A DNA stretch of 64,000 nucleotides from positions 372,001 through 436,000 of the forward strand of contig NZ_KB911461.1 in the NCBI RefSeq assembly GCF_000383475.1, read 5' to 3'. A model generated the notes under the pieces. The model saw only the letters and a program-made list of their open reading frames with translations. It was not told where the DNA came from and did not search any database. Numbering within the stretch: the first letter of the stretch is position 1; the number at the start of each line of letters is the position of its first letter. Position numbers and translations under genes: made by a program. Origin of the DNA: Microbacterium sp. 11MF. Its GTDB lineage: Bacteria > Actinomycetota > Actinomycetes > Actinomycetales > Microbacteriaceae. Below are positions 1-64,000 of this stretch, one piece after another.

Positions 1-494
1 GTGGCCGCATCCCGCGCGAGTACATCGAGCCCACCAACCAGGGCTTCCAGGACGCCATGCAGGTCGGCGTGCTCGCCGGCTTCCCCATGGTGGGTGTCAA
101 GGCGATCCTGACCGATGGCGCGTCGCACGACGTCGACTCGTCCGAGATGGCGTTCAAGATCGCCGGCTCGATGGGCTTCAAGGAGGCCGTCCGCAAGGCG
201 AACCCCGTTCTCCTCGAGCCGCTCATGGCGGTCGAGGTCCGTACTCCCGAGGAGTACATGGGCGACGTCATCGGCGACCTGAACTCGCGTCGTGGCCAGA
301 TCCAGTCCATGGAGGACGGTGCGGGCATCAAGATCGTCCGCGCCCTCGTCCCCCTGTCGGAGATGTTCGGCTACATCGGTGACCTGCGCTCGAAGACCTC
401 GGGTCGCGCGGTCTACGCGATGGAGTTCGACAGCTACTCCGAGGTCCCCCGCGCGGTGGCCGACGAGATCGTCCAGAAGACCAAGGGCGAGTAA
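1..494 (+). CDS. fusA: Elongation factor G, C-terminal part (5' end outside window)
   Basis: This is the 3' end of the translocase GTPase EF-G, which moves tRNA and mRNA through the ribosome after peptide bond formation. The open frame enters the window without a start and reads [19 protein letters not shown], the typical beginning of EF-G domain IV/V. It ends in [20 protein letters not shown], the conserved C-terminal region. About 163 residues are visible and the GTPase domain lies upstream. It is followed by a GC-rich hairpin and then tuf, the normal order of the str operon. The frame is intact to a TAA stop and the identification is secure. Confidence 0.97.
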
Positions 495-505
495 CACCCG
501 CTCTT

Positions 506-537
506 CGGATGCCGGGGGCCCCGGCCCTCGGCATCCG
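506..537 (+). terminator. Hairpin between fusA and tuf
   Basis: A GC-rich inverted repeat (arms 506-520 and 523-537, one wobble pair) lies 12 bases after the fusA stop. It contains the GGATGCC/GGCATCC heptamer in its arms. No clear T-run follows, so it could be an attenuating or RNA-processing hairpin rather than a strict intrinsic terminator. Confidence 0.6.
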
Positions 538-541
538 CCCA

Positions 542-550
542 AACTGAATA
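542..550 (+). repeat. AACTGAATA motif, copy 1 (upstream of tuf)
   Basis: The 9-mer AACTGAATA lies just after the fusA hairpin. The same 9-mer occurs in the same context, after a hairpin and before a ribosomal gene, at 27501-27509 and 34436-34444. It is AT-rich in a GC-rich genome. It may be an RNA-processing or regulatory element; its function is unknown to me. Confidence 0.5.
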
Positions 551-563
551 TCGTCACGTCAAC

Positions 564-569
564 TACACT
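564..569 (+). promoter_or_regulatory. Candidate -10 box for tuf
   Basis: TACACT matches the actinobacterial TANNNT -10 consensus and would start a transcript near 576, giving a leader of about 67 bases. The same hexamer lies upstream of infA (33904) and of the surface protein gene at 49604 (minus strand). No convincing -35 box is seen. Confidence 0.45.
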
Positions 570-642
570 GACAACATCCCCGTAGAAACCCGGTCGCAAT
601 CCAGCGCCCGGATGACTACACGACAGTCCTGAGGAGGACCCA

Positions 643-1833
643 GTGGCCAAGGCCAAGTTCGAGCGGACCAAGCCGCACGTCAACATCGGAACGATCGGTC
701 ACGTCGACCACGGCAAGACCACGCTCACCGCTGCCATCTCGAAGGTGCTCGCCGACAAGTTCCCGTCGGCCACCAACGTGCAGCGTGACTTCGCGTCGAT
801 CGACTCCGCTCCCGAAGAGCGCCAGCGTGGTATCACGATCAACATCTCGCACGTCGAGTACGAGACCCCGAAGCGTCACTACGCGCACGTCGACGCGCCG
901 GGTCACGCTGACTACATCAAGAACATGATCACCGGTGCTGCCCAGATGGACGGCGCGATCCTCGTGGTCGCCGCCACCGACGGCCCGATGGCTCAGACGC
1001 GTGAGCACGTCCTGCTCGCCAAGCAGGTCGGCGTGCCGTACCTGATGGTCGCGCTGAACAAGGCCGACATGGTCGACGACGAGGAGATCCTGGAGCTCGT
1101 CGAGCTCGAGGTCTCCGAGCTGCTCGCCTCGCAGGGCTTCGCCGAGGACGCTCCGGTCGTCCGCGTCTCGGGCCTCAAGGCGCTCGAGGGCGACGAGAAG
1201 TGGGTCCAGTCGATCCTCGACCTCATGGAGGCCGCGGACGAGAACATCCCCGACCCCGTGCGTGACAAGGACAAGCCGTTCCTCATGCCGATCGAGGACG
1301 TCTTCACGATCACCGGTCGTGGAACGGTCGTCACCGGTCGCGCCGAGCGTGGCACCCTCGCCATCAACTCCGAGGTCGAGATCGTCGGCATCCGCCCGAC
1401 GCAGAAGACCACGGTCACGGGTATCGAGATGTTCCACAAGCAGCTCGACGAGGCCTGGGCCGGCGAGAACTGTGGTCTGCTCCTCCGTGGTCTCAAGCGT
1501 GACGACGTCGAGCGTGGCCAGGTCGTCGTGAAGCCGGGTTCGGTTACGCCGCACACCAACTTCGAGGGCACTGCTTACATCCTCTCGAAGGAGGAGGGTG
1601 GCCGTCACAACCCCTTCTACACGAACTACCGCCCGCAGTTCTACTTCCGCACCACGGACGTCACCGGCGTCATCTCGCTGCCCGAGGGCACCGAGATGGT
1701 CATGCCCGGTGACACCACGGACATGACGGTGGAGCTCATCCAGCCCATCGCCATGGAAGATGGACTCGGCTTCGCGATCCGTGAGGGTGGCCGCACCGTC
1801 GGCGCCGGCACGGTGACCAAGATCATCAAGTAA
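643..1833 (+). CDS. tuf: Elongation factor Tu
   Basis: EF-Tu carries aminoacyl-tRNA to the ribosomal A site as a GTP complex. The protein is 396 residues, the usual length. It shows the P-loop [10 protein letters not shown] at about residues 19-28, the switch I region with [13 protein letters not shown] (G3), NKADM (G4) and a full set of C-terminal beta-barrel domains ending in [11 protein letters not shown]. The GTG start is preceded at 631-637 by the strong ribosome binding site GAGGAGG. tuf follows fusA, probably has its own promoter as well, and ends at a strong terminator. Confidence 0.99.
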
Positions 1834-1853
1834 GTCCTTTCGGACTCACCGAC

Positions 1854-1883
1854 AAGGGGTCGGGCCTTCGGGCCCGGCCCCTT
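1854..1883 (+). terminator. Intrinsic terminator of tuf
   Basis: A 13-bp stem (one G-T wobble) with the stable TTCG tetraloop at 1867-1870 lies 20 bases after the tuf stop. The 3' flank is CTTCGTCGTTG, only weakly T-rich, as is common for terminators in actinobacteria. Confidence 0.8.
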
Positions 1884-1924
1884 CGTCGTTGCCGCAAGGG
1901 GTGCCGCCCGAATCCTCGGCGACC

Positions 1925-1930
1925 TAGACT
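1925..1930 (+). promoter_or_regulatory. Candidate -10 box (TAGACT) for the MT0933-like gene
   Basis: TAGACT is the recurrent -10 hexamer of this window; it is also seen at 16900, 20471 and 42838, and on the minus strand at 39220. A start near 1937 would leave about 42 bases of leader before the ATG at 1979. Confidence 0.45.
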
Positions 1931-1978
1931 GACCGCGCCGCGACACCCGCGCGGGCATCGATGGAGATGAGGGAGAGC

Positions 1979-2194
1979 ATGGGAATCGACGACATCGTGG
2001 GCAAGGGGAAGCAGTTCCTCGAGCAGCACAAGGACGAGATCGAGAAGAACCTGAAGTCCGATCAGGCCGAGGACGTGAGCGACAAGGTGCTCGACGCGGC
2101 GGCCGAGTTCGTGAAGAAGGTCGCTCCCGACTCCGTGGACGCCAAGGTCGACGAGGTCCGCGACAACGTGGATCGGCGCATCGGCAACGAGTGA
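1979..2194 (+). CDS. Small MT0933/Rv0909-like putative antitoxin-family protein
   Basis: This 71-residue charged, probably helical protein starts MGIDDIVGKGKQFLEQHKDE and has the repeated D-K-V-D pattern of the MT0933-like family, often annotated as a putative antitoxin. No toxin gene lies next to it, so a toxin-antitoxin role is not supported here. It may be a small stress or helical-bundle protein. I chose the ATG at 1979 over one at 1961 because the purine-rich GAGATGAGGGAGAG is well placed as a ribosome binding site for 1979. The gene is a single unit with its own -10 box and a very strong terminator. Confidence 0.7.
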   Translation: MGIDDIVGKGKQFLEQHKDEIEKNLKSDQAEDVSDKVLDAAAEFVKKVAPDSVDAKVDEVRDNVDRRIGNE

Positions 2195-2200
2195 CGATCG

Positions 2201-2241
2201 CGCGAAGGGGACGGATGCAGCTCGCATCCGTCCCCTTCGCG
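2201..2241 (+). terminator. Strong hairpin terminator
   Basis: A perfect 18-bp stem (2201-2218 with 2224-2241) and a 5-base loop begin 6 bases after the preceding stop codon. The GGATGC/GCATCC sequence sits at the top of the stem. Confidence 0.8.
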
Positions 2242-2322
2242 TCCCCGGCCGGCGGTCCGCCGTCTGACAGAATGAACGTCGGATGGTGAGGATCGGATGA
2301 CGCAGGTGAAGCGGGACGCGTC

Positions 2323-3414
2323 GTGAGCGGCATCCTCGTCCACGAGTGGCTGTCTCGGCACGGGGGCTCTGAGAACGTGTTCGACGTGCTCGGCGGGGTG
2401 TTCCCCGACGCCGAGCGGTGGTGCCTCTGGAACGAGAGCGAGGGACGATTCTCGGGCGTCCACGAGACCGCTCTGGCCCGGACCCCCCTCCGCGGGCACA
2501 AGGCGGCCGCCCTGCCGCTCATGCCGCTGGCTTGGCGGGCGCTGCCGGAGCGGGACGCCGACTGGGTTCTCTGCAGCAGTCACCTCTTCGCTCATCACGC
2601 GCGATTCCGCGGGGCCGCGCGCGAGGCGCCGAAGCTCGTCTACACCCACACCCCGGCGCGGTACATCTGGACGCCCGAGCTCGACGGCCGTGGCGGCGGC
2701 GTCGCCGCTCGTGCCGCATCCGCCCTGCTGAAGCCGCTCGACCGGCGCCGCGCAGCCGAGCCCGTCGCCATCGCCGCCAACAGTGCCTTCATCGCCGACA
2801 GGGTCGCGCGTGCCTGGGGTCGCGACGCCACCGTCATCCACCCGCCGATCGACGTCGCACGTTTCGCCGACGCGCGGCCGACGGACGAGACGGATGCCGC
2901 CGTCGCCGACCTCCCTCGCGACTATCTGCTCGGGGTCTCGAGGTTCGTCCCGTACAAGCGCCTCGAGCTCGTCATCGACGCCGGGGTCGCGTCGGGCCTC
3001 CCCGTGGTCCTGGCGGGTGGGGGAGCGGACGAGGAGAGGCTCCGCGCGTACGCGGCGGATCGGCGGCATCCCGTCACGATCGTCCGCGACCCGTCGTCCA
3101 TCCTGCTCGCCGCGCTCTACCGGGGCGCGCTCGCGCTCGTCTTCCCCGCCGTCGAGGATTTCGGCATCATGCCGGTCGAGGCGATGGCGGCGGGCACGCC
3201 CGTCGTGGGCAACGCCGTCGGGGGAGTCGCCGAGAGCGTCATCGACGGGGTCACCGGCGCGCTCGTCCACGAGTGGGCGGGCGAGGACCTGCGCGCCGCG
3301 GTCGAGCGCGCGGTGGCGTCGAGCCGCGAGGCGTGTGTGAGGCGCGCGTACGAGTTCGATCGTCCCGTGTTCGAAGCGCGCATCGCCGACTGGGTCGCGG
3401 AGAAGACGGCGTGA
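2323..3414 (+). CDS. GT4-type glycosyltransferase
   Basis: This 363-residue GT-B fold glycosyltransferase probably adds a sugar such as mannose from a nucleotide donor to a lipid-linked oligosaccharide at the cytoplasmic membrane. It shows HEWLSRHGGSENVF at the N-terminus (acceptor side), a GVSRFVPYKRLELVI segment starting the donor domain, and the E-x7-E motif in EDFGIMPVEAM, with AGTPVVG after it. The overall pattern resembles WbaZ-like mannosyltransferases. The start is GTG. A 9-codon ATG frame begins at 2297 and its stop overlaps this GTG, so coupled translation is possible. The gene overlaps the next glycosyltransferase by four bases (GTGA). Confidence 0.88.
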   Translation: MSGILVHEWLSRHGGSENVFDVLGGVFPDAERWCLWNESEGRFSGVHETALARTPLRGHKAAALPLMPLAWRALPERDADWVLCSSHLFAHHARFRGAAREAPKLVYTHTPARYIWTPELDGRGGGVAARAASALLKPLDRRRAAEPVAIAANSAFIADRVARAWGRDATVIHPPIDVARFADARPTDETDAAVADLPRDYLLGVSRFVPYKRLELVIDAGVASGLPVVLAGGGADEERLRAYAADRRHPVTIVRDPSSILLAALYRGALALVFPAVEDFGIMPVEAMAAGTPVVGNAVGGVAESVIDGVTGALVHEWAGEDLRAAVERAVASSREACVRRAYEFDRPVFEARIADWVAEKTA

Positions 3415-4379
3415 GCGGACTCCTCGTCGACGACCGGTACCGCGGTGCGCACGGGATCGGGCGCTACGCCCGCGAGGTGCTCGGTCGTCTCGATCGCGAC
3501 TGGCGCGGCCTGGGGCTGGACGGCACGCCTTACAGCCCGTTCGACGCGTTCCGTGCCCTGCCGGATCTCGCCGCGGGATCCGTGGTCTACTCGCCCGGGT
3601 ACGGGGCGCTGGTCCGCGCGCCGCGGCAGGTCCTGACGATCCACGACCTCATCCAGCTCGAGAGCCCCTGGCCCGGCCGCGCGAAGTTCCTCGCCTACTA
3701 CGGCGGCCCCGTGCGGCGTGTGGTCCGGCGAGCCGGCATCGTCCTCACGGTGTCCGAGGCCTCGGCCGAGGCGATCCGGCGGTGGCTGCGCGACGACGCC
3801 GTCGACGTCGTCAACGCCGGCAACGGGTGCTCCGCCGCCTTCACCCCCGACGGCCCGCGCGAGGTCGCATCCGACCCGTACGTCCTGTTCGTCGGGAACG
3901 TCCGGGCGCACAAGAACCTCGACGTCGTGCTGCGCGCCCTCGCGGTGACCAGCGGCATCCGTCTTCGCGCGGTCGTGCCGGCCGGCGAGTCGGACCAGGT
4001 GCGGCAGGCCGCCGAGCGACATGGAGTCGAGGCCCGGATCGACGTCGTGGGCGGTGTCGACGACGCGCGGCTCGCCGAGCTCTACCGGGGCGCCGCCGCG
4101 ACCGTCATGCCGTCGTTGCTCGAGGGGTTCGGACTGCCCGCCCTCGAATCCGTGGCGAGCGGGACGCCGGTCATCCATTGGGCCGGATGCCGCGCCGTCG
4201 CCGAGATCGTGGACGGGCGCGGCCCGGCGATGACCGACGCGCACGACGCGCACGAGTGGGCCGCCGCGATGACGGATGCCGCCGCATCCCCTCGCGCCGT
4301 CGACCCGCCGCGCGGCACGTACGACTGGGATCGCACGGCGGGGATCGTCTCCGCGACGCTCGCGCGTGCGGGCGGGTGA
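3411..4379 (+). CDS. GT4-type glycosyltransferase
   Basis: This second GT-B glycosyltransferase is 322 residues long and translationally coupled to the preceding gene through a GTGA overlap, which fixes the GTG start. It has the glycine-rich GAHGIGRYAREVL near the N-terminus, LTIHDLIQLESPW, a donor-domain start YVLFVGNVRAHKNLDVVL, and the E-x7-E motif in EGFGLPALESVASGTPV. These are classical GT4 signatures. It probably adds the next sugar of the same repeat unit. Sugar specificity cannot be read from the sequence. Confidence 0.88.
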   Translation: MSGLLVDDRYRGAHGIGRYAREVLGRLDRDWRGLGLDGTPYSPFDAFRALPDLAAGSVVYSPGYGALVRAPRQVLTIHDLIQLESPWPGRAKFLAYYGGPVRRVVRRAGIVLTVSEASAEAIRRWLRDDAVDVVNAGNGCSAAFTPDGPREVASDPYVLFVGNVRAHKNLDVVLRALAVTSGIRLRAVVPAGESDQVRQAAERHGVEARIDVVGGVDDARLAELYRGAAATVMPSLLEGFGLPALESVASGTPVIHWAGCRAVAEIVDGRGPAMTDAHDAHEWAAAMTDAAASPRAVDPPRGTYDWDRTAGIVSATLARAGG

Positions 4380-4698
4380 GCGGGTGCCGGGTGAATTCGC
4401 GCTCCGGGGCGAACGTATAGAGTGACTGGGCGGCACCGGTGGCGTGTGGCTCCGGCCGCCGTAACGCAGCCCGGCCACCGCAGCGAACGTGCTCGGTCGG
4501 ACACGATCTGATTCGGGGATGTCGGCGGCGCCGTGGCGTGTGGACGTCCTCCCGATCGATGAGGGGTGCGCGCGTCGGCGGGGGCGATGCCCCGCCAAGG
4601 GCGAGTGGGCGCGAGCCTGCCGCAGACATGCGCCGAACGACGTGTTCGGCTCGTCGCCACCCGGGGGCGAGGATGCGATATGGATAAAGTGGGGATCT
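4380..4698 (+). other. Intergenic region with candidate leaderless promoter
   Basis: No convincing gene is seen in these 319 bases. A 7-bp inverted repeat with a 5-base loop (GCCGAAC/GTTCGGC, 4632-4650) could be an operator or a weak terminator. TATAGAGT at 4416-4423 is -10-like. TAAAGT at 4685-4690 fits TANNNT and lies 8 bases before the ATG at 4699, the spacing expected of a leaderless transcript. There is no good ribosome binding site before that ATG, which supports this reading. Confidence 0.4.
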
Positions 4699-7053
4699 AT
4701 GCGATTGATTGAGTACGACGCGTCCGAATTGACTCCTGAGGAGTGGCGCGACGGGGGCGAGGCTCGAGCGTTCAACCCGACGATCGCAGAGGTCGATGGC
4801 GGCTACGTCATCGCCTATCGCGTCGTCCAGGTCGACTCCGACCATCGGCGCATCGCCACCGCCCGCCTCGACGCCGATCTGGCGTTGGTGCCGGGCAGCG
4901 TCCGTCCTCTGTCGGACGAGATCGCATTCGCTGACGAGGGGCTTCCCGAGCGTGCGAAGACGTGGCACGCGGACCCCGTGTACCTGTGGCTGCGCGGCCG
5001 CCTCTACCTCCTCTGGAACGACGGGGGTGCTCGTCCGAGCAACCACCAGTTCCTTCTCGAGATGACGTCCGACGGTCAGCACCCGGCGTCGCCCGCCCGG
5101 GAGCTGACGACCCTCGACCGACGCCCGATCGAGAAGAACTGGACCCTCTTCGAGGCGGACGGCGAGGTCTACGCGAGCTACTCCTACCGGCCGCACCGCG
5201 TTCTCCGCGTCGACCTGGACAGCTCCGACATCCGCATCGTCGCGACGACGGCCCACCGCAGCAACTTCACGACGGACTACGAGCGCATCTTCGGCATCAT
5301 CCGTGGCGGGGCACAGCCCGTCCGCCGCGGCGACAGCTTCCTCACCCTCGCGCACACGAGCTTCAAGACGGCCGACGGCCGTGTCTACCGGGGCGTGCTG
5401 CTCGAGTTCGAGGCGACGGCCCCCTTCCGGATCACCCGGATCGACGAGGTGCCCTTCGACCTCCCGAACCCCCGCGGCGCCAACTTCAAGCACGAGAAGC
5501 TCAACCCCGACGTGCACGAGGTCGTCTATCCGCGCGGCATGGTCCAGCGCGGCGACGACTGGGTGGTCGCCTACGGTCTCAACGACGAGGAGTGCGCTGT
5601 CGCCATCGTCCCCGGGGACGCGATCACGTCCGCCCTCGGTACGCAGGTGCGCAGCATCTTCACCACCGCGGATGCCCGGGCCCGCCTGACCTCGCTTCCT
5701 ACCGAGGACGTCAGTTCCGGCTCGTCACCGAGCCTGCCGGTGTTCTGGTACGACGCGAAGAACAAGCTCTTTGACCCGTTCCCCGCCGGCCGTCGTTTCA
5801 AGACGGGCAACTTCGGCGACCTCGCCTCGCGCTGGGCGGCGAAGCGGGTTTCGGGTGTCGAGCTGCGCGAGCCCGCTCCCGGGGCGCCTCGGCTGCTCGC
5901 GATCGGCTCCGTCCTGCAGCGCGCGACGGACGGCGATGTCGTGTGGGGGTCGGGCGTGAAAGGTGGCTCCGATCCGCTGCCGGTCGGGATCGACCTGGAC
6001 GTGCGCGCGGTGCGCGGACCGTACTCACTGGAATATCTGGCCGAGGCGGGTGTCTCGACGGAGCGCGTCACGCACACCTTCGACCCGGGCGTGCTCTTCC
6101 CGACCCTCTTCGCCTCGGAACTCGCTCAGACGCCCGACCGTCCGGGGCTCCGGATCGTGCCGCACTACCGCGATGACCTGGTCCTGCGCCGGAAGCACTA
6201 CGAGCACCTCGATGCCTTCATCTCGGTCGACACGACTCCGCTCGGCATGATGCGAGCGATGAAGGGTGCGGACCGCGTGATCGCGAGTTCGCTGCACGGC
6301 ATCATCTTCGCCGAGGCGATGGGGATCCCCGCCTACTGGTTGGCCCCGGTTGGCGGCGAGGACGAGCTCAAGTACTACGACTACTACTACGGCACCGGTC
6401 GTACGGACGTGAAGCGGTTCGAGTCGATCGACGACGCGATGCGGGCAGACCCCATGCCGCTTCCGACGTTCGACATCGAGGCCTACCTCGCGACGTTCCC
6501 CCACGACGCGGTCGACCGCCTGACCTCGGACATGATCCGTCCTGGCCAGCGGTTCCCGTTCACGCAGTGGGGACTCCACCACTTCGCCCGCAACTTCCAG
6601 CTGGCGGGTTTCGGCATCCGCGATCAGCAGGGCGTCTGGATGACGGAGCCCCGCGCCGCACTCAGCGGCGAGCTCGAGGGAGCTCCGGGCGACGTGTTCG
6701 ACGTCACGATCACCTTCGCCCCCGGCGACCCCACGCTGTTCGCCAACTCGCAGAGCCTGCGCGTCCAGGCGAACGACGGCCCCGCGCAGGTCGTGCGGTG
6801 GCGCCCGGGAGGACGCGACCCCGTCGAGGTCACCTTCCAGGTGACCGCTCGCTCGACGAACCCCCTCCTGCAGCTGGACTTCGGTGTGACCCCCTCGCCG
6901 GCGACGACGAACATCACCCTCGTCGACAAGCTGGCCCGCCGCGACCCGACCGGGCTGCTCCGGAAGATGATCCCCGCGGCGCCGCTCGGCAAGAAGCCGC
7001 GCTACGGCGTCATCAAGGCGGTGCGGGTGTCGTCGCTCACGCGACGCGCGTGA
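4699..7053 (+). CDS. Beta-propeller / polysaccharide pyruvyl transferase fusion protein
   Basis: This 784-residue protein has three parts. Residues 1 to about 340 look like a five-bladed propeller of the GH43/GH130 kind: FNPTIAEVDGGYVIAYRV, then IEKNWTLFEADGEVYASYSY. Residues about 380-640 are a polysaccharide pyruvyl transferase domain with NFGD, WGSGVKGG, the invariant AVRGP, a DPGVLFP strand, SSLHG (His533) and KYYDYYYGTGR. Residues about 640-784 form a beta-rich domain of unknown role. The pyruvyl transferase motifs are complete, so this half is probably active, adding a pyruvate ketal from PEP to a sugar. The propeller may bind, trim or phosphorolyse glycan. The start is the ATG at 4699, because residues upstream of it in the open frame are low-quality and a leaderless -10 box fits. 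Confidence 0.82.
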   Translation: MRLIEYDASELTPEEWRDGGEARAFNPTIAEVDGGYVIAYRVVQVDSDHRRIATARLDADLALVPGSVRPLSDEIAFADEGLPERAKTWHADPVYLWLRGRLYLLWNDGGARPSNHQFLLEMTSDGQHPASPARELTTLDRRPIEKNWTLFEADGEVYASYSYRPHRVLRVDLDSSDIRIVATTAHRSNFTTDYERIFGIIRGGAQPVRRGDSFLTLAHTSFKTADGRVYRGVLLEFEATAPFRITRIDEVPFDLPNPRGANFKHEKLNPDVHEVVYPRGMVQRGDDWVVAYGLNDEECAVAIVPGDAITSALGTQVRSIFTTADARARLTSLPTEDVSSGSSPSLPVFWYDAKNKLFDPFPAGRRFKTGNFGDLASRWAAKRVSGVELREPAPGAPRLLAIGSVLQRATDGDVVWGSGVKGGSDPLPVGIDLDVRAVRGPYSLEYLAEAGVSTERVTHTFDPGVLFPTLFASELAQTPDRPGLRIVPHYRDDLVLRRKHYEHLDAFISVDTTPLGMMRAMKGADRVIASSLHGIIFAEAMGIPAYWLAPVGGEDELKYYDYYYGTGRTDVKRFESIDDAMRADPMPLPTFDIEAYLATFPHDAVDRLTSDMIRPGQRFPFTQWGLHHFARNFQLAGFGIRDQQGVWMTEPRAALSGELEGAPGDVFDVTITFAPGDPTLFANSQSLRVQANDGPAQVVRWRPGGRDPVEVTFQVTARSTNPLLQLDFGVTPSPATTNITLVDKLARRDPTGLLRKMIPAAPLGKKPRYGVIKAVRVSSLTRRA

Positions 7054-7086
7054 CTGCGCCGCGGGTGGGGCGTCCCTCGGGGCGCC

Positions 7087-7830
7087 TCACTCGCGCGGCG
7101 GGATGCCCGCGGGGTAGAGGCCCCGCAGATTCGCCATCTCCTTCTTGTAGGTGAGCGCCTCGCTCATTCCCCACTTCTCGGCGAAGTCGAGTGACTGGCG
7201 GCCTTTGTCCTTGCCGGTGAAGTGCAGGACGAAATGCTCGAAGCCGCCCGCGACGAAGTGGCGCGGCCGGCAGTTGAAGGCGGTGTAGTCGAGTTGGGCG
7301 TAGAAGCCCTCGACCGCGAAATCCGGGTTCGTCATCATCTGGTAGACGAGCGCATCCTGATCTCCACCCGTCCAGTACCCGTAGACCGAGTCGTCCCACC
7401 ACTCGCGCGCCTTGGCCAGATCGGTCGCGATGGTGGCGTCGATGAGCTTCCGGCCCAGCTCGGTGTTGCGGATCAGCATCGTGCCCGAACTCATCCAGGT
7501 CCAGAGGTCGGTGTCCTTCGGGCTCGCGCAGAAGATGATCGTCGCATCCGGATGCGCGTCGATGAAGCTCGTCAGGGTCGTCTTGCGGCCGGTGAAGAAC
7601 GCGTCGTCGTCGATCCAGAAGAGCCAGTCGAACAGCGGCAGGAACTTCTTGATCTTGGCGAGCTTCAAGAAGAAGTTCTTGTGCTGAGCGGGTTCGGCCA
7701 CCGGAGCGATGTCGAAGATGTAGGTGTACCCGTGGGCGCGCGCGTAGAGCTCGTGATTGACGTGCGCGTTCGTCCTCAAGCGGTCGCAGTAGCTGATGAT
7801 CCCGACCCGCGGACCGGTTGGCTCGCTCAT
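7087..7830 (-). CDS. GMA12/MNN10-like (GT34-type) glycosyltransferase
   Basis: This 247-residue GT-A type transferase shows VGIISYCDRLRTNAHVNHELYARAHGYTY-like features split by the sugar-donor motif WIDDDAFF (DxD, metal and nucleotide-sugar binding). It also has a C-terminal HFVLHFTGKDKG segment typical of the galactosyl/mannosyl GMA12/MNN10 family. It is encoded against the direction of its neighbours, facing the propeller-pyruvyl transferase gene. The start was taken at MSEPTGPR because a TAACAT -10 box lies 7 bases upstream, a leaderless arrangement; a longer frame upstream has unlikely composition. It probably adds a side-chain sugar of the locus polymer. Confidence 0.78.
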   Translation of the reverse strand: MSEPTGPRVGIISYCDRLRTNAHVNHELYARAHGYTYIFDIAPVAEPAQHKNFFLKLAKIKKFLPLFDWLFWIDDDAFFTGRKTTLTSFIDAHPDATIIFCASPKDTDLWTWMSSGTMLIRNTELGRKLIDATIATDLAKAREWWDDSVYGYWTGGDQDALVYQMMTNPDFAVEGFYAQLDYTAFNCRPRHFVAGGFEHFVLHFTGKDKGRQSLDFAEKWGMSEALTYKKEMANLRGLYPAGIPPRE

Positions 7831-7837
7831 GGTCGGG

Positions 7838-7843
7838 ATGTTA
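7838..7843 (-). promoter_or_regulatory. Leaderless-type -10 box for the GT34-like gene
   Basis: On the minus strand the sequence reads TAACAT, 7 bases before the ATG at 7830. No ribosome binding site is visible, consistent with a leaderless transcript. Confidence 0.4.
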
Positions 7844-7973
7844 CGGCACGGGTCGGAACGACCGCAGGCACTTGCGCTTCGCGGTGGCGCAGGGCATGTG
7901 GACGGATGCCGCCGGGTAGGATTCTCGTGCCTCACACCGCATACCGGCGCGCGCGCGTCAGACAGGTCTCGCT

Positions 7974-9809
7974 TTGTCTCTTCCCCCTGATGTCATCGTC
8001 TGTTCGTTCTTCACCGATGACGAGTACTACCGCGGATGGGCCAAGAAGCTCGAGGAGAACCTCGACGATCTGGGCATCGCGCACGTCTTGCGTGAGGTGC
8101 ACAAGGAGCCCGGCCAGGACTGGGCTGACATCTGCCGCCAGAAGGTCGCCTTCCTCGACACCGTGTGCCGTGAGAACCCGGACGCGCGCGTGTTCTGGAC
8201 GGATGTCGACTGCGAGATCCTCGACCTTCCCGCGTACGTCCGCAACTTCACGGCCGACATCATCGGCTTCCAGCATGGTTTCTCCCGCCCGATGGAGATC
8301 GGCTACAAAGCCGCCACTCGTTTCTGGGCGCCGAGCTTCATCGGCGTGAACACGACCCCGGCGGCCCGGAAGTTCGTCTCGGATGCCGCCGACTTCGAGC
8401 GCCTGTCGACGCTCAAGGCCACGGATGACTACTTCTTCGAGGAGTCCTGGCGCGCGAATGCGGACTCGCTCAGCTTCCAGGTGATCCCCGCCGGCGGCGT
8501 CCTGGGACGCGGTAACGGCGACGTCACCGCCTTCTACGCGTTCGGGTCGAGCGGCAACGTTCCGCAGTTCCGGAACCTGGTCGTGCAGCACACCGCTCCC
8601 GGAGCCAAGGCGGCTCCGACGTCCCGCGAGGCCGGCGCGATCGCCTGGAAGGTGCGCGTCAAGGTCGCCGCCTACCGGGCGCTCAAACAGGTCGACGCCG
8701 TCGTGACGCGGGTCGCGCCGCAGCGTGCGCCTCTCGTGCGCGACTGGGTCAAGCAGCATCCGCTCATCCACCGCATCCGTCCGATCACGCCTCCCAAGGC
8801 CGACAACCACCGTTCCCGCCTTCTTGCGCAGGCCGTGGCCGTCGGTCAGCGGGGCGACCTCGAGCGTTTGGACGCGATCGAACGTCGGCTGCACGCCGGT
8901 GGCATCCTCTCCGCTGCGGAAGCCGCCACCGTCGATGCGGCGAAGGCGTTCGCGTCGTACGCCACCTTCGGGTCCCCGGCCGCTGACTCGGCCGACACGA
9001 CCGCGGCGGTGCCCCTCGTCTGGTGGCCCCGTCCCTTCCCCGGCAACTTCGGGGACTGGTTGAGCCCGCTCATCGTGGCGAGCGTCGCGAACACTCCGGT
9101 GGAGTTCGTGCCGGCGACGGGCAACGCGCGCAAACCGCATCTCGTCGGCCTCGGTTCGATCGCGAAGTTTGCGAACGAACACTCCGTCGTGGTGGGTTCC
9201 GGTGCGTCTGCGGGCGATGCGGAGCTCCACCCCGGGGCGCGGTACCACTCGCTCCGTGGTCCGCTGACCGCCGACATCCTCACCGCCCGCGGCGGTCCCG
9301 CCGTCACCACCTTCGGCGATCCCGGAGTGCTCCTGCGTCGCGTCCTGCCCATGGAGCGCCCCGAGACGAACGGCCGGCTGGCACTCGTCCGTCACTTCAC
9401 CCACGCGACGCTCCCGGTGCGCCGGCCCGCCGGCCTCGATGAGATCAGCGTGCTCCAGTCCAGCCCCGAGAGTCTGCGGACGTTCATCGAGAAGCTGCAC
9501 CAGTACGACGGCATCGTCACGAGCGCGATGCACGTCGCGATCGCGTGCCACAGCTACGGCATCCCGGTAGCGTTGATCGGGTTCGAAGGTGCGGCGAGCA
9601 CCGTCGCCGGCGACGGGATGAAGTACCGCGACTACTCGCTCGGCGCGGGTCTCGAGCGGCTCTGGGAGCCCCAGCAGCTGATCCTCGACCTGCGCAACGT
9701 CGACCTTCGGTCGATGCTCGACTCCGAGTACGTCGCCGAGGAGAAACTCGACGAGGTCGAGGCAGCCATCAAGAACGCCGTCGCCGACTGGCGAGATATC
9801 GTCGCCTGA
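7974..9809 (+). CDS. Glycosyltransferase / pyruvyl transferase-like fusion protein
   Basis: This 611-residue protein has a GT-A-like transferase domain at residues 1 to about 215, with VIVCSFFTDDEYYRGWAKK and the DxD motif WTDVDCEIL (about 75-83). A linker follows at about 280-345. Residues about 346-590 form a polysaccharide pyruvyl transferase-like domain with WWPRPFPGNFGDWLSP, SLRGPLT, FGDPGVLLRR and TSAMHVAIAC (His520). The KYEDYYxGTGR motif of classical members is altered to MKYRDYSLGAG. The start is TTG; no ATG or GTG fits before conserved sequence. The next gene follows with no gap and carries the same linker and C-terminal domain. TAGGAT at 7917-7922 is a possible -10 box. Confidence 0.78.
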   Translation: MSLPPDVIVCSFFTDDEYYRGWAKKLEENLDDLGIAHVLREVHKEPGQDWADICRQKVAFLDTVCRENPDARVFWTDVDCEILDLPAYVRNFTADIIGFQHGFSRPMEIGYKAATRFWAPSFIGVNTTPAARKFVSDAADFERLSTLKATDDYFFEESWRANADSLSFQVIPAGGVLGRGNGDVTAFYAFGSSGNVPQFRNLVVQHTAPGAKAAPTSREAGAIAWKVRVKVAAYRALKQVDAVVTRVAPQRAPLVRDWVKQHPLIHRIRPITPPKADNHRSRLLAQAVAVGQRGDLERLDAIERRLHAGGILSAAEAATVDAAKAFASYATFGSPAADSADTTAAVPLVWWPRPFPGNFGDWLSPLIVASVANTPVEFVPATGNARKPHLVGLGSIAKFANEHSVVVGSGASAGDAELHPGARYHSLRGPLTADILTARGGPAVTTFGDPGVLLRRVLPMERPETNGRLALVRHFTHATLPVRRPAGLDEISVLQSSPESLRTFIEKLHQYDGIVTSAMHVAIACHSYGIPVALIGFEGAASTVAGDGMKYRDYSLGAGLERLWEPQQLILDLRNVDLRSMLDSEYVAEEKLDEVEAAIKNAVADWRDIVA

Positions 9810-11741
9810 ATGTTCCGGGACATCTTCGCGGCGTTCGCCCAGCAGTTCCCGCGCTGGCGGGAGCGGCGCATGATCATCGCGCTCCTCGTCCTGATGGCGA
9901 TCCTGCCGGTTGGGGAGCTCCTCGTCCTGCAGGTGTTCTCGAACCTGCTGGTCGAGGCTTCGCAATCCCTTGCCGGGAAGCTCGGCACGGTGGTGCTCCT
10001 CCTGTCGCTCTTCCTCGCGGGGTTCGCGGTGACACGAGGACTCCAGCACGGCACGAAGTTCTGGCGTGTGCGCATCTTCCGCGCCGCCTTCGCCGACCTG
10101 CAGGACCGAACCGGAGCAGGCGCCGCGAACTGGCAGTGGGCGAGGGCCTTCGGAGTCTCGTCGATCATCGCCGACCTCATGCAGATCGTCGCGGTGCTGG
10201 GCGTGCTCTTCTACTTCGATCTCGTCATCGGAGGCGTGAGCGCCGTCCTGACGGTCGTCGTGATCATCCCCCTGTCCCTGCTGTACCGGCGTCAGCTACG
10301 GGTTCAGCTCGAGTTGATGGATGCGCCGGTGAAGCGCGTCGAGGCGCCCATCCGGGAGCGCATCTACTCCGGCGAGTTCGCCGCGATCGCGGCATCCGCC
10401 GGAAGTGGGATCGCCCTCGCGCTCGTCGTGCTCCGGATCTTCTCCGGCGGGCTCGATGTCGCCACGGCGATCGTGCTCGCCATGGCCCTGCGCATCTACT
10501 TCGGCCGCATCGCGGCGCTGTCTCCGACGTTCATGCGCTTCGCGCGTGACTCACTGCGTCACCAGCGGGACGTGGAGCGGTATCTCGCCCGAAACGGGGG
10601 CGCCGCGGATCCGGCTGCCGACGGCGATTTCGACAGCGATACCGACGCCGACCCGGATGCGGTCTCCGCTCCCGTCAGGGACGAGAAAGCCGAGAGCCGG
10701 CGTCGATCGGCTCTGGTCGGCCGGATCCTCCTCGAGGCGCAGCGGGGCGAGAGCGCCCGCTTCCACCGGGCCGCGTCGCAGCTCTGGTCGAACGGCGATG
10801 TGACCGTGCCGGAGCGTAACGCGATGCGAGGCGCCGAGGCCTTCCTGGCTTACGCGACCGCGTCCTCCGCCGAGGCGGTAGCCGACGATCCGGTTCCACT
10901 GTTCTGGTGGTCCAAGCCGTTCCCGGGTTCTTTCGACGAGTGGCTGAACCCCTATCTCCTGGGAGCATCGACAGGGCGGGCGGTGCGATTCGCTGCCGCG
11001 ACGGGCGCGCAGGAGGTCCCGCCCCATCTCATGATGGGCGGGTCGCTCGCGTCCCATGCGCAGTCCCGCTCGATTCTCGTCGGAACCGGTGTGTCCAAAC
11101 TCGAGGCCACCGTCGAGCCGACGGCCGAGTTCATCTCCCTCCGCGGACCGCTCACTCATCGCGTCGTCCGCCGCAACGGCGGCAGCGTCACCGACAGCTT
11201 CGGCGACCCCCGCCTTCTCCTCCGGCGCGTGCACCCGCTCACGCTCGGGGGCAACAACGGGCGGCTGGCCTTCGTGCGCAACCACTCGGATGCCGGCGTC
11301 CCCTACGTGCTCGCCGAGAACATGGATGAGATCTCCATCAGCGGTTCCGCTCCGGAACAGGTCGTCGGCCTCGTCGACCGACTCGCGACCTATCGCGGCG
11401 TCGTGACGACGAGCCTCGGCGTCCTCGTCGTCTGCCAGAGCTACGGCATCCCGAGTGCCCTCGCCTGTGAGGAAGAGAGCCGGCGGATCAAGCGTCTGGA
11501 CATGGAGCTCCGTGACCACCTGCTGGGCTCGGGTGCAGAGGGGGACTGGGAGCTCCACAAGGTTCCCCTCGACCTCGGCCGCGTGCCGTGGTCGCGCCGC
11601 CTCGTCGGTGAGAGGATCGCCGACACCAAGCTGGACGAGATCTCGGCGGCGCTCGAGTTCGGACTGAGCCGGCAGGCCGAAGCGGTCGCTGACGCCCTCG
11701 AGCGCGAGCTCGCGGATCAAGAGCTCCCGGGCGATGGCTGA
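9810..11741 (+). CDS. ABC-exporter-like membrane domain fused to degenerate pyruvyl transferase-like domain
   Basis: This 643-residue protein starts immediately after the previous stop. Residues 1 to about 250 contain about six predicted membrane helices and look like the membrane half of a type I ABC exporter, but no Walker A, signature or Walker B motif follows. Residues about 285-340 match the linker of the preceding protein. Residues about 365-600 match its pyruvyl transferase-like domain: FWWSKPFPGSFDEWLNP, SLRGPLT, FGDPRLLLRR. The catalytic-region His is lost, with TTSLGVLVVC where others have SSLHG (position 537 is Gly), and the D-Y-Y motif reads ELRDHLLGSG. I infer a membrane-anchored, probably non-catalytic partner of the preceding enzyme. 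Confidence 0.72.
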   Translation: MFRDIFAAFAQQFPRWRERRMIIALLVLMAILPVGELLVLQVFSNLLVEASQSLAGKLGTVVLLLSLFLAGFAVTRGLQHGTKFWRVRIFRAAFADLQDRTGAGAANWQWARAFGVSSIIADLMQIVAVLGVLFYFDLVIGGVSAVLTVVVIIPLSLLYRRQLRVQLELMDAPVKRVEAPIRERIYSGEFAAIAASAGSGIALALVVLRIFSGGLDVATAIVLAMALRIYFGRIAALSPTFMRFARDSLRHQRDVERYLARNGGAADPAADGDFDSDTDADPDAVSAPVRDEKAESRRRSALVGRILLEAQRGESARFHRAASQLWSNGDVTVPERNAMRGAEAFLAYATASSAEAVADDPVPLFWWSKPFPGSFDEWLNPYLLGASTGRAVRFAAATGAQEVPPHLMMGGSLASHAQSRSILVGTGVSKLEATVEPTAEFISLRGPLTHRVVRRNGGSVTDSFGDPRLLLRRVHPLTLGGNNGRLAFVRNHSDAGVPYVLAENMDEISISGSAPEQVVGLVDRLATYRGVVTTSLGVLVVCQSYGIPSALACEEESRRIKRLDMELRDHLLGSGAEGDWELHKVPLDLGRVPWSRRLVGERIADTKLDEISAALEFGLSRQAEAVADALERELADQELPGDG

Positions 11742-12774
11742 CCGTCAGGGTCGTCGTCTTCGCGTCACGCAGCTGCTCGCCGACCCGAACCGGTCCGCTC
11801 GCCCCGTCGAGAACCCCTACACGTCGCTGCTCGTCTCCTCGTTGCCGGACGAACGGATCGAGACGCGGTACTTCGGATGGGCGGACGTGCTCACCTCGGA
11901 CGCTGACGTGGTCCACATGCACTGGCCCGAGAACTCCCTCCGGCATCCGCGAACGGCTGTGCGTCTCCTCAAGCGCGCCCTGTTCCTGCTGTTCATCCTG
12001 CGCCTCCGGATGGGTCGGATCGCCGTCGTGCGGACGGTGCACAACGCGCGGCCGCACGAAGCGGGGGACCGCGGTGAGCGATGGATCCTCGGCCTGCTCG
12101 AGGCTCGGACGACGCTGTGGGTGACGCTCAACGACGTGACGCCGACGCCGGATCCCCGCAGGACGGTGGTCATCCCGCACGGGCACTATCGGGATCGGTT
12201 CGCCTCTCCGACGCCGGAGCCGCGGCGAGGGAATCTCGTCCACTTCGGGATGCTGAAGCCCTACAAGGGCGTTGATGAACTGATCAGCGCCTTCGCCGCC
12301 GTGCCCCACGAGCTCGATTACCGCCTGCACATCGTCGGGGAGAGTCACGACGGGCCGCTGACCGAGCGGGTGCGCGCGGCTTCGCGCCGCGATGAGCGGA
12401 TGGACATCGACCTGCGGTTCGTCGACGAGACCGAACTGGCGGATGCCGTCGGTGCCGCGGAGATCGTCGTCCTGCCGTACCGCGCGATCGAGAACTCCGG
12501 CTCGGCGCTGCTCGCCCTGTCGCTGCATCGCCCTGTCATCCTCCCCGAGTCCCCTTCGACCCGGCTCCTGGAGGAGGAGTTCGGTGACGAGTGGGTCGGC
12601 CTCTACCGGGGACCTCTCACCGCCGAGACCCTCCAGCGCGCAGTCGAGGACCTCCGCGATCGACCGAGGGACGCCGCCGGCCCCGACATGTCGGAACGCG
12701 ACTGGCCGCGCCTCGGCTCGCTGCTGGCCGATGCATACGACCGCGCTGCCGCATCGCTCAGGCGCCGGGCCTGA
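11734..12774 (+). CDS. GT-B glycosyltransferase
   Basis: This 346-residue GT-B type glycosyltransferase overlaps the previous gene by 8 bases. It contains DVVHMHWPENSLRHPRTAV, characteristic of a group of exopolysaccharide transferases, VRTVHNARPHE, VIPHGHYRD, then the donor-side HFGMLKPYKGVDELISAF and VVLPYRAIENSGSALLALSL where the canonical E-x7-E region would be. It probably transfers a hexose from a nucleotide sugar in the same pathway. Its stop codon abuts the stop of the convergent gene, and the two form the palindrome TGATCA. Confidence 0.82.
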   Translation: MADRQGRRLRVTQLLADPNRSARPVENPYTSLLVSSLPDERIETRYFGWADVLTSDADVVHMHWPENSLRHPRTAVRLLKRALFLLFILRLRMGRIAVVRTVHNARPHEAGDRGERWILGLLEARTTLWVTLNDVTPTPDPRRTVVIPHGHYRDRFASPTPEPRRGNLVHFGMLKPYKGVDELISAFAAVPHELDYRLHIVGESHDGPLTERVRAASRRDERMDIDLRFVDETELADAVGAAEIVVLPYRAIENSGSALLALSLHRPVILPESPSTRLLEEEFGDEWVGLYRGPLTAETLQRAVEDLRDRPRDAAGPDMSERDWPRLGSLLADAYDRAAASLRRRA

Positions 12775-13827
12775 TCACAGGCCGCCGACGAATGTGAGGA
12801 TGGCGGCCACCTTCGCCGTCCACGAATGGGACTGGGCGAGTTGCGCGCCGGATCCGTTCGGCTCGCGCCTCTCCAGAGCCGCCTGCAGTGCGCTCTGGGC
12901 CTCCGCCTCGTCGGCGTAGGTGTAGACCCCGTTCGAGGGATCGGAGGCGATGACCGGAGTGCGACGCGAGACCACGTTCAGCCCGCTCGCGAGGTATTCG
13001 TACAGCTTCATGGGGCTGCGACCGGCGTTGCCGGGGTCATCGGACAGGGGCAGCAGGCCCACGCGGGCCGCCGCGAAGCGCGCGGGGAGCTCGTCGTAGG
13101 GGAGAGCGCCGAGGACGGCGACGTTGTCGGGGAGCGTCGGGGGCTCGCCGGTGAGCGGCCCGATCAGCTCGAACCGCACGTCACGGTGCGCACCGGCCCA
13201 GCGTGCCACCCGCCCCCAGTCGAATCGCCGGTCGAGGGCGCCGGCGTAGACGCACGTCTCGGCGCGGGTGCCGTTCGTCTCGGTGAACCGCGCCGTGTCG
13301 ACACCATTGGGCACGACGATCGCGGGCACGCGCACGTCGCCGAGGCCCCGCAGCACCTCGACCGACGTCGCGATGACACCGTCCACGTGGTGGAGGGCGT
13401 CACGCTGCAGACCGGCCTTCATCCCGCGCGGGTACTCGTCGGTCGGGCGGTAGACGACGATGTCGGCGAGCTCTCGCACGGACTGGTGCCACATCAGCGG
13501 TTGGTCCACGAGGACGAGGTCGAACCGGTCGAGCCGGCGCCGTCGTAGTTCGGTGGCGACGGAGAAGGTGCCGATGCCCGCGGGGAGCAGGGTGCGCGGC
13601 ACGATGTGTCGCACCCCCGAGGCATCCACTTCATCCGAGGGCGTTGCGCGCGCGCGACTGCGAGGGACGCGACCGAGCACGCGATGGACCATCGAGATCG
13701 GCGTCGAGAGGTGGACGACGTCGTGGCCGAGGCGGGCGAGTTCCGCAGCGAGGTGGTGGCTGCCGACGCGGAAGATCCCGTGGCTGTCGGTGTGGCTGAC
13801 GAAGAGGATGCGCATGGGCTGATTCAC
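12775..13827 (-). CDS. GT-B glycosyltransferase
   Basis: This 350-residue glycosyltransferase starts MNQPMRILFVSHTDSHGIFR and has the Rossmann-like N-terminal GSHHLAAELARLGHDVVHLS, a middle VVPNGVDTARFTE (typical GT4 hinge), then YAGALDRRFDWGRVARW and the C-terminal SPMKLYEYLASGLNVVSRRT, close to the glycosyltransferase family 1/4 nucleotide-binding region. It overlaps the upstream pyruvyl transferase gene by four bases (ATGA), so the two are translationally coupled and probably act on the same sugar. Confidence 0.85.
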   Translation of the reverse strand: MNQPMRILFVSHTDSHGIFRVGSHHLAAELARLGHDVVHLSTPISMVHRVLGRVPRSRARATPSDEVDASGVRHIVPRTLLPAGIGTFSVATELRRRRLDRFDLVLVDQPLMWHQSVRELADIVVYRPTDEYPRGMKAGLQRDALHHVDGVIATSVEVLRGLGDVRVPAIVVPNGVDTARFTETNGTRAETCVYAGALDRRFDWGRVARWAGAHRDVRFELIGPLTGEPPTLPDNVAVLGALPYDELPARFAAARVGLLPLSDDPGNAGRSPMKLYEYLASGLNVVSRRTPVIASDPSNGVYTYADEAEAQSALQAALERREPNGSGAQLAQSHSWTAKVAAILTFVGGL

Positions 13828-14615
13828 GGCGTCTGTGCCGCCGATGTGCTCCAGAGGTCATCAGGGAACGCCTCGAGCAACGCCGCGGCATCCCACCCGC
13901 GGAGTGGAGGGGCAGGAGGTGTGTCGAGAGCGGCGCGCCAGTCGGATGCCGCGACGGGAAGCGCTCGGCCCGTCCCCGCGTAGTAGTCCTCGTACTTGAA
14001 AGCCGGCTCGGTGCTCGCGGCGACGAGGACGGCGGGGACGCCGAACGCCTCCGCGACGACGATCCCGTGGAGGGAGCTCGCGATCACCGACTCCGCCGAT
14101 GCGATCTGCCGGACCTTCTCGAGCGCCGGTCCCCTCGGCGACAACGCCGTCGGGGGGAAGCGGTGCCGGTCGTGCAGATTGGGGACGAGGACGGTGCCGC
14201 CGGAGCCGCGCACGATGCCGAGCTCGTCGTCCGTCCACAGGTGGGGGAGGAGGAGAGCCGGGTCGCCGAACACCTCGCTCGAGCGGTTCCCTCCCTCACG
14301 CAGGCGGGCCGCGGTCAGCGGGCCGCGCACCGCGCGGACGTCGAGGTCCCTCGGGATCGGGGCGGGCTCCTTGACGTTCGCCCCGCTTCCCCAGACGACG
14401 TCGCCGGGGCGGGCGAGGTGCAGGATCGAGCCCACGGCGAGGATGCGGCGCAGCTCCGGCCGCTCCTCGAGTCCTCGCGATCGTGCGATGCGGGCCACGA
14501 TCTCCGGGCCGAGCAGGTCGCCGAAATTGTTGACACGCGGACCCACGTGGATCCGTGCCGTCACCCGACCGGATCCGAGCTTCCGGCGAGGGTTCCAATA
14601 CACGACGCGCGGCAC
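13824..14615 (-). CDS. Polysaccharide pyruvyl transferase (stand-alone)
   Basis: This 263-residue enzyme is the minimal form of the domain found in three fusions nearby. It has RVNNFGDLLGPEIV, VVWGSGANVKEP, DVRAVRGPLTAARL, VFGDPALLLPHL, IASSLHGIVVAEAFGVPAV (His183) and KYEDYYAGTGR, all family signatures. It probably uses PEP to form a 4,6- or similar pyruvate ketal on a sugar, as CsaB- and CapD-type enzymes do. The GTG start has a GAGGGA ribosome binding site. A TAGGCT -10 box lies at 14646-14651 on the minus strand. It is coupled to the following glycosyltransferase gene. Confidence 0.9.
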   Translation of the reverse strand: MPRVVYWNPRRKLGSGRVTARIHVGPRVNNFGDLLGPEIVARIARSRGLEERPELRRILAVGSILHLARPGDVVWGSGANVKEPAPIPRDLDVRAVRGPLTAARLREGGNRSSEVFGDPALLLPHLWTDDELGIVRGSGGTVLVPNLHDRHRFPPTALSPRGPALEKVRQIASAESVIASSLHGIVVAEAFGVPAVLVAASTEPAFKYEDYYAGTGRALPVAASDWRAALDTPPAPPLRGWDAAALLEAFPDDLWSTSAAQTP

Positions 14616-14769
14616 GGTCCCTCATCTCGGTCGGCGAACGCCCCGAGCCTAGTCGACGGATGCCGCGCCCCCTCCGCCGGGCCGAGCGCAGCGATCCGCC
14701 GATTCGGTGAGGCCAGGGACATCTGTGAGGATGGGGGCCGACTGTAGACGTATCGAGAGGCTGCGACAG

Positions 14770-16902
14770 GTGCGGATCAAGAAGTGGCAACTTTTCGCGG
14801 GCGGTGCTGTCGTGCTCGCCGGTGGGCTCACGACGGCGATCATCGTCTCCAACTCCTTCGCCTCGAACGGCGTGGCGCCCACGACGCGGCCGACGGCCGA
14901 GGCGCAGCAGACGCCCACCCCGACACCGACTCCCGAGCCGCAGCCGGCACCGGAGCCGCAGTCCGCGCCGTCGTACGGTGATCTGGTCGGGTGGGATCAG
15001 GCAGGGACGACCACGGTCGCCCGGGTGCTGCCGCAGGTCGGCGATGCCGCGGCCGGGTCCGTCGCCGCGTACGTCGACGCTCCCGTGGTCGACAAGCAGA
15101 CGACGGTCCTCCAGTCCGTCGCGAAGGTCGATGCGGGTGCGCAGTACACCTTCACGGCGCAGGTCCGCTCTGCCACGGCGTTCCCCGAGCCGGTCGACGC
15201 GAAGATCGTCGTCGGCGACACCGAGATCCCCCTCCCCGACATCAGTGCCGCATGGTCCGAGGTGACCGCGGACGTCCGCGTTCCCGCAGGCGCCGACACC
15301 GTGGCGGTGGGCCTCGTCGTCACCGGCCCGGTGCGCGGCCTCGGGCTCGACGCCGTCTCGCTCACTGCGGTGACCGGCGGATCGAACGCCGTCGCCAACG
15401 GCTCGTTCGAGGACGTCAAGACAGACGACCGCATCCTCAACCGCTCCCTCGTCCTGCCGGCGAGCCGACCCGTGCTGGCCGTCCGGCTGCCCGAGGGCGC
15501 CGCTTCCTGGAAGGCTTTGGATGCCGCCGGCAAGGTCGCCGCGTCCGGTAAGGCCGATCTCTCGAGCCCCATCAGCAGTGTCGACCTGACCGGCCTGCCT
15601 CAGGGGTACTACGACGTCTCGGTCGAAGCGGGCGGCACGTCGGTGTCGACGCTTCTCGGCGTCGTCGATTTCGACGGGGTCGAGATCGCGAAGGACGACC
15701 GGTTCGGGGTGGGCCTGCACGTCGAGAACGGGATCTACGCCGGCGCCGCCGACCTCGCGGCATCCCTCGGGATCGGGATGGCGCGCAACGACGTCCTCTG
15801 GCGCGACAACGAGACAACGAAGGGGAGATACGACTTCGCGGACCACTACGTCGACGGCTTCGCCCGCCTCCACGCGCACGACATCAAGGTGCTCGGCATC
15901 GTCAACTACGGCAACTGGCTCTACGGCAACGGGCAGGTTCCGGTGTCGGGCAACGCCATCGCCGCCTACGGCAAGTACGCGGCTGCGATCGCCGACCGCT
16001 TCGACCTGGTCGGGCTCGAGGTCTACAACGAGTTCAATCACGCCCGCTTCAACAAGTCCTCCTGCGGCACCTCGCCGCGCTGCTACGTGCCGCTGCTGAA
16101 GTCCGTGCATGACCAGGTCCGCAAGGTCGACCCGAAGCTCCCGATCATCGCGGGGGCGACGGCGCGGTACGAGTCGGACTGGTTCGACGGGCTGTGGCGC
16201 GCGGGCGGACTGAGGTACTCCGACGCCGTGAGCTTCCACCCGTACGAGGTCTCGAGCAAGCCCGAATCGCTCGCCGGCATCATCGACGAGGCGAACAGCA
16301 GCATGACGGCGAACGGCAAGACGACCCGACCGATCTGGATCACCGAACTCGGAAGCTCGTCGAAGACGGGCGGCCGCACGGTGTCCGCTCAGGCGGACTA
16401 CCTGGTCCGGACCGCGACGACCGCCCTCGCCGGCGGAGCCGAGAAGTTCTTCTGGTACGACCTCATCAACGATGATCCGGATCCCGGCAAGCACGAGGGC
16501 AACTTCGGCATGTACTACCAGAAGAGCAAGGGCGTCGCGGCCCTCCAGCCCAAGCCGGTCGGCTACGCCCAGGCCCTGATGATCTCGCAGCTCCAGGGGC
16601 GTGCGTTCGCGGCATCCGAGTCGGTGGGCAAGGGCATCCAGTCGCACCGTTTCGGCGACGAGGCGAACGCGGTGCGCATCGTCTGGTCGCCCGCCGGCAA
16701 GGGCACGATGACGCTCAAGAGCGACGTCCCGGTGGCGGTGACGAACATGAACGGGGCCACCCGGTCGGTCGCGCCCGTCGACGGCGTCGTGACGATCCCC
16801 GTGAGCCCGCGCCCCCAGTTCGTCCAGACGAGCGCGGCGCCCGCCAACGCGACTCCGACGCCGACGCCGACGCCGACGGTCTCCCAGGCTCCCGCCGAAT
16901 AG
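14770..16902 (+). CDS. Secreted clan-A glycoside hydrolase (GH39/PslG-like)
   Basis: This 710-residue exported protein has an N-terminal membrane segment (LFAGGAVVLAGGLTTAIIV), a TPTPTPTPEPQ-rich linker, a carbohydrate-binding-like beta domain (about 80-220), a small beta domain, and a TIM barrel from about residue 310. The barrel shows LEVYNEFNH (acid/base Glu) and WITELGSS (nucleophile Glu), the pair expected of clan A families such as GH39, which includes PslG of the Pseudomonas Psl pathway. It ends in another TPTPTPTPT tail. Such hydrolases trim or release polymer in exopolysaccharide assembly. I chose the GTG at 14770 because GAGAGG precedes it and it puts the membrane segment directly at the N-terminus; ATG 14707 is an alternative. 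Confidence 0.8.
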   Translation: MRIKKWQLFAGGAVVLAGGLTTAIIVSNSFASNGVAPTTRPTAEAQQTPTPTPTPEPQPAPEPQSAPSYGDLVGWDQAGTTTVARVLPQVGDAAAGSVAAYVDAPVVDKQTTVLQSVAKVDAGAQYTFTAQVRSATAFPEPVDAKIVVGDTEIPLPDISAAWSEVTADVRVPAGADTVAVGLVVTGPVRGLGLDAVSLTAVTGGSNAVANGSFEDVKTDDRILNRSLVLPASRPVLAVRLPEGAASWKALDAAGKVAASGKADLSSPISSVDLTGLPQGYYDVSVEAGGTSVSTLLGVVDFDGVEIAKDDRFGVGLHVENGIYAGAADLAASLGIGMARNDVLWRDNETTKGRYDFADHYVDGFARLHAHDIKVLGIVNYGNWLYGNGQVPVSGNAIAAYGKYAAAIADRFDLVGLEVYNEFNHARFNKSSCGTSPRCYVPLLKSVHDQVRKVDPKLPIIAGATARYESDWFDGLWRAGGLRYSDAVSFHPYEVSSKPESLAGIIDEANSSMTANGKTTRPIWITELGSSSKTGGRTVSAQADYLVRTATTALAGGAEKFFWYDLINDDPDPGKHEGNFGMYYQKSKGVAALQPKPVGYAQALMISQLQGRAFAASESVGKGIQSHRFGDEANAVRIVWSPAGKGTMTLKSDVPVAVTNMNGATRSVAPVDGVVTIPVSPRPQFVQTSAAPANATPTPTPTPTVSQAPAE

Positions 16903-16905
16903 ACT
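16900..16905 (+). promoter_or_regulatory. Candidate leaderless -10 box (TAGACT) for the DUF4012 gene
   Basis: TAGACT overlaps the stop codon of the hydrolase gene and lies 7 bases before the ATG of the DUF4012 gene, the spacing expected if transcription starts at or next to that ATG. It would allow expression separate from the upstream gene. Confidence 0.4.
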
Positions 16906-16912
16906 GTGACCC

Positions 16913-18694
16913 ATGCCTCCTGAGACCCGTCGCGGCGCCCGCGAAGCGGCCGCCCGAGCTGCGGGAGACGCGTCGCCGTCGACCGATGCCTCCACCGAAG
17001 CCAAGCCCAAGGCCTCGCGTCGCCGAATCGTGGGCCGCGTGGTCCTCGGCCTCGTGATCGTCGTCCTGGGGCTCTCCGCGTGGTTGGCCGTGAAGGTCGT
17101 CATCGCGAAGAACGGCCTCGAGTCCGCGCAGGCGGCGGTCGCGTCCATTCAGAACGGCGGGCAGGTCTCCGAGGCCATTCCGCGGCTCTCCTCGGGCGCG
17201 GCGGATGCGGCGGGCGCTGCAGCCGACCCGGTCTGGCGCATGGCGGAGTTCCTCCCCTTCGCCGGCGACAACCTCCGCGGCGTGCGGCTGGCGTCCGAGA
17301 CGCTCGACGTCTTCGCGAACGGCGTCGGTCGCCCGGTCTTCGCCATGCAGGATGACGGCAAGGGCAAGATCCTCGCCCGTGCGCTGCCGCTCATCGAGGC
17401 CGCAGCGCCGAAGCTCGACAAGCTCCGCGGCGAGCTGACGGGTGTCGCCGCTTCGGGCAGTCTCGTCGGTCCGGTGAAGGCCGGCGTCGAGCAGGTCGCA
17501 GAGGTGGCGGATGCCGCCGGGCCGCTGTTCGATCTCTTGCCCCGACTCCTCGGCTCGGACGAGAAGCAGAACTACCTGCTGGTGTTCCAGAACAACGCGG
17601 AAGCCCTGCCTCTGGGAGGAAGCTCCGCCTCGCAGACGCTCATCACCGCCGATGCCGGTGACCTCGCGATCGCCAACCAGGCCAGCAGCGCCTCCTTCGT
17701 CGAGGGGTCGTTCGTCGACATCGACCTGCCCGAGTCCGCGAAGACGCTCTACGGCAGCCGCTACGGCAGCTACATCAACCTCGCGCCGTCGCAGCCCGAC
17801 TGGCCCGGGGCGGCCGCCATGGTCAAGGCGTTCTGGAACCGCGACATCGACGACACGCGGATCGACGGCGTCATCTCGGTGGACCCCGTCGCCCTGCAGC
17901 GCATCCTCCTCGCGACCGGCCCCATCGAGGTCGACGGGATCACCATCGATCACAACAACGCCGTGAAGACCCTCCTGAGCGACGTCTACAAGTGGTGGAA
18001 CCCGTACGACGATCCCGACCTCAAGTCGGACGCCTTCTTCGCCGGTGTGGCGGGCTCCGTTTTCAGCAAGATCGCCAGTGGCGACTTCAACATCAAGGAC
18101 ATGGCCTGGGCCATGACCGAGAGCATCAACCGCGGCAGCATCCTCGCGTGGAGCAGCGATGCCGAGACGCAGAAGATCATCGGCGAATCGGGACGCCTGT
18201 CCGGCATCCTGCCGAAGGAGAACACCGCGCAGACGGTGAACGGCGTCTTCTTCCGCAACGTCTCCGCGTCGAAGATCGACTATTACACGAAGACGGCCGT
18301 CGAATCGACGCTCTCCTGTGCCGATGGGGTCACGACCCTCACGACCACCGCCAAGGTCTCGCTCGACATCACTCAGGGTGCAGCCGAGGATCTTCCGACG
18401 TACGTGCAGAGTCGCGCTCAGGGCGCGAAGTACTTCGGCACGCAGGTCTACATGTACGCGCCTCCGGGAATGGAGCTCGCCTCCACCGAGACCACCGGTG
18501 GTGCGTCCGCGTTCCGGCAGGGGAACGTCGACCTCGGTCGGGTCGTCGAGCCCTTCCAGGCCCGATTGACCCCCGGCGGGACCTTCACCGTCACTGCGAC
18601 GTTCACGGGGAAGGGCGATTTCGGCCCCCTCGAGCTGTGGACCACCCCGATGATCCACGAAACGAAGACGACGGTCACCGACACGTGTCATTGA
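16913..18694 (+). CDS. DUF4012 membrane-anchored protein
   Basis: This 593-residue protein has a charged N-terminal tail, one membrane helix at about residues 40-62 (VVLGLVIVVLGLSAWLAVKVV), and a long extracytoplasmic part matching DUF4012. The family hallmark N-N-x-E followed by G-G is present as LLVFQNNAEALPLGGSS. The middle has DGVISVDPVALQRIL and ATGPIEV, also seen in the paralogue at 50255. The biochemical role of DUF4012 is not established to my knowledge; members often sit beside exopolysaccharide genes. It is placed between a secreted glycan hydrolase and the initiating sugar transferase, suggesting a role in polymer export or attachment. Confidence 0.85.
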   Translation: MPPETRRGAREAAARAAGDASPSTDASTEAKPKASRRRIVGRVVLGLVIVVLGLSAWLAVKVVIAKNGLESAQAAVASIQNGGQVSEAIPRLSSGAADAAGAAADPVWRMAEFLPFAGDNLRGVRLASETLDVFANGVGRPVFAMQDDGKGKILARALPLIEAAAPKLDKLRGELTGVAASGSLVGPVKAGVEQVAEVADAAGPLFDLLPRLLGSDEKQNYLLVFQNNAEALPLGGSSASQTLITADAGDLAIANQASSASFVEGSFVDIDLPESAKTLYGSRYGSYINLAPSQPDWPGAAAMVKAFWNRDIDDTRIDGVISVDPVALQRILLATGPIEVDGITIDHNNAVKTLLSDVYKWWNPYDDPDLKSDAFFAGVAGSVFSKIASGDFNIKDMAWAMTESINRGSILAWSSDAETQKIIGESGRLSGILPKENTAQTVNGVFFRNVSASKIDYYTKTAVESTLSCADGVTTLTTTAKVSLDITQGAAEDLPTYVQSRAQGAKYFGTQVYMYAPPGMELASTETTGGASAFRQGNVDLGRVVEPFQARLTPGGTFTVTATFTGKGDFGPLELWTTPMIHETKTTVTDTCH

Positions 18695-18724
18695 GCGGCT
18701 GAGCGGGTATTTCCAGCTGTTTGA

Positions 18725-18730
18725 TAACAT
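18725..18730 (+). promoter_or_regulatory. Candidate -10 box upstream of the sugar transferase
   Basis: TAACAT fits TANNNT in an AT-rich patch (TTTGATAACAT) after the DUF4012 stop. A start near 18737 would give a leader of at least 45 bases. No -35 box is apparent. Confidence 0.35.
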
Positions 18731-18782
18731 CCTCGGAGACCGGCACCCGTCCGTCGTCGAAGATGCGAGGCCTGCCGGAGGA

Positions 18783-20405
18783 GTGGACGTCGTCCGCGCC
18801 GTCGACAGGAAGGCTGACCTCCGTGATGCAGACCGCTCGCACTCCGGCGTGGGGTCACCGCACCGGTCGGTCGGGCGAAGGGTGCTCGTGCTGAGGCGGG
18901 CCGCGGAACGGCAGGGCACGCGCATCGGGCGGCGCCTCGGCCGGCGCCCGAGCAAGCCGTCGCTGGTCGTGCCCGCGCGTCGCTCCGCGCGTGATTGGCC
19001 GGCGCGGTTCAGCGGTCGCATCGCCTACAGCGATCTCGTCGTCATCGTCGCCGTGCTGTTGGCGTTCCGGTTCCTGGTCCTCCCCGATACGCAGCGGGAC
19101 GTGACGTGGCCCAGTGGTCCGCAGATCCCGTACGACGTCGCCCTCGGTCTGATCGGGATCGTCTGGCTCGTGGCGTTGAGCGTCTTCGAGACGCGGGATC
19201 GCAACATCGTCGGTGCGGGCGAACAGGAATACCGCCGGTTGGTGAACGCGACGATCGCCGTGTTCGCGATCTTCGTGTCGGTCGCGTTCTTCCTGCGCAT
19301 CGAGGTCTCGCGCGGTCTGTTCCTCGTCGCGATGCCGGTGGGTCTCGTGGCGCTCATCTTCTCGCGGTGGCTGTGGCGCATCTGGCTGCGACGTCAGCAG
19401 CGACGGTCGAAGTACGTCTACCGCGCGCTCGTCCTGGGAGAACCGGCGAAGGCGGCGATGATCATCCGCGCGATCCGGCGGGCGGACACCTCCGGCTTCG
19501 ACATCGTGGGTGTCGTGACGAATGCGCGGGGTCGGCAGTCCATCGGCGACGTGCCGGTCGTCGGCGGATTCGCCCACGCGATGCAGGCGATGGATGCCAC
19601 CGATGCCGACACGATCATCGTCGCGGAGGCGGACGAGGTCCACCCCGAGATGATGCGTCAGCTCGGATGGGATGTCGCGGACCGCAACGGCAACCTCGTC
19701 GTCGCTCCGGCGCTGACCGATGTGGCGGGCCCCCGCATCCATTCCCGCCCTGCGGCGGGTCTGCCGCTCGTGCACGTCGAGTTCCCCCGCCTCGAGGGCG
19801 TCCGTCGATTCGCCAAGCGGACGTTCGACCTGTTCGGCTCCGTGGCTCTCATCGTCGTCTTCTCCCCGGTCATGCTCGTCACCGCCGTGGCGATCCGGAT
19901 GGAGACGCCGGGGCGCGTGCTCTACCGCCAGCCGCGGATCGGCCTGGGCGGCGACGAGTTCGGGATGCTGAAGTTCCGCTCGATGGTCGCGGACGCCGAC
20001 GACCAGCTCGCAAGTCTGCTGGACATGCAGGGGACGAACGACAGTCCTCTGTTCAAGGTGGCCGACGACCCGCGCATCACGAAGGTCGGCCGCGTCATCC
20101 GCAAGCACTCGCTGGACGAGCTCCCGCAGCTGTTCAACGTCCTCGTCGGCACGATGAGTCTCGTCGGACCCCGCCCGCAGCGTGCCGCCGAGGTCGCGCT
20201 GTACGACGACGCCGCGCACCGCCGGCTGCGTGTGAAGCCCGGGATGAGCGGTCTGTGGCAGGTCAGTGGACGGTCCACCCTGTCGTGGGAGGACGCGCTG
20301 CGCCTCGACCTCTACTACGTCGAGAACTGGTCGTTCATGCAGGACCTGCAGATCCTGGTGCGCACGCTGACGGCTGTCATCGCGCCGGGCCGGACGGCTC
20401 ACTGA
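18783..20405 (+). CDS. Polyprenyl-phosphate sugar-1-phosphate transferase (initiating enzyme)
   Basis: This initiating transferase moves a sugar-1-phosphate onto undecaprenyl (or another polyprenyl) phosphate. It has about four N-terminal membrane helices, a CoA-binding-like Rossmann region (YRALVLGEPAKAAMIIRAI), and the bacterial sugar transferase domain at about residues 330-535 with KFRSMVADADDQL, DELPQLFNVL, SLVGPRPQ and GLWQVSGRS. The start is uncertain. GTG 18783 has its purine box too close, GTG 18849, 18882 and 18888 are possible, and the best ribosome binding site (AGGAAGG, 18807-18813) serves a short out-of-frame frame beginning at 18823. The coordinates give the maximal frame of 540 codons. 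It resembles the second such enzyme at 54912. Confidence 0.86.
   Translation: MDVVRAVDRKADLRDADRSHSGVGSPHRSVGRRVLVLRRAAERQGTRIGRRLGRRPSKPSLVVPARRSARDWPARFSGRIAYSDLVVIVAVLLAFRFLVLPDTQRDVTWPSGPQIPYDVALGLIGIVWLVALSVFETRDRNIVGAGEQEYRRLVNATIAVFAIFVSVAFFLRIEVSRGLFLVAMPVGLVALIFSRWLWRIWLRRQQRRSKYVYRALVLGEPAKAAMIIRAIRRADTSGFDIVGVVTNARGRQSIGDVPVVGGFAHAMQAMDATDADTIIVAEADEVHPEMMRQLGWDVADRNGNLVVAPALTDVAGPRIHSRPAAGLPLVHVEFPRLEGVRRFAKRTFDLFGSVALIVVFSPVMLVTAVAIRMETPGRVLYRQPRIGLGGDEFGMLKFRSMVADADDQLASLLDMQGTNDSPLFKVADDPRITKVGRVIRKHSLDELPQLFNVLVGTMSLVGPRPQRAAEVALYDDAAHRRLRVKPGMSGLWQVSGRSTLSWEDALRLDLYYVENWSFMQDLQILVRTLTAVIAPGRTAH
18823..18894 (+). other. Short upstream frame overlapping the sugar transferase start
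   Basis: A 23-codon frame (GTG ATG start; the ATG begins MQTARTPAWGHRTG) has the best-placed ribosome binding site in this leader and stops at TGA 18892-18894, overlapping candidate GTG starts of the sugar transferase at 18882 and 18888. It is either a leader peptide that couples translation or the true N-terminus separated by a frameshift. Confidence 0.35.
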
Positions 20406-20447
20406 GGCCGACGGGGGAGCGTACCCCGGTGCGCGACACGCCCGGGT

Positions 20448-20476
20448 TTGCGACACGCCCGGACGGCACGTAGACT
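20448..20476 (+). promoter_or_regulatory. S10 operon promoter
   Basis: TTGCGA (20448-20453) and TAGACT (20471-20476) are separated by exactly 17 bases, the optimal sigma-70-type arrangement and the best promoter in the window. Transcription would start near 20483, about 280 bases before rpsJ. Confidence 0.75.
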
Positions 20477-20483
20477 GTACAGG

Positions 20484-20765
20484 TTCCACATTCCTGCGCT
20501 CTGCGCGGGATCACTGCCAGGGCAGTGCATAGGCGTGAAGCCTAGGCCGCGGGCAGCAGAACATCACATCCCCACACCCCATTCCGGAAACGGATCTGCA
20601 CGCATGCGTGCGCGGGGACGGGATGCCGCAGGTAGCCCTGCGGACTGACATCAGAACAGCGGTGCCGATCACCTCGCCTCCGGGCGGGGAGAAGTGCCCG
20701 GCGCGTAAGCGCCCCGTGCGTCCAATGCCCCCGAGGTACGACGCGAGAAAGAGAGTGAGCAGACA
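20484..20765 (+). other. Long leader of the S10 operon
   Basis: This leader has no gene. It contains a hairpin at 20512-20527 (CACTGC/GCAGTG), a second at 20530-20544 (TAGGC/GCCTA), and a 14-base perfect palindrome at 20598-20611. Closely stacked small hairpins in a ribosomal operon leader suggest autoregulation or attenuation by a ribosomal protein, as L4 does in Escherichia coli. The structure is not one I recognise. The rpsJ ATG at 20766 is preceded by a purine stretch GAGAAAGAGAGTGAG. Confidence 0.5.
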
Positions 20766-21074
20766 ATGGCGGGACAGAAGATCCGCATTCGCCTGAAGTC
20801 GTATGACCACGAGGTCATCGACTCGTCGGCACGCAAAATCGTCGACACCGTGACCCGTGCGGGCGCGACGGTCGTGGGCCCCGTGCCCCTTCCGACCGAG
20901 AAGAACGTGATCGCCGTGATCCGTTCGCCGCACAAGTACAAGGACAGCCGCGAGCACTTCGAGATGCGCACCCACAAGCGCCTTATCGACATCATCGACC
21001 CGACGCCCAAGGCCGTCGACTCGCTGATGCGTCTCGACCTCCCGGCCGACGTCAACATCGAGATCAAGCTCTGA
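20766..21074 (+). CDS. rpsJ: 30S ribosomal protein S10
   Basis: S10 is part of the 30S head and, as NusE, also serves in transcription antitermination. The 102-residue protein has the standard [20 protein letters not shown] start and the [20 protein letters not shown] and [12 protein letters not shown] segments. It is the first gene of the S10 operon, after a long structured leader, and is followed 11 bases later by rplC. Confidence 0.99.
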
Positions 21075-21085
21075 GGTCGATCATC

Positions 21086-21745
21086 ATGGCTGACATCAAC
21101 TCCAAGGTTTCCAAGGGCCTGCTGGGCACCAAGCTCGGCATGACCCAGGTCTGGGACGAGAACGGCAAGGTCGTTCCCGTCACCGTCATCGAAGTCGCCC
21201 CCAACGTGGTGACCCAGGTGCGCACGCCCGAGCGCGACGGCTACAACGCCGTTCAGATCGCTTACGGCCAGATCGACCCCCGCAAGGTCAACAAGCCCCA
21301 GACGGCTCACTTCGACGCCGCTGGTGTGACCCCGCGCCGCCACCTCACCGAGGTGCGCACGGCGGATGCCGCTGACTACTCACTCGGTCAGGAGCTCACC
21401 GTCGACGCCACCTTCGAGGCCGGCCAGCTGGTCGACGTCGTCGGCACCAGCAAGGGCAAGGGCTTCGCCGGTGTCATGAAGCGTCACAACTTCAAGGGCG
21501 TCTCGGCTTCGCACGGTGCGCACCGCAACCACCGCAAGCCCGGCTCGATCGGCGCATCGTCGACCCCGAGCCGCGTCTTCAAGGGCATGCGCATGGCCGG
21601 CCGTATGGGTGGCGAGCGCGTGACCGTCCTCAACCTCACGGTGCACGCCGTCGACGCCGAGAAGGGTCTGCTGCTCGTCAAGGGCGCCGTCCCCGGTGCT
21701 CGTGGCCGCATCGTCTACGTCCGCAACGCAGTGAAGGGTGCCTGA
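21086..21745 (+). CDS. rplC: 50S ribosomal protein L3
   Basis: L3 (219 residues) is an early assembly protein whose loop reaches the peptidyl transferase centre. It shows [35 protein letters not shown] and [19 protein letters not shown]. The Gln methylated by PrmB in Escherichia coli L3 (in GSIGQ) is Ala here, so that modification cannot occur. The ribosome binding site overlaps the rpsJ stop. rplD follows after 2 bases. Confidence 0.99.
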
Positions 21746-21747
21746 TC

Positions 21748-22410
21748 ATGGCTGACTCGACTCTCGCGCTCGACGTCGTGAAGGCAGACGGCAAGAAGGC
21801 CGGCTCCGTGGAGCTGCCCGCCGCACTGTTCGACGTCAAGACGAACATCCCCCTCATCCACCAGGTCGTCGTCGCGCAGCTCGCGGCGGCTCGCCAGGGC
21901 ACCCACTCGACCAAGCGTCGCGGTGAGGTCTCGGGCGCCGGCCGCAAGCCCTTCAAGCAGAAGGGCACCGGTAACGCCCGTCAGGGCTCGATCCGCGCGC
22001 CGCACATGACCGGTGGTGGCATCGTCCACGGACCGAAGCCGCGCAACTACTCGCAGCGCACCCCCAAGAAGATGGTCGCCGCCGCCCTCCTGGGTGCGCT
22101 CAGCGACCGGGCACGCGGTGGTCGTCTGCACGTTGTCGACTCGTTCGGCATCGAAGGCGCTCCCTCGACGAAGGCCGCTGTCGCGGTCCTCGGCCAGCTC
22201 GCGCCGACCAAGAACGTCATGGTCGTCATCACCCGTGATGACGAGCTGACCGTCAAGAGCGTCCGCAACCTCGCGTACGTCCACGTGCTGACGTTCGACC
22301 AGCTCAACGCCTACGACGTGCTCGTCTCCGACGACATCGTCTTCACCAAGGCCGCCTACGACGCGTTCGTCGCTGCGAAGGCCGGCGCCACCGAGGAGGT
22401 CTCGGCATGA
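21748..22410 (+). CDS. rplD: 50S ribosomal protein L4
   Basis: L4 (220 residues) lines the exit tunnel and in enterobacteria also represses the S10 operon. The long arginine- and glycine-rich tunnel loop is complete: [18 protein letters not shown] followed by RQGSIRAPH. The last codons overlap the rplW start by four bases (ATGA). The protein is slightly longer than the Escherichia coli homologue, mostly at its ends. Confidence 0.99.
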
Positions 22411-22706
22411 CCGCCGTCAACAAGGACCCGCGCGACATCATCCTGAAGCCGGTCGTCTCCGAGAAGAGCTACGGGCTCATCGACGAGGGCAAGTACACGT
22501 TCCTCGTGGACCCCCGCGCCACCAAGACCGAGATCAAGCTGGCCATCGAGAAGATCTTCGGTGTCAAGGTCGCGTCGGTGAACACGCTCAACCGCCCGGG
22601 CAAGGCCCGCCGCACCCGCTTCGGCACCGGTAAGCGCAAGGACACCAAGCGCGCCATCGTGAGCCTGAAGTCGGGCACCATCGACATCTTCACGGCCGTC
22701 GGCTGA
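22407..22706 (+). CDS. rplW: 50S ribosomal protein L23
   Basis: L23 (99 residues) sits at the tunnel exit and docks trigger factor and the signal recognition particle. It shows [36 protein letters not shown] and the internal loop with arginines [17 protein letters not shown]. It is coupled to rplD by an ATGA overlap and followed 24 bases later by rplB. Confidence 0.99.
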
Positions 22707-22730
22707 CAGCTGGGATAGAGGACTAGAGAC

Positions 22731-23570
<840 letters not shown>

Positions 23571-23582
23571 GAGTAGAGGAAG

Positions 23583-23864
23583 ATGCCTCGCAGCCTTAAG
23601 AAGGGCCCCTTCGTCGACGAGCACCTGCTTCGCAAGGTCGTCTCGCAGAACGAAGCCGGTACCAAGAACGTCATCAAGACCTGGTCGCGCCGTTCGATGA
23701 TCATCCCCGCCATGCTGGGACACACCATCGCCGTGCACGACGGACGCAAGCACATCCCCGTGTTCGTGTCCGAGACCATGGTCGGTCACAAGCTGGGCGA
23801 GTTCGCGCCCACCCGCACCTTCCGCGGCCACGAGAAGGACGACAAGAAGGGTCGTCGCCGCTAA
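23583..23864 (+). CDS. rpsS: 30S ribosomal protein S19
   Basis: S19 (93 residues) is in the 30S head near the A site and works with S13. It starts [15 protein letters not shown] and has [20 protein letters not shown] and [20 protein letters not shown], all family signatures. The gene is followed by a 40-base spacer containing the rplV ribosome binding site. Confidence 0.99.
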
Positions 23865-23904
23865 GGCGGTGGCGCTCTCAGAGAGAGGAAGAGGAGGAGT
23901 AGTA

Positions 23905-24300
23905 ATGGTGGAATCCATCGCACGCGTGAAGCACATCCGCGTGACCCCTCAGAAGGCTCGTCGTGTCGTCGCGCTCATCAAGGGCAAGCAGGCTCAGGAG
24001 GCTCTCGCCATCCTGAAGTTCGCTCCCCAGGGTGCCAGCGAGCCCATCTACAAGCTCGTGGCCGCCGCGGTCGCGAATGCTCGTGTGAAGGCCGACAAGG
24101 ACAACGAGTTCCTGGACGATCAGGATCTGTACGTGAAGAACGCCTACGTGGACGAGGGCACGACGCTGAAGCGTTTCCAGCCCCGCGCCCAGGGTCGCGC
24201 GTTCCAGATCAAGAAGCGCACCAGCCACATCACCGTGGTGCTCTCGACCCCCGAGGTCGCTGACACCGCTGCGGCTGACACCAAGAAGGCGAGCAAGTAA
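23905..24300 (+). CDS. rplV: 50S ribosomal protein L22
   Basis: L22 (131 residues) extends a beta hairpin into the exit tunnel; changes in this loop give macrolide resistance in other bacteria. It shows [40 protein letters not shown] and [17 protein letters not shown]. The start is the ATG at 23905, because GAGGAGGAG lies just upstream at 23891-23899; a longer frame from 23869 lacks support. Its stop overlaps the rpsC ATG by one base (TAATG). The last 15 residues are a short alanine- and lysine-rich tail. Confidence 0.97.
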
Positions 24301-25055
24301 TGGGACAGAAGGTCAACCCGTACGGCTTCCGCCTCGGCATCACCACCGACCACGTGTCGCGCTGGTTCTCGGACTCCACCAAGCCCGGGCAGCGCTACGC
24401 CGACTACGTGGCCGAGGACGTCAAGATCCGTCGTCTCCTGACGACGTCGCTCGACCGTGCCGGCGTGAGCAACATCGAGATCGAGCGCACGCGTGACCGC
24501 GTCCGCGTCGACATCCACACCGCCCGTCCGGGCATCGTGATCGGCCGCCGCGGCGCCGAGGCCGAGCGCATCCGCGCCGACCTCGAGAAGCTCACGGGCA
24601 AGCAGATCCAGCTGAACATCCTCGAGGTCAAGAACCCCGAGGCCGACGCTCAGCTGGTCGCCCAGGGCATCGCCGAGCAGCTCTCCGCTCGTGTGGCTTT
24701 CCGCCGCGCGATGCGCAAGGGTCTGCAGGGCGCGCAGCGTGCCGGTGCCAAGGGTGTCCGCATCCAGGTCTCCGGTCGTCTCGGCGGCGCTGAGATGAGC
24801 CGGTCGGAGTTCTACCGCGAAGGCCGTGTGCCCCTGCACACGCTCCGCGCGAACATCGACTACGGCTTCTACGAGGCCAAGACCACCTTCGGCCGCATCG
24901 GCGTGAAGGTCTGGATCTACAAGGGCGACCTCACCAACAAGGAGCTCGCTCGCGAGCAGGCCAACGCACCGAAGTCCCGTCGTGATGACCGTGGCGGCGA
25001 CCGCCGCCGTGGCCCGCGCAACGAGGCCCCCGTCGCAGAAGGAGCGTCAGCCTGA
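24300..25055 (+). CDS. rpsC: 30S ribosomal protein S3
   Basis: S3 (251 residues) forms part of the mRNA entry channel. It has [20 protein letters not shown], a KH domain with [20 protein letters not shown], and [11 protein letters not shown] at the end of the core. A basic and acidic C-terminal tail of about 30 residues ([18 protein letters not shown]) follows. The ATG overlaps the rplV stop, and the stop overlaps the rplP ATG, indicating coupled translation. Confidence 0.99.
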
Positions 25056-25474
25056 TGCTTATTCCCCGCAAGGTCAAGTACCGCAAGCAGCACCACCCGA
25101 AGCGCGACGGCGCCGCCACCGGCGGCACCACGGTCAGCTTCGGTGAGTACGGCATCCAGGCGCTGACCCCCGCTTACGTGACGAACCGTCAGATCGAGTC
25201 CGCTCGTATCGCCATGACGCGTCACATCAAGCGTGGTGGAAAGGTGTGGATCAACATCTACCCCGACCGTCCGCTCACGAAGAAGCCGGCCGAAACCCGC
25301 ATGGGTTCCGGTAAGGGTTCGCCCGAGTGGTGGGTCGCCAACGTCAAGCCGGGTCGCGTCCTCTTCGAGGTCGCGGGCGTCAACGAGGAACTCGCTCGTG
25401 AGGCCCTGACCCGTGCTATCCACAAGCTGCCGCTCAAGGCACGCATCATCAAGCGCGAGGAGGGCGACGCGTAA
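25055..25474 (+). CDS. rplP: 50S ribosomal protein L16
   Basis: L16 (139 residues) contacts A-site tRNA. It has [20 protein letters not shown], a well-conserved core, [20 protein letters not shown] and [20 protein letters not shown]. The length is typical. It is coupled through one-base overlaps to rpsC before and rpmC after. Confidence 0.99.
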
Positions 25475-25788
25475 TGGCTGTCGGCACCAAGACGCTCGCC
25501 CCGAGCGAGCTGGACACATTCGAAGACCAGCGCCTCGTGGAGGAGCTGCGCAAGGCCAAGGAAGAGCTGTTCAACCTGCGCTTCCAGTCGGCCACCGGCC
25601 AGCTCGAGAGCCACGGCCGCATCCGTGCGGTCAAGCGCGACATCGCGCGGCTCTACACCGTCATCCGCGAGCGGGAGCTCGGCATCCGTGCCACCCCCGC
25701 CCCGGTCGAGACGGCCACCAAGGCGAAGAAGAGCAAGGCCAAGAAGGCGGACGAGTCCGCTGAGGCCGCGAAGGAAGAGGCCGAGTGA
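25474..25788 (+). CDS. rpmC: 50S ribosomal protein L29
   Basis: L29 surrounds the tunnel exit with L23. The core (about residues 1-75) has [20 protein letters not shown] and [20 protein letters not shown]. The protein is 104 residues, longer than the usual 60-70, because of a lysine-, alanine- and glutamate-rich C-terminal tail ([20 protein letters not shown]), a type of extension common in actinobacteria. The start and stop overlap the neighbouring genes by one base. Confidence 0.98.
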
Positions 25789-26117
25789 TGGCTAAGAAGG
25801 ATGCCGCCGAGGCGACCGTGGCCGCTGGTCACGAGTCGTCCGAGCACGACGTCCGCGACGTCAACGCCCGTGGGTACCGCAAGGCCCGCCGTGGCTACGT
25901 CGTCAGCGACAAGATGGACAAGACGATCGTCGTCGAGGTCGAGGACCGCGTGAAGCACCCCCTCTACGGCAAGGTCATCCGCCGCACGTCCAAGGTGAAG
26001 GCTCACGACGAGCAGAACTCCGCGGGCATCGGTGACCTCGTCCTCATCAACGAGACCCGTCCGCTCAGCGCCACGAAGCGCTGGCGCCTGGTCGAGATTC
26101 TCGAGAAGGCGAAGTAA
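25788..26117 (+). CDS. rpsQ: 30S ribosomal protein S17
   Basis: S17 (109 residues) is an OB-fold protein that binds 16S rRNA early in assembly. The core [20 protein letters not shown] and [19 protein letters not shown] is typical. An N-terminal extension of about 30 residues ([20 protein letters not shown]) is present. The ATG at 25788 overlaps the rpmC stop as TGATG, the same arrangement used elsewhere in this operon; a GTG three bases earlier is less likely. Confidence 0.97.
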
Positions 26118-26120
26118 CCC

Positions 26121-26489
26121 ATGATCCAGAACGAGTCCCGCCTCAAGGTCGCTGACAACACCGGCGCCAAGGAAATCCTCACGATCCGCGTTCTCGGTGG
26201 TTCCAACCGCCGCTACGCCGGCGTGGGCGATGTCATCGTGGCGACCGTCAAGGACGCGATCCCGGGCGGCAACGTCAAGAAGGGCGACGTGGTCAAGGCT
26301 GTCGTCGTCCGCACCGTCAAGTCGACCCGTCGGCCCGACGGTTCGTACATCAAGTTCGACGAGAACGCCGCCGTCATCCTGAAGAACGACGGGGAGCCCC
26401 GCGGCACCCGCATCTTCGGCCCGGTCGGTCGTGAGCTTCGCGACAAGAAGTTCATGAAGATCGTCTCGCTGGCACCGGAGGTCATCTGA
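26121..26489 (+). CDS. rplN: 50S ribosomal protein L14
   Basis: L14 (122 residues) takes part in bridge B8 between the subunits. It has [40 protein letters not shown] and [20 protein letters not shown], the standard signature. It begins 3 bases after rpsQ and ends 2 bases before rplX. Confidence 0.99.
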
Positions 26490-26491
26490 TC

Positions 26492-26851
26492 ATGGCGCAC
26501 ATCAAGAAGGGTGACCTGGTTCAGGTCATCAGCGGCCGCAAGCAGGACAAGGGCGGCGACCGCGGCAAGCAGGGCGAGGTCCTCGAGGTCCTCGTCGAGC
26601 AGAACCGCGTCGTCGTGCAGGGCGTGAACTACGTCACGAAGCACTCCCGTGTCGGTCAGTCGCAGCGCGGCACCAAGACGGGCGGCATCGAGACGATGGA
26701 AGCCCCGATCCACATCTCCAACGTGGCGCTGGTCGACCCGTCGACCAAGAAGCCGACCCGTGTCGGTCACCGCGTCGAGGAGCGGACCAAGGACGGCGTC
26801 AAGCGCACCGTCCGCGTCCGTTACGCCAAGAAGAGCGGCAAGGACCTCTGA
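26492..26851 (+). CDS. rplX: 50S ribosomal protein L24
   Basis: L24 (119 residues) is an assembly initiator near the tunnel exit. It contains the KOW motif [20 protein letters not shown] and [20 protein letters not shown], with [20 protein letters not shown]. The actinobacterial form is somewhat longer than the Escherichia coli one at the C-terminus ([16 protein letters not shown]). It is followed 2 bases later by rplE. Confidence 0.99.
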
Positions 26852-26853
26852 AC

Positions 26854-27444
26854 ATGAGCAACGCAACTGCCGCGGCGGCTGGCAAGATCCAGCCCCGCCT
26901 GAAGCAGAAGTACCAGAGCGAGATCAAGAAGGCTCTGCAGGAGGAGTTCGGTTACGCGAACGTCATGCAGATCCCCGGTCTCGTCAAGGTCGTCGTCAAC
27001 ACCGGTGTCGGTGAGGCTGCGCGCGACAGCAAGGTGATCGATGGTGCGGTCGACGACCTCACCAAGATCACCGGCCAGAAGCCGGTCGTCACCAAGGCCC
27101 GCAAGTCCATCGCGCAGTTCAAGCTGCGTGAGGGCCAGGCCATCGGTGCCCACGTCACCCTTCGCGGTGACCGCGCGTGGGAGTTCGTCGACCGCCTCGT
27201 CAACCTGGCGCTGCCCCGCATCCGCGACTTCCGTGGACTCTCGGCTGCCCAGTTCGACGGCAACGGCAACTACACCTTCGGTCTCCAGGAGCAGTCCGTG
27301 TTCCACGAGATCAACCAGGACAAGATCGACCGCGTCCGCGGTTTCGACATCACGATCGTGACGACGGCCAAGACGGATGACGAGGGTCGGGCGCTGCTGA
27401 AGCACCTCGGCTTCCCGTTCAAGTCGGCCGACGCTCAGGCGTGA
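26854..27444 (+). CDS. rplE: 50S ribosomal protein L5
   Basis: L5 (196 residues) binds 5S rRNA and contacts P-site tRNA. It shows [40 protein letters not shown] and [20 protein letters not shown]. It is the last gene before a hairpin. In most bacteria rpsN (S14) comes next, but here a 134-base spacer leads straight to rpsH. Confidence 0.99.
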
Positions 27445-27459
27445 TCCGATAAGATCGAT

Positions 27460-27493
27460 CGTTCGGCCTCGGGGCGTGCTCCGGGGCCGAACG
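27460..27493 (+). terminator. Hairpin between rplE and rpsH
   Basis: A 13-bp stem (27460-27472 with 27481-27493, one wobble) and an 8-base loop lie 15 bases after rplE. No T-run follows, so partial termination or RNA processing is as likely as full termination. Confidence 0.6.
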
Positions 27494-27500
27494 ACTGCAC

Positions 27501-27509
27501 AACTGAATA
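27501..27509 (+). repeat. AACTGAATA motif, copy 2 (upstream of rpsH)
   Basis: An exact copy of the 9-mer seen before tuf, again immediately 3' of a GC-rich hairpin, 70 bases before rpsH. The immediate flanks CAC and T are also partly shared with copy 3. Confidence 0.5.
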
Positions 27510-27578
27510 TTGCTCATTCATAGAAGGTCGGCTGTCGTGTAACGGCAGTCGAAACCTCATGACTAAAGGAACACACTC

Positions 27579-27977
27579 ATGACGATGACAGACCCGGTCG
27601 CAGACATGCTGACCCGTCTGCGCAACGCGAACTCCGCGCACCACGACTCCGTCGCGCTGCCGAGCTCGAAGCTCAAGACGCACATCGCCGAGATCCTCCA
27701 GCAGGAGGGCTACATCTCCGGCTGGGAGGTCTCCGACGCTCGTGTCGGCCAGACCCTCACCCTCACCCTCAAGTACGGCCCGAACCGCGAGCGGTCGATC
27801 GCCGGAATCAAGCGCGTCTCGAAGCCCGGCCTCCGCGTCTACGCGAAGTCGAACGAGCTTCCCAAGGTCCTCGGTGGCCTCGGTGTCGCGATCCTGTCCA
27901 CCTCCTCTGGCCTCCTCACGGACCGCCAGGCCGAGCAGAAGGGCGTCGGCGGGGAAGTCCTCGCCTACGTGTGGTGA
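27579..27977 (+). CDS. rpsH: 30S ribosomal protein S8
   Basis: S8 (132 residues) binds helix 21 of 16S rRNA and regulates the spc operon in Escherichia coli. It has [40 protein letters not shown] and the C-terminal [20 protein letters not shown]. The ATG at 27579 has an AAAGGA ribosome binding site and gives the MTMTDP start usual in actinobacteria. It begins a new transcription or processing unit after the hairpin and AACTGAATA motif. Confidence 0.99.
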
Positions 27978-27983
27978 TCTGAC

Positions 27984-28520
27984 ATGTCGCGTATTGGACG
28001 TCTTCCCATCGACATCCCCGCCGGCGTGACCGTTTCGGTCTCCGGCCAGGACGTCGCCGTCAAGGGCCCCAAGGGTGAGCTCAGCCTCACCGTTGCACAG
28101 CCCATCGAGGTCAAGGTCGAGGAGAACCAGGTTCTGGTCTCCCGCCCCGATGACGAGCGCGAGTCCCGTGCTCTCCACGGGCTGACCCGTACCCTCATCA
28201 ACAACAACATCATCGGCGTGACCCAGGGCTACACCAAGGGCCTCGAGGTCGTCGGCACGGGTTACCGCGTCGCTCAGAAGGGCACGGCGGTCGAGTTCGC
28301 TCTCGGCTTCTCGCACCCCGTTCTGGTCGAGGCTCCCGCGGGCATCACGCTCACCGTCGAGGGCAACAACAAGGTGACCGTCGCCGGTATCTCGAAGCAG
28401 GCCGTCGGCGAGGCAGCTGCCAACATCCGCAAGATCCGCAAGCCCGAGCCGTACAAGGGCAAGGGTGTGCGGTACGCGGGCGAGGTCGTTCGCCGCAAGG
28501 CCGGAAAGAGTGGTAAGTAA
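27984..28520 (+). CDS. rplF: 50S ribosomal protein L6
   Basis: L6 (178 residues) lies near the factor-binding site of the 50S subunit. It starts [20 protein letters not shown], includes [12 protein letters not shown], and ends with the diagnostic [20 protein letters not shown]. It starts 6 bases after rpsH and is followed 2 bases later by rplR. Confidence 0.99.
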
Positions 28521-28522
28521 CC

Positions 28523-28882
28523 ATGGCTCTTAAGTCGAAGTCCGACGCACGTTCGCGTCGTCACCTCCGTCTTCGCAAGAAGATCGTGGGCTCCGAGGTG
28601 CGTCCGCGCCTCGTCGTGACCCGCTCCGCCCGCCACGTCTTCGTTCAGCTCGTCGACGACAGCAAGGGCACCACGCTGGCCTCCGCCTCGACCCTCGAGT
28701 CGGACCTGCGCACGTTCGACGGTGACAAGACCGCCAAGGCCCGCAAGGTCGGCGAACTCGTTGCTGAGCGTGCCAAGGCTGCCGGCATCGAGACGGTCGT
28801 GTTCGACCGCGGCGGCAACCGCTACGCGGGCCGCGTCGCTGCGATCGCCGATGGCGCTCGCGAAGGAGGTCTGAAGCTGTGA
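28523..28882 (+). CDS. rplR: 50S ribosomal protein L18
   Basis: L18 (119 residues) delivers 5S rRNA together with L5. It has [40 protein letters not shown] and the C-terminal [20 protein letters not shown]. Its stop overlaps the rpsE GTG by four bases. Confidence 0.99.
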
Positions 28883-29565
28883 CCGAGAACAAGGAGAACG
28901 AAGTGACCGCGACCGAGCAGCCCGCTGCGGCTGCGGCTACGGCCGAGGCTCCCGCCGAGCGTGAGCGCGAGCCGCGCCGCGGTGGCCGCGAGCGCAGCCA
29001 GACCCGCGACCGCAACTCGCGCGACCGGGGCGACAACCAGTTCCTCGAGCGCGTCGTCACGATCAACCGTGTGTCCAAGGTCGTCAAGGGTGGTCGTCGC
29101 TTCAGCTTCACCGCACTCGTCGTCGTGGGCGACGGCAACGGTCTCGTCGGTGTCGGCTACGGCAAGGCGCGCGAAGTCCCCCTCGCCATCTCCAAGGGTG
29201 TCGAAGAGGCCAAGCGCAACTTCTTCCGGGTGCCGCGCGTCGGCTCCAGCATCCCCCACCCCGTCCAGGGTGAGGCTGCTGCCGGTGTCGTGCTGCTCCG
29301 TCCGGCTGCTGCCGGTACCGGTGTTATCGCCGGTGGTCCGGTCCGCGCCGTCCTCGAGTGCGCCGGCATCCACGATGTGCTGTCGAAGTCGCTCGGTTCG
29401 TCGAACACGATCAACATCGTGCACGCGACCGTTGCGGCGCTGAAGCAGCTCGAAGAGCCGCGCGCCGTCGCCGCTCGTCGTGGTCTCGACTTCGACCAGG
29501 TCGCGCCCGCGCGTCTTGTTCGTGCCGAGGCCGACGCCGCCAAGGCTGCAAAGGTGGGTGCATGA
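28879..29565 (+). CDS. rpsE: 30S ribosomal protein S5
   Basis: S5 is involved in decoding accuracy and mRNA unwinding. The core, from about residue 55, has [40 protein letters not shown] and [20 protein letters not shown]. The 228-residue protein has an N-terminal extension of about 50 disordered residues rich in Ala, Glu and Arg, common in the family Microbacteriaceae. The GTG start overlaps the rplR stop (GTGA); a second GTG at 28903 has AAGGAG upstream and is possible. Confidence 0.97.
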
Positions 29566-29750
29566 TGGCTGCTCGTCTGAAGGTGACCCAGGTCAAGTCC
29601 AAGGTGAGCGAAAAGCAGAACCAGCGTGACACGCTGCGTTCGCTCGGTCTTAAGCGGATCAACGACTCCGTCGTTCGTCCCGATGACGCGCAGACGCGCG
29701 GTTACATCAAGACCGTCGCGCACCTCGTGAAGGTTGAGGAGATCGACTGA
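29565..29750 (+). CDS. rpmD: 50S ribosomal protein L30
   Basis: L30 (61 residues) shows the single-domain form [40 protein letters not shown] and [16 protein letters not shown]. The ATG at 29565 overlaps the rpsE stop as TGATG, matching the other junctions in this operon; the ATG at 29562 is an alternative adding one Met. The stop overlaps the rplO ATG. Confidence 0.97.
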
Positions 29751-30310
29751 TGGCTGAGAAGAAGGACGAGACGGTCGAGACCGTCGAGCCCAAGGCCAAG
29801 AAGCCGGCAACCCGGAAGGCTGCGGCCAAGCCCGCTGCCGACAAGGCTGCCCCGAAGAAGGATGCGGCACGCCCCGGCGTGCTGAAGGTCCACCACCTGC
29901 GTCCGGTCCCCGGATCCAACGTCGCGAAGACCCGTGTCGGTCGCGGTGAGGGCTCCAAGGGTAAGACGTCGGGCCGCGGTACCAAGGGTACGAAGGCTCG
30001 TTACCAGGTCAAGGTGGGCTTCGAGGGCGGGCAGATGCCCCTCCACATGCGTACGCCGAAGCTGCGCGGGTTCAAGAACCCGTTCCGCGTCGAGTACCAG
30101 GTGGTCAACCTCGACAAGCTCGCGGAGCTGTACCCCAATGGTGGCGACGTCACCATCACGGATCTGGTCGCCAAGGGCGCCGTCCGCAAGAACGAGAAGG
30201 TCAAGGTGCTCGGCACCGGCGACATCTCGGTCGCGCTGACGGTCTCCGTCGACAAGGTCTCGGGATCGGCCGAGCAGAAGATCGTCGCCGCTGGCGGTTC
30301 GATCAAGTAA
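29750..30310 (+). CDS. rplO: 50S ribosomal protein L15
   Basis: L15 is a late-assembly protein. The core, from about residue 44, has [40 protein letters not shown] and [20 protein letters not shown]. The protein is 186 residues, about 40 longer than usual, because of an N-terminal lysine-, alanine- and proline-rich extension ([20 protein letters not shown]) that looks like a histone H1 tail. It closes the spc ribosomal run before a strong hairpin and secY. Confidence 0.98.
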
Positions 30311-30318
30311 TCACGTGC

Positions 30319-30348
30319 CAGGGGCCGGAGGGTAACCTCCGGCCCCTG
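30319..30348 (+). terminator. Hairpin between rplO and secY
   Basis: A perfect 13-bp stem (30319-30331 with 30336-30348) with loop GTAA begins 8 bases after the rplO stop and is followed by TTG. It probably reduces, rather than abolishes, read-through into secY. Confidence 0.75.
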
Positions 30349-30410
30349 TTGCCGTATGTTGGAGTGCGGCCCGTCTGGGCGGGCCCGGCATCCCACTGGA
30401 GGAAATCCCC

Positions 30411-31736
30411 TTGTTCAGCGCCATCGCGCGGGTCTTCCGCACCCCGGATCTGCGTCGGAAGATCGGTTTCACGCTCGGCATCATCGCCATCTACCGATTC
30501 GGCGCGCACATCCCGGCTCCGTTCGTCGACTTCCCGAACGTGAAGACCTGTCTCGACCAGTCGGGCTCCACCCAGGGCCTCCTGTCGCTGGTCAACCTCT
30601 TCTCCGGCGGCGCCCTGCTGCAGCTGTCGATCTTCGCCCTCGGTGTCATGCCGTACATCACGGCGACGATCATCGTTCAGCTCCTGCGCGTCGTCATCCC
30701 TCACTTCGAGACGCTGTACAAGGAAGGCCAGGCCGGCCAGGCCAAGCTGACCCAGTACACCCGGTACCTGACGATCGCGCTGGCGCTCCTCCAGTCGACC
30801 ACCCTCGTCACCGTGGCCCGCTCGGGCCAGCTCTTCGGCATCTCCGGTGTCGCCGAGTGCCAGCAGCTCCTCACCGACGAGGCCTGGTGGGCACAGCTCC
30901 TCATGATCGCCACCCTCACCGCGGGGACCGGCCTCATCATGTGGATGGCCGAGCTCGTCACCGAGCGCGGCATCGGCAACGGCATGTCCCTCCTCATCTT
31001 CACCTCGATCGCTGCGACGTTCCCGTCCGCGCTGTGGAGCATCGCCGTCGCGCGCAGCTTCGAGATCTTCCTCCTCGTCCTGGCCGTCGGCATCGCCACC
31101 GTCGCGCTCGTCGTCTTCGTCGAGCAGTCGCAGCGACGCATCCCGGTCCAGTACGCGAAGCGCATGGTCGGTCGCCGGACGCTCGGCGGCAGCAACACCT
31201 ACATCCCGATCAAGGTGAACATGGCCGGCGTCGTGCCCGTCATCTTCGCCTCCTCGCTGCTGTACATCCCGGCGCTGATCGCGCAGTTCAACGCCAACCC
31301 GGCGGCGGACGGCAGCGTCCCCGGTTGGGTGTCCTGGATCCAGGCGAACTTCGTCAACGGTGACCACCCGCTGTACATGGCGGTGTACTTCCTCCTCATC
31401 ATCGGGTTCACCTACTTCTACGTCGCGATCACGTTCAACCCCGTCGAGGTCGCCGACAACATGAAGAAGTACGGCGGGTTCATCCCCGGCATCCGTGCGG
31501 GTCGTCCCACGGCCGAGTACCTCGACTACGTCCTGACCCGCATCACCCTGCCGGGTTCCATCTACCTGGGCCTCATCGCCCTGCTTCCCCTTCTCGCCCT
31601 CGCCACGGTCGGCGCCAACCAGAACTTCCCGTTCGGCGGCGCCTCGATCCTGATCATCGTCGGCGTCGGTCTCGAGACCGTGAAGCAGATCGACGCCCAG
31701 CTCCAGCAGCGCCACTACGAAGGACTCCTCCGATGA
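30411..31736 (+). CDS. secY: Preprotein translocase subunit SecY
   Basis: SecY is the ten-helix channel of the Sec translocon in the cytoplasmic membrane. The 441-residue protein starts LFSAIARVFRTPDLRRKIGF, has the plug and lateral gate regions, the cytosolic loop GRRTLGGSNTYIPIKVNMAG, and YGGFIPGIRAGRPTAEYLDY near the end. The start is TTG, preceded by GGAGGAAA (30398-30405). The last four bases overlap the adk ATG, so SecY and Adk are translationally coupled. Confidence 0.98.
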   Translation: MFSAIARVFRTPDLRRKIGFTLGIIAIYRFGAHIPAPFVDFPNVKTCLDQSGSTQGLLSLVNLFSGGALLQLSIFALGVMPYITATIIVQLLRVVIPHFETLYKEGQAGQAKLTQYTRYLTIALALLQSTTLVTVARSGQLFGISGVAECQQLLTDEAWWAQLLMIATLTAGTGLIMWMAELVTERGIGNGMSLLIFTSIAATFPSALWSIAVARSFEIFLLVLAVGIATVALVVFVEQSQRRIPVQYAKRMVGRRTLGGSNTYIPIKVNMAGVVPVIFASSLLYIPALIAQFNANPAADGSVPGWVSWIQANFVNGDHPLYMAVYFLLIIGFTYFYVAITFNPVEVADNMKKYGGFIPGIRAGRPTAEYLDYVLTRITLPGSIYLGLIALLPLLALATVGANQNFPFGGASILIIVGVGLETVKQIDAQLQQRHYEGLLR

Positions 31737-32326
31737 CGCAGACCCCCGCCCGCCTCCTGATCATCGGCCCGCAAGGTTCGGGCAAGGGGACGCAGGGGGC
31801 CCGGATCGCCGATCTGCTCGGCATCCCGACCGTCTCCACCGGAGACGTCTTCCGCGCGAACGTCAAGGACGGCACCGAGCTCGGCCTGAAGGTCAAGGCA
31901 CTGATCGACGCCGGCGACCTGGTTCCGGACGACCTGACGAGTGAGATCGTCCGCGACCGGCTGGAGCAGGAGGATGCCGCAGAGGGCTTCCTCCTCGATG
32001 GGTACCCGCGGAACCTCGGCCAGGTCGGTGACCTGGATGCGTTCCTCGACGGGCGAGGTGAGCCGCTCACCGCGGTCATCGAGCTCTCGGTTCCCCGGGA
32101 CGAGTCGATCGCGCGGCTCTCGCGTCGCGCGGCCGAGCAGGGCCGGTCCGACGACAACGAGGAGTCGATCGCCAAGCGGCTCTCGATCTACGAGTCCGAG
32201 ACGGCACCCATCCTCGACGTCTACCGCGAGCGCGGCATCGTCGACGAGATCGACGGTGTGGGCTCGCTCGACGAGATCACCGAGCGCATCGCGGCGGCCC
32301 TCGCAGCGCGCGGCATCACCGCCTGA
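31733..32326 (+). CDS. adk: Adenylate kinase
   Basis: Adenylate kinase interconverts ATP plus AMP and two ADP. The 197-residue protein has a P-loop IIGPQGSGKGTQGARIADLL, STGDVFRANV, the AMP site DGYPRNLGQVGDLDAFL and a shortened LID region (RRAAEQGRSDDNEESIAKRL), so it is a short-type enzyme without the zinc-binding LID. It is coupled to secY by an ATGA overlap and to map by TGATG, the usual actinobacterial order. Confidence 0.97.
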   Translation: MTQTPARLLIIGPQGSGKGTQGARIADLLGIPTVSTGDVFRANVKDGTELGLKVKALIDAGDLVPDDLTSEIVRDRLEQEDAAEGFLLDGYPRNLGQVGDLDAFLDGRGEPLTAVIELSVPRDESIARLSRRAAEQGRSDDNEESIAKRLSIYESETAPILDVYRERGIVDEIDGVGSLDEITERIAAALAARGITA

Positions 32327-33159
32327 TGGTGTTCCGCCGCTCCATCTACAAGACTCCCGCGCAGCTGCGCGCGATGGTCGCCCCCGGCCTCATCACGGCG
32401 GCTGCGCTGGATGCGGTGCGTCCGGCGGTCCGAGCCGGTGTCACGACGGCCGAGCTCGACGCGATCGCGGAGGCGACGATCGTCGCTCGCGGTGCGGAGT
32501 CGAACTTCCAGCTCGTCCGCGGCTACCGCCACACGACCTGCATCTCGGTCAACCAGGAGGTCGTCCACGGCATCCCCGGCGACCGTGTCCTGCAGTCGGG
32601 CGACATCGTCTCGATCGACTGCGGTGCGCAGTTCGAGGGGTGGAACGGCGACTCGGCCATCACGATCGTCGTCCCGGATCCGGAGCGGCCTGAGCTCGTC
32701 GCGCGTCGGCAGCGACTGTCCGATGTGACCGAGGGGTCGCTGTGGGCCGGCATCGCCGCGTTGGCCTCGGCGTCACGCGTCGGTGAGATCGGCGACGCCG
32801 TGCAGACCTACGTCGAGTCGTCGGGGGAGGGCTACGGCATCCTTCGCGACTACGTCGGGCACGGGATCGGACGCAAGATGCACGAGGGGCCGACGGTCTT
32901 CAACTACCGCGTCGAAGACCTCGGGCCCGAGGTGCGGCCCGGTCTGTGCGTCGCCATCGAGCCGATGATCGTCGGCGGAGACGAGGCGACCCTGGTCGAG
33001 GACGACGACTGGACCGTCAGCACCGTCGACGGTGAGGACGGCTCCCATTGGGAACATAGCGTCGCGGTGCACGATGGAGGCATCTGGGTGCTGACCGCAC
33101 CCGACGGCGGTGCCGCGGGTCTCGCCGCTTTCGGTGTCACCCCGACCCCCATCTCCTGA
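32326..33159 (+). CDS. map: Methionine aminopeptidase, type I
   Basis: Methionine aminopeptidase removes N-terminal Met from nascent proteins. The 277-residue enzyme has the metal ligands in SIDCGAQFEGWNGDSAIT (two Asp), YVGHGIGRKMHEGP (His), AIEPM (Glu) and WEHSVAV (Glu). The N-terminus lacks the zinc-finger SH3-like extension seen in some actinobacterial isoforms. It overlaps adk by one base and is followed 12 bases later by a thiol-disulfide protein gene. Confidence 0.97.
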   Translation: MVFRRSIYKTPAQLRAMVAPGLITAAALDAVRPAVRAGVTTAELDAIAEATIVARGAESNFQLVRGYRHTTCISVNQEVVHGIPGDRVLQSGDIVSIDCGAQFEGWNGDSAITIVVPDPERPELVARRQRLSDVTEGSLWAGIAALASASRVGEIGDAVQTYVESSGEGYGILRDYVGHGIGRKMHEGPTVFNYRVEDLGPEVRPGLCVAIEPMIVGGDEATLVEDDDWTVSTVDGEDGSHWEHSVAVHDGGIWVLTAPDGGAAGLAAFGVTPTPIS

Positions 33160-33171
33160 GAGGACACGCTC

Positions 33172-33849
33172 ATGGCCACCGCCACGCGCAAGACCAATTG
33201 GTTCGCGATCTGGATCAGCGTGGGGGTGGTGGTCGTCCTCGTGGGCCTCGTCGCCGTCGTCGCCGTGTTGAACTCCCGCGCGACCGACCCGGGTCCGGTG
33301 CCCGCGGCCAGCGGCATCAACCGGGAGACCGGTGCGATCACCTTCGGCAAGGGGCCCGACAAGGTGTCGACGTACGTCGACTTCATGTGCCCTTACTGCG
33401 GTCAGTTCGAAGAGGCAGAGGGCAAGACCATCTCGGGCCTGGTCGACGACGGCAGCATCACCCTCGAGGTGCACCCCGTCACGATCCTCGACCGTCTCTC
33501 GCAGGGCACCGAGTACTCGAGCCGTGCGGCATCCGCCATGTACGCCGTCGCCGAGGCCGACCCGGCCAACGCCTACGCGTTCTTCCGGGCCCTGTACGAC
33601 AACCAGCCCAAGGAGCAGACGCCGGGCCTGACCGACGAAGAGCTGATCTCGCTGGCAAAGGACTCCGGTGTGAAGATGACCGCGAAGCTCGAGAAGGCGA
33701 TCAAGGACCACGAGTACAAGAGCTTCGCGCAGTCGCAGGAGCTCCCCGAAGGCGCCACGGGCACGCCGACGCTTCTGGTCAACGACCAGATCGTTCCGGT
33801 CACCTACGACGCTCAGAAGGACATCGTCGCCAACCTCACGTCGCGTTGA
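33172..33849 (+). CDS. Membrane-anchored DsbA-like thioredoxin-fold protein
   Basis: This 225-residue protein has an N-terminal membrane helix (FAIWISVGVVVVLVGLVAVV) and an extracytoplasmic thioredoxin fold with the active site CPYC in YVDFMCPYCGQFEEAEG and the cis-proline segment GATGTPTLLVN. This is the DsbA/DsbG-like family that oxidises or isomerises disulfides in exported proteins. The gene lies between map and infA. I saw no thiol oxidase (VKOR or DsbB) gene in the window. Confidence 0.88.
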   Translation: MATATRKTNWFAIWISVGVVVVLVGLVAVVAVLNSRATDPGPVPAASGINRETGAITFGKGPDKVSTYVDFMCPYCGQFEEAEGKTISGLVDDGSITLEVHPVTILDRLSQGTEYSSRAASAMYAVAEADPANAYAFFRALYDNQPKEQTPGLTDEELISLAKDSGVKMTAKLEKAIKDHEYKSFAQSQELPEGATGTPTLLVNDQIVPVTYDAQKDIVANLTSR

Positions 33850-33903
33850 CCGGTAGCCCCCGGCGCGTGACGCGCCCGAGTGGCGGGGTGGTCCGATATC
33901 ACG

Positions 33904-33909
33904 TACACT
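33904..33909 (+). promoter_or_regulatory. Candidate -10 box for infA
   Basis: TACACT, identical to the -10 candidate of tuf, lies about 95 bases before infA in a more AT-rich stretch (ATATCACGTACACTAAATC). TGGCGG, 17 bases upstream, is a weak -35. Confidence 0.5.
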
Positions 33910-33963
33910 AAATCTTTGGTGCGTTGCGCCTGTTTCGGCGTGTCACCACAATCCCCACTCACC

Positions 33964-33981
33964 GCAGACCGACCGGTCTGC
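33964..33981 (+). promoter_or_regulatory. Hairpin in the infA leader
   Basis: GCAGACC/GGTCTGC form a 7-bp stem with a 4-base loop, ending 17 bases before the infA ATG. It could affect translation initiation. It is close to the start codon but does not cover it. Confidence 0.35.
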
Positions 33982-33998
33982 CAACTGTAAGCGAGCGT

Positions 33999-34220
33999 AT
34001 GGCCAAGAAAGACGGTGTCATCGAGATCGAGGGCGTGATCTCCGAGGCTTTGCCGAACGCGATGTTCCGCGTCGAGCTCAGCAACGGTCACAAGGTCCTG
34101 GCCACGATCTCCGGCAAGATGCGGCAGAACTACATCCGCATCATCCCCGAAGACCGCGTGGTCGTGGAGCTGTCGCCCTACGACCTGACCCGCGGCCGCA
34201 TCGTCTACCGCTACCGCTAG
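33999..34220 (+). CDS. infA: Translation initiation factor IF-1
   Basis: IF-1 blocks the A site during initiation. The 73-residue OB-fold protein [20 protein letters not shown], with [20 protein letters not shown] and [20 protein letters not shown], matches the family end to end. The ATG at 33999 is the only start that gives the standard length; a longer frame upstream is not real. It heads a group with rpmJ, rpsM, rpsK, rpoA and rplQ. Confidence 0.99.
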
Positions 34221-34283
34221 ACCGGTCGAGAAGTAACGCCGCGCTCGTCAGAGCGTCGGCGAAGACAGCGAATCAGGAACATC

Positions 34284-34400
34284 ATGAAGGTCAACCCCTC
34301 CGTCAAGCCCATCTGCGACCACTGCAAGGTCATCCGCCGCCACGGCCGCGTCATGGTCATCTGCAAGTCGAACCCGCGTCACAAGCAGCGCCAGGGCTGA
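34284..34400 (+). CDS. rpmJ: 50S ribosomal protein L36
   Basis: This gene codes for a 38-residue protein, [20 protein letters not shown] followed by [18 protein letters not shown]. The zinc ligands C-x2-C, C and H are all present (Cys11, Cys14, Cys27, His32), so this is the zinc-binding C+ form. It lies in its usual place between infA and rpsM. An alternative zinc-free L36 may exist elsewhere. Confidence 0.98.
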
Positions 34401-34406
34401 TGGGAT

Positions 34407-34423
34407 GCCGCGCCTCGCGCGGC
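34407..34423 (+). terminator. Short GC hairpin after rpmJ
   Basis: GCCGCGC/GCGCGGC form a 7-bp stem with a 3-base loop, 6 bases after the rpmJ stop. There is no T-run. Together with the following AACTGAATA motif it repeats the hairpin-plus-motif arrangement seen before tuf and rpsH. Confidence 0.45.
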
Positions 34424-34435
34424 CCGCAGGCTCAC

Positions 34436-34444
34436 AACTGAATA
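34436..34444 (+). repeat. AACTGAATA motif, copy 3 (upstream of rpsM)
   Basis: Third exact copy of the 9-mer, with the flank CTCAC before it, 102 bases before rpsM. A degenerate form, CACAACTCAACAC, follows the hairpin before rpoA at 35407-35419. Confidence 0.5.
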
Positions 34445-34546
34445 CATCTCGGCAGGATCAGAACCCGCTCAGCGGGGGACACCTCGGGTCGGAGGCCCGG
34501 GCACCGATCCTGCTCCACACCTCCACCGACTCCTAGGAGACATCGC

Positions 34547-34921
34547 ATGGCACGTCTTGCCGGCGTTGACATCCCGCGCGACAAGCGCGTGGTGATCGCC
34601 CTCACCTACATCTACGGCATCGGCCGTACCCGCTCCGTCGAGATCCTCACCTCGACCGGTATCGACGAGTCGATCCGCGTCAAGGACCTCAGTGACGAGC
34701 AGCTGGTCGCTCTCCGCGACCACATCGAAGGCACCTACAAGGTGGAAGGTGACCTCCGCCGTGAGGTCGCCGCTGACATCCGCCGCAAGGTCGAGATCGG
34801 CTCGTACGAGGGCATCCGCCACCGTCGCGGCCTGCCTGTGCGCGGCCAGCGCACGAAGACCAACGCGCGTACCCGCAAGGGTCCCAAGCGCACCGTCGCC
34901 GGCAAGAAGAAGGCGCGCTAA
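34547..34921 (+). CDS. rpsM: 30S ribosomal protein S13
   Basis: S13 (124 residues) is in the 30S head and contacts tRNA and the 50S subunit. It has [20 protein letters not shown], the helix-turn-helix-like region, and the basic tail [20 protein letters not shown]. It is followed 34 bases later by rpsK, as in most bacteria. Confidence 0.99.
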
Positions 34922-34955
34922 AGCGCCGCCGCCACAGGTTTAGGAGAACACTCAC

Positions 34956-35354
34956 ATGGCACAGGCCAAGTCCGCAGCGCGCAAGCCGCGCCGCAAGGAG
35001 AAGAAGAACATCGCGTTGGGCCAGGCCCACATCAAGTCGACGTTCAACAACACGATCGTCTCGATCACCGACCCCTCGGGTGCGGTCATCAGCTGGGCCT
35101 CCTCGGGTGGCGTCGGCTTCAAGGGTTCGCGCAAGTCGACCCCGTACGCCGCCGGCATGGCCGCCGAGTCCGCTGCGCGTCAGGCGCAGGAGCACGGCGT
35201 CAAGAAGGTCGACGTCTTCGTCAAGGGTCCCGGCTCGGGCCGCGAGACCGCGATCCGTTCGCTGACCGCTGCCGGCCTCGAGGTCGGTTCGATCCAGGAC
35301 GTCACGCCCCAGGCCCACAACGGCTGCCGTCCCCCGAAGCGCCGCCGCGTCTGA
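34956..35354 (+). CDS. rpsK: 30S ribosomal protein S11
   Basis: S11 (132 residues) forms part of the platform near the E site. It has [40 protein letters not shown] and the C-terminal [18 protein letters not shown]. It is followed by a strong hairpin before rpoA. No rpsD (S4) lies between them; in many actinobacteria rpsD is located elsewhere or follows rpsK. Confidence 0.99.
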
Positions 35355-35362
35355 TCCTCGAC

Positions 35363-35402
35363 GGATGCCGGGGGTGGCGACGCGAGTCGCGCCCCGGCAT
35401 CC
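35363..35402 (+). terminator. Hairpin between rpsK and rpoA
   Basis: An 11-bp outer stem (GGATGCCGGGG/CCCCGGCATCC) with an inner GCGAC/GTCGC hairpin begins 9 bases after rpsK. There is no T-run, so partial termination or processing is likely. The arms are GGATGCC heptamers. Confidence 0.65.
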
Positions 35403-35471
35403 CGGACACAACTCAACACTTCACCAATTGCACGTGTCATATAGCGGTCACGTGATTGAAAGGAACACATA

Positions 35472-36461
35472 GTGCTCATTGCACAGCGTCCCACTCTGAC
35501 CGAGGAGAAGGTCGGCGACTTCCGTAGCCGATTCGTCATCGAGCCCCTGGAGCCCGGCTTCGGCTACACGATCGGCAACGCGCTGCGTCGCAGCCTGCTG
35601 TCGTCGATCCCCGGTGCCGCGGTCACCAGCATCCGCATCGACGGCGTGCTGCACGAGTTCAGCACGGTCCCCGGTGTGAAGGAAGATGTCACCGAGATCA
35701 TCCTGAACATCAAGCAGCTCGTGGTGTCGAGCGAGCGCGACGAGCCCATCACGGCGTACCTGCGCAAGACGGGTGCCGGCGAGGTCACGGCCGCAGACAT
35801 CTCCGCTCCGGCGGGTGTCGAGGTCCACAACCCCGACCTGGTCATCGCGACGCTCAACGACTCGGCGAAGTTCGAGCTCGAGCTGACGATCGAGCGTGGC
35901 CGCGGCTACGTCTCGGCCACGCAGAACCGCAACGAGTACGCCGAGGCTGGTCAGATCCCGATCGACTCGATCTACTCGCCCGTCCTCAAGGTCAGCTACC
36001 GCGTCGACGCCACCCGTGCCGGTGAGCGCACCGACTTCGACAAGCTCGTCCTGGACGTCGAGACCAAGTCGTCGATCAGCCCCCGCGACGCCGTCGCATC
36101 GGCCGGTCGCACGCTGGTCGAGCTGTTCGGTCTCGCCCGCGAGCTGAACGTCGAGGCCGAGGGCATCGAGATCGGCCCCGCGCCGGTCGCCGAGGTCCTG
36201 ACCAACGAGCTCTCGATGCCGATCGAGGACCTCGACCTGTCGGTCCGGTCGTACAACTGCCTCAAGCGCGAAGGCATCAACACGGTGTCCGAGCTCGTCG
36301 CCCTCTCGGAGACGCAGCTCATGAACATCCGCAACTTCGGTCAGAAGTCGGTCGACGAGGTCAAGGACAAGCTTGTCTCGCTCGGTCTGTCGCTGAAGGA
36401 CTCGGTCCCCGGGTTCGACGGCTCGCACTTCTACGGCGGCTACGACGACGAGACCGTCTGA
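35472..36461 (+). CDS. rpoA: DNA-directed RNA polymerase subunit alpha
   Basis: The alpha subunit (329 residues) assembles RNA polymerase and contacts activators and UP elements. The N-terminal domain has [20 protein letters not shown] and [16 protein letters not shown]; the C-terminal domain, from about residue 245, has [20 protein letters not shown] and [19 protein letters not shown], with the helix-hairpin-helix. The start is GTG after GAAAGGAAC. It is followed 57 bases later by rplQ. Confidence 0.99.
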
Positions 36462-36518
36462 TCGGATCTCGGTTCGCCGGGTCCTTTTGACTGACTTTCA
36501 TTCCCAGGAGTAATTGAC

Positions 36519-37088
36519 ATGCCCAAGCCCACGAAGGGTGCCCGCCTCGGAGGCGGCCCCGCACACGAGCGTCTGATGCTGGCGAACCTCGCCGCTTCGC
36601 TGTTTACGCACAAGTCGATCACGACGACCGAGACCAAGGCCAAGCGCCTGCGTCCGTTCGCCGAGCGTCTCGTAACGTTCGCCAAGCGCGGCGACCTGCA
36701 CGCCCGCCGCCGCGTCCTCGCGGTCATCGGCGACAAGAGCGTCGTGCACGAGCTGTTCGCCGAGATCGCCCCGCTGGTCGCCGAGCGTGAGGGCGGCTAC
36801 ACCCGTATCACGAAGGTCGGCAACCGCAAGGGTGACAACGCCCCCATGGCCGTGATCGAGCTCGTCCTCGAGCCCGTCACCCCGAAGGCGAAGTCCACCA
36901 AGAAGGCTGCTCCGGCCGCTGCCGCTCCGGCTGCTGCCGAGGAGCCCGCGGTCGAGGAGACCGAGGTCGAGACGCCCGCTGAGGACGCCGCTGCCGGTGC
37001 CGAGTCGCCCGAGGAGGGCGCTGCTGCCGAAGCCACCGCCGAGGACGCCGTCGCGTCTGAGGACGAGAAGGCCGACGAGGCCAAGTAA
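36519..37088 (+). CDS. rplQ: 50S ribosomal protein L17
   Basis: L17 has the standard core (about residues 1-120): [40 protein letters not shown] and [16 protein letters not shown]. The protein is 189 residues, about 70 longer than usual, because of an alanine- and glutamate-rich acidic tail. Such a tail is frequent in actinobacterial L17 and is probably disordered on the ribosome surface. It ends the ribosomal block and has a strong terminator. Confidence 0.98.
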
Positions 37089-37112
37089 GGCTCCCTCTTC
37101 GGAGGGAATCCG

Positions 37113-37145
37113 AGGGCCCGCCCCCGTTTCGGGGCGGGCCCTTTC
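37113..37145 (+). terminator. Terminator of the ribosomal block
   Basis: A 12-bp GC stem (37113-37124 with 37131-37142) is followed by TTTCTC, the best intrinsic terminator of the ribosomal region. A smaller hairpin (CCCTC/GAGGG) lies just after the rplQ stop. Confidence 0.85.
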
Positions 37146-37218
37146 TCGTACCCTGCGCCGTGCACGTGTCATGACAGGGCGAGCGGATGCCGGGGCTGCG
37201 GCGTCAGCGCGGGTGCGG

Positions 37219-39177
37219 TCAGCGCGCGCGGTGGAAGGTGTCGCCGACGGCCCACTGGGCGAGCTCGAGCCGGTACTGCAGTTGTGCGCGGCCGTTCTCG
37301 ACACCGTCGACGCTGGAGGCGACCGCGGCGGCGTAGCGCGCACCTCCGCTGGCGCCGGGGTGGATGCCGTCGCCCGCCAGCAGGTCTTCGTGGCCGGTGA
37401 TCGCGCCCGACCAGTCGGCGACGGCGACGCCCGGCGTCCGGGCGGCGAAGTCCCGCAGCTCGTCGTTGACGCCGGGGATCCAGTCCCGCGGCGCATGCGC
37501 CGTGACGAGGACGAGCGTGCGGTCGGCGCCGACATCCTTCTTCAGCCGTGCCAGGTCATCGGGGTCGACCGGCCCGTTGGTGCCGAGTCCCACGACGACG
37601 AAGTCGCGCAACTCGCCACGGGCGGCGAGACGGTCGACGATGGCGACGCCGGCGCTCATCGACCGTGAGACCTTGGCGTCGATGGCGACACCGGGCATCC
37701 GGTCGAGCAGTCCTCGGGCAGAGGCGAGCATGACGGAGTCGCCGACGGCGGTGACGCGGGTTCCGGCGACACGGGCGGGCGCCGGGGGAGCGGGGCGGCC
37801 GTCGGGGGCGACGCAGAATCCGTCGTCGTCGGCGAGGTGCGCCGAGGGGCATTCGGGGCGCAGCATCGGATCGTCGGTCTGGATCGCGGCGCCGGGGAGG
37901 GTCGCGTGCTGCGAATCTGCGGAGTCCGCGTCGAGCGCCGCCTGACCGTCCTGCACGACCGCCTCGCTCGAGGCCATGGGTGGAGCGTCGGCGACGGCGG
38001 CGGTGGTCCCCGCCACCACGAGCAGGCCCGCAGCGACCGCGGTGGTGGCGGCGAGGCGCCGGATCGGTCCGCCGCGGAACGCTCGGGCCAGCGACCGCAG
38101 CGCGGCGCGGAAGCCGAGGCGCCGGACGGGCTGCTCGACGAAGCGGTACGACACCTCGGCCGCGAGCACCGTCAGGGCGAGGGTCAGGAGTGCGACCTCG
38201 ACCGGCACCGCGACGTCGGGGGAGGTGCGGGTCGTGGCGACGGTGAGGAGGACGACGAGCGGCCAGTGCCACAGATAGATCCCGAACGAGCGTTCTCCGA
38301 CCCAGCGCAGGGGCGGGGTGTCGAGCAGTCGCCCCAGCGTCGAGGCGGGACGCACCGCCGCCGCGATGGCCACTGCTGTCAGAACGGATGCCGCCACGAG
38401 AAGCCCGGGGAACGTCTCCACGCCCGTTCCGGGGCTCACGAAGGCGAGCCCGACGACTCCGACGACTGCCGCCCCGCCCACGACGCCGGGGACGCCGCGG
38501 GAGCGCTCGGAGGGGCGCAGGAAGGCGAGGGCCACGCCGAGGAGCAGCCCGAAGGCGTGCGTGTCGGTGCCGTAGTAGACGCGCGTGGCGTCACCGCTCG
38601 CCAGGGCGACGGCTGTCAGAGCGGATGCCGCGGCCAGAGCGACCGCGATCGCGACCCGGCCCCGTCGCAGCAGCATGACGAACGGCAGGACGAGCGGCCA
38701 GAGCAGGTAGAACTGCTCCTCCACGGCGAGGGACCAGAGATTCCGGAGCAGTTCGGGGGTGGAGGCATCGAATCCCCCGCCGAAGTAGGAGGACCCGGCA
38801 GCCACCGCGACCCAGTTGTAGGCGAAGGTCGCCGCACCCGCGAGCTGTCCGCCGAGCCCGAGGAGGACGTCGCCGCCGACCATCCAGGCGAGGGAGGCGC
38901 AGACGAGGACCATGACCCCGATCGCGGGGAGCAGGCGCCGAGCCCGGCGGCGCCAGAAGTCCCACAGGCGGAGCCGGCCGTGCTCCTCGTGCTCGCGGAC
39001 GAGGAGGGTGGTGATGAGGAATCCGGAGATCACGAAGAAGACGTCGACGCCGAGGAACCCCGCCGGAAGCGCGGGGAAGAGGTGGTAGACGACGACGAGC
39101 AGGACGGCGACGGCGCGGAGTCCGTCGAGTCCTGACAGGCGCGCGGAAGGGGTTCGGTTCATGTCGGGGGCAGACAT
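37219..39177 (-). CDS. OafA/YrhL-type acyltransferase with C-terminal SGNH domain
   Basis: This 652-residue membrane protein has an acyltransferase-3 domain (about 1-400, some ten helices) with the catalytic-type His in VVVYHLFPALPAGFLGVDVF and FVISGFLITTLLVREHEEHG. An extracytoplasmic SGNH hydrolase-like domain (about 460-650) follows, with block I GDSVMLAS, GLGTNGP and the catalytic DGIHPG. Such proteins O-acetylate peptidoglycan, surface polysaccharide or teichoic-type polymers. It is transcribed away from rplQ. Neighbouring exopolysaccharide loci suggest a glycan substrate, but the substrate cannot be told. Confidence 0.92.
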   Translation of the reverse strand: MSAPDMNRTPSARLSGLDGLRAVAVLLVVVYHLFPALPAGFLGVDVFFVISGFLITTLLVREHEEHGRLRLWDFWRRRARRLLPAIGVMVLVCASLAWMVGGDVLLGLGGQLAGAATFAYNWVAVAAGSSYFGGGFDASTPELLRNLWSLAVEEQFYLLWPLVLPFVMLLRRGRVAIAVALAAASALTAVALASGDATRVYYGTDTHAFGLLLGVALAFLRPSERSRGVPGVVGGAAVVGVVGLAFVSPGTGVETFPGLLVAASVLTAVAIAAAVRPASTLGRLLDTPPLRWVGERSFGIYLWHWPLVVLLTVATTRTSPDVAVPVEVALLTLALTVLAAEVSYRFVEQPVRRLGFRAALRSLARAFRGGPIRRLAATTAVAAGLLVVAGTTAAVADAPPMASSEAVVQDGQAALDADSADSQHATLPGAAIQTDDPMLRPECPSAHLADDDGFCVAPDGRPAPPAPARVAGTRVTAVGDSVMLASARGLLDRMPGVAIDAKVSRSMSAGVAIVDRLAARGELRDFVVVGLGTNGPVDPDDLARLKKDVGADRTLVLVTAHAPRDWIPGVNDELRDFAARTPGVAVADWSGAITGHEDLLAGDGIHPGASGGARYAAAVASSVDGVENGRAQLQYRLELAQWAVGDTFHRAR

Positions 39178-39219
39178 CGGGGGAGGGCGATCACGGGCCG
39201 GGGGCGAAGGGCGGCATCC

Positions 39220-39225
39220 AGTCTA
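39220..39225 (-). promoter_or_regulatory. Candidate -10 box (TAGACT) for the acyltransferase
   Basis: On the minus strand TAGACT lies about 43 bases before the ATG, with TTCGGT 16 bases further upstream as a fair -35. Confidence 0.45.
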
Positions 39226-39276
39226 AAGAGCCATGCTGAGGACCGAACCTCTCTTCCGGCGCGGCGCCTTCGCGGA

Positions 39277-39282
39277 TAGGTT
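39277..39282 (+). promoter_or_regulatory. Candidate -10 box for the universal stress protein gene
   Basis: TAGGTT within GCGGATAGGTTGGCAGC. A nearly identical stretch, GCGGATAGGCTGGCAGC, lies before truA at 41153-41168. Confidence 0.4.
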
Positions 39283-39363
39283 GGCAGCACCGAGACACGG
39301 ACGAGCGCCGCAGACGTCACCGCGATCCGGCTGGCGCCTCGTTCCCAGGAAGGGACGGCCATC

Positions 39364-40206
39364 ATGGCGGGGAACATCATCGTCGGAGTCACGGGCGCGG
39401 CGGTGTCGCGTCGGGCAGTGGACTGGGCGATCGAACGGGCGGCGCGGCGACGGCAGTCCATCGAGCTCCTCGCGGTCGTCGGCGGAGCCATCGGCGCCAT
39501 CGGCGAGGCGGAGGTCCTCGGGGCGGCGCAGACCGCGACGCAGCAGCTGCTCGATGCAGAGGCGCGGCGCGTGACGGATGCCGGTGTCCCGGTGTCCACG
39601 CGGGTGGAGTCGGGAAACCCCGTCACGAAGCTCGTCGAGGCGTCGTCGGGAGCGGCGATGCTCGTGATCGGCAGCGACTACCGCGGCCCCGGCACCGGCC
39701 CGGCGCGCGGGGTCCACGGCATCCGGATCGCAGCCGGCGCGGCGTGCCCCGTCGTCGTGATCCCCGACCGGGACCTCGGCGAGGGGATGGGCGTGGTGGT
39801 CGGCGTCGACGGGTCGGACGTCTCGGAGCACGCGATCGAGTTCGCGGCATCCGAGGCCGACCGTCTCGGCGAACCCCTCATCACGGTCAGCGTCTGGACT
39901 CCGGTGCACACACCGCGGAACGCGATGGAGGTCTACCCCGACCTCTACCTCGCGAACATGCAGTCCACGACCGAGGAGATCCTGGCGTTGTCGCTCGCCG
40001 GGCTCTCGGCGCGCTACCCGGACCTGCGCATCATCCGCCGGGTGGAGCGGGGACACCCCTCGCACGTGCTCGCCGGTATCGCGGCGGATGCGCGCATGGT
40101 CGTCGTCGGCACTCACGGTCGGGGCGCGCTCGCTCGCTTCCTGCTCGGTTCGATCAGCCAGGAGCTGCTCTCGCACCTTCCGACGGTGACCGCCGTCGTC
40201 CGGTGA
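39364..40206 (+). CDS. Universal stress protein with two Usp domains
   Basis: This 280-residue protein has two tandem Usp domains, about 1-140 and 141-280. The second carries the ATP-binding loop pattern G-x2-G-x9-G-S in VVGTHGRGALARFLLGSISQ. The first has a looser form, VIGSDYRGPGTGPARG, and may not bind nucleotide. Tandem Usp proteins are common in actinobacteria and are linked to dormancy and stress adaptation. The ATG has AAGGGA upstream. It is followed 34 bases later by a PfkB kinase gene on the same strand. Confidence 0.93.
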   Translation: MAGNIIVGVTGAAVSRRAVDWAIERAARRRQSIELLAVVGGAIGAIGEAEVLGAAQTATQQLLDAEARRVTDAGVPVSTRVESGNPVTKLVEASSGAAMLVIGSDYRGPGTGPARGVHGIRIAAGAACPVVVIPDRDLGEGMGVVVGVDGSDVSEHAIEFAASEADRLGEPLITVSVWTPVHTPRNAMEVYPDLYLANMQSTTEEILALSLAGLSARYPDLRIIRRVERGHPSHVLAGIAADARMVVVGTHGRGALARFLLGSISQELLSHLPTVTAVVR

Positions 40207-40240
40207 CGCGCGGCGGCGGGGGACGTGCGAAAGTGAGGGC

Positions 40241-41146
40241 ATGACCCACGCGACCTCCGTCCTCGTCATCGGCGAGGCCCTGATCGACATCGTCGAGCGC
40301 GACGGCGGCGACGTCGAGTTCGTCGGCGGCAGCCCCGCCAACGTCGCCGTCGGCATCGCGCGACAGGGGGTGGCCGCGAGCCTCCTGACGCGCCTCGGGC
40401 GCGACGACCGCGGCCGCCGCATCGCCGCGCAGGTGACGGCGTCGGGCGCGGCGATCGAAGACGCGTCGTGGACGGATGCCCCGACCTCCACCGCGAAGGC
40501 GCGGCTGCGCCCCGACGGGTCGGCGGAGTACGAGTTCGACATCGTCTGGGCCCTCGATGCCGAGGCGGCTGAGGCGGCGGCAGAGGCGGCATCCGTCGTA
40601 CATGCGGGGTCGATCGCGCTGTTCCTCCAGCCCGGGGGAGAGGTCGCGCTCGCGACCCTTGAGACCGCGCGACGTGACGGCAGGATCGTGACGGTCGACC
40701 CGAACGTCCGCCCCGCGCTCGTGGGCGACGACCCGCGGCCGATCGCCGAGCGCGCGTTCGCGGCCGCGAGCCTGGTGAAGCTCAGCGACGAGGATGCCGA
40801 GGCGCTCTACCCCGGCATGCCCGCCGACCGGGTGCTGGAGACGATCGCGGCTCTCGGCCCGGGCGTCGTCGTGATGACCCGCGGCGGGGAGGGGGCCCTC
40901 GCCCTCGGTCCGTCGGGGTCGTCGGAGGTCCCTCCGATGGCGGTCGAGGTGGCCGACACGATCGGGGCCGGGGACGCGTTCATGGCGAGCCTCATCACGA
41001 GCCTCGTCGACGACCCGGACCTGCTGGCCGGAGACCCCGCGGCACTCGACCTGGCGCTCCGCCGCGCTGCCCTCACGGCGGGCATCACGGTGTCGCGCGA
41101 GGGCGCGAACCCGCCCACGCGGGCCGAGGTCGACGCGGCGCTCTGA
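40241..41146 (+). CDS. PfkB-family carbohydrate kinase
   Basis: This 301-residue sugar kinase has the N-terminal signature VGGSPANVAVGIARQGVAA, and the C-terminal PfkB signature DTIGAGDAFMASLI with the catalytic Asp at about residue 248. It is most like fructokinases or ribokinase-like enzymes that phosphorylate free sugars with ATP. The substrate is not evident. It may be cotranscribed with the preceding universal stress gene. A purine-rich GAGGGC precedes the ATG. Confidence 0.9.
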   Translation: MTHATSVLVIGEALIDIVERDGGDVEFVGGSPANVAVGIARQGVAASLLTRLGRDDRGRRIAAQVTASGAAIEDASWTDAPTSTAKARLRPDGSAEYEFDIVWALDAEAAEAAAEAASVVHAGSIALFLQPGGEVALATLETARRDGRIVTVDPNVRPALVGDDPRPIAERAFAAASLVKLSDEDAEALYPGMPADRVLETIAALGPGVVVMTRGGEGALALGPSGSSEVPPMAVEVADTIGAGDAFMASLITSLVDDPDLLAGDPAALDLALRRAALTAGITVSREGANPPTRAEVDAAL

Positions 41147-41156
41147 CGGCCGCGGA

Positions 41157-41162
41157 TAGGCT
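41157..41162 (+). promoter_or_regulatory. Candidate leaderless -10 box (TAGGCT) for truA
   Basis: TAGGCT lies 6 bases before the truA GTG, compatible with leaderless transcription. No ribosome binding site is visible before this start. Confidence 0.4.
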
Positions 41163-41168
41163 GGCAGC

Positions 41169-42011
41169 GTGCGCCTGCGGATCGACCTCGCCTACGACGG
41201 CACCGACTTCCGGGGTTGGGCGCGCCAGCCGAACCTCCGCACGGTGCAGGGCACCCTCGAGGCGGCGATCGCGCGCATCCTCGGCGGCGATCCCCGCCTG
41301 GTCGTCGCAGGACGAACGGATGCCGGGGTGCACGCGTCGGCGCAGGTCGCCCATCTCGACCTCACCGAGGGGCAGGAGCGACGGCTGCTGTCGGGACGAC
41401 GTCCCGAGCCGGCCGCCCTGGCGGGACGCATCAACGGCGTGCTGGGGCCGTACCCCGACGTCGCGGTCCATCGCGTCGACGTCGCTCCCGAGGGGTTCGA
41501 CGCGCGGTTCTCCGCCGTCTGGCGCCGATACGCCTACCGCGTCGCCGACCGCGTCACGGGCTACGATCCGCTCGAGCGGGGCCGCACGACGTGGGTCGCG
41601 GCCGAGCTCGACGTCGACGCGATGGATGCCGCCGCCCGCAGCCTCCGCGGACTCCACGACTTCGCCGCCTACTGCAAGCCGCGCGAGGAGGCCACGACGA
41701 TCCGGACGCTCCTCGAGTACGGGTGGCACCGCGACGCATCGGGCATCCTGATCGCCTCGGTGAAAGCCGACGCGTTCTGCCACAGCATGGTGCGGGCGCT
41801 CGTGGGGGCGTGCGTCGCCGTCGGTGAGGGGCGGATCGAGATCGGCCGGGTCGCGGAGATCCGCGACGAGCTCGAGCGCACGAACGAGGTCAAGGTGCTC
41901 GCCGCACGCGGACTGACCCTGACGGAGGTCGGGTACCCGGCGGACGATCTGCTCGCTGCGCGTGCCGAGCAGACGCGGGCGCGTCGGGAGCTCGGATCGC
42001 CTGACGCGTGA
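41169..42011 (+). CDS. truA: tRNA pseudouridine synthase A
   Basis: TruA makes pseudouridine at positions 38-40 of many tRNAs. The 280-residue protein starts RLRIDLAYDGTDFRGWARQP and has the catalytic motif AGRTDAGVHASAQVAHLD, with the nucleophile at Asp51. Later motifs include RRYAYRV and DAFCHSMVRALVGACVAVGE. In many actinobacteria truA follows rplQ directly; here three genes lie between. The start is GTG. It ends in a bidirectional terminator. Confidence 0.97.
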   Translation: MRLRIDLAYDGTDFRGWARQPNLRTVQGTLEAAIARILGGDPRLVVAGRTDAGVHASAQVAHLDLTEGQERRLLSGRRPEPAALAGRINGVLGPYPDVAVHRVDVAPEGFDARFSAVWRRYAYRVADRVTGYDPLERGRTTWVAAELDVDAMDAAARSLRGLHDFAAYCKPREEATTIRTLLEYGWHRDASGILIASVKADAFCHSMVRALVGACVAVGEGRIEIGRVAEIRDELERTNEVKVLAARGLTLTEVGYPADDLLAARAEQTRARRELGSPDA

Positions 42012-42029
42012 TCGTCGCCTCTCGGGCAA

Positions 42030-42073
42030 AAAAGGAACTCCCCTCGGGCCGTGACCCGGGGGGAGTTCCTTTT
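42030..42073. terminator. Bidirectional terminator between truA and the surface protein gene
   Basis: A stem of about 18 bp is flanked by an A-run on the left (CAAAAAAGG) and a T-run on the right (CCTTTTG), so it can terminate both the rightward truA transcript and the leftward surface protein transcript. Confidence 0.9.
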
Positions 42074-42092
42074 GCGTTGGTTCGCGAGAGCC

Positions 42093-42644
42093 TTATGCCC
42101 GACGAGCGCGGCGCACCGACGTGGCGACCGCGATGCTCGCGCCGGCGAGGACGAGCACGCCGCCGCCGACCCAGAGGCCGAGGAGAGCGTCACCGTCGAA
42201 GCCGGTGTTCTGGAGGACGCCGCCGCCGCCTTCGCCACCTGCACCGCTACCGGTCGCCGCGACCTGGATGGTCGTCGACGCGGTGGCGCCGCTTTCTTGT
42301 CCAGACGCTGCGAGCGTGTAGGAGCCGGACGCGTTGGCGGGGAGGGTCACGTCGACGGAAGCGACACCGTCTGCGTTGGCCTCCTTGGTGACCGACTTCG
42401 TCTCGACCGCGAAGGCGACGAAGGCGAGCGTTGCGCCCGAAGCGTTCTCACCCGTGAGGGTGAACTCGACGCCCTCGTTCGCGGCGAAGCCGCTGAACGG
42501 AACAGTGGCGGTGCCACCGGGAGCGATGATGGGGGCGACCGCGGGCGGGTCGGGAGTGTAGGCGTTCGCGACGGCCGGTGCCGCGAAGACCGCCGCGACG
42601 GCGATGGCGAGAGCCGCCGATGCCTTGCTGATCTTGTTCTTCAT
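42093..42644 (-). CDS. Secreted surface protein with LQNTG-like C-terminal anchor
   Basis: This 183-residue protein has a signal peptide (ISKASAALAIAVAAVFAAPA, then VANA), one Ig-like beta domain (about 30-130), a glycine-rich linker, and the C-terminal sequence VLQNTGFDGDALLGLWVGGG with a hydrophobic helix and the tail RRARRA. This looks like a sortase signal with LQNTG instead of LPXTG. A paralogue at 49604 keeps GFDGxxLxGLWxG but has LVRAG in place of LQNTG, so the retained part may be the functional motif. The gene has a good promoter, a leader hairpin and a leader 9-mer CGAAAGCAG shared with the paralogue. Confidence 0.8.
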   Translation of the reverse strand: MKNKISKASAALAIAVAAVFAAPAVANAYTPDPPAVAPIIAPGGTATVPFSGFAANEGVEFTLTGENASGATLAFVAFAVETKSVTKEANADGVASVDVTLPANASGSYTLAASGQESGATASTTIQVAATGSGAGGEGGGGVLQNTGFDGDALLGLWVGGGVLVLAGASIAVATSVRRARRA

Positions 42645-42695
42645 GGTGACTGCTTTCGGTCGTCGAGAGTTCGAGGCTCGGACGGCAAGAAAAAA

Positions 42696-42723
42696 TCCAA
42701 CCGACCGCCCCTCGTTGGTTGGA
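42696..42723 (-). promoter_or_regulatory. Hairpin followed by a T-run in the leader of the surface protein gene
   Basis: On the minus strand TCCAACC/GGTTGGA (7-bp arms) is followed by TTTTTT. The hairpin begins at or next to the predicted transcription start. It could be a 5' stabilising stem or an attenuator; it is very near the start for a classical attenuator. Confidence 0.45.
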
Positions 42724-42730
42724 CATAGCC

Positions 42731-42759
42731 AGTATCCAGGAACTACTCAGAATCAGCAA
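42731..42759 (-). promoter_or_regulatory. Promoter of the surface protein gene
   Basis: On the minus strand TTGCTG and GATACT are separated by exactly 17 bases. This is one of the best promoters in the window and predicts a start near 42724, about 80 bases before the ATG. Confidence 0.65.
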
Positions 42760-42837
42760 GGTAATCGGGTTTCGGTCTGGTAAACAGTGCCTCACTTCGT
42801 CACATGCCCCGCGGCGGGGAATCCGGCGATGCGCGCA

Positions 42838-42843
42838 TAGACT
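42838..42843 (+). promoter_or_regulatory. Candidate -10 box (TAGACT) for the first lipoprotein gene
   Basis: TAGACT lies 22 bases before the ATG at 42866, so the leader would be very short but still include the GAGGGG ribosome binding site. Confidence 0.45.
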
Positions 42844-42865
42844 GACGGGACCGCGGGGAGGGGTC

Positions 42866-43501
42866 ATGATGCGGATGAGAACCATGCGTCTGGCCGCAGC
42901 CACCGCGATCGTCGGTGCCGCCGTCGCCCTGTCCGGCTGCGGACCGTCGCCCTGGGCCCTGCAGAGCCCGACCCCGTCCGCGCCCGCGCCGTCGTCCTCG
43001 GCTCCCGTCGTCGTCGCCCCGCCCGTCGAGAACGACCTCTCGAGCGGCTCGACGCAGCGCGACCTCACGGCCGGCGCCGTGAAGGCAGCCGTCAACTACT
43101 GGTCCGATCTGCGGATGGACCGGTGGACGCCGAACGCCGTCAAGCCGGTCAGCCTGTCGCTCGTGACGACCATCACGCCGAACGACGGCCAGAAGGTCTA
43201 CCTGCAGAAGGCGACCATGCTCGCCGTCCCCGCCAACGCCACGGAGACGTTCCCGGCGCTCGACCCGCAGACCGACGAGGCGACCGTCAAGAACGGCTAC
43301 CTGGTGCTCAAGCCCTACAGCTATTCGCAGACGTTCAACGTCGGTCAGGTCCCCGAGAGCGCGACCTACGTGACCCTGCAGTTCACGTTCGACTTCCTCG
43401 TGCAGACCAAGCCGAAGTCCGACGAGTACGCCAAGCAGACGGCCACCGACACGGTGACGGTCGCGATCGCAGCACAGGCGGCATCCGGAACCGACGGCTG
43501 A
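42866..43501 (+). CDS. Putative lipoprotein, paralogue of the next gene
   Basis: This 211-residue protein starts MMRMRTMRLAAATAIVGAAV and has the lipobox ALSGC, so it should be lipid-anchored on the outer face of the membrane. A serine- and proline-rich stretch precedes a globular beta domain ending in YVTLQFTFDFLVQTKPKSDE. The next gene codes for a protein of the same layout with the matching ITLQFALDIWVEGTANDDK. I do not recognise the family. The start was set at 42866, because GGGAGGGG precedes it; the longer frame upstream covers the promoter region. A role in the GT2 system downstream is inferred from position only. Confidence 0.7.
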   Translation: MMRMRTMRLAAATAIVGAAVALSGCGPSPWALQSPTPSAPAPSSSAPVVVAPPVENDLSSGSTQRDLTAGAVKAAVNYWSDLRMDRWTPNAVKPVSLSLVTTITPNDGQKVYLQKATMLAVPANATETFPALDPQTDEATVKNGYLVLKPYSYSQTFNVGQVPESATYVTLQFTFDFLVQTKPKSDEYAKQTATDTVTVAIAAQAASGTDG

Positions 43502-43695
43502 GCCGGCGGATGCCGGGGCCAGCCCGGCCCCGCAACCTCAAGAACCTCAAGATCAGGTAAAGGCCGCCACGAGGCTTCGCGAAGTCCGCTGTCTGCGGGC
43601 TGCCGCGCCCGTACGGTGAGGACGTGGCACTGGCGGCGGTGACCCGAACCCCGCCGCCGGTGCCCTCCATCCCTTCACTCGAACGAGGTTCGCGC

Positions 43696-44532
43696 ATGCC
43701 CATCCGTCCCCACGCCCGCCGCCGGCTGGCCGTCGTCGTGCTGGCTGCTGCGGTAGCGGCCTCGCTCTCGGGCTGCGCTCAGATCGTCGAGGCGTTCAAC
43801 TCCGTCTCGGGTTCCAGCGGTGATGCGGCGGCGACGCCCGCACCGAACGCGACGCCCGCGGTCGGAACGACCGACATGCCGTTCGACTCGCAGTTCAGCT
43901 ACGACGGCTCGGTGCAGATGACGTACGAGGTCGCGGACGGCCTGCAGATCGTCCTCGACTTCTGGGCCGTCGATTCCAAGCGCACCCAGGAGTGGCATCC
44001 CGACAACCCGAAGACGTTCGGCTTCGCCGTCAACGTCAAGGACACCCGGGTCGATGAGAAGGCCGTCCTCAAGCAGAAGCGTCGCGTCTTCCTGTCGAAC
44101 GTCACGATCAGCTCGCAGACGGCGCAGACGTCCAATCAGGTGAGCTCGCCGTTCCAGTTCAGTGCGGACCCTCGCACGCTCGTGCCGACCGACACCCTCC
44201 GCTCCGCGCGCGGCCTGCTCATCAACAGCTACCAGGGCGGTCTGCTCGTCCCCCAGACGACGATCAACCAGCTGCCGCAGGACACCTACGGGATCACGCT
44301 GCAGTTCGCGCTCGACATCTGGGTCGAGGGCACCGCCAACGACGACAAGTCGTTCGCGCAGCAGACGGTCTACCCGGTCATCCCCATTGCGATCTATCCT
44401 CGTGAGACAGGAACCGACGGATCCACGGGGGGATCGTCCGACGGAACGTCGTCGAACGACACCACTCAGGGAACCACGGGTACCGACGGTTGGACTTCGA
44501 CCGGCGGCACCGGCGGTCCCACCACTCCGTGA
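43696..44532 (+). CDS. Putative lipoprotein, paralogue of the previous gene
   Basis: This 278-residue protein has a signal peptide ending in the lipobox SLSGC (MPIRPHARRRLAVVVLAAAV before it), an alanine- and threonine-rich linker, a beta domain with ILDFWAV and QDTYGITLQFALDIWVEGTA, and a serine-, threonine- and glycine-rich tail of about 40 residues. It matches the preceding lipoprotein in the C-terminal half of the domain. I do not recognise the family. The start is the ATG at 43696 after GAACGAGG. The GT2 gene starts 20 bases after its stop, suggesting an operon. Confidence 0.72.
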   Translation: MPIRPHARRRLAVVVLAAAVAASLSGCAQIVEAFNSVSGSSGDAAATPAPNATPAVGTTDMPFDSQFSYDGSVQMTYEVADGLQIVLDFWAVDSKRTQEWHPDNPKTFGFAVNVKDTRVDEKAVLKQKRRVFLSNVTISSQTAQTSNQVSSPFQFSADPRTLVPTDTLRSARGLLINSYQGGLLVPQTTINQLPQDTYGITLQFALDIWVEGTANDDKSFAQQTVYPVIPIAIYPRETGTDGSTGGSSDGTSSNDTTQGTTGTDGWTSTGGTGGPTTP

Positions 44533-44552
44533 ATCCAGTTCGAGGAACCGAC

Positions 44553-46295
44553 GTGACCAGTCCGTACATCCCCGGCCCTCAGGGCTGGCAGCCCGCGCAG
44601 CCGCCTGTCGGCGCGTGGCCCGGTCAGAACGCTCCGGAGGGGTCCCCGTGGCAGCAGCAGGCGTGGCCCGCCGCACAGGGGCAGCAGCAGCCCGCGGCGC
44701 CGCACCAGCCGGCCGCGCAGCAGCAGCCCGCTGTCCAGCAATGGCAGCCGGCTCAGCAGTGGTCGCAGCCGGCTGAGCAGCAGTGGCAGCAGCCTGCGGG
44801 AGCGTGGCAGGATGCCGCGCCGCAGGGTTCGTGGCAGGCGGCTCCCGAGCACGCCGGCTTCGGGGGTGCTCCGAGCGGTCCGGGCGAGATCGTCCCCGTC
44901 GACGAGTTCGCCGACGACTTCTCCTCCGTGCTCGAGAACTCCTCTGTCCACCGCTCGACGATCGGATGCATCGTCCCGGCGTACAACGAGGCCGAGTCGA
45001 TCGCCGACGTCATCCGCTCCCTCCTCGAGCAGAGCCGTGTGCCCGACGTCATCCACATCGTCGTCAACAACACCTCGGATGACACAGTGAAGATCGCGTC
45101 CGAGTTCTCGGGACCGCACGAGGTCGAGACCGAGCTCGGGCTGCAGTTCACCGAGGTGTTCGTCCACGACATCGGCAAGAACCCCGACAAGAAGGTCGGC
45201 GCGCTCAACTACGGCTACGCGCTCGTCGAGGGCTACGACTACCTGCTCGGTGTCGACGGCGACACGACCGCCGACCGCCGCGCCGTCGAGTACCTCGAGA
45301 ACGAGGCCGTGGCCGACTCCCGCATCGGCGGGATCTCCGCGATCTACACGATCGACGACCGGCCCATCAAGGGATTCATCGCCAAGTGGCTGATCGCCGG
45401 TCAGCGCACGCAGTTCGCCGCGTTCAACATGCAGAACCTGCTGCGCGGTCGCAACATGGCCGTGCTCGGCGGACAGTTCTCGATCTTCTCGACCACCGCG
45501 CTCCGCGACATCATGAAGGAGAACCACCAGAACTCCCCGTGGGTCAAGGACTCCGAGGTCGAGGACTCGCTGCTCTCGCTGCAGATCAAGTCGGCCGGCT
45601 ACCTCACGAAGATCAGCCCGTTCGCCCGGGCGGATGTCGGCGGCATGACCACGCTCAAGGGCTACGACGCCCAGCAGGTCAAGTGGACTTACGGTGCGAT
45701 CGAGCTCATGTGGCCCGGCCAGCGCGGTGACACGAAGGGTCAGCCCTTCCACCCGAACCTGCGCCTGCGCTGGTTCGAGCAGTTCTCGATGCTGACGAAC
45801 TTCTTCGTGCGCGTCGCGTTCATCACGCTGCTCATCGCGTCGCTGTCGATCAACGCCTTCGTTTTCTCGCCGTGGTGGCTGCTCCCGCCGCTCGTGGCCG
45901 CCGGGCTGAACTTCCGCATGGCCCGGTCGATGCAGAAGGCCAACGGACGCGACATCGCGTTCGCGGTACTGCTGTTCCCGGCCGAGATCTTCATGTGGAT
46001 CCGCATCAGCCACTTCATCCGATCGTGGACCCGCTTCCTCTCGAAGAAGAAGGTCGACAACTGGGCCCTGCAGGCGCGAGCCGAGAAGGGCGGCGTGAGC
46101 TTCGGCCACTGGACGCCGTTCATCATCTTCGGCATCGTTGCGATCGCGATCGCCGTCATCTGGAACCTGCTCGACCCGGTGACGCAGTCGGCGATCCTGT
46201 GGGTCGGCTGGCCGATCGTCGGCGTCGTCACGGTCCTCCAGACCCTCACCATGGCGATCAAGCTGTTCCAGCGTCACCAGGGCTTCAAGGTCTGA
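44553..46295 (+). CDS. Cellulose-synthase-like GT2 processive glycosyltransferase
   Basis: This 580-residue membrane enzyme has a Gln- and Pro-rich disordered N-terminus (about 1-125), a GT2 domain (about 130-390) and C-terminal membrane helices. GT2 signatures are IGCIVPAYNEAESIADVI, LGVDGDTTADRRAV (DxD, about residue 235), SEVEDSLLSLQIKSAGY (ED, about 335) and QQVKWTYGAIELM, a variant of the QxxRW motif with Lys for Arg. These residues fit a beta-linked polymer synthase such as a cellulose-, hyaluronan- or glucan-like enzyme. The start is GTG with GAGGAACC upstream. A GH6 cellulase-type gene nearby supports a cellulose-like product. Confidence 0.85.
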   Translation: MTSPYIPGPQGWQPAQPPVGAWPGQNAPEGSPWQQQAWPAAQGQQQPAAPHQPAAQQQPAVQQWQPAQQWSQPAEQQWQQPAGAWQDAAPQGSWQAAPEHAGFGGAPSGPGEIVPVDEFADDFSSVLENSSVHRSTIGCIVPAYNEAESIADVIRSLLEQSRVPDVIHIVVNNTSDDTVKIASEFSGPHEVETELGLQFTEVFVHDIGKNPDKKVGALNYGYALVEGYDYLLGVDGDTTADRRAVEYLENEAVADSRIGGISAIYTIDDRPIKGFIAKWLIAGQRTQFAAFNMQNLLRGRNMAVLGGQFSIFSTTALRDIMKENHQNSPWVKDSEVEDSLLSLQIKSAGYLTKISPFARADVGGMTTLKGYDAQQVKWTYGAIELMWPGQRGDTKGQPFHPNLRLRWFEQFSMLTNFFVRVAFITLLIASLSINAFVFSPWWLLPPLVAAGLNFRMARSMQKANGRDIAFAVLLFPAEIFMWIRISHFIRSWTRFLSKKKVDNWALQARAEKGGVSFGHWTPFIIFGIVAIAIAVIWNLLDPVTQSAILWVGWPIVGVVTVLQTLTMAIKLFQRHQGFKV

Positions 46296-46312
46296 CCCCT
46301 CGCTCGCGGGTG

Positions 46313-46398
46313 TTCGCGGATGCAATGCTTTCGCGGCGACACGCCGGTGACGGGCGTGAGGATGCCGGGTGTCGCCCGGCATCCATTGCATCCGTGAA
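46313..46398 (+). repeat. Palindromic repeat, copy 1
   Basis: An 86-base element with 15-base terminal inverted repeats (TTCGCGGATGCAATG at 46313-46327, and its partner at 46384-46398, one mismatch) and inner complementary segments GCGACAC/GTGTCGC. The ends share CGGATGCAA and TTGCATCCG with the other two copies. Confidence 0.75.
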
Positions 46399-46496
46399 TA
46401 GCGCGCACGGGGTTGGCGCGGAGCCGGTGTGCTCGCGGCATCCGCCCGTCCGTCGTGTGGTGACCCGGCGCGGGGCCGGAGGCTCGCGCGGGCGTG

Positions 46497-46584
46497 TTCA
46501 CGGATGCAAGGGATCTGCGGCGACGCGCCGGGGATGGGCCCGCGGATGCGGGGTGTCGTGCGGGATCTATTGCATCCGCACACG
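46497..46584 (+). repeat. Palindromic repeat, copy 2
   Basis: Starts GTTCACGGATGCAAGGGATC and ends with GGGATCTATTGCATCCGC. The outer arms CGGATGCAA (46501-46509) and TTGCATCCG pair. GCGGCGAC and GTGTCG segments lie inside. It is about 184 bases after copy 1. Confidence 0.75.
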
Positions 46585-46635
46585 CGCCGCACGGTGCGCC
46601 GGCGGTGAGGTGCGCGGTCTCGCGCGCGCCGGGTG

Positions 46636-46720
46636 TTCGCGGATGCAAGGGATCGGCGGCGACACGCTGGGGGTCGGCCTCTGGATGCGGCGTGTCGCGC
46701 GGGATCTATTGCATCCGCCT
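46636..46720 (+). repeat. Palindromic repeat, copy 3
   Basis: Starts TTCGCGGATGCAAGGGATCG and ends in GGGATCTATTGCATCCGC. The outer arms CGGATGCAA (46640-46648) and TTGCATCCG pair, and GCGACAC/GTGTCGC lie inside. It is closest to copy 2 at the 3' end and to copy 1 at the 5' end. Confidence 0.75.
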
Positions 46721-46746
46721 ACGCGCACCCACGCGCCCGGCCCGGG

Positions 46747-47796
46747 TCAGGCGCTGGCGACGGTTTCGGAGGTGAGGCGGTAGCCGACCCCGCGGACGGT
46801 CTCGATGTAGCGGGGGTTGTTCGGGTTGTCGCCGAGCTTGCGGCGCAGGTTCGTCATGTGCGCCTCGATCGCGCGCTTGTCGGCCTCGCCGACGAAGTAG
46901 CTCGTGACGTAGGACTCCCCGCGCAGAACGAGGGTCAGGTCGGCCTTGCTGCGGACGCGGCGCTTGGATTCCATGAGCGTCGACAGCAGGTCGAACTCGG
47001 TGCGCGTGAGGGTGAGCTCTCGGCCGGCGACGAGGACCATGCGATGCTCGGCGTGCACGGCCAGGTCGCGGTGCACGGTCCACCCCGGCCCTCCCACAGG
47101 AGGGGTGGCGGATGCCGGGGCCACCGCGGTGCCCGGGTGACCGCCCTGCGGCGGCATGCCCTGGGGCGGCATCCCCTGCTGCGGGGCGCCGTACGGGGGC
47201 GCACCGTACTGGGGGCCGTTCGTCTGCGGGACGACGACGGCGGCACCCGGCTGGGGCTGCTGCGGGTCGGTGTAGACGGGCGTCATGATGCGCTCGTCGA
47301 AGACGGGCGAGGTCGGGGCGGCGTCGAACTGCGGCTGCGCGGCGGGGCGTGCTCCGGGGAAGGAGGGGCCGGCGGCATCCTGTCGGGGAGCGGCGGCAGC
47401 CGACGAGCCGGTCGCGCGGGGACGTCGCAGCAGCGACTCGACGCGGGCGCGCAGCTCGCGCGGACGGAAGGGCTTCACGACGTACTCGTCGGCGCCGGCG
47501 CCGAGACCGAGGACGACGTCGGCCTCTTCTTCGAGGCCGGTGATCATGATGATGTAGGTGTCGCTCTGCGCACGGATGCGGCGGGCCGCCTCGAACCCGT
47601 CGATGCCGGGCATGTTCACGTCGAGCGTCGTGATGAGCGGCTGGTACGACAGCACGGCGCGCACGCCGTCGATGCCGTTGCCGACCGAGACGGTCGAGAA
47701 ACCGGCGGCTTCGAGGACCTCCACGATGAGGTGGCGGATGTCGGGGTCGTCCTCGACGATGACCGCTGTCTTATGCATAGACATCGAATCGCTCAT
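46747..47796 (-). CDS. OmpR/PhoB-family response regulator
   Basis: This 349-residue response regulator has a receiver domain (about 1-125) with acidic pocket VEDD, phosphoryl site Asp59 in LITTLDVNMPGIDGFEAARR and VVKPFRP. A proline-, glutamine- and glycine-rich linker of about 110 residues follows. The winged-helix DNA-binding domain (about 245-349) has ELTLTRTEFDLLSTLMESKR and MTNLRRKLGD with GVGYRL. The linker is much longer than usual in this family. No kinase is adjacent. TAGCAT at 47836-47841 (minus strand) is a possible -10 box. It might control nearby envelope genes. Confidence 0.93.
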   Translation of the reverse strand: MSDSMSMHKTAVIVEDDPDIRHLIVEVLEAAGFSTVSVGNGIDGVRAVLSYQPLITTLDVNMPGIDGFEAARRIRAQSDTYIIMITGLEEEADVVLGLGAGADEYVVKPFRPRELRARVESLLRRPRATGSSAAAAPRQDAAGPSFPGARPAAQPQFDAAPTSPVFDERIMTPVYTDPQQPQPGAAVVVPQTNGPQYGAPPYGAPQQGMPPQGMPPQGGHPGTAVAPASATPPVGGPGWTVHRDLAVHAEHRMVLVAGRELTLTRTEFDLLSTLMESKRRVRSKADLTLVLRGESYVTSYFVGEADKRAIEAHMTNLRRKLGDNPNNPRYIETVRGVGYRLTSETVASA

Positions 47797-47868
47797 CGTT
47801 CTCTGCCCCCCGTCCCGGTGTGAAAGTCGGTCCTCATGCTACACAGGGCGCGGACCCGCGATCGGGAC

Positions 47869-48876
47869 TCACCGCACGCCGTCGGTCAGCTCGACGCCCG
47901 CCTGCGGCCAGTACACGCCGGCGGCGGGCCCGCCGTTGCACTCGCCGTCGCTCTCGCCGGCCGGCTTGATCCAGAGGTTTGTGTCGACCACGCCGTCATG
48001 GAACGTGCCGCCCGGTTCGCCGACCCGCTGGCCCGGCGGGTTGCACCACTCGCCGTCCGACGTCGCCTCGCCGTTGCGCGAGGTGTCGACGATCGCGTGC
48101 GCGCCGCCGAGGAGGGCCGACAGCGATCCGGCGTAGGCGAACTCGTCAGCGGATGCCTGATAGTTCGACACGTTCGTCGCGAACCCGCGCACCCGGTCGA
48201 TCACACCGGTCTGGCGGATCAGGTCGGCCATCTCCTGCGGCGGAAGCCAGTTGCTGTGCCCGCCGTCGATGTAGATCCAGGTGCCCGCCGAGGTGATCTC
48301 GTCGACAGCGGTGCTCAGCTGGCGGGCGCGTTCGGCGATGTTGCCGCACTCCTCCGCAAGGGCGATGCTGTCGGGTTCGAGCACAACGATCTTCTGCACC
48401 TCGGGAGCCGTGTCGAGCGCCGCGCCGATCTCCCGCAGCCACACCGGGTAGTCCTGTTCCGACAGTCCGCCGGCGGAGTGGTTGCCGCAGTCCCGGCCGG
48501 GCAGGCCGTAGACCACCAGGGCGACGGAGCGACCCTGGTCGCGTGCCTGCGAGATGAGGTCGAGCACGGTGCCGCCGGCGGTGCCGATCGGGTCCTGCTC
48601 GGGGGTCAGCCAGTAGGCGGTGGGCTGCGCGGCCAGGTAGTCGGCGGCATCCTTCTCGTCACCGGCCAGGTCGCGCGCGGCCGCGGCGGCTTTCGCCTGC
48701 GACGGCGCGATGACGGTCGTCCCCAGGTGGGGAGGTTGAGCGGTGAGGGCGTGGATGCCTCGGGTCACCGCGCCTCCGATCACTCCGATGAGAACCAGAA
48801 CCAGGACGAGGACCACGATGATCGCCACGGGGACGAGTACGCGGGCCGGCGGCATCCGCAGCTTCCTGGGAGCCAC
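47869..48876 (-). CDS. GH6 endoglucanase-like protein
   Basis: This 335-residue protein has an N-terminal membrane anchor (VLVPVAIIVVLVLVLVLIGV) and a GH6 domain with LVVYGLPGRDCGNHSAGG, VVLEPDSIALAEECG, IYIDGGHSNWL, ATNVSNYQ, VDTSRNGEA and VDTNLWIKPAGESDGECN. These are the classic catalytic blocks of beta-1,4-glucanases, so it probably cuts beta-1,4-glucan at the cell surface. The start is GTG; a TAGAGT -10 box 6 bases upstream suggests a leaderless transcript. Its position 1.6 kb from a cellulose-synthase-like GT2 gene, as in Streptomyces CslA-type systems, suggests trimming of that polymer. Confidence 0.9.
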   Translation of the reverse strand: MAPRKLRMPPARVLVPVAIIVVLVLVLVLIGVIGGAVTRGIHALTAQPPHLGTTVIAPSQAKAAAAARDLAGDEKDAADYLAAQPTAYWLTPEQDPIGTAGGTVLDLISQARDQGRSVALVVYGLPGRDCGNHSAGGLSEQDYPVWLREIGAALDTAPEVQKIVVLEPDSIALAEECGNIAERARQLSTAVDEITSAGTWIYIDGGHSNWLPPQEMADLIRQTGVIDRVRGFATNVSNYQASADEFAYAGSLSALLGGAHAIVDTSRNGEATSDGEWCNPPGQRVGEPGGTFHDGVVDTNLWIKPAGESDGECNGGPAAGVYWPQAGVELTDGVR

Positions 48877-48882
48877 TCTTGA

Positions 48883-48898
48883 ACTCTAGTCATAGGCT
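48883..48898. promoter_or_regulatory. Overlapping divergent leaderless-type promoters
   Basis: Only 30 bases separate two divergent starts. TAGAGT (minus, 48883-48888) lies 6 bases from the GH6 GTG, and TAGGCT (plus, 48893-48898) lies 8 bases from the EEP gene ATG. Both spacings fit transcripts starting at or near the start codon. Confidence 0.5.
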
Positions 48899-48906
48899 GA
48901 ACATCG

Positions 48907-49602
48907 ATGATCACCGTCGTCTCTTACAACCTGCGCAAGCACGCCGCCGCGGGCGAACTCACCGAGCTGGTGGGCCGCTACGACGTCGACGTGCTGTGCC
49001 TGCAGGAGGTGGACACGACCGACATGCCCGAGCGCATCGGCGGTCTCGTCCTCGCCGACGCCACGAGGTCGAACCGACTGGGCTTGGCGATCTACTACCG
49101 CGAGAACGGCTTCCGCGCGGGTGCGAGCAAGACCTTCTCGCTCAAGAAGTCGCTGCACGACATCGTCTTGAAGCCGGCGGACGAGCGGATGCTGGGGCTC
49201 AACCTGCACGACATCGATTCCGGCACCGACTTCATCGTCTCGTCGTTCCACGCGGCTCCGCTGACGGCGCTGAACTCGCTGCGCCGGCATCAGATCCGCG
49301 CGGCGCTGAAGGAGCTGTCGACGCTCGGCAAGGGCGCGCCGATCCTCATGGTCGGGGATTTCAACTACCCCGTGTTCAAGGAGAACCTGAGCCAAGTGAT
49401 CCGTGAGAGCGGCTACGAGTTGAGCCTCAGCGACGCGCGCACCTACACGCGCTACAAGTTCTTCAAGGGGTACTACGACTTCGCGACCTCGAGCGGTTTC
49501 GAGATCGAGCAGGTGCGGACGCTCCCGCAGGGCGCGAGCGATCACCTTCCGATCCTGGTGACGGCGAAGCCGATCCAGCCGAAGAAGCCGAACGCCGCCT
49601 GA
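48907..49602 (+). CDS. Endonuclease/exonuclease/phosphatase-family protein
   Basis: This 231-residue protein has ITVVSYNLRKHAAAGELTEL at the start, the metal Glu in VDVLCLQEVDTTD, SSFHAAPLTALNSLRRHQI, LMVGDFNYPV with the Asp-Phe-Asn catalytic block, and the SDHLPILV terminal His. It is a DNase I-like fold enzyme, acting on a phosphodiester or phosphomonoester. No signal peptide is seen. The substrate (nucleic acid, lipid or sugar phosphate) is unknown. It is divergent from the GH6 gene through a 30-base shared promoter. Confidence 0.88.
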   Translation: MITVVSYNLRKHAAAGELTELVGRYDVDVLCLQEVDTTDMPERIGGLVLADATRSNRLGLAIYYRENGFRAGASKTFSLKKSLHDIVLKPADERMLGLNLHDIDSGTDFIVSSFHAAPLTALNSLRRHQIRAALKELSTLGKGAPILMVGDFNYPVFKENLSQVIRESGYELSLSDARTYTRYKFFKGYYDFATSSGFEIEQVRTLPQGASDHLPILVTAKPIQPKKPNAA

Positions 49603-49603
49603 C

Positions 49604-50161
49604 TCAGTCGTCGGTGCGGTTGCGGTGACGGCGGACGGCCGCCGCGACGAGCACGACGGCTCCGGCGGCGATGAGCGCGCCGGCTCCGATCCACAGGCCC
49701 ATGAGCTGGTTGCCGTCGAACCCGGCGCGCACGAGCGGGTCGCTGCTGTCGCTCGTGTCGATGACGGCGCTCGAGGTGCCGCCGGCGGAGGTCGCTGAGA
49801 CGGCGGCGATGTTGTAGACGCCGCGCGCATCGGAGGGCAGGGTGATGCGGATCGCGGGCAGAGCCCCCGACGCGTCGGAGGTGAACTGCGCGCTCGCCGT
49901 CGAGACGGCGGTGCGAACGAGTGCGAAGGTCGCTGCGGCGCCGTTCTCACCGGTCACGGTGACGGTGACGGTCTCGTTCGCGCCGAAGGTGGTCGAGTCG
50001 CACTCGAAGGTGATGGTGTCGCCCGCGCCGGCACCGGCGGCATCCGACGAACAGGCGTCGACCGGCGGGTAGATGGTCGACGCATTCGCGACGGCGGGCG
50101 CGCCGAAAGCCATCGTGACGATGAAGAGGACGGTCAGAAGGGCGCGGGGGGAACGGCGCAT
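49604..50161 (-). CDS. Secreted surface protein, paralogue of the LQNTG-like protein
   Basis: This 185-residue protein has a signal peptide (LLTVLFIVTMAFGAPAVANA), an Ig-like domain (about 45-140) with a Cys pair, and the C-terminal LVRAGFDGNQLMGLWIGAGA with a hydrophobic helix and basic tail RRHRNRTDD. The tail GFDGxxLxGLWxG is the same as in the protein at 42093, but the LQNTG sequence has become LVRAG and lacks Thr-Gly. If a sortase acts on the first, it should not act on this one by the classic route. Its leader also carries CCGAAAGCAG next to the ATG. Confidence 0.78.
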   Translation of the reverse strand: MRRSPRALLTVLFIVTMAFGAPAVANASTIYPPVDACSSDAAGAGAGDTITFECDSTTFGANETVTVTVTGENGAAATFALVRTAVSTASAQFTSDASGALPAIRITLPSDARGVYNIAAVSATSAGGTSSAVIDTSDSSDPLVRAGFDGNQLMGLWIGAGALIAAGAVVLVAAAVRRHRNRTDD

Positions 50162-50193
50162 GGGGTGCTGCTTTCGGGCCGGGTACTCACCCG

Positions 50194-50199
50194 AGTGTA
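50194..50199 (-). promoter_or_regulatory. Candidate -10 box (TACACT) for the surface protein paralogue
   Basis: On the minus strand TACACT lies 32 bases before the ATG. It is the same hexamer as at tuf and infA. Confidence 0.4.
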
Positions 50200-50254
50200 A
50201 CTGAGGCGTTCCGACCTGGGGTTTCTGCCCGATGACGTTTGCGCAACTCCCGGC

Positions 50255-52054
50255 TCAGCGGAGGCTGAGGTCAGACCCGGTCGGGTCGCACGACGCGTCG
50301 ACGATCGGCGACCGCGACGCGTCGGCCGTCGGGGTGACCCACGCCTCAGCCTCTCGGATGTCGGTGTCGGCGACGACGTCGATGCTCACGGACTCGGTCT
50401 CGCCCGGCTTGAGGTCGAACGTGTACGAGAGCACCTGGCGGCCGTCGATCATGGCACCGCCGAAGCCGGCGCCCGTCGAGGTGGTGGAGGGTCCGATCGC
50501 GAAGCCCGCGGGCAGGTAGACCTCGCCGACGACGCGGGCGATGCCTTCGGGGACTCCGTATGAACCTGCACCGGTGATGTACTCGGGCAGTGATGTCGCC
50601 GCGTCGGCGGGAACGGTGTTGGTCAGCGTGACCTGCAGCGAGAGCGTCCGCGGGGTCGAGCCGGTGCCGCAGCCCGACCAGCTCAGCTGCACGTCGGGTG
50701 TCACGTAGTAGTCCATCTTCGAGCCCGTGCCGTCGTTGAAGTAGACGCCCATGCGCGCCGTGTCGGCGGTGCTCTGCACCGGCTCGCCCGCCAGCGTCGT
50801 GCCGGCGAGGACCGTCTCGTCCGCCTTCTTCGCGCTCCACAGGTAGAGGCGGTGCTCGGAGCCCGCACGGCCCAGCGCGGTGATGAGGGCGCCGGGGTTC
50901 ACATCGCCCTTCGTGAGGGCGGTGAAGACGGCGCCCGCGGCGGCCGAGAACACCAGGTCCTGCTGGTCGGCATCCGGGTAGCGGATGTACACCTCGTTGA
51001 GGAGGAAACCCGCCGCGTTCTCACTCGTGAGCACGTCGCCCGTCGGGAGGGTCACCGGTCCCGTGGCCTTCAGCAGATACGACAGCGCCACGGGGTCGAT
51101 GGACATGACGCCGTCGGCCGTCACACCGTTGCGTTTCGCGAACTCCGTCGCGAGCTGGGACGTCAGGCGGAAGTCGGGTACCTGTGTGATGTTCTGAAGG
51201 AAGCGGCCGGGCTTGGCGTTGTAGATCGTGCGGTAGTCGCCGAGATCGAGCACGGAGTCCGGGTAGGACGGGATGCCGCGGGCCTGGATCTGCTCGCCCA
51301 GGGCGAGCGCTCCGTCCTTCGCGACAATGGGGGTCATCGACCCGACGATCCCGCCGAGCGTCCGCCATTCGGAGTTGTTCTGCACGAGCAGCAGGTGGGT
51401 GCGGGGGCCATCCGCGCCGAGCATCGACGGCAGCAGGGCGCTGGCGCGCGCGAGGGCGTCGGTCCCCGAGGCGACCTCCGACAGCAGCCCGCCGAGCTTG
51501 TCGACGGCATCCGCGATGGGGGTGACGAGGGGAGTGCGGTCGATCGATGCGACGTCGTCGCGAGCGGATGCCGCGACCTTCGCCGCCTTTGCTGCGGGGT
51601 CGGCGAGCGCCGAGAAGACGGCTGTGTCGATGCGTCCGTCGACGGGGACGAACGCTGTCACGCCGAAGCCGCCGGCCACCGAGGCGATCGGACGCGCTGT
51701 GCCGTTCACGACCTCGTCCACCGCCTCAGCGACATCGGCGACGGCGGCCAGCTGCGGCCCGATCCACGGCACTCCCTCGGCTCCCTGCCAGATGGGGTCG
51801 GACGTCAGCGACCGGGCGTTCGACGTGTCTTCGGCGAGGTCGTCGAGTGCGGCTTGCGCGGCGCTCAGGTTGTCGATGTCCTTGGCGATCGCGGGCGCCT
51901 TCTGCTGCGCGGCCGAGAGGTGCCAGTAGGCGAGGTAGCCGCGCACCCCGAGCCATCCGATCGCGAAGACGAGCAGCAGCAGCGCGAGCCCGAGGACCCA
52001 GACGACGACGCGGCCGGCGGTGCGGGCGGCGGGAGGGAGGAAAGTCTCGGGCAT
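50255..52054 (-). CDS. DUF4012 membrane-anchored protein, second copy
   Basis: This 599-residue protein is a paralogue of the protein at 16913. It has a membrane helix (VVVWVLGLALLLLVFAIGWL) after a short cytoplasmic tail, and a long extracytoplasmic part with HLLLVQNNSEWRTLGGIVGS, the family hallmark, and DGVMSIDPVALSYLLKATGP. A C-terminal domain of beta strands contains a possible Cys pair. I set the start at 52054, because a TAGGAT -10 box lies 7 bases upstream (leaderless spacing); an ATG at 52060 overlaps that spacing less well. Function is unknown; both copies lie in exopolysaccharide loci that also contain an initiating sugar transferase. Confidence 0.83.
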   Translation of the reverse strand: MPETFLPPAARTAGRVVVWVLGLALLLLVFAIGWLGVRGYLAYWHLSAAQQKAPAIAKDIDNLSAAQAALDDLAEDTSNARSLTSDPIWQGAEGVPWIGPQLAAVADVAEAVDEVVNGTARPIASVAGGFGVTAFVPVDGRIDTAVFSALADPAAKAAKVAASARDDVASIDRTPLVTPIADAVDKLGGLLSEVASGTDALARASALLPSMLGADGPRTHLLLVQNNSEWRTLGGIVGSMTPIVAKDGALALGEQIQARGIPSYPDSVLDLGDYRTIYNAKPGRFLQNITQVPDFRLTSQLATEFAKRNGVTADGVMSIDPVALSYLLKATGPVTLPTGDVLTSENAAGFLLNEVYIRYPDADQQDLVFSAAAGAVFTALTKGDVNPGALITALGRAGSEHRLYLWSAKKADETVLAGTTLAGEPVQSTADTARMGVYFNDGTGSKMDYYVTPDVQLSWSGCGTGSTPRTLSLQVTLTNTVPADAATSLPEYITGAGSYGVPEGIARVVGEVYLPAGFAIGPSTTSTGAGFGGAMIDGRQVLSYTFDLKPGETESVSIDVVADTDIREAEAWVTPTADASRSPIVDASCDPTGSDLSLR

Positions 52055-52105
52055 CGGCATGATCCTACGGTGACGCCGTGACGGACAGGTGTGGGGGATC
52101 GGAGA

Positions 52106-53236
52106 TCAGGGCGCGAACACCGCGCGCTCCCACCTGTCGCCACCCGAGACCTGCGCGTGCGCGGCGGCGTCGGCCGCCGCGGCGCAGAGCTTGTCGAGGT
52201 CGTAGTCGGCGAGCGGTGCTGCCGCGACCCCGATGCTCGCAGAGAGGCGGATGGGGACGGACGACTGGTCGGTGAGCGTGCCGATCTGCTCGAGCAGCCG
52301 GGACAGGTAACCCCGCACGGCCGTGTCGGGGCGCGGCAGGAGGACGAGGACCTGCGTCGGCGACACGACATGGACGTCGGCCTCGGGCGGCATGACGTCA
52401 CGGATGTCGCTCATGAAGCGCGCGGAGATCCGCTGGAAGGCCCGGCCGCTCGAGGCCTCGAGGAGTTCGGTCGGGTCGTCGAGGCGCACATCGATCAGCG
52501 ACCACCAACGGTCGTCGGCCTTCTTCGCCCGGGAGAGGCGGTCGCGCGCGATGCTGAAGAAGTCGACCGTCTGCTGGTGCTCGGGCTTCGATGCGCCGCG
52601 GCGCACGAGGTAGAGCAGCGTGACGAGCGCGCAGACGAAGTAGAGCAGGGCGACGAGTTCGTTGAGGTCGTAGAGGTCCCTCATGTCGGACTCGGTCTGG
52701 CCGATCGTCCCCCGAGCGAGCCGCATGACGCCGTCGACCGCGACGACGACGGCCAGGCCCACGAAGCCGAAAGAGACGACGAGCAGAGGCAGTGCCATCT
52801 CCCTCTCGGCCTTGCGAAGCCTCAGCAGCTCCCACGCGGTCAACCCTCCGGTCACGGCCGCCATGAAGAAGGCGAGGCGGAAGAGGGGACCGTAGACGGG
52901 GGTCTCCGCGGCGAGTCCCAAGGCGATGGTGAAGGCGCTGAACACGACGATCGTCGGGATCAGCATGATCGGCTCGCGCCCGCGTCGCGCCCGCAGGCCG
53001 ACCCATGTGTAGGCGGCGGCGCACAGGATCGGCCCGTGTGCCGCTCCCCGCAGCGGCTCGGAACCGATCTGGTCGGCCGCGACGAGCAGGTAGCAACTGA
53101 GCATCGCCAGCGCGAAGCCCGCCGACCAGATGGATGCCGCGCGCCCGGGGAACGGCAGGAAGCCGAGGCCGATCATCATGATCGTGCAGGTGGTGGCGAT
53201 CGCGACGAGGACGATCGTCACATCGATGTGGGTCAT
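52106..53236 (-). CDS. Membrane protein with degenerate GGDEF domain
   Basis: This 376-residue protein has an N-terminal part of about seven membrane helices (1-215) and a C-terminal domain (about 225-376) with the GGDEF fold. The end of the domain is typical (SVPIRLSASIGVAAAPLADY, then a helix AAADAAAHAQ), but the GGDEF signature itself reads HVVSPTQVLVLLP. It therefore should not make cyclic di-GMP. It may bind a nucleotide or act as an inactive sensor. The start overlaps the histidine kinase stop by four bases, so the two are coupled and probably work together. Confidence 0.75.
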   Translation of the reverse strand: MTHIDVTIVLVAIATTCTIMMIGLGFLPFPGRAASIWSAGFALAMLSCYLLVAADQIGSEPLRGAAHGPILCAAAYTWVGLRARRGREPIMLIPTIVVFSAFTIALGLAAETPVYGPLFRLAFFMAAVTGGLTAWELLRLRKAEREMALPLLVVSFGFVGLAVVVAVDGVMRLARGTIGQTESDMRDLYDLNELVALLYFVCALVTLLYLVRRGASKPEHQQTVDFFSIARDRLSRAKKADDRWWSLIDVRLDDPTELLEASSGRAFQRISARFMSDIRDVMPPEADVHVVSPTQVLVLLPRPDTAVRGYLSRLLEQIGTLTDQSSVPIRLSASIGVAAAPLADYDLDKLCAAAADAAAHAQVSGGDRWERAVFAP

Positions 53237-54870
53237 CGCTCGTCCCCCTCTTCGCGGCCGGCGGCGGGCAGACGGACCGTGACGGTCGTCCCGTGTCCGA
53301 GAGCGCTCTCCACCGTGATGCTACCCCCGTGGCTTTCGACGATCTCGCGCGCGATGCCCATGCCGAGCCCGGTGCCCGGCACGCCGCCTTCCTGCACGGT
53401 CTGCGCGCGGAAGTACGGGGTGAACACCCGCTCGACGTCGTCGGGCGACATGCCGATGCCCTCGTCGGCGACGGTCACGGCGCCCCAGCCGTCCTCGTCG
53501 ACCGCGGCCACGACGCGGAGCGTTCCCCGGTCGCTGTACTTGATCGCATTGCTGATGATGTTGTCGATGACCTGCCGCAGGCGGAACTCGTCGCCGTCGA
53601 CCTCGATCGGGCCCGCCACGACGGCATCGATCGTCAGGGCGGAGGCGGATGCCGCCGGCTCGAACGCCTCGATCGATGCGGTGACCAGCTGGGCGACATC
53701 GAAGCGGGCGCGGGGGTCGTCGGCATCCGTCGACTGCGCCAGCAGGCCTTGGATGAGGGTGAGCATGCGCTCGCTCGCGGACTCGATGACGTCGACGTGG
53801 TCGCGCTGCGCGGGGGTCAGCGGGTCGCCTTCGAGAAGAAGGTCGGCGTGCCCGAGGATCGCGGTCAGCGGGTTGCGCAGCTCGTGGGCGACGACCCGGG
53901 TGACGTGGGGGCGCTCGCGCTGCGCGTCGGCGACCGCTGTGAGGTCTTCCAGCTCGACGACGAAGGTCTCCTCTCCCAGGGAGTTGGCGCCGGCGGGGCG
54001 GATCGAGAGCCCGAGGGCGCGCCAGGTGCCGGTGCGGTCGAAGAGCCACAGTCGCTCGCCCGAGACGGTCTCGCCGCGACCGGCGCGGGCGATCGCGGTC
54101 TCGGAGGGGGCCAGGGCGCGACCGCGGTAGCCGGTGTACTCGACGGCGCCGCCGACCGGGAAGCGCAGATCCTGGGTGTCGAGGGAGTACAGCGATCGGT
54201 AGGCGGCATTCGCCGAGACGATCTCTCCCCCGGGGGCGACCCGTGCGAGCGCGACGGAGATGGAGTCGAAGACCGCGTTCACGCGCTGTTCGGCCGACTG
54301 GACGCGGTGGACCGTGGTGGACAGACGGCGGGCCTGATTGCGCGCGAGGTCGCGGAACGCGCGGGTGCGCTGGGAGCCGACCGAGATGGTGATCGCGAGG
54401 AACGCCAGCGCCAGCAGGATGATCAGCAGGTCGACGAGCACAGCAGCCGAGAAGTCCCAGTGGGACGGGTCGGTGAGGTTCATGAGTGCGACGGCGCTCA
54501 GCGAGGTGACGATCTCGACGGTGCCGTAATACGTCGCGATCCACGCGATCGGGAACACCCACAGGTAGCCGAGGCTCGGCTGGCTGAGGCTCAGGAATCC
54601 GATGGCGACGATGTCGACGAGTGGCAGCACGAAGGCGGAGTGCTTCGAGGTGCGCGCCCACGGCGTGACGAGGGTCGTGATCGAGGCGATCACGATGACG
54701 AGGATGCCGACGAGGTATCCCGGCGTCGCGAGGAGGCTGACGTCGAGGACGCCCACGGCGACGGTGATGGCCACCACACTGAACGTGAAGATCAGCTGCC
54801 ACTGCCACACCGAACGCACACGGGTGCCGATCAGTTGACTGTCGGCCCAGCGGCTTTCGATCGTCGGCAT
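53233..54870 (-). CDS. Sensor histidine kinase with PAS domain
   Basis: This 545-residue kinase has about six membrane helices in its first 170 residues, a PAS-like domain (about 200-315: VFDSISVALARVAPGGEIVS), a HisKA region with RVVAHELRNPLTAILGHADL (phospho-accepting His329), and a HATPase domain with N-box NIISNAIKYSD, VADEGIGMSPDD and GTGLGMGIAREIVES. The start was set at MPTIESRWADSQ; the long frame upstream has implausible composition. The next gene, a degenerate GGDEF protein, overlaps its stop. No response regulator is adjacent in the same operon. Confidence 0.9.
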   Translation of the reverse strand: MPTIESRWADSQLIGTRVRSVWQWQLIFTFSVVAITVAVGVLDVSLLATPGYLVGILVIVIASITTLVTPWARTSKHSAFVLPLVDIVAIGFLSLSQPSLGYLWVFPIAWIATYYGTVEIVTSLSAVALMNLTDPSHWDFSAAVLVDLLIILLALAFLAITISVGSQRTRAFRDLARNQARRLSTTVHRVQSAEQRVNAVFDSISVALARVAPGGEIVSANAAYRSLYSLDTQDLRFPVGGAVEYTGYRGRALAPSETAIARAGRGETVSGERLWLFDRTGTWRALGLSIRPAGANSLGEETFVVELEDLTAVADAQRERPHVTRVVAHELRNPLTAILGHADLLLEGDPLTPAQRDHVDVIESASERMLTLIQGLLAQSTDADDPRARFDVAQLVTASIEAFEPAASASALTIDAVVAGPIEVDGDEFRLRQVIDNIISNAIKYSDRGTLRVVAAVDEDGWGAVTVADEGIGMSPDDVERVFTPYFRAQTVQEGGVPGTGLGMGIAREIVESHGGSITVESALGHGTTVTVRLPAAGREEGDER

Positions 54871-54911
54871 AAGGGCTCCGCCGCCAGTGTGGCACGGATT
54901 GCGCACGGGCG

Positions 54912-56423
54912 TCAGAAAGCGGTGTCTCCCGGAGCGAGCGCGGCGCGCGCCGTCTTGACGAGGATGACGAAATCGCCGACGAGGGTCCAGTTCTCGACGT
55001 ACGACAGGTCGAGGCGCACCGATTCCTCCCACGACAGCGACGATCGGCCGCTGACCTGCCAGAGGCCCGTGATGCCGGGCTTCACGAGGAACCGGCGGTG
55101 GACGTGGTCCGAGTACAGCTCGACCTCGCGGGGCAGCGGCGGGCGCGGCCCGACGAGCGACATCGATCCGCCGATCACGTTGAACAGCTGGGGGAGCTCG
55201 TCGAGGCTGAGCCTGCGCATGATGCGCCCGATGGGGGTGACCCGCGGATCGTTCTTCATCTTGAAGAGGACGGCGTTGCCGGCATCCCGATCCTGCTCCA
55301 TGAGGGCCGCGAGCCGGTCTTCGGCGTCGGTCACCATCGAGCGGAACTTCAGCATCGTGAACTCGCGGCCGCCGTGGCCGACCCGCGTCTGCCGGAACAG
55401 CACGGGGCCGGGGCTCGAGAGGCGGATCGAGATGGCGAGGAAGGCGAGGAGCGGGCTGATGACGGCGACGCCGAGCGAGGCGGCGCTGACGTCCATGACG
55501 CGCTTCAAGACGCGCTGTCCGCCGCTGAAGCGCGGCGTCTCGACGTGGAGCAGGGGGAGGCCGGCGACGGGCCGGCTGCTGATGCGGGGGCCGGCGATGT
55601 CGGCGATGCCGGGCGCGATGACGAGGTGCTGACGCCCTGCTTCGAGGCTCCAGGAGATCTCCTTGACCTTGTCGGCGGGCAGCTCGTCGGTGCTCGTGAT
55701 GACGACGGTGTCGGCCGAGGTCGCCGCCATCGCGTCGCCGAGCGCCGAGATCGATCCGATGATCGGGATGTCGGTGCCCTCGATCGTGTCTGCGACGGCG
55801 CCGCCGGGTACGCAGGCGCCGACGACGTAGTAGCCCGCGCTCGGCGTCCGCAGCAACTCGTTGGCGATGTCGATGACCGAGCGCCGCGATCCGACGAGGA
55901 GCACGCGGGCCGAGAACGCGCCGCTGCGCCGCTGGGCGATGAGCCACTGGCGCCAGAGCCAGCGTTCGAACAGCAGGATGAGGATGCCGAGGGGCAGGCT
56001 GATCAGCAGGAAGCCCCGGGCGACCTCGGTCTGGGTGAGGAACGCGACGATCGCGATCACGCCGAAGAGCGTGACGCTGGAACGGGCGGTGCGGGCGTAC
56101 TCGGCCGAGCCGGCACCGATGACCCGGTGGTCGCGGGTGTCGGCGAGGCTGAGGGTGAGCATCCACAGGAGGATGAGGGCTGTCGAGAAGCCCCAGTACG
56201 AGACCTCGCCGGCGACGCGCCCCGCTTGGATCGCGAGGTCGGCTGCGCCGAGGCCGAACCAGGCGAGCTGCGTGCCGTAGACGACCCAGATGAGCACGAG
56301 CAGGTCGCTGATCCACAGCCGCCGAGCGTAGGTGCGGCGCCAGCGTTTGACGGGTTCCTCGTGACGCGCCCCCGTCGCCTTCTCGTCACTGCCCGTAGAT
56401 TTCGATGTCATCGTGATCGCCAT
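54912..56423 (-). CDS. Polyprenyl-phosphate sugar-1-phosphate transferase (second copy)
   Basis: This 503-residue enzyme has four N-terminal membrane helices, a CoA-binding-like Rossmann domain (ARVLLVGSRRSVIDIANELL) and a C-terminal bacterial sugar transferase domain (about 310-500) with KFRSMVTDAEDRLAALME, SLDELPQLFNVIGGSMSLVG, PRPPLPREVELY and GLWQVSGRSSLSWEESVRLD. It starts a lipid-linked oligosaccharide chain. The ATG at 56423 was chosen because GGGGAG is 8 to 12 bases upstream; the frame extends further with no support. It is closely similar in architecture to the enzyme at 18783 and is flanked by two histidine kinase genes. Confidence 0.92.
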   Translation of the reverse strand: MAITMTSKSTGSDEKATGARHEEPVKRWRRTYARRLWISDLLVLIWVVYGTQLAWFGLGAADLAIQAGRVAGEVSYWGFSTALILLWMLTLSLADTRDHRVIGAGSAEYARTARSSVTLFGVIAIVAFLTQTEVARGFLLISLPLGILILLFERWLWRQWLIAQRRSGAFSARVLLVGSRRSVIDIANELLRTPSAGYYVVGACVPGGAVADTIEGTDIPIIGSISALGDAMAATSADTVVITSTDELPADKVKEISWSLEAGRQHLVIAPGIADIAGPRISSRPVAGLPLLHVETPRFSGGQRVLKRVMDVSAASLGVAVISPLLAFLAISIRLSSPGPVLFRQTRVGHGGREFTMLKFRSMVTDAEDRLAALMEQDRDAGNAVLFKMKNDPRVTPIGRIMRRLSLDELPQLFNVIGGSMSLVGPRPPLPREVELYSDHVHRRFLVKPGITGLWQVSGRSSLSWEESVRLDLSYVENWTLVGDFVILVKTARAALAPGDTAF

Positions 56424-56505
56424 CGTTTCGCCACTCCCCGCGAGACGTGAAACTCCCCTTGCGCGGAAACTACCAGCAGCGTGTGACGCTCGTGTGTCCA
56501 ACCCG

Positions 56506-58152
56506 TCATGCAGCGCCACCGTCCGTCAGCGCCGGCAGGCGGAGCGCCGCCGAGACGCCGTGGCCCACGTCGGACGAGAGGGTGACGTCGCCGCCGTTGC
56601 GGCGGGCGAGGTCGCGGGCACTGCCGAGACCGAGGCCCAGCCCGCCCGCCCCGCGGCCCTCGGCCTCGGGGCCGCGGTAGAACCGGTCGAAGGCGTGCTG
56701 CAGAGTCGTGGGCGACATCCCGGGGCCGTCGTCGGTGACGGTGATCAACACGTCGTCGTCGATGCGGGAGGCGGAGATGGCGATGGTGCCGTTCTCGGCG
56801 AAGGTGACGGCGTTCGAGACGAGGTAGGTCAGCGCGCGTTCGACGTCGATGGGGGCCGCGCGGGCGACGAGGCCGCTGGCCACCGTGACGATGGACGCGT
56901 GGCGGGCGGCGGCATCCGTCGCGAAGACGGCCCTCACCCGCTCCATGAGCGGGTCGACGGCGACCGCGTCGGAGGCGCTCGCCTCCCGCGACTCGATGAG
57001 GCCGTCGACAAGGGTCGTGAGGCGATCGGCACCGCGGCGGACCTTCGCGATCCACCCGCGTTGCACGTCGTCGAGGTCGGTGTCGAGCAGCAAGTCGGTG
57101 TAGCCGACGATGTTCGTGAGGGGCGTCCGCAGCTCGTGGCTGGTGGTTGTCGCGAAATCCTCGCGCTGGCGCTGCAGCTCGAGCTGTGCGGCGAGGGCCG
57201 CGACGCGGGCGCGCTCGGCTTGGGCCACGTCCTCGGCGGCGCGGAGGGCGAGGTTCGCGTTCATGCGGCTTTCGTAGCGCGCGACGGAGACGAGCAGGGT
57301 GAACACGCCCACCGTGCTCATGAAGATGACGAGGTCGACGGGGGCGATTCGGGACTCGGCGAGGTCGAAGCCGAAGGAGCCGCCGGCGGTGAGGGCGAGC
57401 AGCAGCGCGGCGATGGAGATGACGAGCGACTGCAGGATCGCGGTGCGCAGGGGGAAGCGCAGGCACCCGGCGGCGAGCACAGCAAAGACGAGGAAGCTCA
57501 GGTTCGTCGCTCCGCCGGGTCCGAACGTCAAGAGGAGCGTGGGCACTGTGACGGCGGCGTGTGCGGCGAGCTCGCCGGCCTGTGGCGGGCGACCTTCGCG
57601 GGGCGGGAGGACCGCGAGTGCGCCGATCAGCATGGTCGCGGAGCTGTGCGAAGCGAAGGCCACGAGGGCGACGGAGGGGAACGACGACCCGACCAGCAGG
57701 GAGCCGGCCGCGGCGATCGTCAGTCCCAGCACGGCCGCTCCGATGAGGGATGCCGCGACGAACCGCACGGCACGCGTGAGGGTCGTGAGGCGGAAGCCGC
57801 CGTCGTGGCGTCCGATCACCGAGAGGAGGACGGCGACCTCCATCGTGTTGCAGAACCCGTACAGCAGCGCCACCGACAATGGCCTGCCGACGAGGGCGTT
57901 GCTGGTCGAGGTGGCGACGAAAGTGGCGAGCAGAGCCCATCGCCGCTCGCCCGGCTTCGCCCGGAGCGCGAACCATGCGCAGGCACCCGCGGCGGGCCAC
58001 CACCAGGCGATCGGGAGTCCCGGCGCCTGCAGGGTCAGGCCGACCATGCCCAGCGCGACGATGACGACGGGAGTGGCGATCCAGAACGACCAGCGCCGCG
58101 ACCGTGACGACGCCGGGGAAGGCGCCTTCCCCGCTGCGGTCGGAGTCGTCAC
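56506..58152 (-). CDS. Sensor histidine kinase with MASE1-like membrane domain
   Basis: This 548-residue kinase has an N-terminal MASE1-like domain of about eight helices (GLPIAWWWPAAGACAWFALR near its start), a helix with AARALERAR-like coiled coil (ARYESRMNANLALRAAEDVA), HisKA with FATTTSHELRTPLTNIVGYT (His339), and HATPase with YLVSNAVTFAENGT, VTDDGPGMSP and GLGLGLGSARDLARRNG. The start is GTG, with TACGGT 6 bases upstream as a leaderless-type -10 box. It is divergent from a CheY-like regulator, its likely partner. Confidence 0.9.
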   Translation of the reverse strand: MTTPTAAGKAPSPASSRSRRWSFWIATPVVIVALGMVGLTLQAPGLPIAWWWPAAGACAWFALRAKPGERRWALLATFVATSTSNALVGRPLSVALLYGFCNTMEVAVLLSVIGRHDGGFRLTTLTRAVRFVAASLIGAAVLGLTIAAAGSLLVGSSFPSVALVAFASHSSATMLIGALAVLPPREGRPPQAGELAAHAAVTVPTLLLTFGPGGATNLSFLVFAVLAAGCLRFPLRTAILQSLVISIAALLLALTAGGSFGFDLAESRIAPVDLVIFMSTVGVFTLLVSVARYESRMNANLALRAAEDVAQAERARVAALAAQLELQRQREDFATTTSHELRTPLTNIVGYTDLLLDTDLDDVQRGWIAKVRRGADRLTTLVDGLIESREASASDAVAVDPLMERVRAVFATDAAARHASIVTVASGLVARAAPIDVERALTYLVSNAVTFAENGTIAISASRIDDDVLITVTDDGPGMSPTTLQHAFDRFYRGPEAEGRGAGGLGLGLGSARDLARRNGGDVTLSSDVGHGVSAALRLPALTDGGAA

Positions 58153-58200
58153 GCGTACACCGTACAGCGCGCGTGTGTCGCGTATAGTCACACGCAACGG

Positions 58201-58250
58201 TCGATGTCTCGATCGACTAGCGAAAACAAGGTGGGTGCTCGATGTCTCGA
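58201..58250 (+). repeat. 12-base direct repeat at the response regulator start
   Basis: TCGATGTCTCGA occurs at 58201-58212 and again at 58239-58250, where it includes the ATG of the response regulator. Each copy is itself an imperfect palindrome. It may be an operator or simply chance overlap with coding sequence. Confidence 0.4.
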
Positions 58251-58610
58251 GTCCTTGTGGTGGAAGACGACGTGGACGTCGCCTCACTCTTGACCCACGT
58301 CCTCGCCTCCGTCGGACACGACGTCGAGGTGGCCCACGACGGCGGCGCCGGGCTCGAGCTGGCGTACGAGAAGCATCCCGACATGGTGATCCTCGACTGG
58401 ATGATGCCCATCAAGACGGGCATCGAGGTGTGCTCGACCCTGCGGTCCGACCCCGAGTTCTCGTCGACGCGCATCATGATGCTGACGGCGCGCTCCTCGC
58501 CGCAGGACGTCGCCCAGGCGCAGGCGGCCGGCGTCGACGACTACGTCGTCAAGCCGTTCACGCCGCGGCAGCTGCGCGAGCGCGTGGCGACGCTGCTGCA
58601 GGCCGGCTGA
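58242..58610 (+). CDS. CheY-like single-domain response regulator
   Basis: This 122-residue receiver domain has the acidic pair in VLVVEDDVDVASLL, phosphoryl site Asp52 in MVILDWMMPIKTG, the Thr of LTARSSP and Lys in DYVVKPFTPRQL. It has no output domain, so it may relay phosphate to another protein or regulate by binding. It is divergent from the MASE1-like kinase, and AAGGTGGG precedes its ATG. TATAGT at 58183-58188 is a fair -10 box. The C-terminus ends shortly before the convergent kinase-like gene. Confidence 0.93.
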   Translation: MSRVLVVEDDVDVASLLTHVLASVGHDVEVAHDGGAGLELAYEKHPDMVILDWMMPIKTGIEVCSTLRSDPEFSSTRIMMLTARSSPQDVAQAQAAGVDDYVVKPFTPRQLRERVATLLQAG

Positions 58611-58611
58611 C

Positions 58612-60309
58612 TCAGCCCGCTCGCTCGACCGGGACGGCGAACTCGCCTTCGAGGACGACCCGGTCGCCTCTCTGCCGCAGGGTGGTCCGCGCCCCTCGCG
58701 TGCCGATGCCCGTCACGTGCTCTCCGCCGGGCGCGCCGGTGAGGCGAAGGATGCCGGGGCTGCCGACGCGCACGCTGAGCTGATCGTCGACGCGCTCGAT
58801 CGCGACCTCGGCCCACCGGGCGCCGGAGTGCTTGACCGCGTTCACGAGTCCCTCGTTGACGAGGCTGGTGACCGCCTCGCCGACGATCGCGTCGTCGAGG
58901 CTCGCGCGGGCGTCGTCGTGGATCGCGAGCGAGACGTCCATGACGACCGACCACGCGCGTACCAGGTCGTGGATGTCCTCGGCGTCGACTGCGGCCGGGG
59001 CATCCGCGGTGCTCACCTGGTCGAAGATCTCGTCGGTCTGCGCCCGGAAGGTGGCGAGCATTTGCTCGTCGGCGGGGTTCTCGTCGACGTGCGCGGCGAG
59101 GATCACGCACCGCCCCTGCAAGCGGCCGTGCAGCAGGTCGGTGGCGCGGCGCAGGGGGAGCTGCGCGGCATCCACCTCAGCGGCGAGGGTGCGCGCCGAG
59201 TCGAGCAGCACGGTCGTGGCGCGCTCCTCCTCGGCGCGGGCGCGGCGGTACGCGTCGACGGACACGCTGATGATGACGGCGACGAGGGGGACCGCGACGA
59301 GAGGCACGAGCCCGAGTGAACCGACGCTCGGGATGAGGGCGAACGAGAGCGCCATCACGCCGACGCCCACGGCCAGCCAGGTGGCGACGAAGACGGCGCC
59401 GCGCAGGCGTGGACGCAGCCGGCGGGTGGATCGGATGATCGCCGAGGCGACGAGGTCGAGCGCCGCGCACACGAGGATCGCGGTGAGGGCGACCGACGGT
59501 CCGCCGTGGGCGAGGCCGAACGGGAGCGTCGCGCCGACGTACGTGAGGCCCACTGTCAGCAGGGGGGTCCTGCCGAGTCGTCCGACGAGCGGGACGCGCT
59601 GGGCCTCGCCGACGCTGACGTCAGCGGGCGAGCGGGGTGTGGGGGCGGTGCGCACGGCGTCGAGCGCGTGCGACGCGGCCCGCACCCGGTCGGAGTACTC
59701 CCGGACCGCGTCGTAGGTCACCGGACGGCCCAGCAGATCGTCGCGCGATGCGCGCAGCTCGGCGACGAGACGGTCGCGCTCGGCGTCGCCGTCGCGCCGC
59801 AGTCGCTGCACCTCGGCGATGGCGGCGCGCATCTGGGCGCCGGCGAGCTGTAGGCGGGTCGTCGTCGCCCGCAGCCGACGCTGGTAGGTGATGGCCACCG
59901 CGCACGCCGTGAACAGGGCGACGCACGTGACGAGGTTGGTGGTGATGCGGTTCGGCCAATTGCCGCCGGTGGAGGTGCCGAAGACGAGGGTGCTGATGCC
60001 GTCGTTGAGGAAGGGGCGGATGCCGGAGATCAGGACGATCGCTCCAATGATCGTCCACGCCCTCGCCGCCGGCCGCTCGAGGCGCCGCTCGGCCCAGGTC
60101 GCCGCGAAGCCGATCGCGATGAGCGGAGGCGAGCCGAGCGCCGCCACGGCGACGCCGCGGAGATAGCCGAGGAACGAGGGGTCGCCGACGCTGGGCACGC
60201 TCAGGAGGACTCCGACGGCGAGGGCGAGGAGCAGCGACCAGCGGCTGAAGTACTCACCGCTGACGAACGTCGCGCCCAGCGTCCGCCAGACGCGTCGTGC
60301 TCTCCCCAT
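58612..60309 (-). CDS. Atypical membrane histidine kinase-like protein
   Basis: This 565-residue protein has two membrane blocks: four or more helices at about 20-140, and a second block at about 250-370. Between them is a charged helix. The C-terminal part resembles the HATPase of NarL-type sensor kinases: VNEGLVNAVKHSGARWAEVA (N-box) and GIGTRGARTTLRQRGDRV, a weak G-box. I found no H-box with the usual His-Glu pattern. It may be a pseudokinase or an ATP-binding partner. The start overlaps the stop of the upstream secreted Asp-box gene (TGATG), so they are coupled. Confidence 0.7.
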   Translation of the reverse strand: MGRARRVWRTLGATFVSGEYFSRWSLLLALAVGVLLSVPSVGDPSFLGYLRGVAVAALGSPPLIAIGFAATWAERRLERPAARAWTIIGAIVLISGIRPFLNDGISTLVFGTSTGGNWPNRITTNLVTCVALFTACAVAITYQRRLRATTTRLQLAGAQMRAAIAEVQRLRRDGDAERDRLVAELRASRDDLLGRPVTYDAVREYSDRVRAASHALDAVRTAPTPRSPADVSVGEAQRVPLVGRLGRTPLLTVGLTYVGATLPFGLAHGGPSVALTAILVCAALDLVASAIIRSTRRLRPRLRGAVFVATWLAVGVGVMALSFALIPSVGSLGLVPLVAVPLVAVIISVSVDAYRRARAEEERATTVLLDSARTLAAEVDAAQLPLRRATDLLHGRLQGRCVILAAHVDENPADEQMLATFRAQTDEIFDQVSTADAPAAVDAEDIHDLVRAWSVVMDVSLAIHDDARASLDDAIVGEAVTSLVNEGLVNAVKHSGARWAEVAIERVDDQLSVRVGSPGILRLTGAPGGEHVTGIGTRGARTTLRQRGDRVVLEGEFAVPVERAG

Positions 60310-61199
60310 CAGCGTGTCGTGCTGAGGAGCTGATCTCCCACCCACACCCGCACGGTATCGCTCGTGAGGGCCAGGGCGACAGGTCCGGGTGCGGCGGGGG
60401 CGTCGGGAGCGAGGCAGTCGATGGGTGCGCTCTCGGGGGTGAGCGTCGCGACCTGTATGCCGTCGCAGTCGGGGCTCGTGGTGGCGCCGACGATGTCGCC
60501 GTTGAGCACATCGAGGGCGATCACCCCGGTGCCGATCTCGGTGATCTCGCCATCGGCCACGTCGTAGGCCGTGCCGTCGCAGATGAACGCCGCGGTGCCA
60601 CTCGAGGTGCGAAGGCCCCACGGCTGCGCGCACGGGGCGTCGACGGTGGTGCCGTCGATGACCAGGCTGTCGCCGGTGATGTAGGCGGATGCCGGCAGCA
60701 GGTCGTCGTACGGCGACCAGAACGTGCCTTCGGTGAACGTGCGCAGAGCCTGGGTCTCGCAGTCGTCGCCGAGGTCGGCGACGAGGTCGGCCTGGGTTTC
60801 GGCGAACGGCGTCAGGGCGCGGATCTGCGCGATGTCGCGGTAGGTGGGGGTGACGTCGACCCAGGTCTCACCGTCGTCATCCGATCGTTCGACGAGGGGT
60901 GCCGGGCCGTCGCACCGGCCCGCGGTGGCGCGCCACATCATGTCGGCGTCGACGGCGAGGAACCGCTCATCGGCGTCGGGCGGTGCGATCGCGGCGGCGC
61001 TCGCCGAGGGCGACGGTGAGGACGTCGGGGGAGTGAGACCGACCGTGGGTGCCGGACGCGTCGCCGGGTCGACACCGTCGCCCTGGCCGCGCTGCAGGGC
61101 CAGCACGACGAGGGCCGCGACGGCGACCGTCAGCGCGACGACGAGCAGCGCGACGACGATCGAGGGCAGCCCGCGTCGGTCGGGCGAGCGGCGGGCCAT
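60309..61199 (-). CDS. Membrane-anchored Asp-box (sialidase-like propeller) protein
   Basis: This 296-residue protein has an N-terminal membrane helix (SIVVALLVVALTVAVAALVV), a proline- and serine-rich linker, and an extracytoplasmic domain of beta strands with one clear Asp-box, SDDDGETWVDVT, and several weaker repeats. Four Cys may form disulfides. It lacks the catalytic residues of sialidase that I can recognise. It is coupled to the atypical kinase by a one-base overlap and lies 3 bases after the tyrosine kinase gene, so a sensing or scaffolding role in polymer export is possible. Not a known family to me. Confidence 0.6.
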   Translation of the reverse strand: MARRSPDRRGLPSIVVALLVVALTVAVAALVVLALQRGQGDGVDPATRPAPTVGLTPPTSSPSPSASAAAIAPPDADERFLAVDADMMWRATAGRCDGPAPLVERSDDDGETWVDVTPTYRDIAQIRALTPFAETQADLVADLGDDCETQALRTFTEGTFWSPYDDLLPASAYITGDSLVIDGTTVDAPCAQPWGLRTSSGTAAFICDGTAYDVADGEITEIGTGVIALDVLNGDIVGATTSPDCDGIQVATLTPESAPIDCLAPDAPAAPGPVALALTSDTVRVWVGDQLLSTTR

Positions 61200-61202
61200 G
61201 AC

Positions 61203-62717
61203 TCAGCGGGCTGCGGCGTCGCCGGCATCCCGCGCACCGCGACGCGAGTCGACGCCGATCTCGCCGAAGGCGGGCGCCGTGTCGGGGACGACGGCGACGG
61301 GCGTCTTGCGCTTGCGGCCGCGGGCGGCCTTGGGCTGCTCCTGCGTGTAGCCGTACCCGCCGTATCCGTACCCGTAGCCATAGCCGTAACCGCTGTAGTA
61401 CGAGTCGGGTCCGCGCGTGGGCACCATCGACATGACGAAGCCGGCGACCTTCGCACCCACGGTGTGCAGGGCCTCGACGGCACCTTCGAGCTGGTGCCGG
61501 GTGACCTTGCCGGCCGAGGCGACGAGGATGGCGCCGCTCGTGCCGCGCGCGAGGATCGCCGCGTCGGTGACGGGCAGCAGGGGCGGGGCGTCGCACAGGA
61601 CGACGTCGAAGTCGCGCTCGAGCACGTCGAGGAGGGTCGCCATCTGCTTCGAACCGAGCAGCTCGCTCGGGTTGGGCGGGATCTTGCCGGCGGGCAGGAC
61701 GAACAGGCTGCGCCCACCCCACGGCAGCATGACGTCACCGACGCGGGTGCGGCCGATGAGGACGTCGGTCAGGCCGACGCCGCCCTCGATGCCGAGGTAT
61801 TCGGCGACCTTGGGCTTGCGCAGGTCGGTGTCGAGCAGCGCGACCTTCTTGCCGGCGTCGGCGAGGGCGATCGCGAGGTTGATGGTCGTGGTCGACTTGC
61901 CCTCGCTCGGCACCGAGCTCGTGATGACGAAGCTCGCGCGGCCGCCCATGTCGAGGAACTGCAGGTTCGTGCGCAGCGCGCGGAACGACTCGGCACGCGG
62001 GCTGAGCGGGTCGGCGTGCACGATGAGCGGGCGCTCCTTGGCCTTCGTGTCGTACGCGATCGCGCCGAGAGACGGCGAGGAGGTGATCGCCTCGGCATCC
62101 CGCGGGGTGCGGACCTTGTTGTCGAGCACGGTCCGCAGGACCGCGATGCCGATGCCCAGGGCCAGGCCGACGAGCAGACCCAGCGCGAGGTTGAGCGGCA
62201 CGTTGGGGCTCGCCGGCGAGAGGGCCGGCTGTGCATCGCTGACCCGGGTGAGCCGGATCGGGCTGCCGCCTTCTTCGATCTGCGGCTCGATCTCGGGGAC
62301 CACGGTCGACAGGCTCGCCGCGACCTGATTGGCGAGGTTCGCCGCGACCACCGGGTCGGGGTCGGATGCCGTGATCGTGATGATCGTGGTGTTGAGCGCC
62401 GACGACGCGGTGACCTGCTGAGCGAGGCTCTGCGCGGTGACGCCCAGGTCGAGCTCGGCGATCACCGGGTTGAGCACGATCGGGGTCGTCACGAGCCCGA
62501 CGTACGTGTTGATGCGCGTCTGCGCGAAGTTCGCACCCTGCTGGATGTCGGATGCCGTGCCGCCGGTCTGCGTCGAGACGGCGACGCTGCTCGACGACTC
62601 GTACACCGGGGTGCGCGTGAGCGAGTAGGCGGCTGCAGCGCCCAGACCGACCAGCGTCAGGACGACGATGACGAGCCAGTTCTTGCGGAGGACGCGGATG
62701 TAGTCGCTGAGCTCCAT
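61203..62717 (-). CDS. Wzz-type chain-length determinant / tyrosine autokinase
   Basis: This 504-residue protein has an N-terminal Wzz domain with a first membrane helix (LVIVVLTLVGLGAAAAYSL), an extracytoplasmic helical region, a second helix (about 180), and a cytoplasmic BY-kinase: SSVPSEGKSTTTINLAIALA (Walker A), VALLDTDLRKPKV (Walker A prime) and VVLCDAPPLLPVTDAAIL (Walker B). The C-terminus has the tyrosine cluster YYSGYGYGYGYGYGGYGY. These autokinases control length and export of exopolysaccharide. The start is ATG after GAGAGGCACC. Its gene is next to the sensor genes and divergent from an epimerase gene. Confidence 0.93.
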   Translation of the reverse strand: MELSDYIRVLRKNWLVIVVLTLVGLGAAAAYSLTRTPVYESSSSVAVSTQTGGTASDIQQGANFAQTRINTYVGLVTTPIVLNPVIAELDLGVTAQSLAQQVTASSALNTTIITITASDPDPVVAANLANQVAASLSTVVPEIEPQIEEGGSPIRLTRVSDAQPALSPASPNVPLNLALGLLVGLALGIGIAVLRTVLDNKVRTPRDAEAITSSPSLGAIAYDTKAKERPLIVHADPLSPRAESFRALRTNLQFLDMGGRASFVITSSVPSEGKSTTTINLAIALADAGKKVALLDTDLRKPKVAEYLGIEGGVGLTDVLIGRTRVGDVMLPWGGRSLFVLPAGKIPPNPSELLGSKQMATLLDVLERDFDVVLCDAPPLLPVTDAAILARGTSGAILVASAGKVTRHQLEGAVEALHTVGAKVAGFVMSMVPTRGPDSYYSGYGYGYGYGYGGYGYTQEQPKAARGRKRKTPVAVVPDTAPAFGEIGVDSRRGARDAGDAAAR

Positions 62718-62890
62718 GGTGCCTCTCGTGCCTACGCCCGGCGGACGTGCGAACAATGCGGCTCAGTCTGCCACAGGGCTGTGTCGGGCAGATGACACGC
62801 GGCGCCTCGGATCGAGCAACAGGTCAGGGCGTGTCAAACTGCCGGACTTGAACCTCGTGGCATAGGTCCGATGGAGATCGAGCGTGCGAA

Positions 62891-62919
62891 ATGGACGCGA
62901 CACATGCGCGTGCTAGCTT
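62891..62919 (+). promoter_or_regulatory. Candidate promoter of the epimerase gene
   Basis: ATGGAC (62891-62896) and TAGCTT (62914-62919) are separated by 17 bases. The predicted start near 62926 leaves 27 bases, including GGAGGCTGACGGGGG as ribosome binding site. Confidence 0.5.
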
Positions 62920-62952
62920 GACGGCGAGTTTCGGAGGCTGACGGGGGTAGAA

Positions 62953-63969
62953 GTGAAGCGAATACTGATAACTGGGAGCGCGGGATTTATTGGGTTCCAT
63001 CTCGCGCGCCGGATGCTCGATCTTGGGCATGACGTCTTGGGTCTGGACTCACTCAACACCTACTACGACCCTGATTTGAAGGCCCGCCGCCTTAAAATGC
63101 TGGCCGGTTACGAGCGGCATCACTTTGTGCAAGGGCGTGTGGAGGACGCCTCCGTCGTGGCGGGCTGTGTCGAAACACACAAGCCTGAGGTAGTCATTCA
63201 CCTGGCGGCCCAAGCGGGCGTTCGATACAGCCTCGAGAATCCGAGCGCGTACCTAGACTCAAATGTCACCGGCACGCAGGTTCTATTGGATGCGCTGAAA
63301 GACCACGCCCCGTCTCATTTGATGATCGCGTCTACATCGTCGGTCTTCGGCGGAAACAGCGAGGTGCCGTTCTCGGAACTTCATCGGACACAGTATCCGA
63401 TGTCTTTGTACGCGGCGTCAAAGATCGCGACCGAGGCCATGGCGCATTCGTATGCGCACCTTTACGGAATGCCGACATCCGTGTTCCGGTTCTTCACCGT
63501 GTACGGCCCGTGGGGGCGGCCAGACATGGCCCTTTTCAAGTTTATCTCGGCAATGGAAGAGGGAGCGTCGATCGACGTCTACGGCCACGGACAGATGAGC
63601 CGCGATTTCACCTATATCGATGACCTGATCGACGCCATCGAGCGGCTGTCTTCATGCCCCCCGGCCTTGGGGGAGCCCGTAGCCGAATATGACTCTTTGA
63701 GTCCTGTCGCGCCGTATCGAACTGTCAACATCGGAAACGGCTCGCCGACACCCCTCCTGGAGTTCGTCGATGCCGTGGAAGCTGCTTGGGGCGGCGGTCC
63801 GGTGTTGCGGAACATGCTGCCGATGCAGCCGGGCGACGTCGTGCGAACTTTCGCAGACAATCGTCTGATGACGAGACTCATCGGGGCGGTCGACCAGACC
63901 CACGTCCGCGACGGCGTCGCGAGATTCGTTCAGTGGTACCGCGACTATAACGGGCCATCGGTCTTGTGA
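62953..63969 (+). CDS. NAD-dependent nucleotide-sugar epimerase (UDP-glucuronate 4-epimerase type)
   Basis: This 338-residue short-chain dehydrogenase-fold enzyme has the NAD-binding TGSAGFIGFHLARRML, the segment ASTSSVFGGNSEVPFSE, the catalytic YAASK (Tyr153, Lys157), and FFTVYGPWGRPDMALFKF, which is very close to UDP-glucuronate 4-epimerases (CapI type). It probably converts UDP-glucuronate to UDP-galacturonate for capsule synthesis. The start is GTG. The gene is clearly richer in A and T and uses codons such as ATA, AAA, TTA-type and TTT that the neighbours avoid, and it lacks the GGATGCC heptamer, so it may be recently acquired. Confidence 0.93.
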   Translation: MKRILITGSAGFIGFHLARRMLDLGHDVLGLDSLNTYYDPDLKARRLKMLAGYERHHFVQGRVEDASVVAGCVETHKPEVVIHLAAQAGVRYSLENPSAYLDSNVTGTQVLLDALKDHAPSHLMIASTSSVFGGNSEVPFSELHRTQYPMSLYAASKIATEAMAHSYAHLYGMPTSVFRFFTVYGPWGRPDMALFKFISAMEEGASIDVYGHGQMSRDFTYIDDLIDAIERLSSCPPALGEPVAEYDSLSPVAPYRTVNIGNGSPTPLLEFVDAVEAAWGGGPVLRNMLPMQPGDVVRTFADNRLMTRLIGAVDQTHVRDGVARFVQWYRDYNGPSVL

Positions 63970-64000
63970 TGCGATCAACACGTTTTTCCCACGGGGCGCG

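Follow-up and report, generated by a model that had tools for sequence, protein, structure and literature searches.

The stretch from 4699 to 14615 of the window, the whole 64,000-nucleotide DNA analyzed here (G000:C3:372001-436000) from a genome of the Microbacteriaceae, carries four polysaccharide pyruvyltransferase (PPT) domains, which belong to the proteins referred to below as A to D. Three active pyruvyltransferases are probably encoded here, two of them fused to sugar-acting partners, together with a membrane-bound pseudo-pyruvyltransferase that is paired with protein B. Judged from sequence or models, the pyruvyltransferase active site is intact in A, B, and D and not in C. The whole explanation, in which three active enzymes are accompanied by an inactive C that holds B at lipid-linked synthesis, and which assigns the locus to a polyprenyl-linked surface polysaccharide, with 4699-14615 as its decoration core, has in our judgment about an even chance of being right when all its parts are taken jointly. 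Pyruvate ketals provide charge and binding sites on bacterial surface glycans, and to our knowledge the enzymes that form them have been little studied.

The polysaccharide locus lies between tuf, which ends at 1833, and the ribosomal protein L3 region, which starts at 21086; viewed over positions 1-24000 of the window, it forms an insertion that separates tuf from the S10-type ribosomal operon. It contains GT4 glycosyltransferases, a GT34-like protein, the four PPT domains, a GH5-like protein, DUF4012, and a polyprenyl-phosphate sugar transferase. Since related yet different polysaccharide genes occupy the same tuf-side site in another genome (G1152, L219), the locus looks like a variable surface-polysaccharide locus. 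Its features were as follows:

2323-4379, forward strand: a pair of GT4 glycosyltransferases with which the locus opens (Pfam E 2.3e-20 and 4.1e-22)
4699-5793, forward strand: N-terminal five-bladed beta-propeller of A, GH130/GT108-like in fold
5794-6543, forward strand: PPT domain of A, with NFGD, RGP, SSLHG, and KYYDYY intact
6556-7053, forward strand: C-terminal region of A, 35% identical in the G216 ortholog
7087-7935, reverse strand: GT34-like glycosyltransferase (GMA12/MNN10) between A and B (PF05637, E 1.5e-9), for which no match was found in the syntenic G216 locus
7974-8618, forward strand: N-terminal DxD domain of B, glycosyltransferase-like
8991-9788, forward strand: PPT domain of B, with N358xG360D361, R428, H520, and K550 kept
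9810-10601, forward strand: N-terminal six-helix membrane domain of C, of the type IV ABC-exporter kind without the ATPase
10872-11675, forward strand: degenerate PPT domain of C, with NxGD changed to SFDE, SxxH to SLG (G537), and K to E, and with R445 kept
11734-12774, forward strand: GT4 glycosyltransferase overlapping the end of C (Glyco_trans_1_4, E 9.6e-10)
12775-13827, reverse strand: GT4-type glycosyltransferase (PF13524, E 3.8e-7; PF13439, E 1.1e-6)
13824-14615, reverse strand: D, a stand-alone PPT domain with intact motifs
14770-20405, forward strand: GH5-like protein (Cellulase, E 8.8e-6), DUF4012 (E 1.5e-33), and the polyprenyl-phosphate sugar transferase for chain initiation (Bac_transf, E 5.9e-66; EPS_sugtrans, E 8.6e-125)

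A Wzy_C-type match was also seen at G000:C3:439034-439459, about 3 kb past the end of the window and beyond the ribosomal genes.

Three of the four domains scored above the gathering cut-off of the Pfam family PS_pyruv_trans (PF04230), which is 25.3 bits, with 53.1 bits for A, 27.6 for B, and 44.4 for D, and C had no Pfam match. The C-terminal half of C was 40% identical to the PPT domain of B over 278 residues (E 2e-65) and matched a profile of A/D-type PPT domains with a probability of 98.9 (E 1e-17). Foldseek matches of the AlphaFold2 model of C (mean pLDDT 90.9) included the Klebsiella pyruvyltransferase WbbZ (crystal structure, PDB 6x1l), with an E of 0.016. The four PF04230-type domains reported in the preliminary description were therefore borne out, by Pfam for A, B, and D, and by homology to B, profile, and structure for C; the Foldseek comparison that it had proposed as a check gave WbbZ among the matches of the C model. 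Its reading of shared motifs had to be amended. RGP is present in all four domains, but GDP is found in B, C, and D and not in A, which has TFDP, and SxxHG is exact in A and D, reads SAMHV in B, and is absent from C (TSLGV). The motifs NxGD and RxxxS/T and the active-site His are present in A, B, and D, whereas in C the Asp and the His are gone and the Arg is retained. A motif census found N, G, D, R, H, and K kept in 10 of 10 A/D-type domains, and the NxGD Asp, RGP Arg, SxxH His, and KYxDY Lys kept in 77 of the 77 B domains with enough sequence.

The tree grouped A with D and B with C, with B in a family separate from A/D, which suggests that two PPT lineages were brought together at the locus. 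Conservation of the four-domain locus in the genome G216 argues for more than chance. The idea that a locus with more than one PPT gene is exceptional in itself was dropped after a survey of the genus, in which loci with two or three were common; at least one PF04230 match was present in 131 of its 198 genomes, and one genome (G927) had three PPT genes within 10 kb. The novelty hence lies in the architectures and not in the count.

Protein C as a whole spans 9810-11741. Fusions of this type, in which the membrane gene is joined to a PPT domain, were found in seven genomes, namely those of the window, G216, two Janibacter, a Nocardioides, a Marmoricola, and a Propionibacteriales MAG, and thus in Microbacteriaceae, Intrasporangiaceae, and Nocardioidaceae/Propionibacteriales. 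In all seven, the NxGD Asp is replaced by E or N and the SxxH His by G or P, and the Arg, the GDP motif, and the DY aspartate are kept; five of them have also lost the Lys. Ketal pyruvyltransferases have the motifs NxGD, RxxxS/T, and H in common (PMC10629545). The H308A and H308R variants of CsaB were fully inactive (PMC10435577), and the D106A variant of Pvg1p had almost no activity (PMC4872226); if the motif matching is right, D106 would be the NxGD Asp, as read from the motif description in PMC10629545. Because C has neither this Asp nor the His, it is predicted to be a pseudoenzyme. The trees placed the C domains inside the B family, on longer branches than those of B. Five of the seven formed one clade (support 99/97), and the two Janibacter copies, which fell elsewhere, may represent a separate event, with a single clade for all seven not being rejected (p-AU 0.12).

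The membrane module that had been described at the N-terminus of C was recognized in the model as an ABC-exporter fold of six long helices (pLDDT 90.9), which matched BmrCD (VIA) with a Z of 18.3 and 3.2 A over 254 residues. The nucleotide-binding domain of such exporters is missing: a search found no ABC ATPase in C or elsewhere in the 64-kb window, and an ATPase gene was not consistently present near the membrane gene in relatives. The domain is also about 60 residues shorter than in real ABC exporters, and together these two features make ATP-driven transport by C unlikely. A PDB search with the C alignment gave no meaningful match, and when 24 members of the membrane family were scanned with Pfam and NCBIfam, none was assigned to a named family, the sole signal common to several members being a weak match to a bacteriocin export ABC transporter (three members, best E 0.0023).

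The membrane domain was found almost only beside B. Most relatives have it as a separate gene of about 256 amino acids that adjoins B or lies a few kilobases off, and in the window C begins at the base directly following the stop codon of B. Among 297 genomes of the order, searched for full-length B and for the membrane profile under the same drawing rule, strong membrane-profile matches occurred in six, all of which were among the nine genomes with full-length B; the two weakest whole-genome matches lay in frames of 622 and 634 amino acids, which are as long as full ABC exporters. B can do without the membrane gene in some cases, since three loci (L087, L089, and L091) carry full-length B with no membrane gene nearby. 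In Demequina activiva (L111:11803-13380, L086), a single frame of 526 amino acids was read by eye as the membrane domain followed by a GT2-like region, and GT2 genes lie directly downstream of the membrane gene in L085 and L147.

Protein B is a 611-residue fusion (7974-9809) of a DxD domain and a PPT domain. The fusion is widespread, with 90 loci, mainly in Actinomycetota, found among 84,980 species scanned (80 of the 90 loci were kept), and the relatives were 37-65% identical in most of the loci found. The hosts in Actinomycetota include Ornithinimicrobium, Nocardioides, Marmoricola, Cellulomonas, Demequina, Janibacter, Streptomyces, and the freshwater Aquiluna, among others, and elsewhere some Paracoccus, Vibrio, Marinobacter, and Alteromonadales. 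The glycosyltransferase partner of B had been read correctly, at the motif level only: the N-terminal domain is a candidate glycosyltransferase-like domain from the motifs CSFYT, WxDVDC, KATDDYF, FGSSGN, and QH, which are conserved in the alignments. Fourteen members were assigned to no Pfam family, and a Paracoccus paralog of the domain gave a weak Nucleotid_trans match (E 0.12). Profile comparison (hhalign) gave no significant similarity of the N-terminal domain to the GT34 protein encoded in the window, nor to a GT2 protein; the PDB sequence search with B returned spurious ribosomal protein L17 matches only.

Protein A spans 4699-7053, and its start is better placed at 4699, as in the G216 ortholog, than at the first in-frame start at 4489. 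Its propeller, which had been noted at the outset, was modeled with moderate confidence (m96074dfe32cf; pLDDT 69, pTM 0.75) as a five-bladed GH130/GT108-like propeller, with structural Z values (VIA) of 24.9 to GH130 5ay9, 20.2 to GT108 MPT-2, and 17-18 to GH43. A propeller profile of seven sequences matched GH130 4onz in the PDB (E 0.003), and the best PDB matches listed were mostly GH130-type glycosidases or phosphorylases. In Pfam, both matches were below the cut-off (GH43, E 0.0016; GH130, E 0.025, with 14.0 versus 26 bits), and the invariant ADP motif of the propeller aligned with EDP of GH130. From the model, the propeller is plausibly a mannosyl-transferring or mannoside-binding domain. 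Among the genomes searched (250 of the family, 247 of the genus, and 396 of the phylum), the full propeller-PPT fusion occurred only in the window and in G216. In five other genomes of the genus (L214-L218), the propeller is a separate gene, which lies close to PPT genes in L215, L216, L217, and L218 and directly adjacent to them in L215 and L218; in L215 there is a 7-base overlap between the propeller gene and the A-type PPT gene, and in L214 a PPT frame lies beside the propeller gene on the opposite strand. Such stand-alone propeller genes beside PPT genes provide a Rosetta-stone link for A.

The remark that these architectures are unlike those of characterized enzymes holds for the open-access literature, in which no PPT fusions of these kinds and no fused or inactive PPT partner were found described, but the architecture of B is common in genomes. 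The pairing of an inactive PPT domain with a transporter-like membrane protein without an ATP motor, as in C, recurs in other bacteria and appears to be undescribed.

In the mechanism that we propose, the chain would be started by the polyprenyl-phosphate sugar transferase and extended by the GT4 enzymes. The N-terminal domain of B would add a sugar, and its PPT domain would ketalize the same sugar or a neighbor with pyruvate from PEP. A may act in the same way as B or bind mannose-containing acceptors via its propeller, and D would add a further ketal. The several ketal positions suggested earlier are thus possible for A, B, and D at most, since C has neither the catalytic His nor the NxGD Asp, whereas the other suggestion, an enzyme plus regulator pair, fits an active B and a C without catalytic residues well. 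C may have arisen when a copy of the B PPT domain joined the adjacent membrane gene and then lost catalysis, an origin suggested by the membrane domain being mostly a separate gene beside B and by the position of the C domain inside the B family. It would now act as a partner in the membrane that keeps B where lipid-linked synthesis takes place, either by pairing with the PPT domain of B or by binding its substrate or product, and its role would be that of an anchor or of a reader of the product.

C could also be a reader and a gate, with the dead PPT domain binding the pyruvylated end made by B and the membrane domain helping to carry the lipid-linked glycan to the other side of the membrane. 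ABC transporters that recognize a glycan terminus are a precedent, since some O-antigen ABC transporters have a carbohydrate-binding module that recognizes the terminal modification before export (PMC11231755), and the transporter fold and the arginine for the PEP carboxylate, kept in all seven C domains, are consistent with such a role. The genome had no match to the two Wzx flippase families searched, PF01943 and PF13440, from which a diverged flippase could be missed, and this leaves room for transport by C. Against it stand the missing ATPase, the shortened domain, and the fact that most relatives carry the membrane domain without any PPT copy, and we regard this reading as unlikely. A writer-reader pair, in which B would write the ketal and the ATPase-less C would recognize the pyruvylated lipid-linked glycan and pass or hold it at the membrane, seems rather unlikely.

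It is likewise unlikely that the PPT domain in C has no function of its own and is a duplicate in decay, so that only the membrane domain matters. The longer branches of C and the absence of the PPT part from most relatives would agree with decay, but the frame is uninterrupted in seven genomes, which represent three or more families, identical sites were lost and identical sites kept, and five of the seven domains fall in the well-supported clade. That the PPT fold serves a different reaction, PEP-dependent or a transfer, in B-type domains, which have SAMHV in place of SxxHG, is quite doubtful; their separate family and a PF04230 score barely above the cut-off (27.6 vs. 25.3) point that way, whereas the catalytic positions checked from WbbZ and CsaB were kept in 77/77. 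Lastly, all four domains being active pyruvyltransferases that place ketals at four positions, as their common domain family and RGP motif might suggest, is very improbable, since C is without two residues whose change in characterized enzymes abolishes or nearly abolishes activity (PMC10435577, PMC4872226).

The locus can be compared with known systems. WbbZ of K. pneumoniae O1, CsaB of P. alvei, and Pvg1p of S. pombe share the PPT domain and, with A, B, and D, the motifs NxGD, RxxxS/T, and H, and the model of C matches the WbbZ structure. In the cited papers they are treated as separate single-function proteins, whereas the present locus has two copies joined to sugar-acting domains and another that is predicted to be inactive and is membrane-bound. 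Type IV ABC exporters (BmrCD, PCAT1, and MsbA) have the six-helix membrane fold of C (Z up to 18.3), but C is without an ATPase, either in the same protein or close by, has a membrane domain shorter by about 60 residues, and carries a dead PPT domain in the C-terminal place. The GH130 mannoside phosphorylases and the GT108 mannosyltransferases of Leishmania (MPT) resemble the five-bladed propeller of A (Z 24.9 and 20.2), in the case of GH130 with distant sequence similarity as well, but the propeller of A is under the Pfam GH130 cut-off, and propellers of its type are fused or adjacent to PPT. Systems with multi-module O-antigen enzymes, for example WbbY, WbbB, and WbdD (Klebsiella, E. coli), also join polymer-building and end-modifying modules, the terminal modules there being a kinase/methyltransferase, a Kdo transferase, or a separate pyruvyltransferase.

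The analysis yields a widespread and apparently uncharacterized family of glycosyltransferase-pyruvyltransferase fusions (B), an unnamed accompanying membrane family that has the ABC-exporter fold but lacks an ATPase, and a recurrent, predicted inactive pyruvyltransferase on a membrane protein of this fold. The B-C pairing poses a testable question, namely whether the inactive relative recruits, regulates, or reads pyruvylation.

Further arrangements of these modules were observed in passing. In Paracoccus siganidrum, a second, distant glycosyltransferase-PPT paralog (L153:14758-16758), whose PPT part shows 35% identity, lies some 3 kb away from the B-type gene. In G117 (L101:8197-9948), a PPT domain is joined to a GT2 glycosyltransferase, a further architecture of this kind, and three gammaproteobacterial loci (L162, L163, and L166) combine the membrane gene, a glycosyltransferase-PPT fusion, and a separate PPT gene with an intact SxxHG motif.

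Follow-up and report, generated by a model that had tools for sequence, protein, structure and literature searches.

A possible relaxation of the threonine position in the class E sorting signals of one Microbacterium clade

Two paralogous surface proteins of Microbacterium sp. 11MF belong to a family with a conserved C-terminal tail. In the clade of this strain, the threonine at P1 of the sorting signal has changed to alanine recurrently in several unrelated substrates, and one of the two paralogs belongs to a lineage that has maintained the pentapeptide LVRAG. We consider it on balance probable that in this clade the class E sortase accepts residues other than threonine at P1, chiefly alanine, which would make LVRAG a working LxxAG signal that is cut between Ala and Gly. 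Prediction of sortase signals usually takes the threonine as fixed. Should class E enzymes be able to drift to LxxAG, some actinobacterial surface proteins are being overlooked.

Both genes lie on the minus strand of the window, i.e., the whole stretch of 64,000 nucleotides that was analyzed, at the positions given by the original prediction. Paralog A (42093..42644, 183 aa) and paralog B (49604..50161, 185 aa) are related at 40% identity over 175 aa (BLASTP, E 6e-20). Read by eye, both start with a hydrophobic leader that ends in APAVANA, in line with the shared signal peptide proposed earlier, and AxA-ended hydrophobic leaders are likewise seen in the 61 aligned homologs. Neither protein has a Pfam or NCBIfam match above cut-off. 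The AlphaFold2 model of paralog B is of modest confidence, with a mean pLDDT of 59 and 76 of 185 residues between 70 and 90. It has seven strands, and its C-terminal part forms a long helix. Foldseek with this model gave no PDB match at E<=0.001, and the best matches (1e-3 to 5e-2) were mostly beta-sandwich proteins, Ig-like adhesin domains among them. The Ig-like domain originally proposed for both proteins is not recognized by Pfam above cut-off. Paralogs A and B are probably exported beta-sandwich proteins, each with a predicted C-terminal sorting signal.

Both proteins end, as had been described, in GFDGxxLxGLWxGxG followed by a hydrophobic helix and a basic tail, and before this end the sequence reads LQNTG in paralog A (42201..42215, minus strand) and LVRAG in paralog B (49721..49735, minus strand). 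The helix region and basic tail are FDGDALLGLWVGGG in paralog A (42093..42200, minus strand) and FDGNQLMGLWIGAG in paralog B (49604..49720, minus strand), where the AlphaFold2 model places a helix at residues 150-184, with low confidence in this part. Neither pentapeptide conforms to the canonical L[PA]xTG: LQNTG has Gln at P3, and LVRAG has Val at P3 and Ala at P1, which agrees with the abnormality noted before. Neither paralog matches Gram_pos_anchor (PF00746) at E<=1. As a substrate detector this profile was discarded as too weak, since it exceeded its cut-off in 6 of 12 genomes, with the window's genome not among the six. Given its pentapeptide, we would describe paralog B as working like a canonical LPXTG protein, and we do not file it as one.

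The pattern extends beyond this pair: members of the family were found in 150 of 366 Microbacterium genomes. A related-locus search of the genome contigs returned two loci only. Nearly every member of the wider family carries a standard L[PA]xTG and then the same helix (G.W.GGG...RR), which does not support the idea of a separate enzyme that reads GFDG-GLW. In the 75 family tails from outside the clade, L and G are invariant (75/75), P1 is Thr in 74 and Ser in one, so that these homologs of the pair carry the canonical LxxTG in all but one case, and Asp at P3' (67/75) and Trp at P11' (68/75) predominate; GFDG is not conserved. As read from its sequence, the tail outside the clade is an ordinary sorting signal, and GFDG is the form that the common TG-x-D start takes in the clade. 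The earlier statement that the strongly kept part is not the pentapeptide is true of the two paralogs and of their clade of 10 genomes; for the family as a whole it is false.

In this clade, which includes the window, all 20 family tails share L, G, and F, whereas P1 is Ala in 10, Thr in 6, Asn in 2, and Ser in 2. Paralog A carries LPNAG, LPNNG, LGETG, LGDTG, LPSTG, LPVNG, or LPDTG in the clade relatives. Paralog B carries LVRAG in eight genomes, LPISG in two, and LPxTG in sister genomes. None of the eight positions of LVRAGFDG varies among the eight genomes, where four of its codons vary synonymously, in contrast to 57 of 147 positions in the remainder of paralog B (P about 0.02). A rather unlikely alternative is that, in the clade, the signal no longer functions with a sortase in paralog B and, in part, in paralog A, only the helix region being kept as a membrane anchor. 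Conservation of the helix region would agree with such a loss, and Ala, Asn, and Ser are each one base step away from the ACC threonine codon, which fits relaxed constraint. However, the fixed L at P4 and G at P1' (20/20), the invariance of LVRA in the eight genomes, and the LAxAG kept by unrelated substrates argue against it.

P1 Ala was found in 14 of 45 clade tails, compared to 0 of 140 others. Among substrates unrelated to the family, it occurs in 4 of 25 in the clade and 0 of 63 elsewhere (Fisher P 0.005, uncorrected for relatedness and with the split between family and unrelated tails made by a rough pattern). A protein of ~600 aa has LASTG in G000, G056, G608, and G448, LAAAG in G015, and LASAG in G447 and G405. 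Similarly, a protein of ~1200-1300 aa has LANAG in G015 and either LANTG or LASTG in G056, G608, G448, G557, G437, and G389. When P1 is mapped on the sortase tree, eight changes over four substrates result, and every non-Thr P1 among the rows entered falls in the clade. The tally started from 248 aligned rows, of which 16 without a full pentapeptide were dropped and 47 were duplicates, and 185 were counted; the dropped rows comprise some non-sortase tails, some VSTTGG-like tails with a similar helix, and one clear LPVTG that was cut by the profile. It covers the loci whose sequences were retrieved, among them 40 stretches for part of the rows that reach the pentapeptide; several weaker rows of G509, G018, G531, G494, G469, and others lie outside it, and the tail-finding profile itself contains Ala rows. 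The recurrence of the same Thr-to-Ala change in unrelated clade proteins points to a shift in the code that the anchoring enzyme of the clade reads. Counting against our preferred explanation, Val at P3 of LVRAG also departs from LA/LPxTG, and a 234-aa substrate retains Thr at P1 in 8/8 LVRAG genomes.

Two sortases are encoded in the genome of the window (G000), one of which belongs to class E (224.9 bits, cut-off 160). The second is class F-like and scores 110.8, which is below the NCBIfam class F cut-off of 166 and speaks against a role of a class F-like enzyme in handling the altered signals. A second, class F-like-scoring sortase match is present in 8/8 LVRAG genomes (five loci read, plus G441), but the class F-like enzyme also occurs in G441 and G469, whose signals are canonical, and its neighbor in the six loci read is a DUF4397 protein with an unrelated, invariant GVNTGSAG tail. 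We consider its involvement in place of class E improbable. Genomes G389, G494, G531, and G497 have a single sortase match, and the first three of them have family tails. Co-occurrence of family and sortase was set aside as uninformative, as sortases are encoded almost throughout the genus (97 of 99 genomes).

The class E sortase gene, srtE, is located away from the paralogs, beside a rhomboid-like gene and a TrpG-like gene. Rhomboid proteases prefer a hydrophobic P4, a small P1, and a hydrophobic P2', which LVRA|GF would fit. Nevertheless, the rhomboid-like gene adjoins srtE in 30/30 genomes tested, whether or not their signals are altered, and is thus generic, and LPNNG, LGETG, and LAAAG-GQ do not fit the preference. 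For an exosortase-like enzyme, NCBIfam matches of the paralogs to exosortase-linked families are weak and far below cut-off. That any non-sortase enzyme of these kinds reads GFDG-GLW is very improbable. Looking for a co-occurring sortase or protease, as had been suggested, revealed a class E sortase homolog in 30/30 genomes tested but, by Pfam and synteny, no recognizable protease gene among the conserved neighbors of the pair.

According to the class E explanation, the leaders would export paralogs A and B, and the C-terminal helix and basic tail would hold them. The housekeeping class E sortase would then cut L-x-x-X|G and join the proteins to the cell-wall precursor; the cleavage, the identity of the enzyme, and the covalent linkage are what we infer. 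GFDG...GLWxGxG would represent the clade's form of the signal part after the scissile bond, and not a separate recognition site.

We regard as evenly balanced the fuller proposal that P1 recognition by the class E sortase of this one clade has shifted from strict Thr to Thr/Ala, with occasional Asn/Ser, that several unrelated substrates have followed independently, and that a candidate determinant lies in the Cys-to-Arg loop, where Met is replaced by Ser at Cys+6. If true, a change of sorting code in nature has been caught part-way, and the clade and its canonical sister genomes form a natural before-and-after series for determinants of P1 specificity. Met to Ser at Cys+6 is the one fixed catalytic-domain difference between the clade sortase and those of the sisters, G437, and G389. 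It is at most a candidate, because Cys+6 is Thr in two distant genomes that still use P1 Thr, and G437 and G389 keep Met although P1 Ser or Asn occurs there. The unusual CAPKLN motif after the catalytic Cys was rejected as a cause of the altered signals, since sister genomes with CAPKLN have canonical signals.

Signals of the staphylococcal SasF/SssF type are presumably handled by a class A sortase. According to PMC3398289 and PMC7137321, these signals (LPKAG, LPNAG) have Ala at the fourth position, as in LVRAG, and SasF is reported to be wall-associated; unlike our pair, they come from Firmicutes, belong to an unrelated protein, and have Pro at P3. Processing of P1 Ala by class A sortases is described in PMC9123276 and PMC3398289, so P1 Ala in a class E clade would be a variation on a known theme. 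Streptococcus pyogenes SrtA cuts LPSAG in vitro, less well than the Thr form, and Ala is named a known relevant residue (PMC9123276); this is an engineered substrate with a class A enzyme, in contrast to the lineage-wide change in several native substrates of the clade. In the literature searched, as far as its text was available, P1 Ala was not described for any class E sortase. Compared with the LAXTG signal of Streptomyces coelicolor SrtE1, as given in PMC5148588, the pair shares L at P4, G at P1', the hydrophobic helix, the basic tail, a genome-encoded class E sortase, and acceptance of a non-Pro P3, but differs in Ala at P1 (LVRAG), Val or Gln at P3, and a helix region that opens with a long, fixed GFDG..GLWxGxG. 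The helix region of paralog B also aligns weakly with NCBIfam CoaP_CTERM (NF053845; 13.2 bits, cut-off 35), of which it is not a member. A natural P1 shift would have a bearing on sortase engineering, where P1 of the S. aureus sortase has already been altered by directed evolution (PMC9126251).

The paralogs flank a conserved, polysaccharide-related module. Synteny and Pfam place between them two lipoprotein-like genes without Pfam match (42869..43501 and 43696..44532, plus strand), a family 2 glycosyltransferase (44553..46295, plus strand; PF00535), a response regulator (46747..47796, minus strand; PF00072 and PF00486), and a family 6 glycosyl hydrolase (47869..48876, minus strand; PF01341), and a DUF4012 protein (50255..52060, minus strand; PF13196) adjoins paralog B. 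The original prediction further saw a hint of common control in a shared leader element. The window holds exactly two copies of CCGAAAGCAG (0.11 expected), one ahead of the ATG of paralog A (42650..42659, minus strand) and one ahead of that of paralog B (50168..50177, minus strand). The element is shared and conserved, but most simply it would be a Shine-Dalgarno-type ribosome-binding site, presumably pairing with the 16S 3'-end. In 23 of the 61 homologs, GAAAG lies no more than 20 bases from the start.

The two proteins, paralog A (42093-42644, minus strand; pentapeptide LQNTG) and paralog B (49604-50161, minus strand; LVRAG), lie where the original prediction placed them and are indeed paralogous, with 40% identity over 175 aa. 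A search of the window's genome (G000; 2.91 Mb, with relatives that include M. radiodurans and M. oleivorans) found these two family copies only. Using a profile built from both sequences, we detected relatives in 54 of 99 Microbacterium genomes and, at a stricter cut, in 150 of 366. A family-level sample with up to 13 candidates scored per genome gave relatives in at least 62 of 249 genomes, from at least 33 of 85 genera, and in the sample termed relatives, all 17 matching genomes (of 58) were Microbacterium. Within the genus, 61 homologs align over their full length from leader to tail. The part of the tail that is constant across genera, with a few exceptions, consists of L[PA]xTG, then a helix rich in W/GxG, then a basic end.

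The original prediction was that another processing enzyme may read the block GFDG-GLW. This block is fixed in a clade of ten genomes (G000, G608, G056, G015, G447, G448, G405, G557, G437, and G389) but not in the family as a whole. In 75 family tails from outside the clade, L and G of the pentapeptide never vary and P1, the residue before the predicted cleaved bond, is Thr in all but one (74 Thr, 1 Ser); Asp at P3' (67) and Trp at P11' (68) are common, whereas the positions of F (P2') and the second G (P4') in GFDG vary. All 20 clade tails share L, G, and F; their P1 is Ala in 10, Thr in 6, Asn in 2, and Ser in 2. The conservation pattern inside and outside the clade shows that the A-B pair alone is misleading: the observation was good, but its emphasis on GFDG-GLW was misplaced. 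Judged from the tails, GFDG-GLW is the clade's fixed form of a normal putative sorting signal, in which the normally fixed P1 has loosened.

In a class E sortase tree, the clade forms one group (support 100/96), and so do the eight genomes other than G437 and G389 (96/90). These eight all carry LVRAG in paralog B, and G437 and G389 carry LPISG. Paralog A has LQNTG in G000 and G608, LPNNG in G056, LPNAG in G015 and G447, LGETG in G448, LGDTG in G405, LPSTG in G557, LPVNG in G437, and LPDTG in G389. In sister genomes whose sortase is similar, all family tails have LPxTG.

The P1 change also occurs in unrelated substrates. The tail of a protein of about 600 aa has LASTG in four genomes and LAAAG or LASAG in G015, G447, and G405; one of about 1200-1300 aa has LANAG in G015 and LANTG or LASTG in six genomes; in a 234-aa protein, Thr is retained throughout the eight LVRAG genomes. 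The changes needed on the tree are three for paralog A, two for paralog B, two, one, and none for these proteins, respectively. Counting all tails, Ala occupies P1 in 14 of 38 from the LVRAG genomes; none of the 7 from G437 and G389 has it, nor do any of the 140 from elsewhere (Thr 134, Ser 6). For unrelated substrates alone, the ratio is 4/25 in the clade versus 0/63 elsewhere, for which a Fisher value is descriptive only because the counted genomes are related. The count excludes proteins of G009 and G055 (one match in G053) that have a GFWIGGG helix and RR tail without Leu-x-x-Thr-Gly, e.g., VSTTGG (loci L032, L029, at the same places as L091, L177, and L092, and L070). In G009 and G055, they are encoded near family members.

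Across the LVRAG genomes, the LVRAGFDG stretch is identical in protein sequence although four of its codons differ synonymously (dN 0, dS 0.42), whereas 57 of 147 other positions of paralog B vary (hypergeometric P 0.02). This invariance by itself lends modest support to the view that the LVRAG signal is maintained and not decaying, and further support comes from every clade tail having the same L and G.

G000 encodes two sortases, one of class E and one class F-like. The class E enzyme has the catalytic Cys, His, and Arg and scores 224.9 bits against an NCBIfam cut-off of 160, its gene adjoins rhomboid-like and TrpG-like genes, and homologs were present in 30 of 30 genomes tested. Among 21 genomes, G389, G494, G531, and G497 gave a single sortase match each. 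Met to Ser at Cys+6, between the catalytic Cys and Arg, is the sole catalytic-domain change fixed in the LVRAG genomes and absent from the two basal genomes, G437 and G389, and from the sisters. In class A sortases, the parts of the literature consulted describe effects of the Cys-to-Arg loop on substrate choice, tested mainly at P1' (PMC8361268). For SrtE1, which recognizes LAXTG, a Tyr reportedly contacts the P3 amide (PMC5148588, consulted in part); such a contact would allow P3 to be A, V, Q, or G.

Class A-type systems provide documented cases of Ala at P1: in the portions consulted, SasF (LPKAG) is reported wall-associated (PMC3398289), an S. haemolyticus LPNAG protein is on the surface (PMC7137321), and S. 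pyogenes SrtA cuts LPSAG (PMC9123276). For class E sortases, the literature searched, seen in part, yielded no report of P1 Ala. As read from these sequences, the family is an ordinary, putatively sortase-anchored one, and in one lineage several substrates have drifted to Ala at the cutting position. This drift is a testable and somewhat unexpected claim, but it does not amount to a novel type of system.

A DUF4397 protein gene and the class F-like sortase gene are neighbors (L002:456-1277 and 1138-1929), and the DUF4397 protein ends in an identical GVNTGSAG tail in G000, G015, G056, G405, G447, and G441. Together these points suggest that the two proteins form a dedicated pair whose signal does without the usual Leu.

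The shared leader CCGAAAGCAG, proposed to reflect common control, occurs twice as described. In 23 of 61 homologs, GAAAG is found no more than 20 bases from the start, often as TTCGAAAGCAGGCA, and the leader is most simply a ribosome-binding site; there may be further common control. The gene order, named from Pfam, is paralog A, two lipoprotein-like genes, GT2, response regulator, GH6, paralog B, and DUF4012. It recurs in most of 26 loci, is partial in six (G523, G605, G432, G407, G563, and G067), and in G399 lacks a match for the second lipoprotein-like gene. From position alone, since they bracket the glycosyltransferase and the GH6 enzyme, we would guess that the paralogs, putatively wall-attached beta-sandwich proteins, hold or shape exopolysaccharide at the wall. 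Between truA and paralog A, a strong inverted repeat flanked by runs of A and T (42028-42075), read directly from the sequence, is a putative bidirectional terminator. By eye, several copies of a palindromic GGATGCAA...TTGCATCC element lie between the glycosyltransferase and response regulator genes (46300-46720). The window (1-64000) appears rich in putative polysaccharide genes, including several glycosyltransferases, two DUF4012-like proteins, sugar transferases, and a Wzc-like kinase; the Pfam check covered the genes near the A/B pair.
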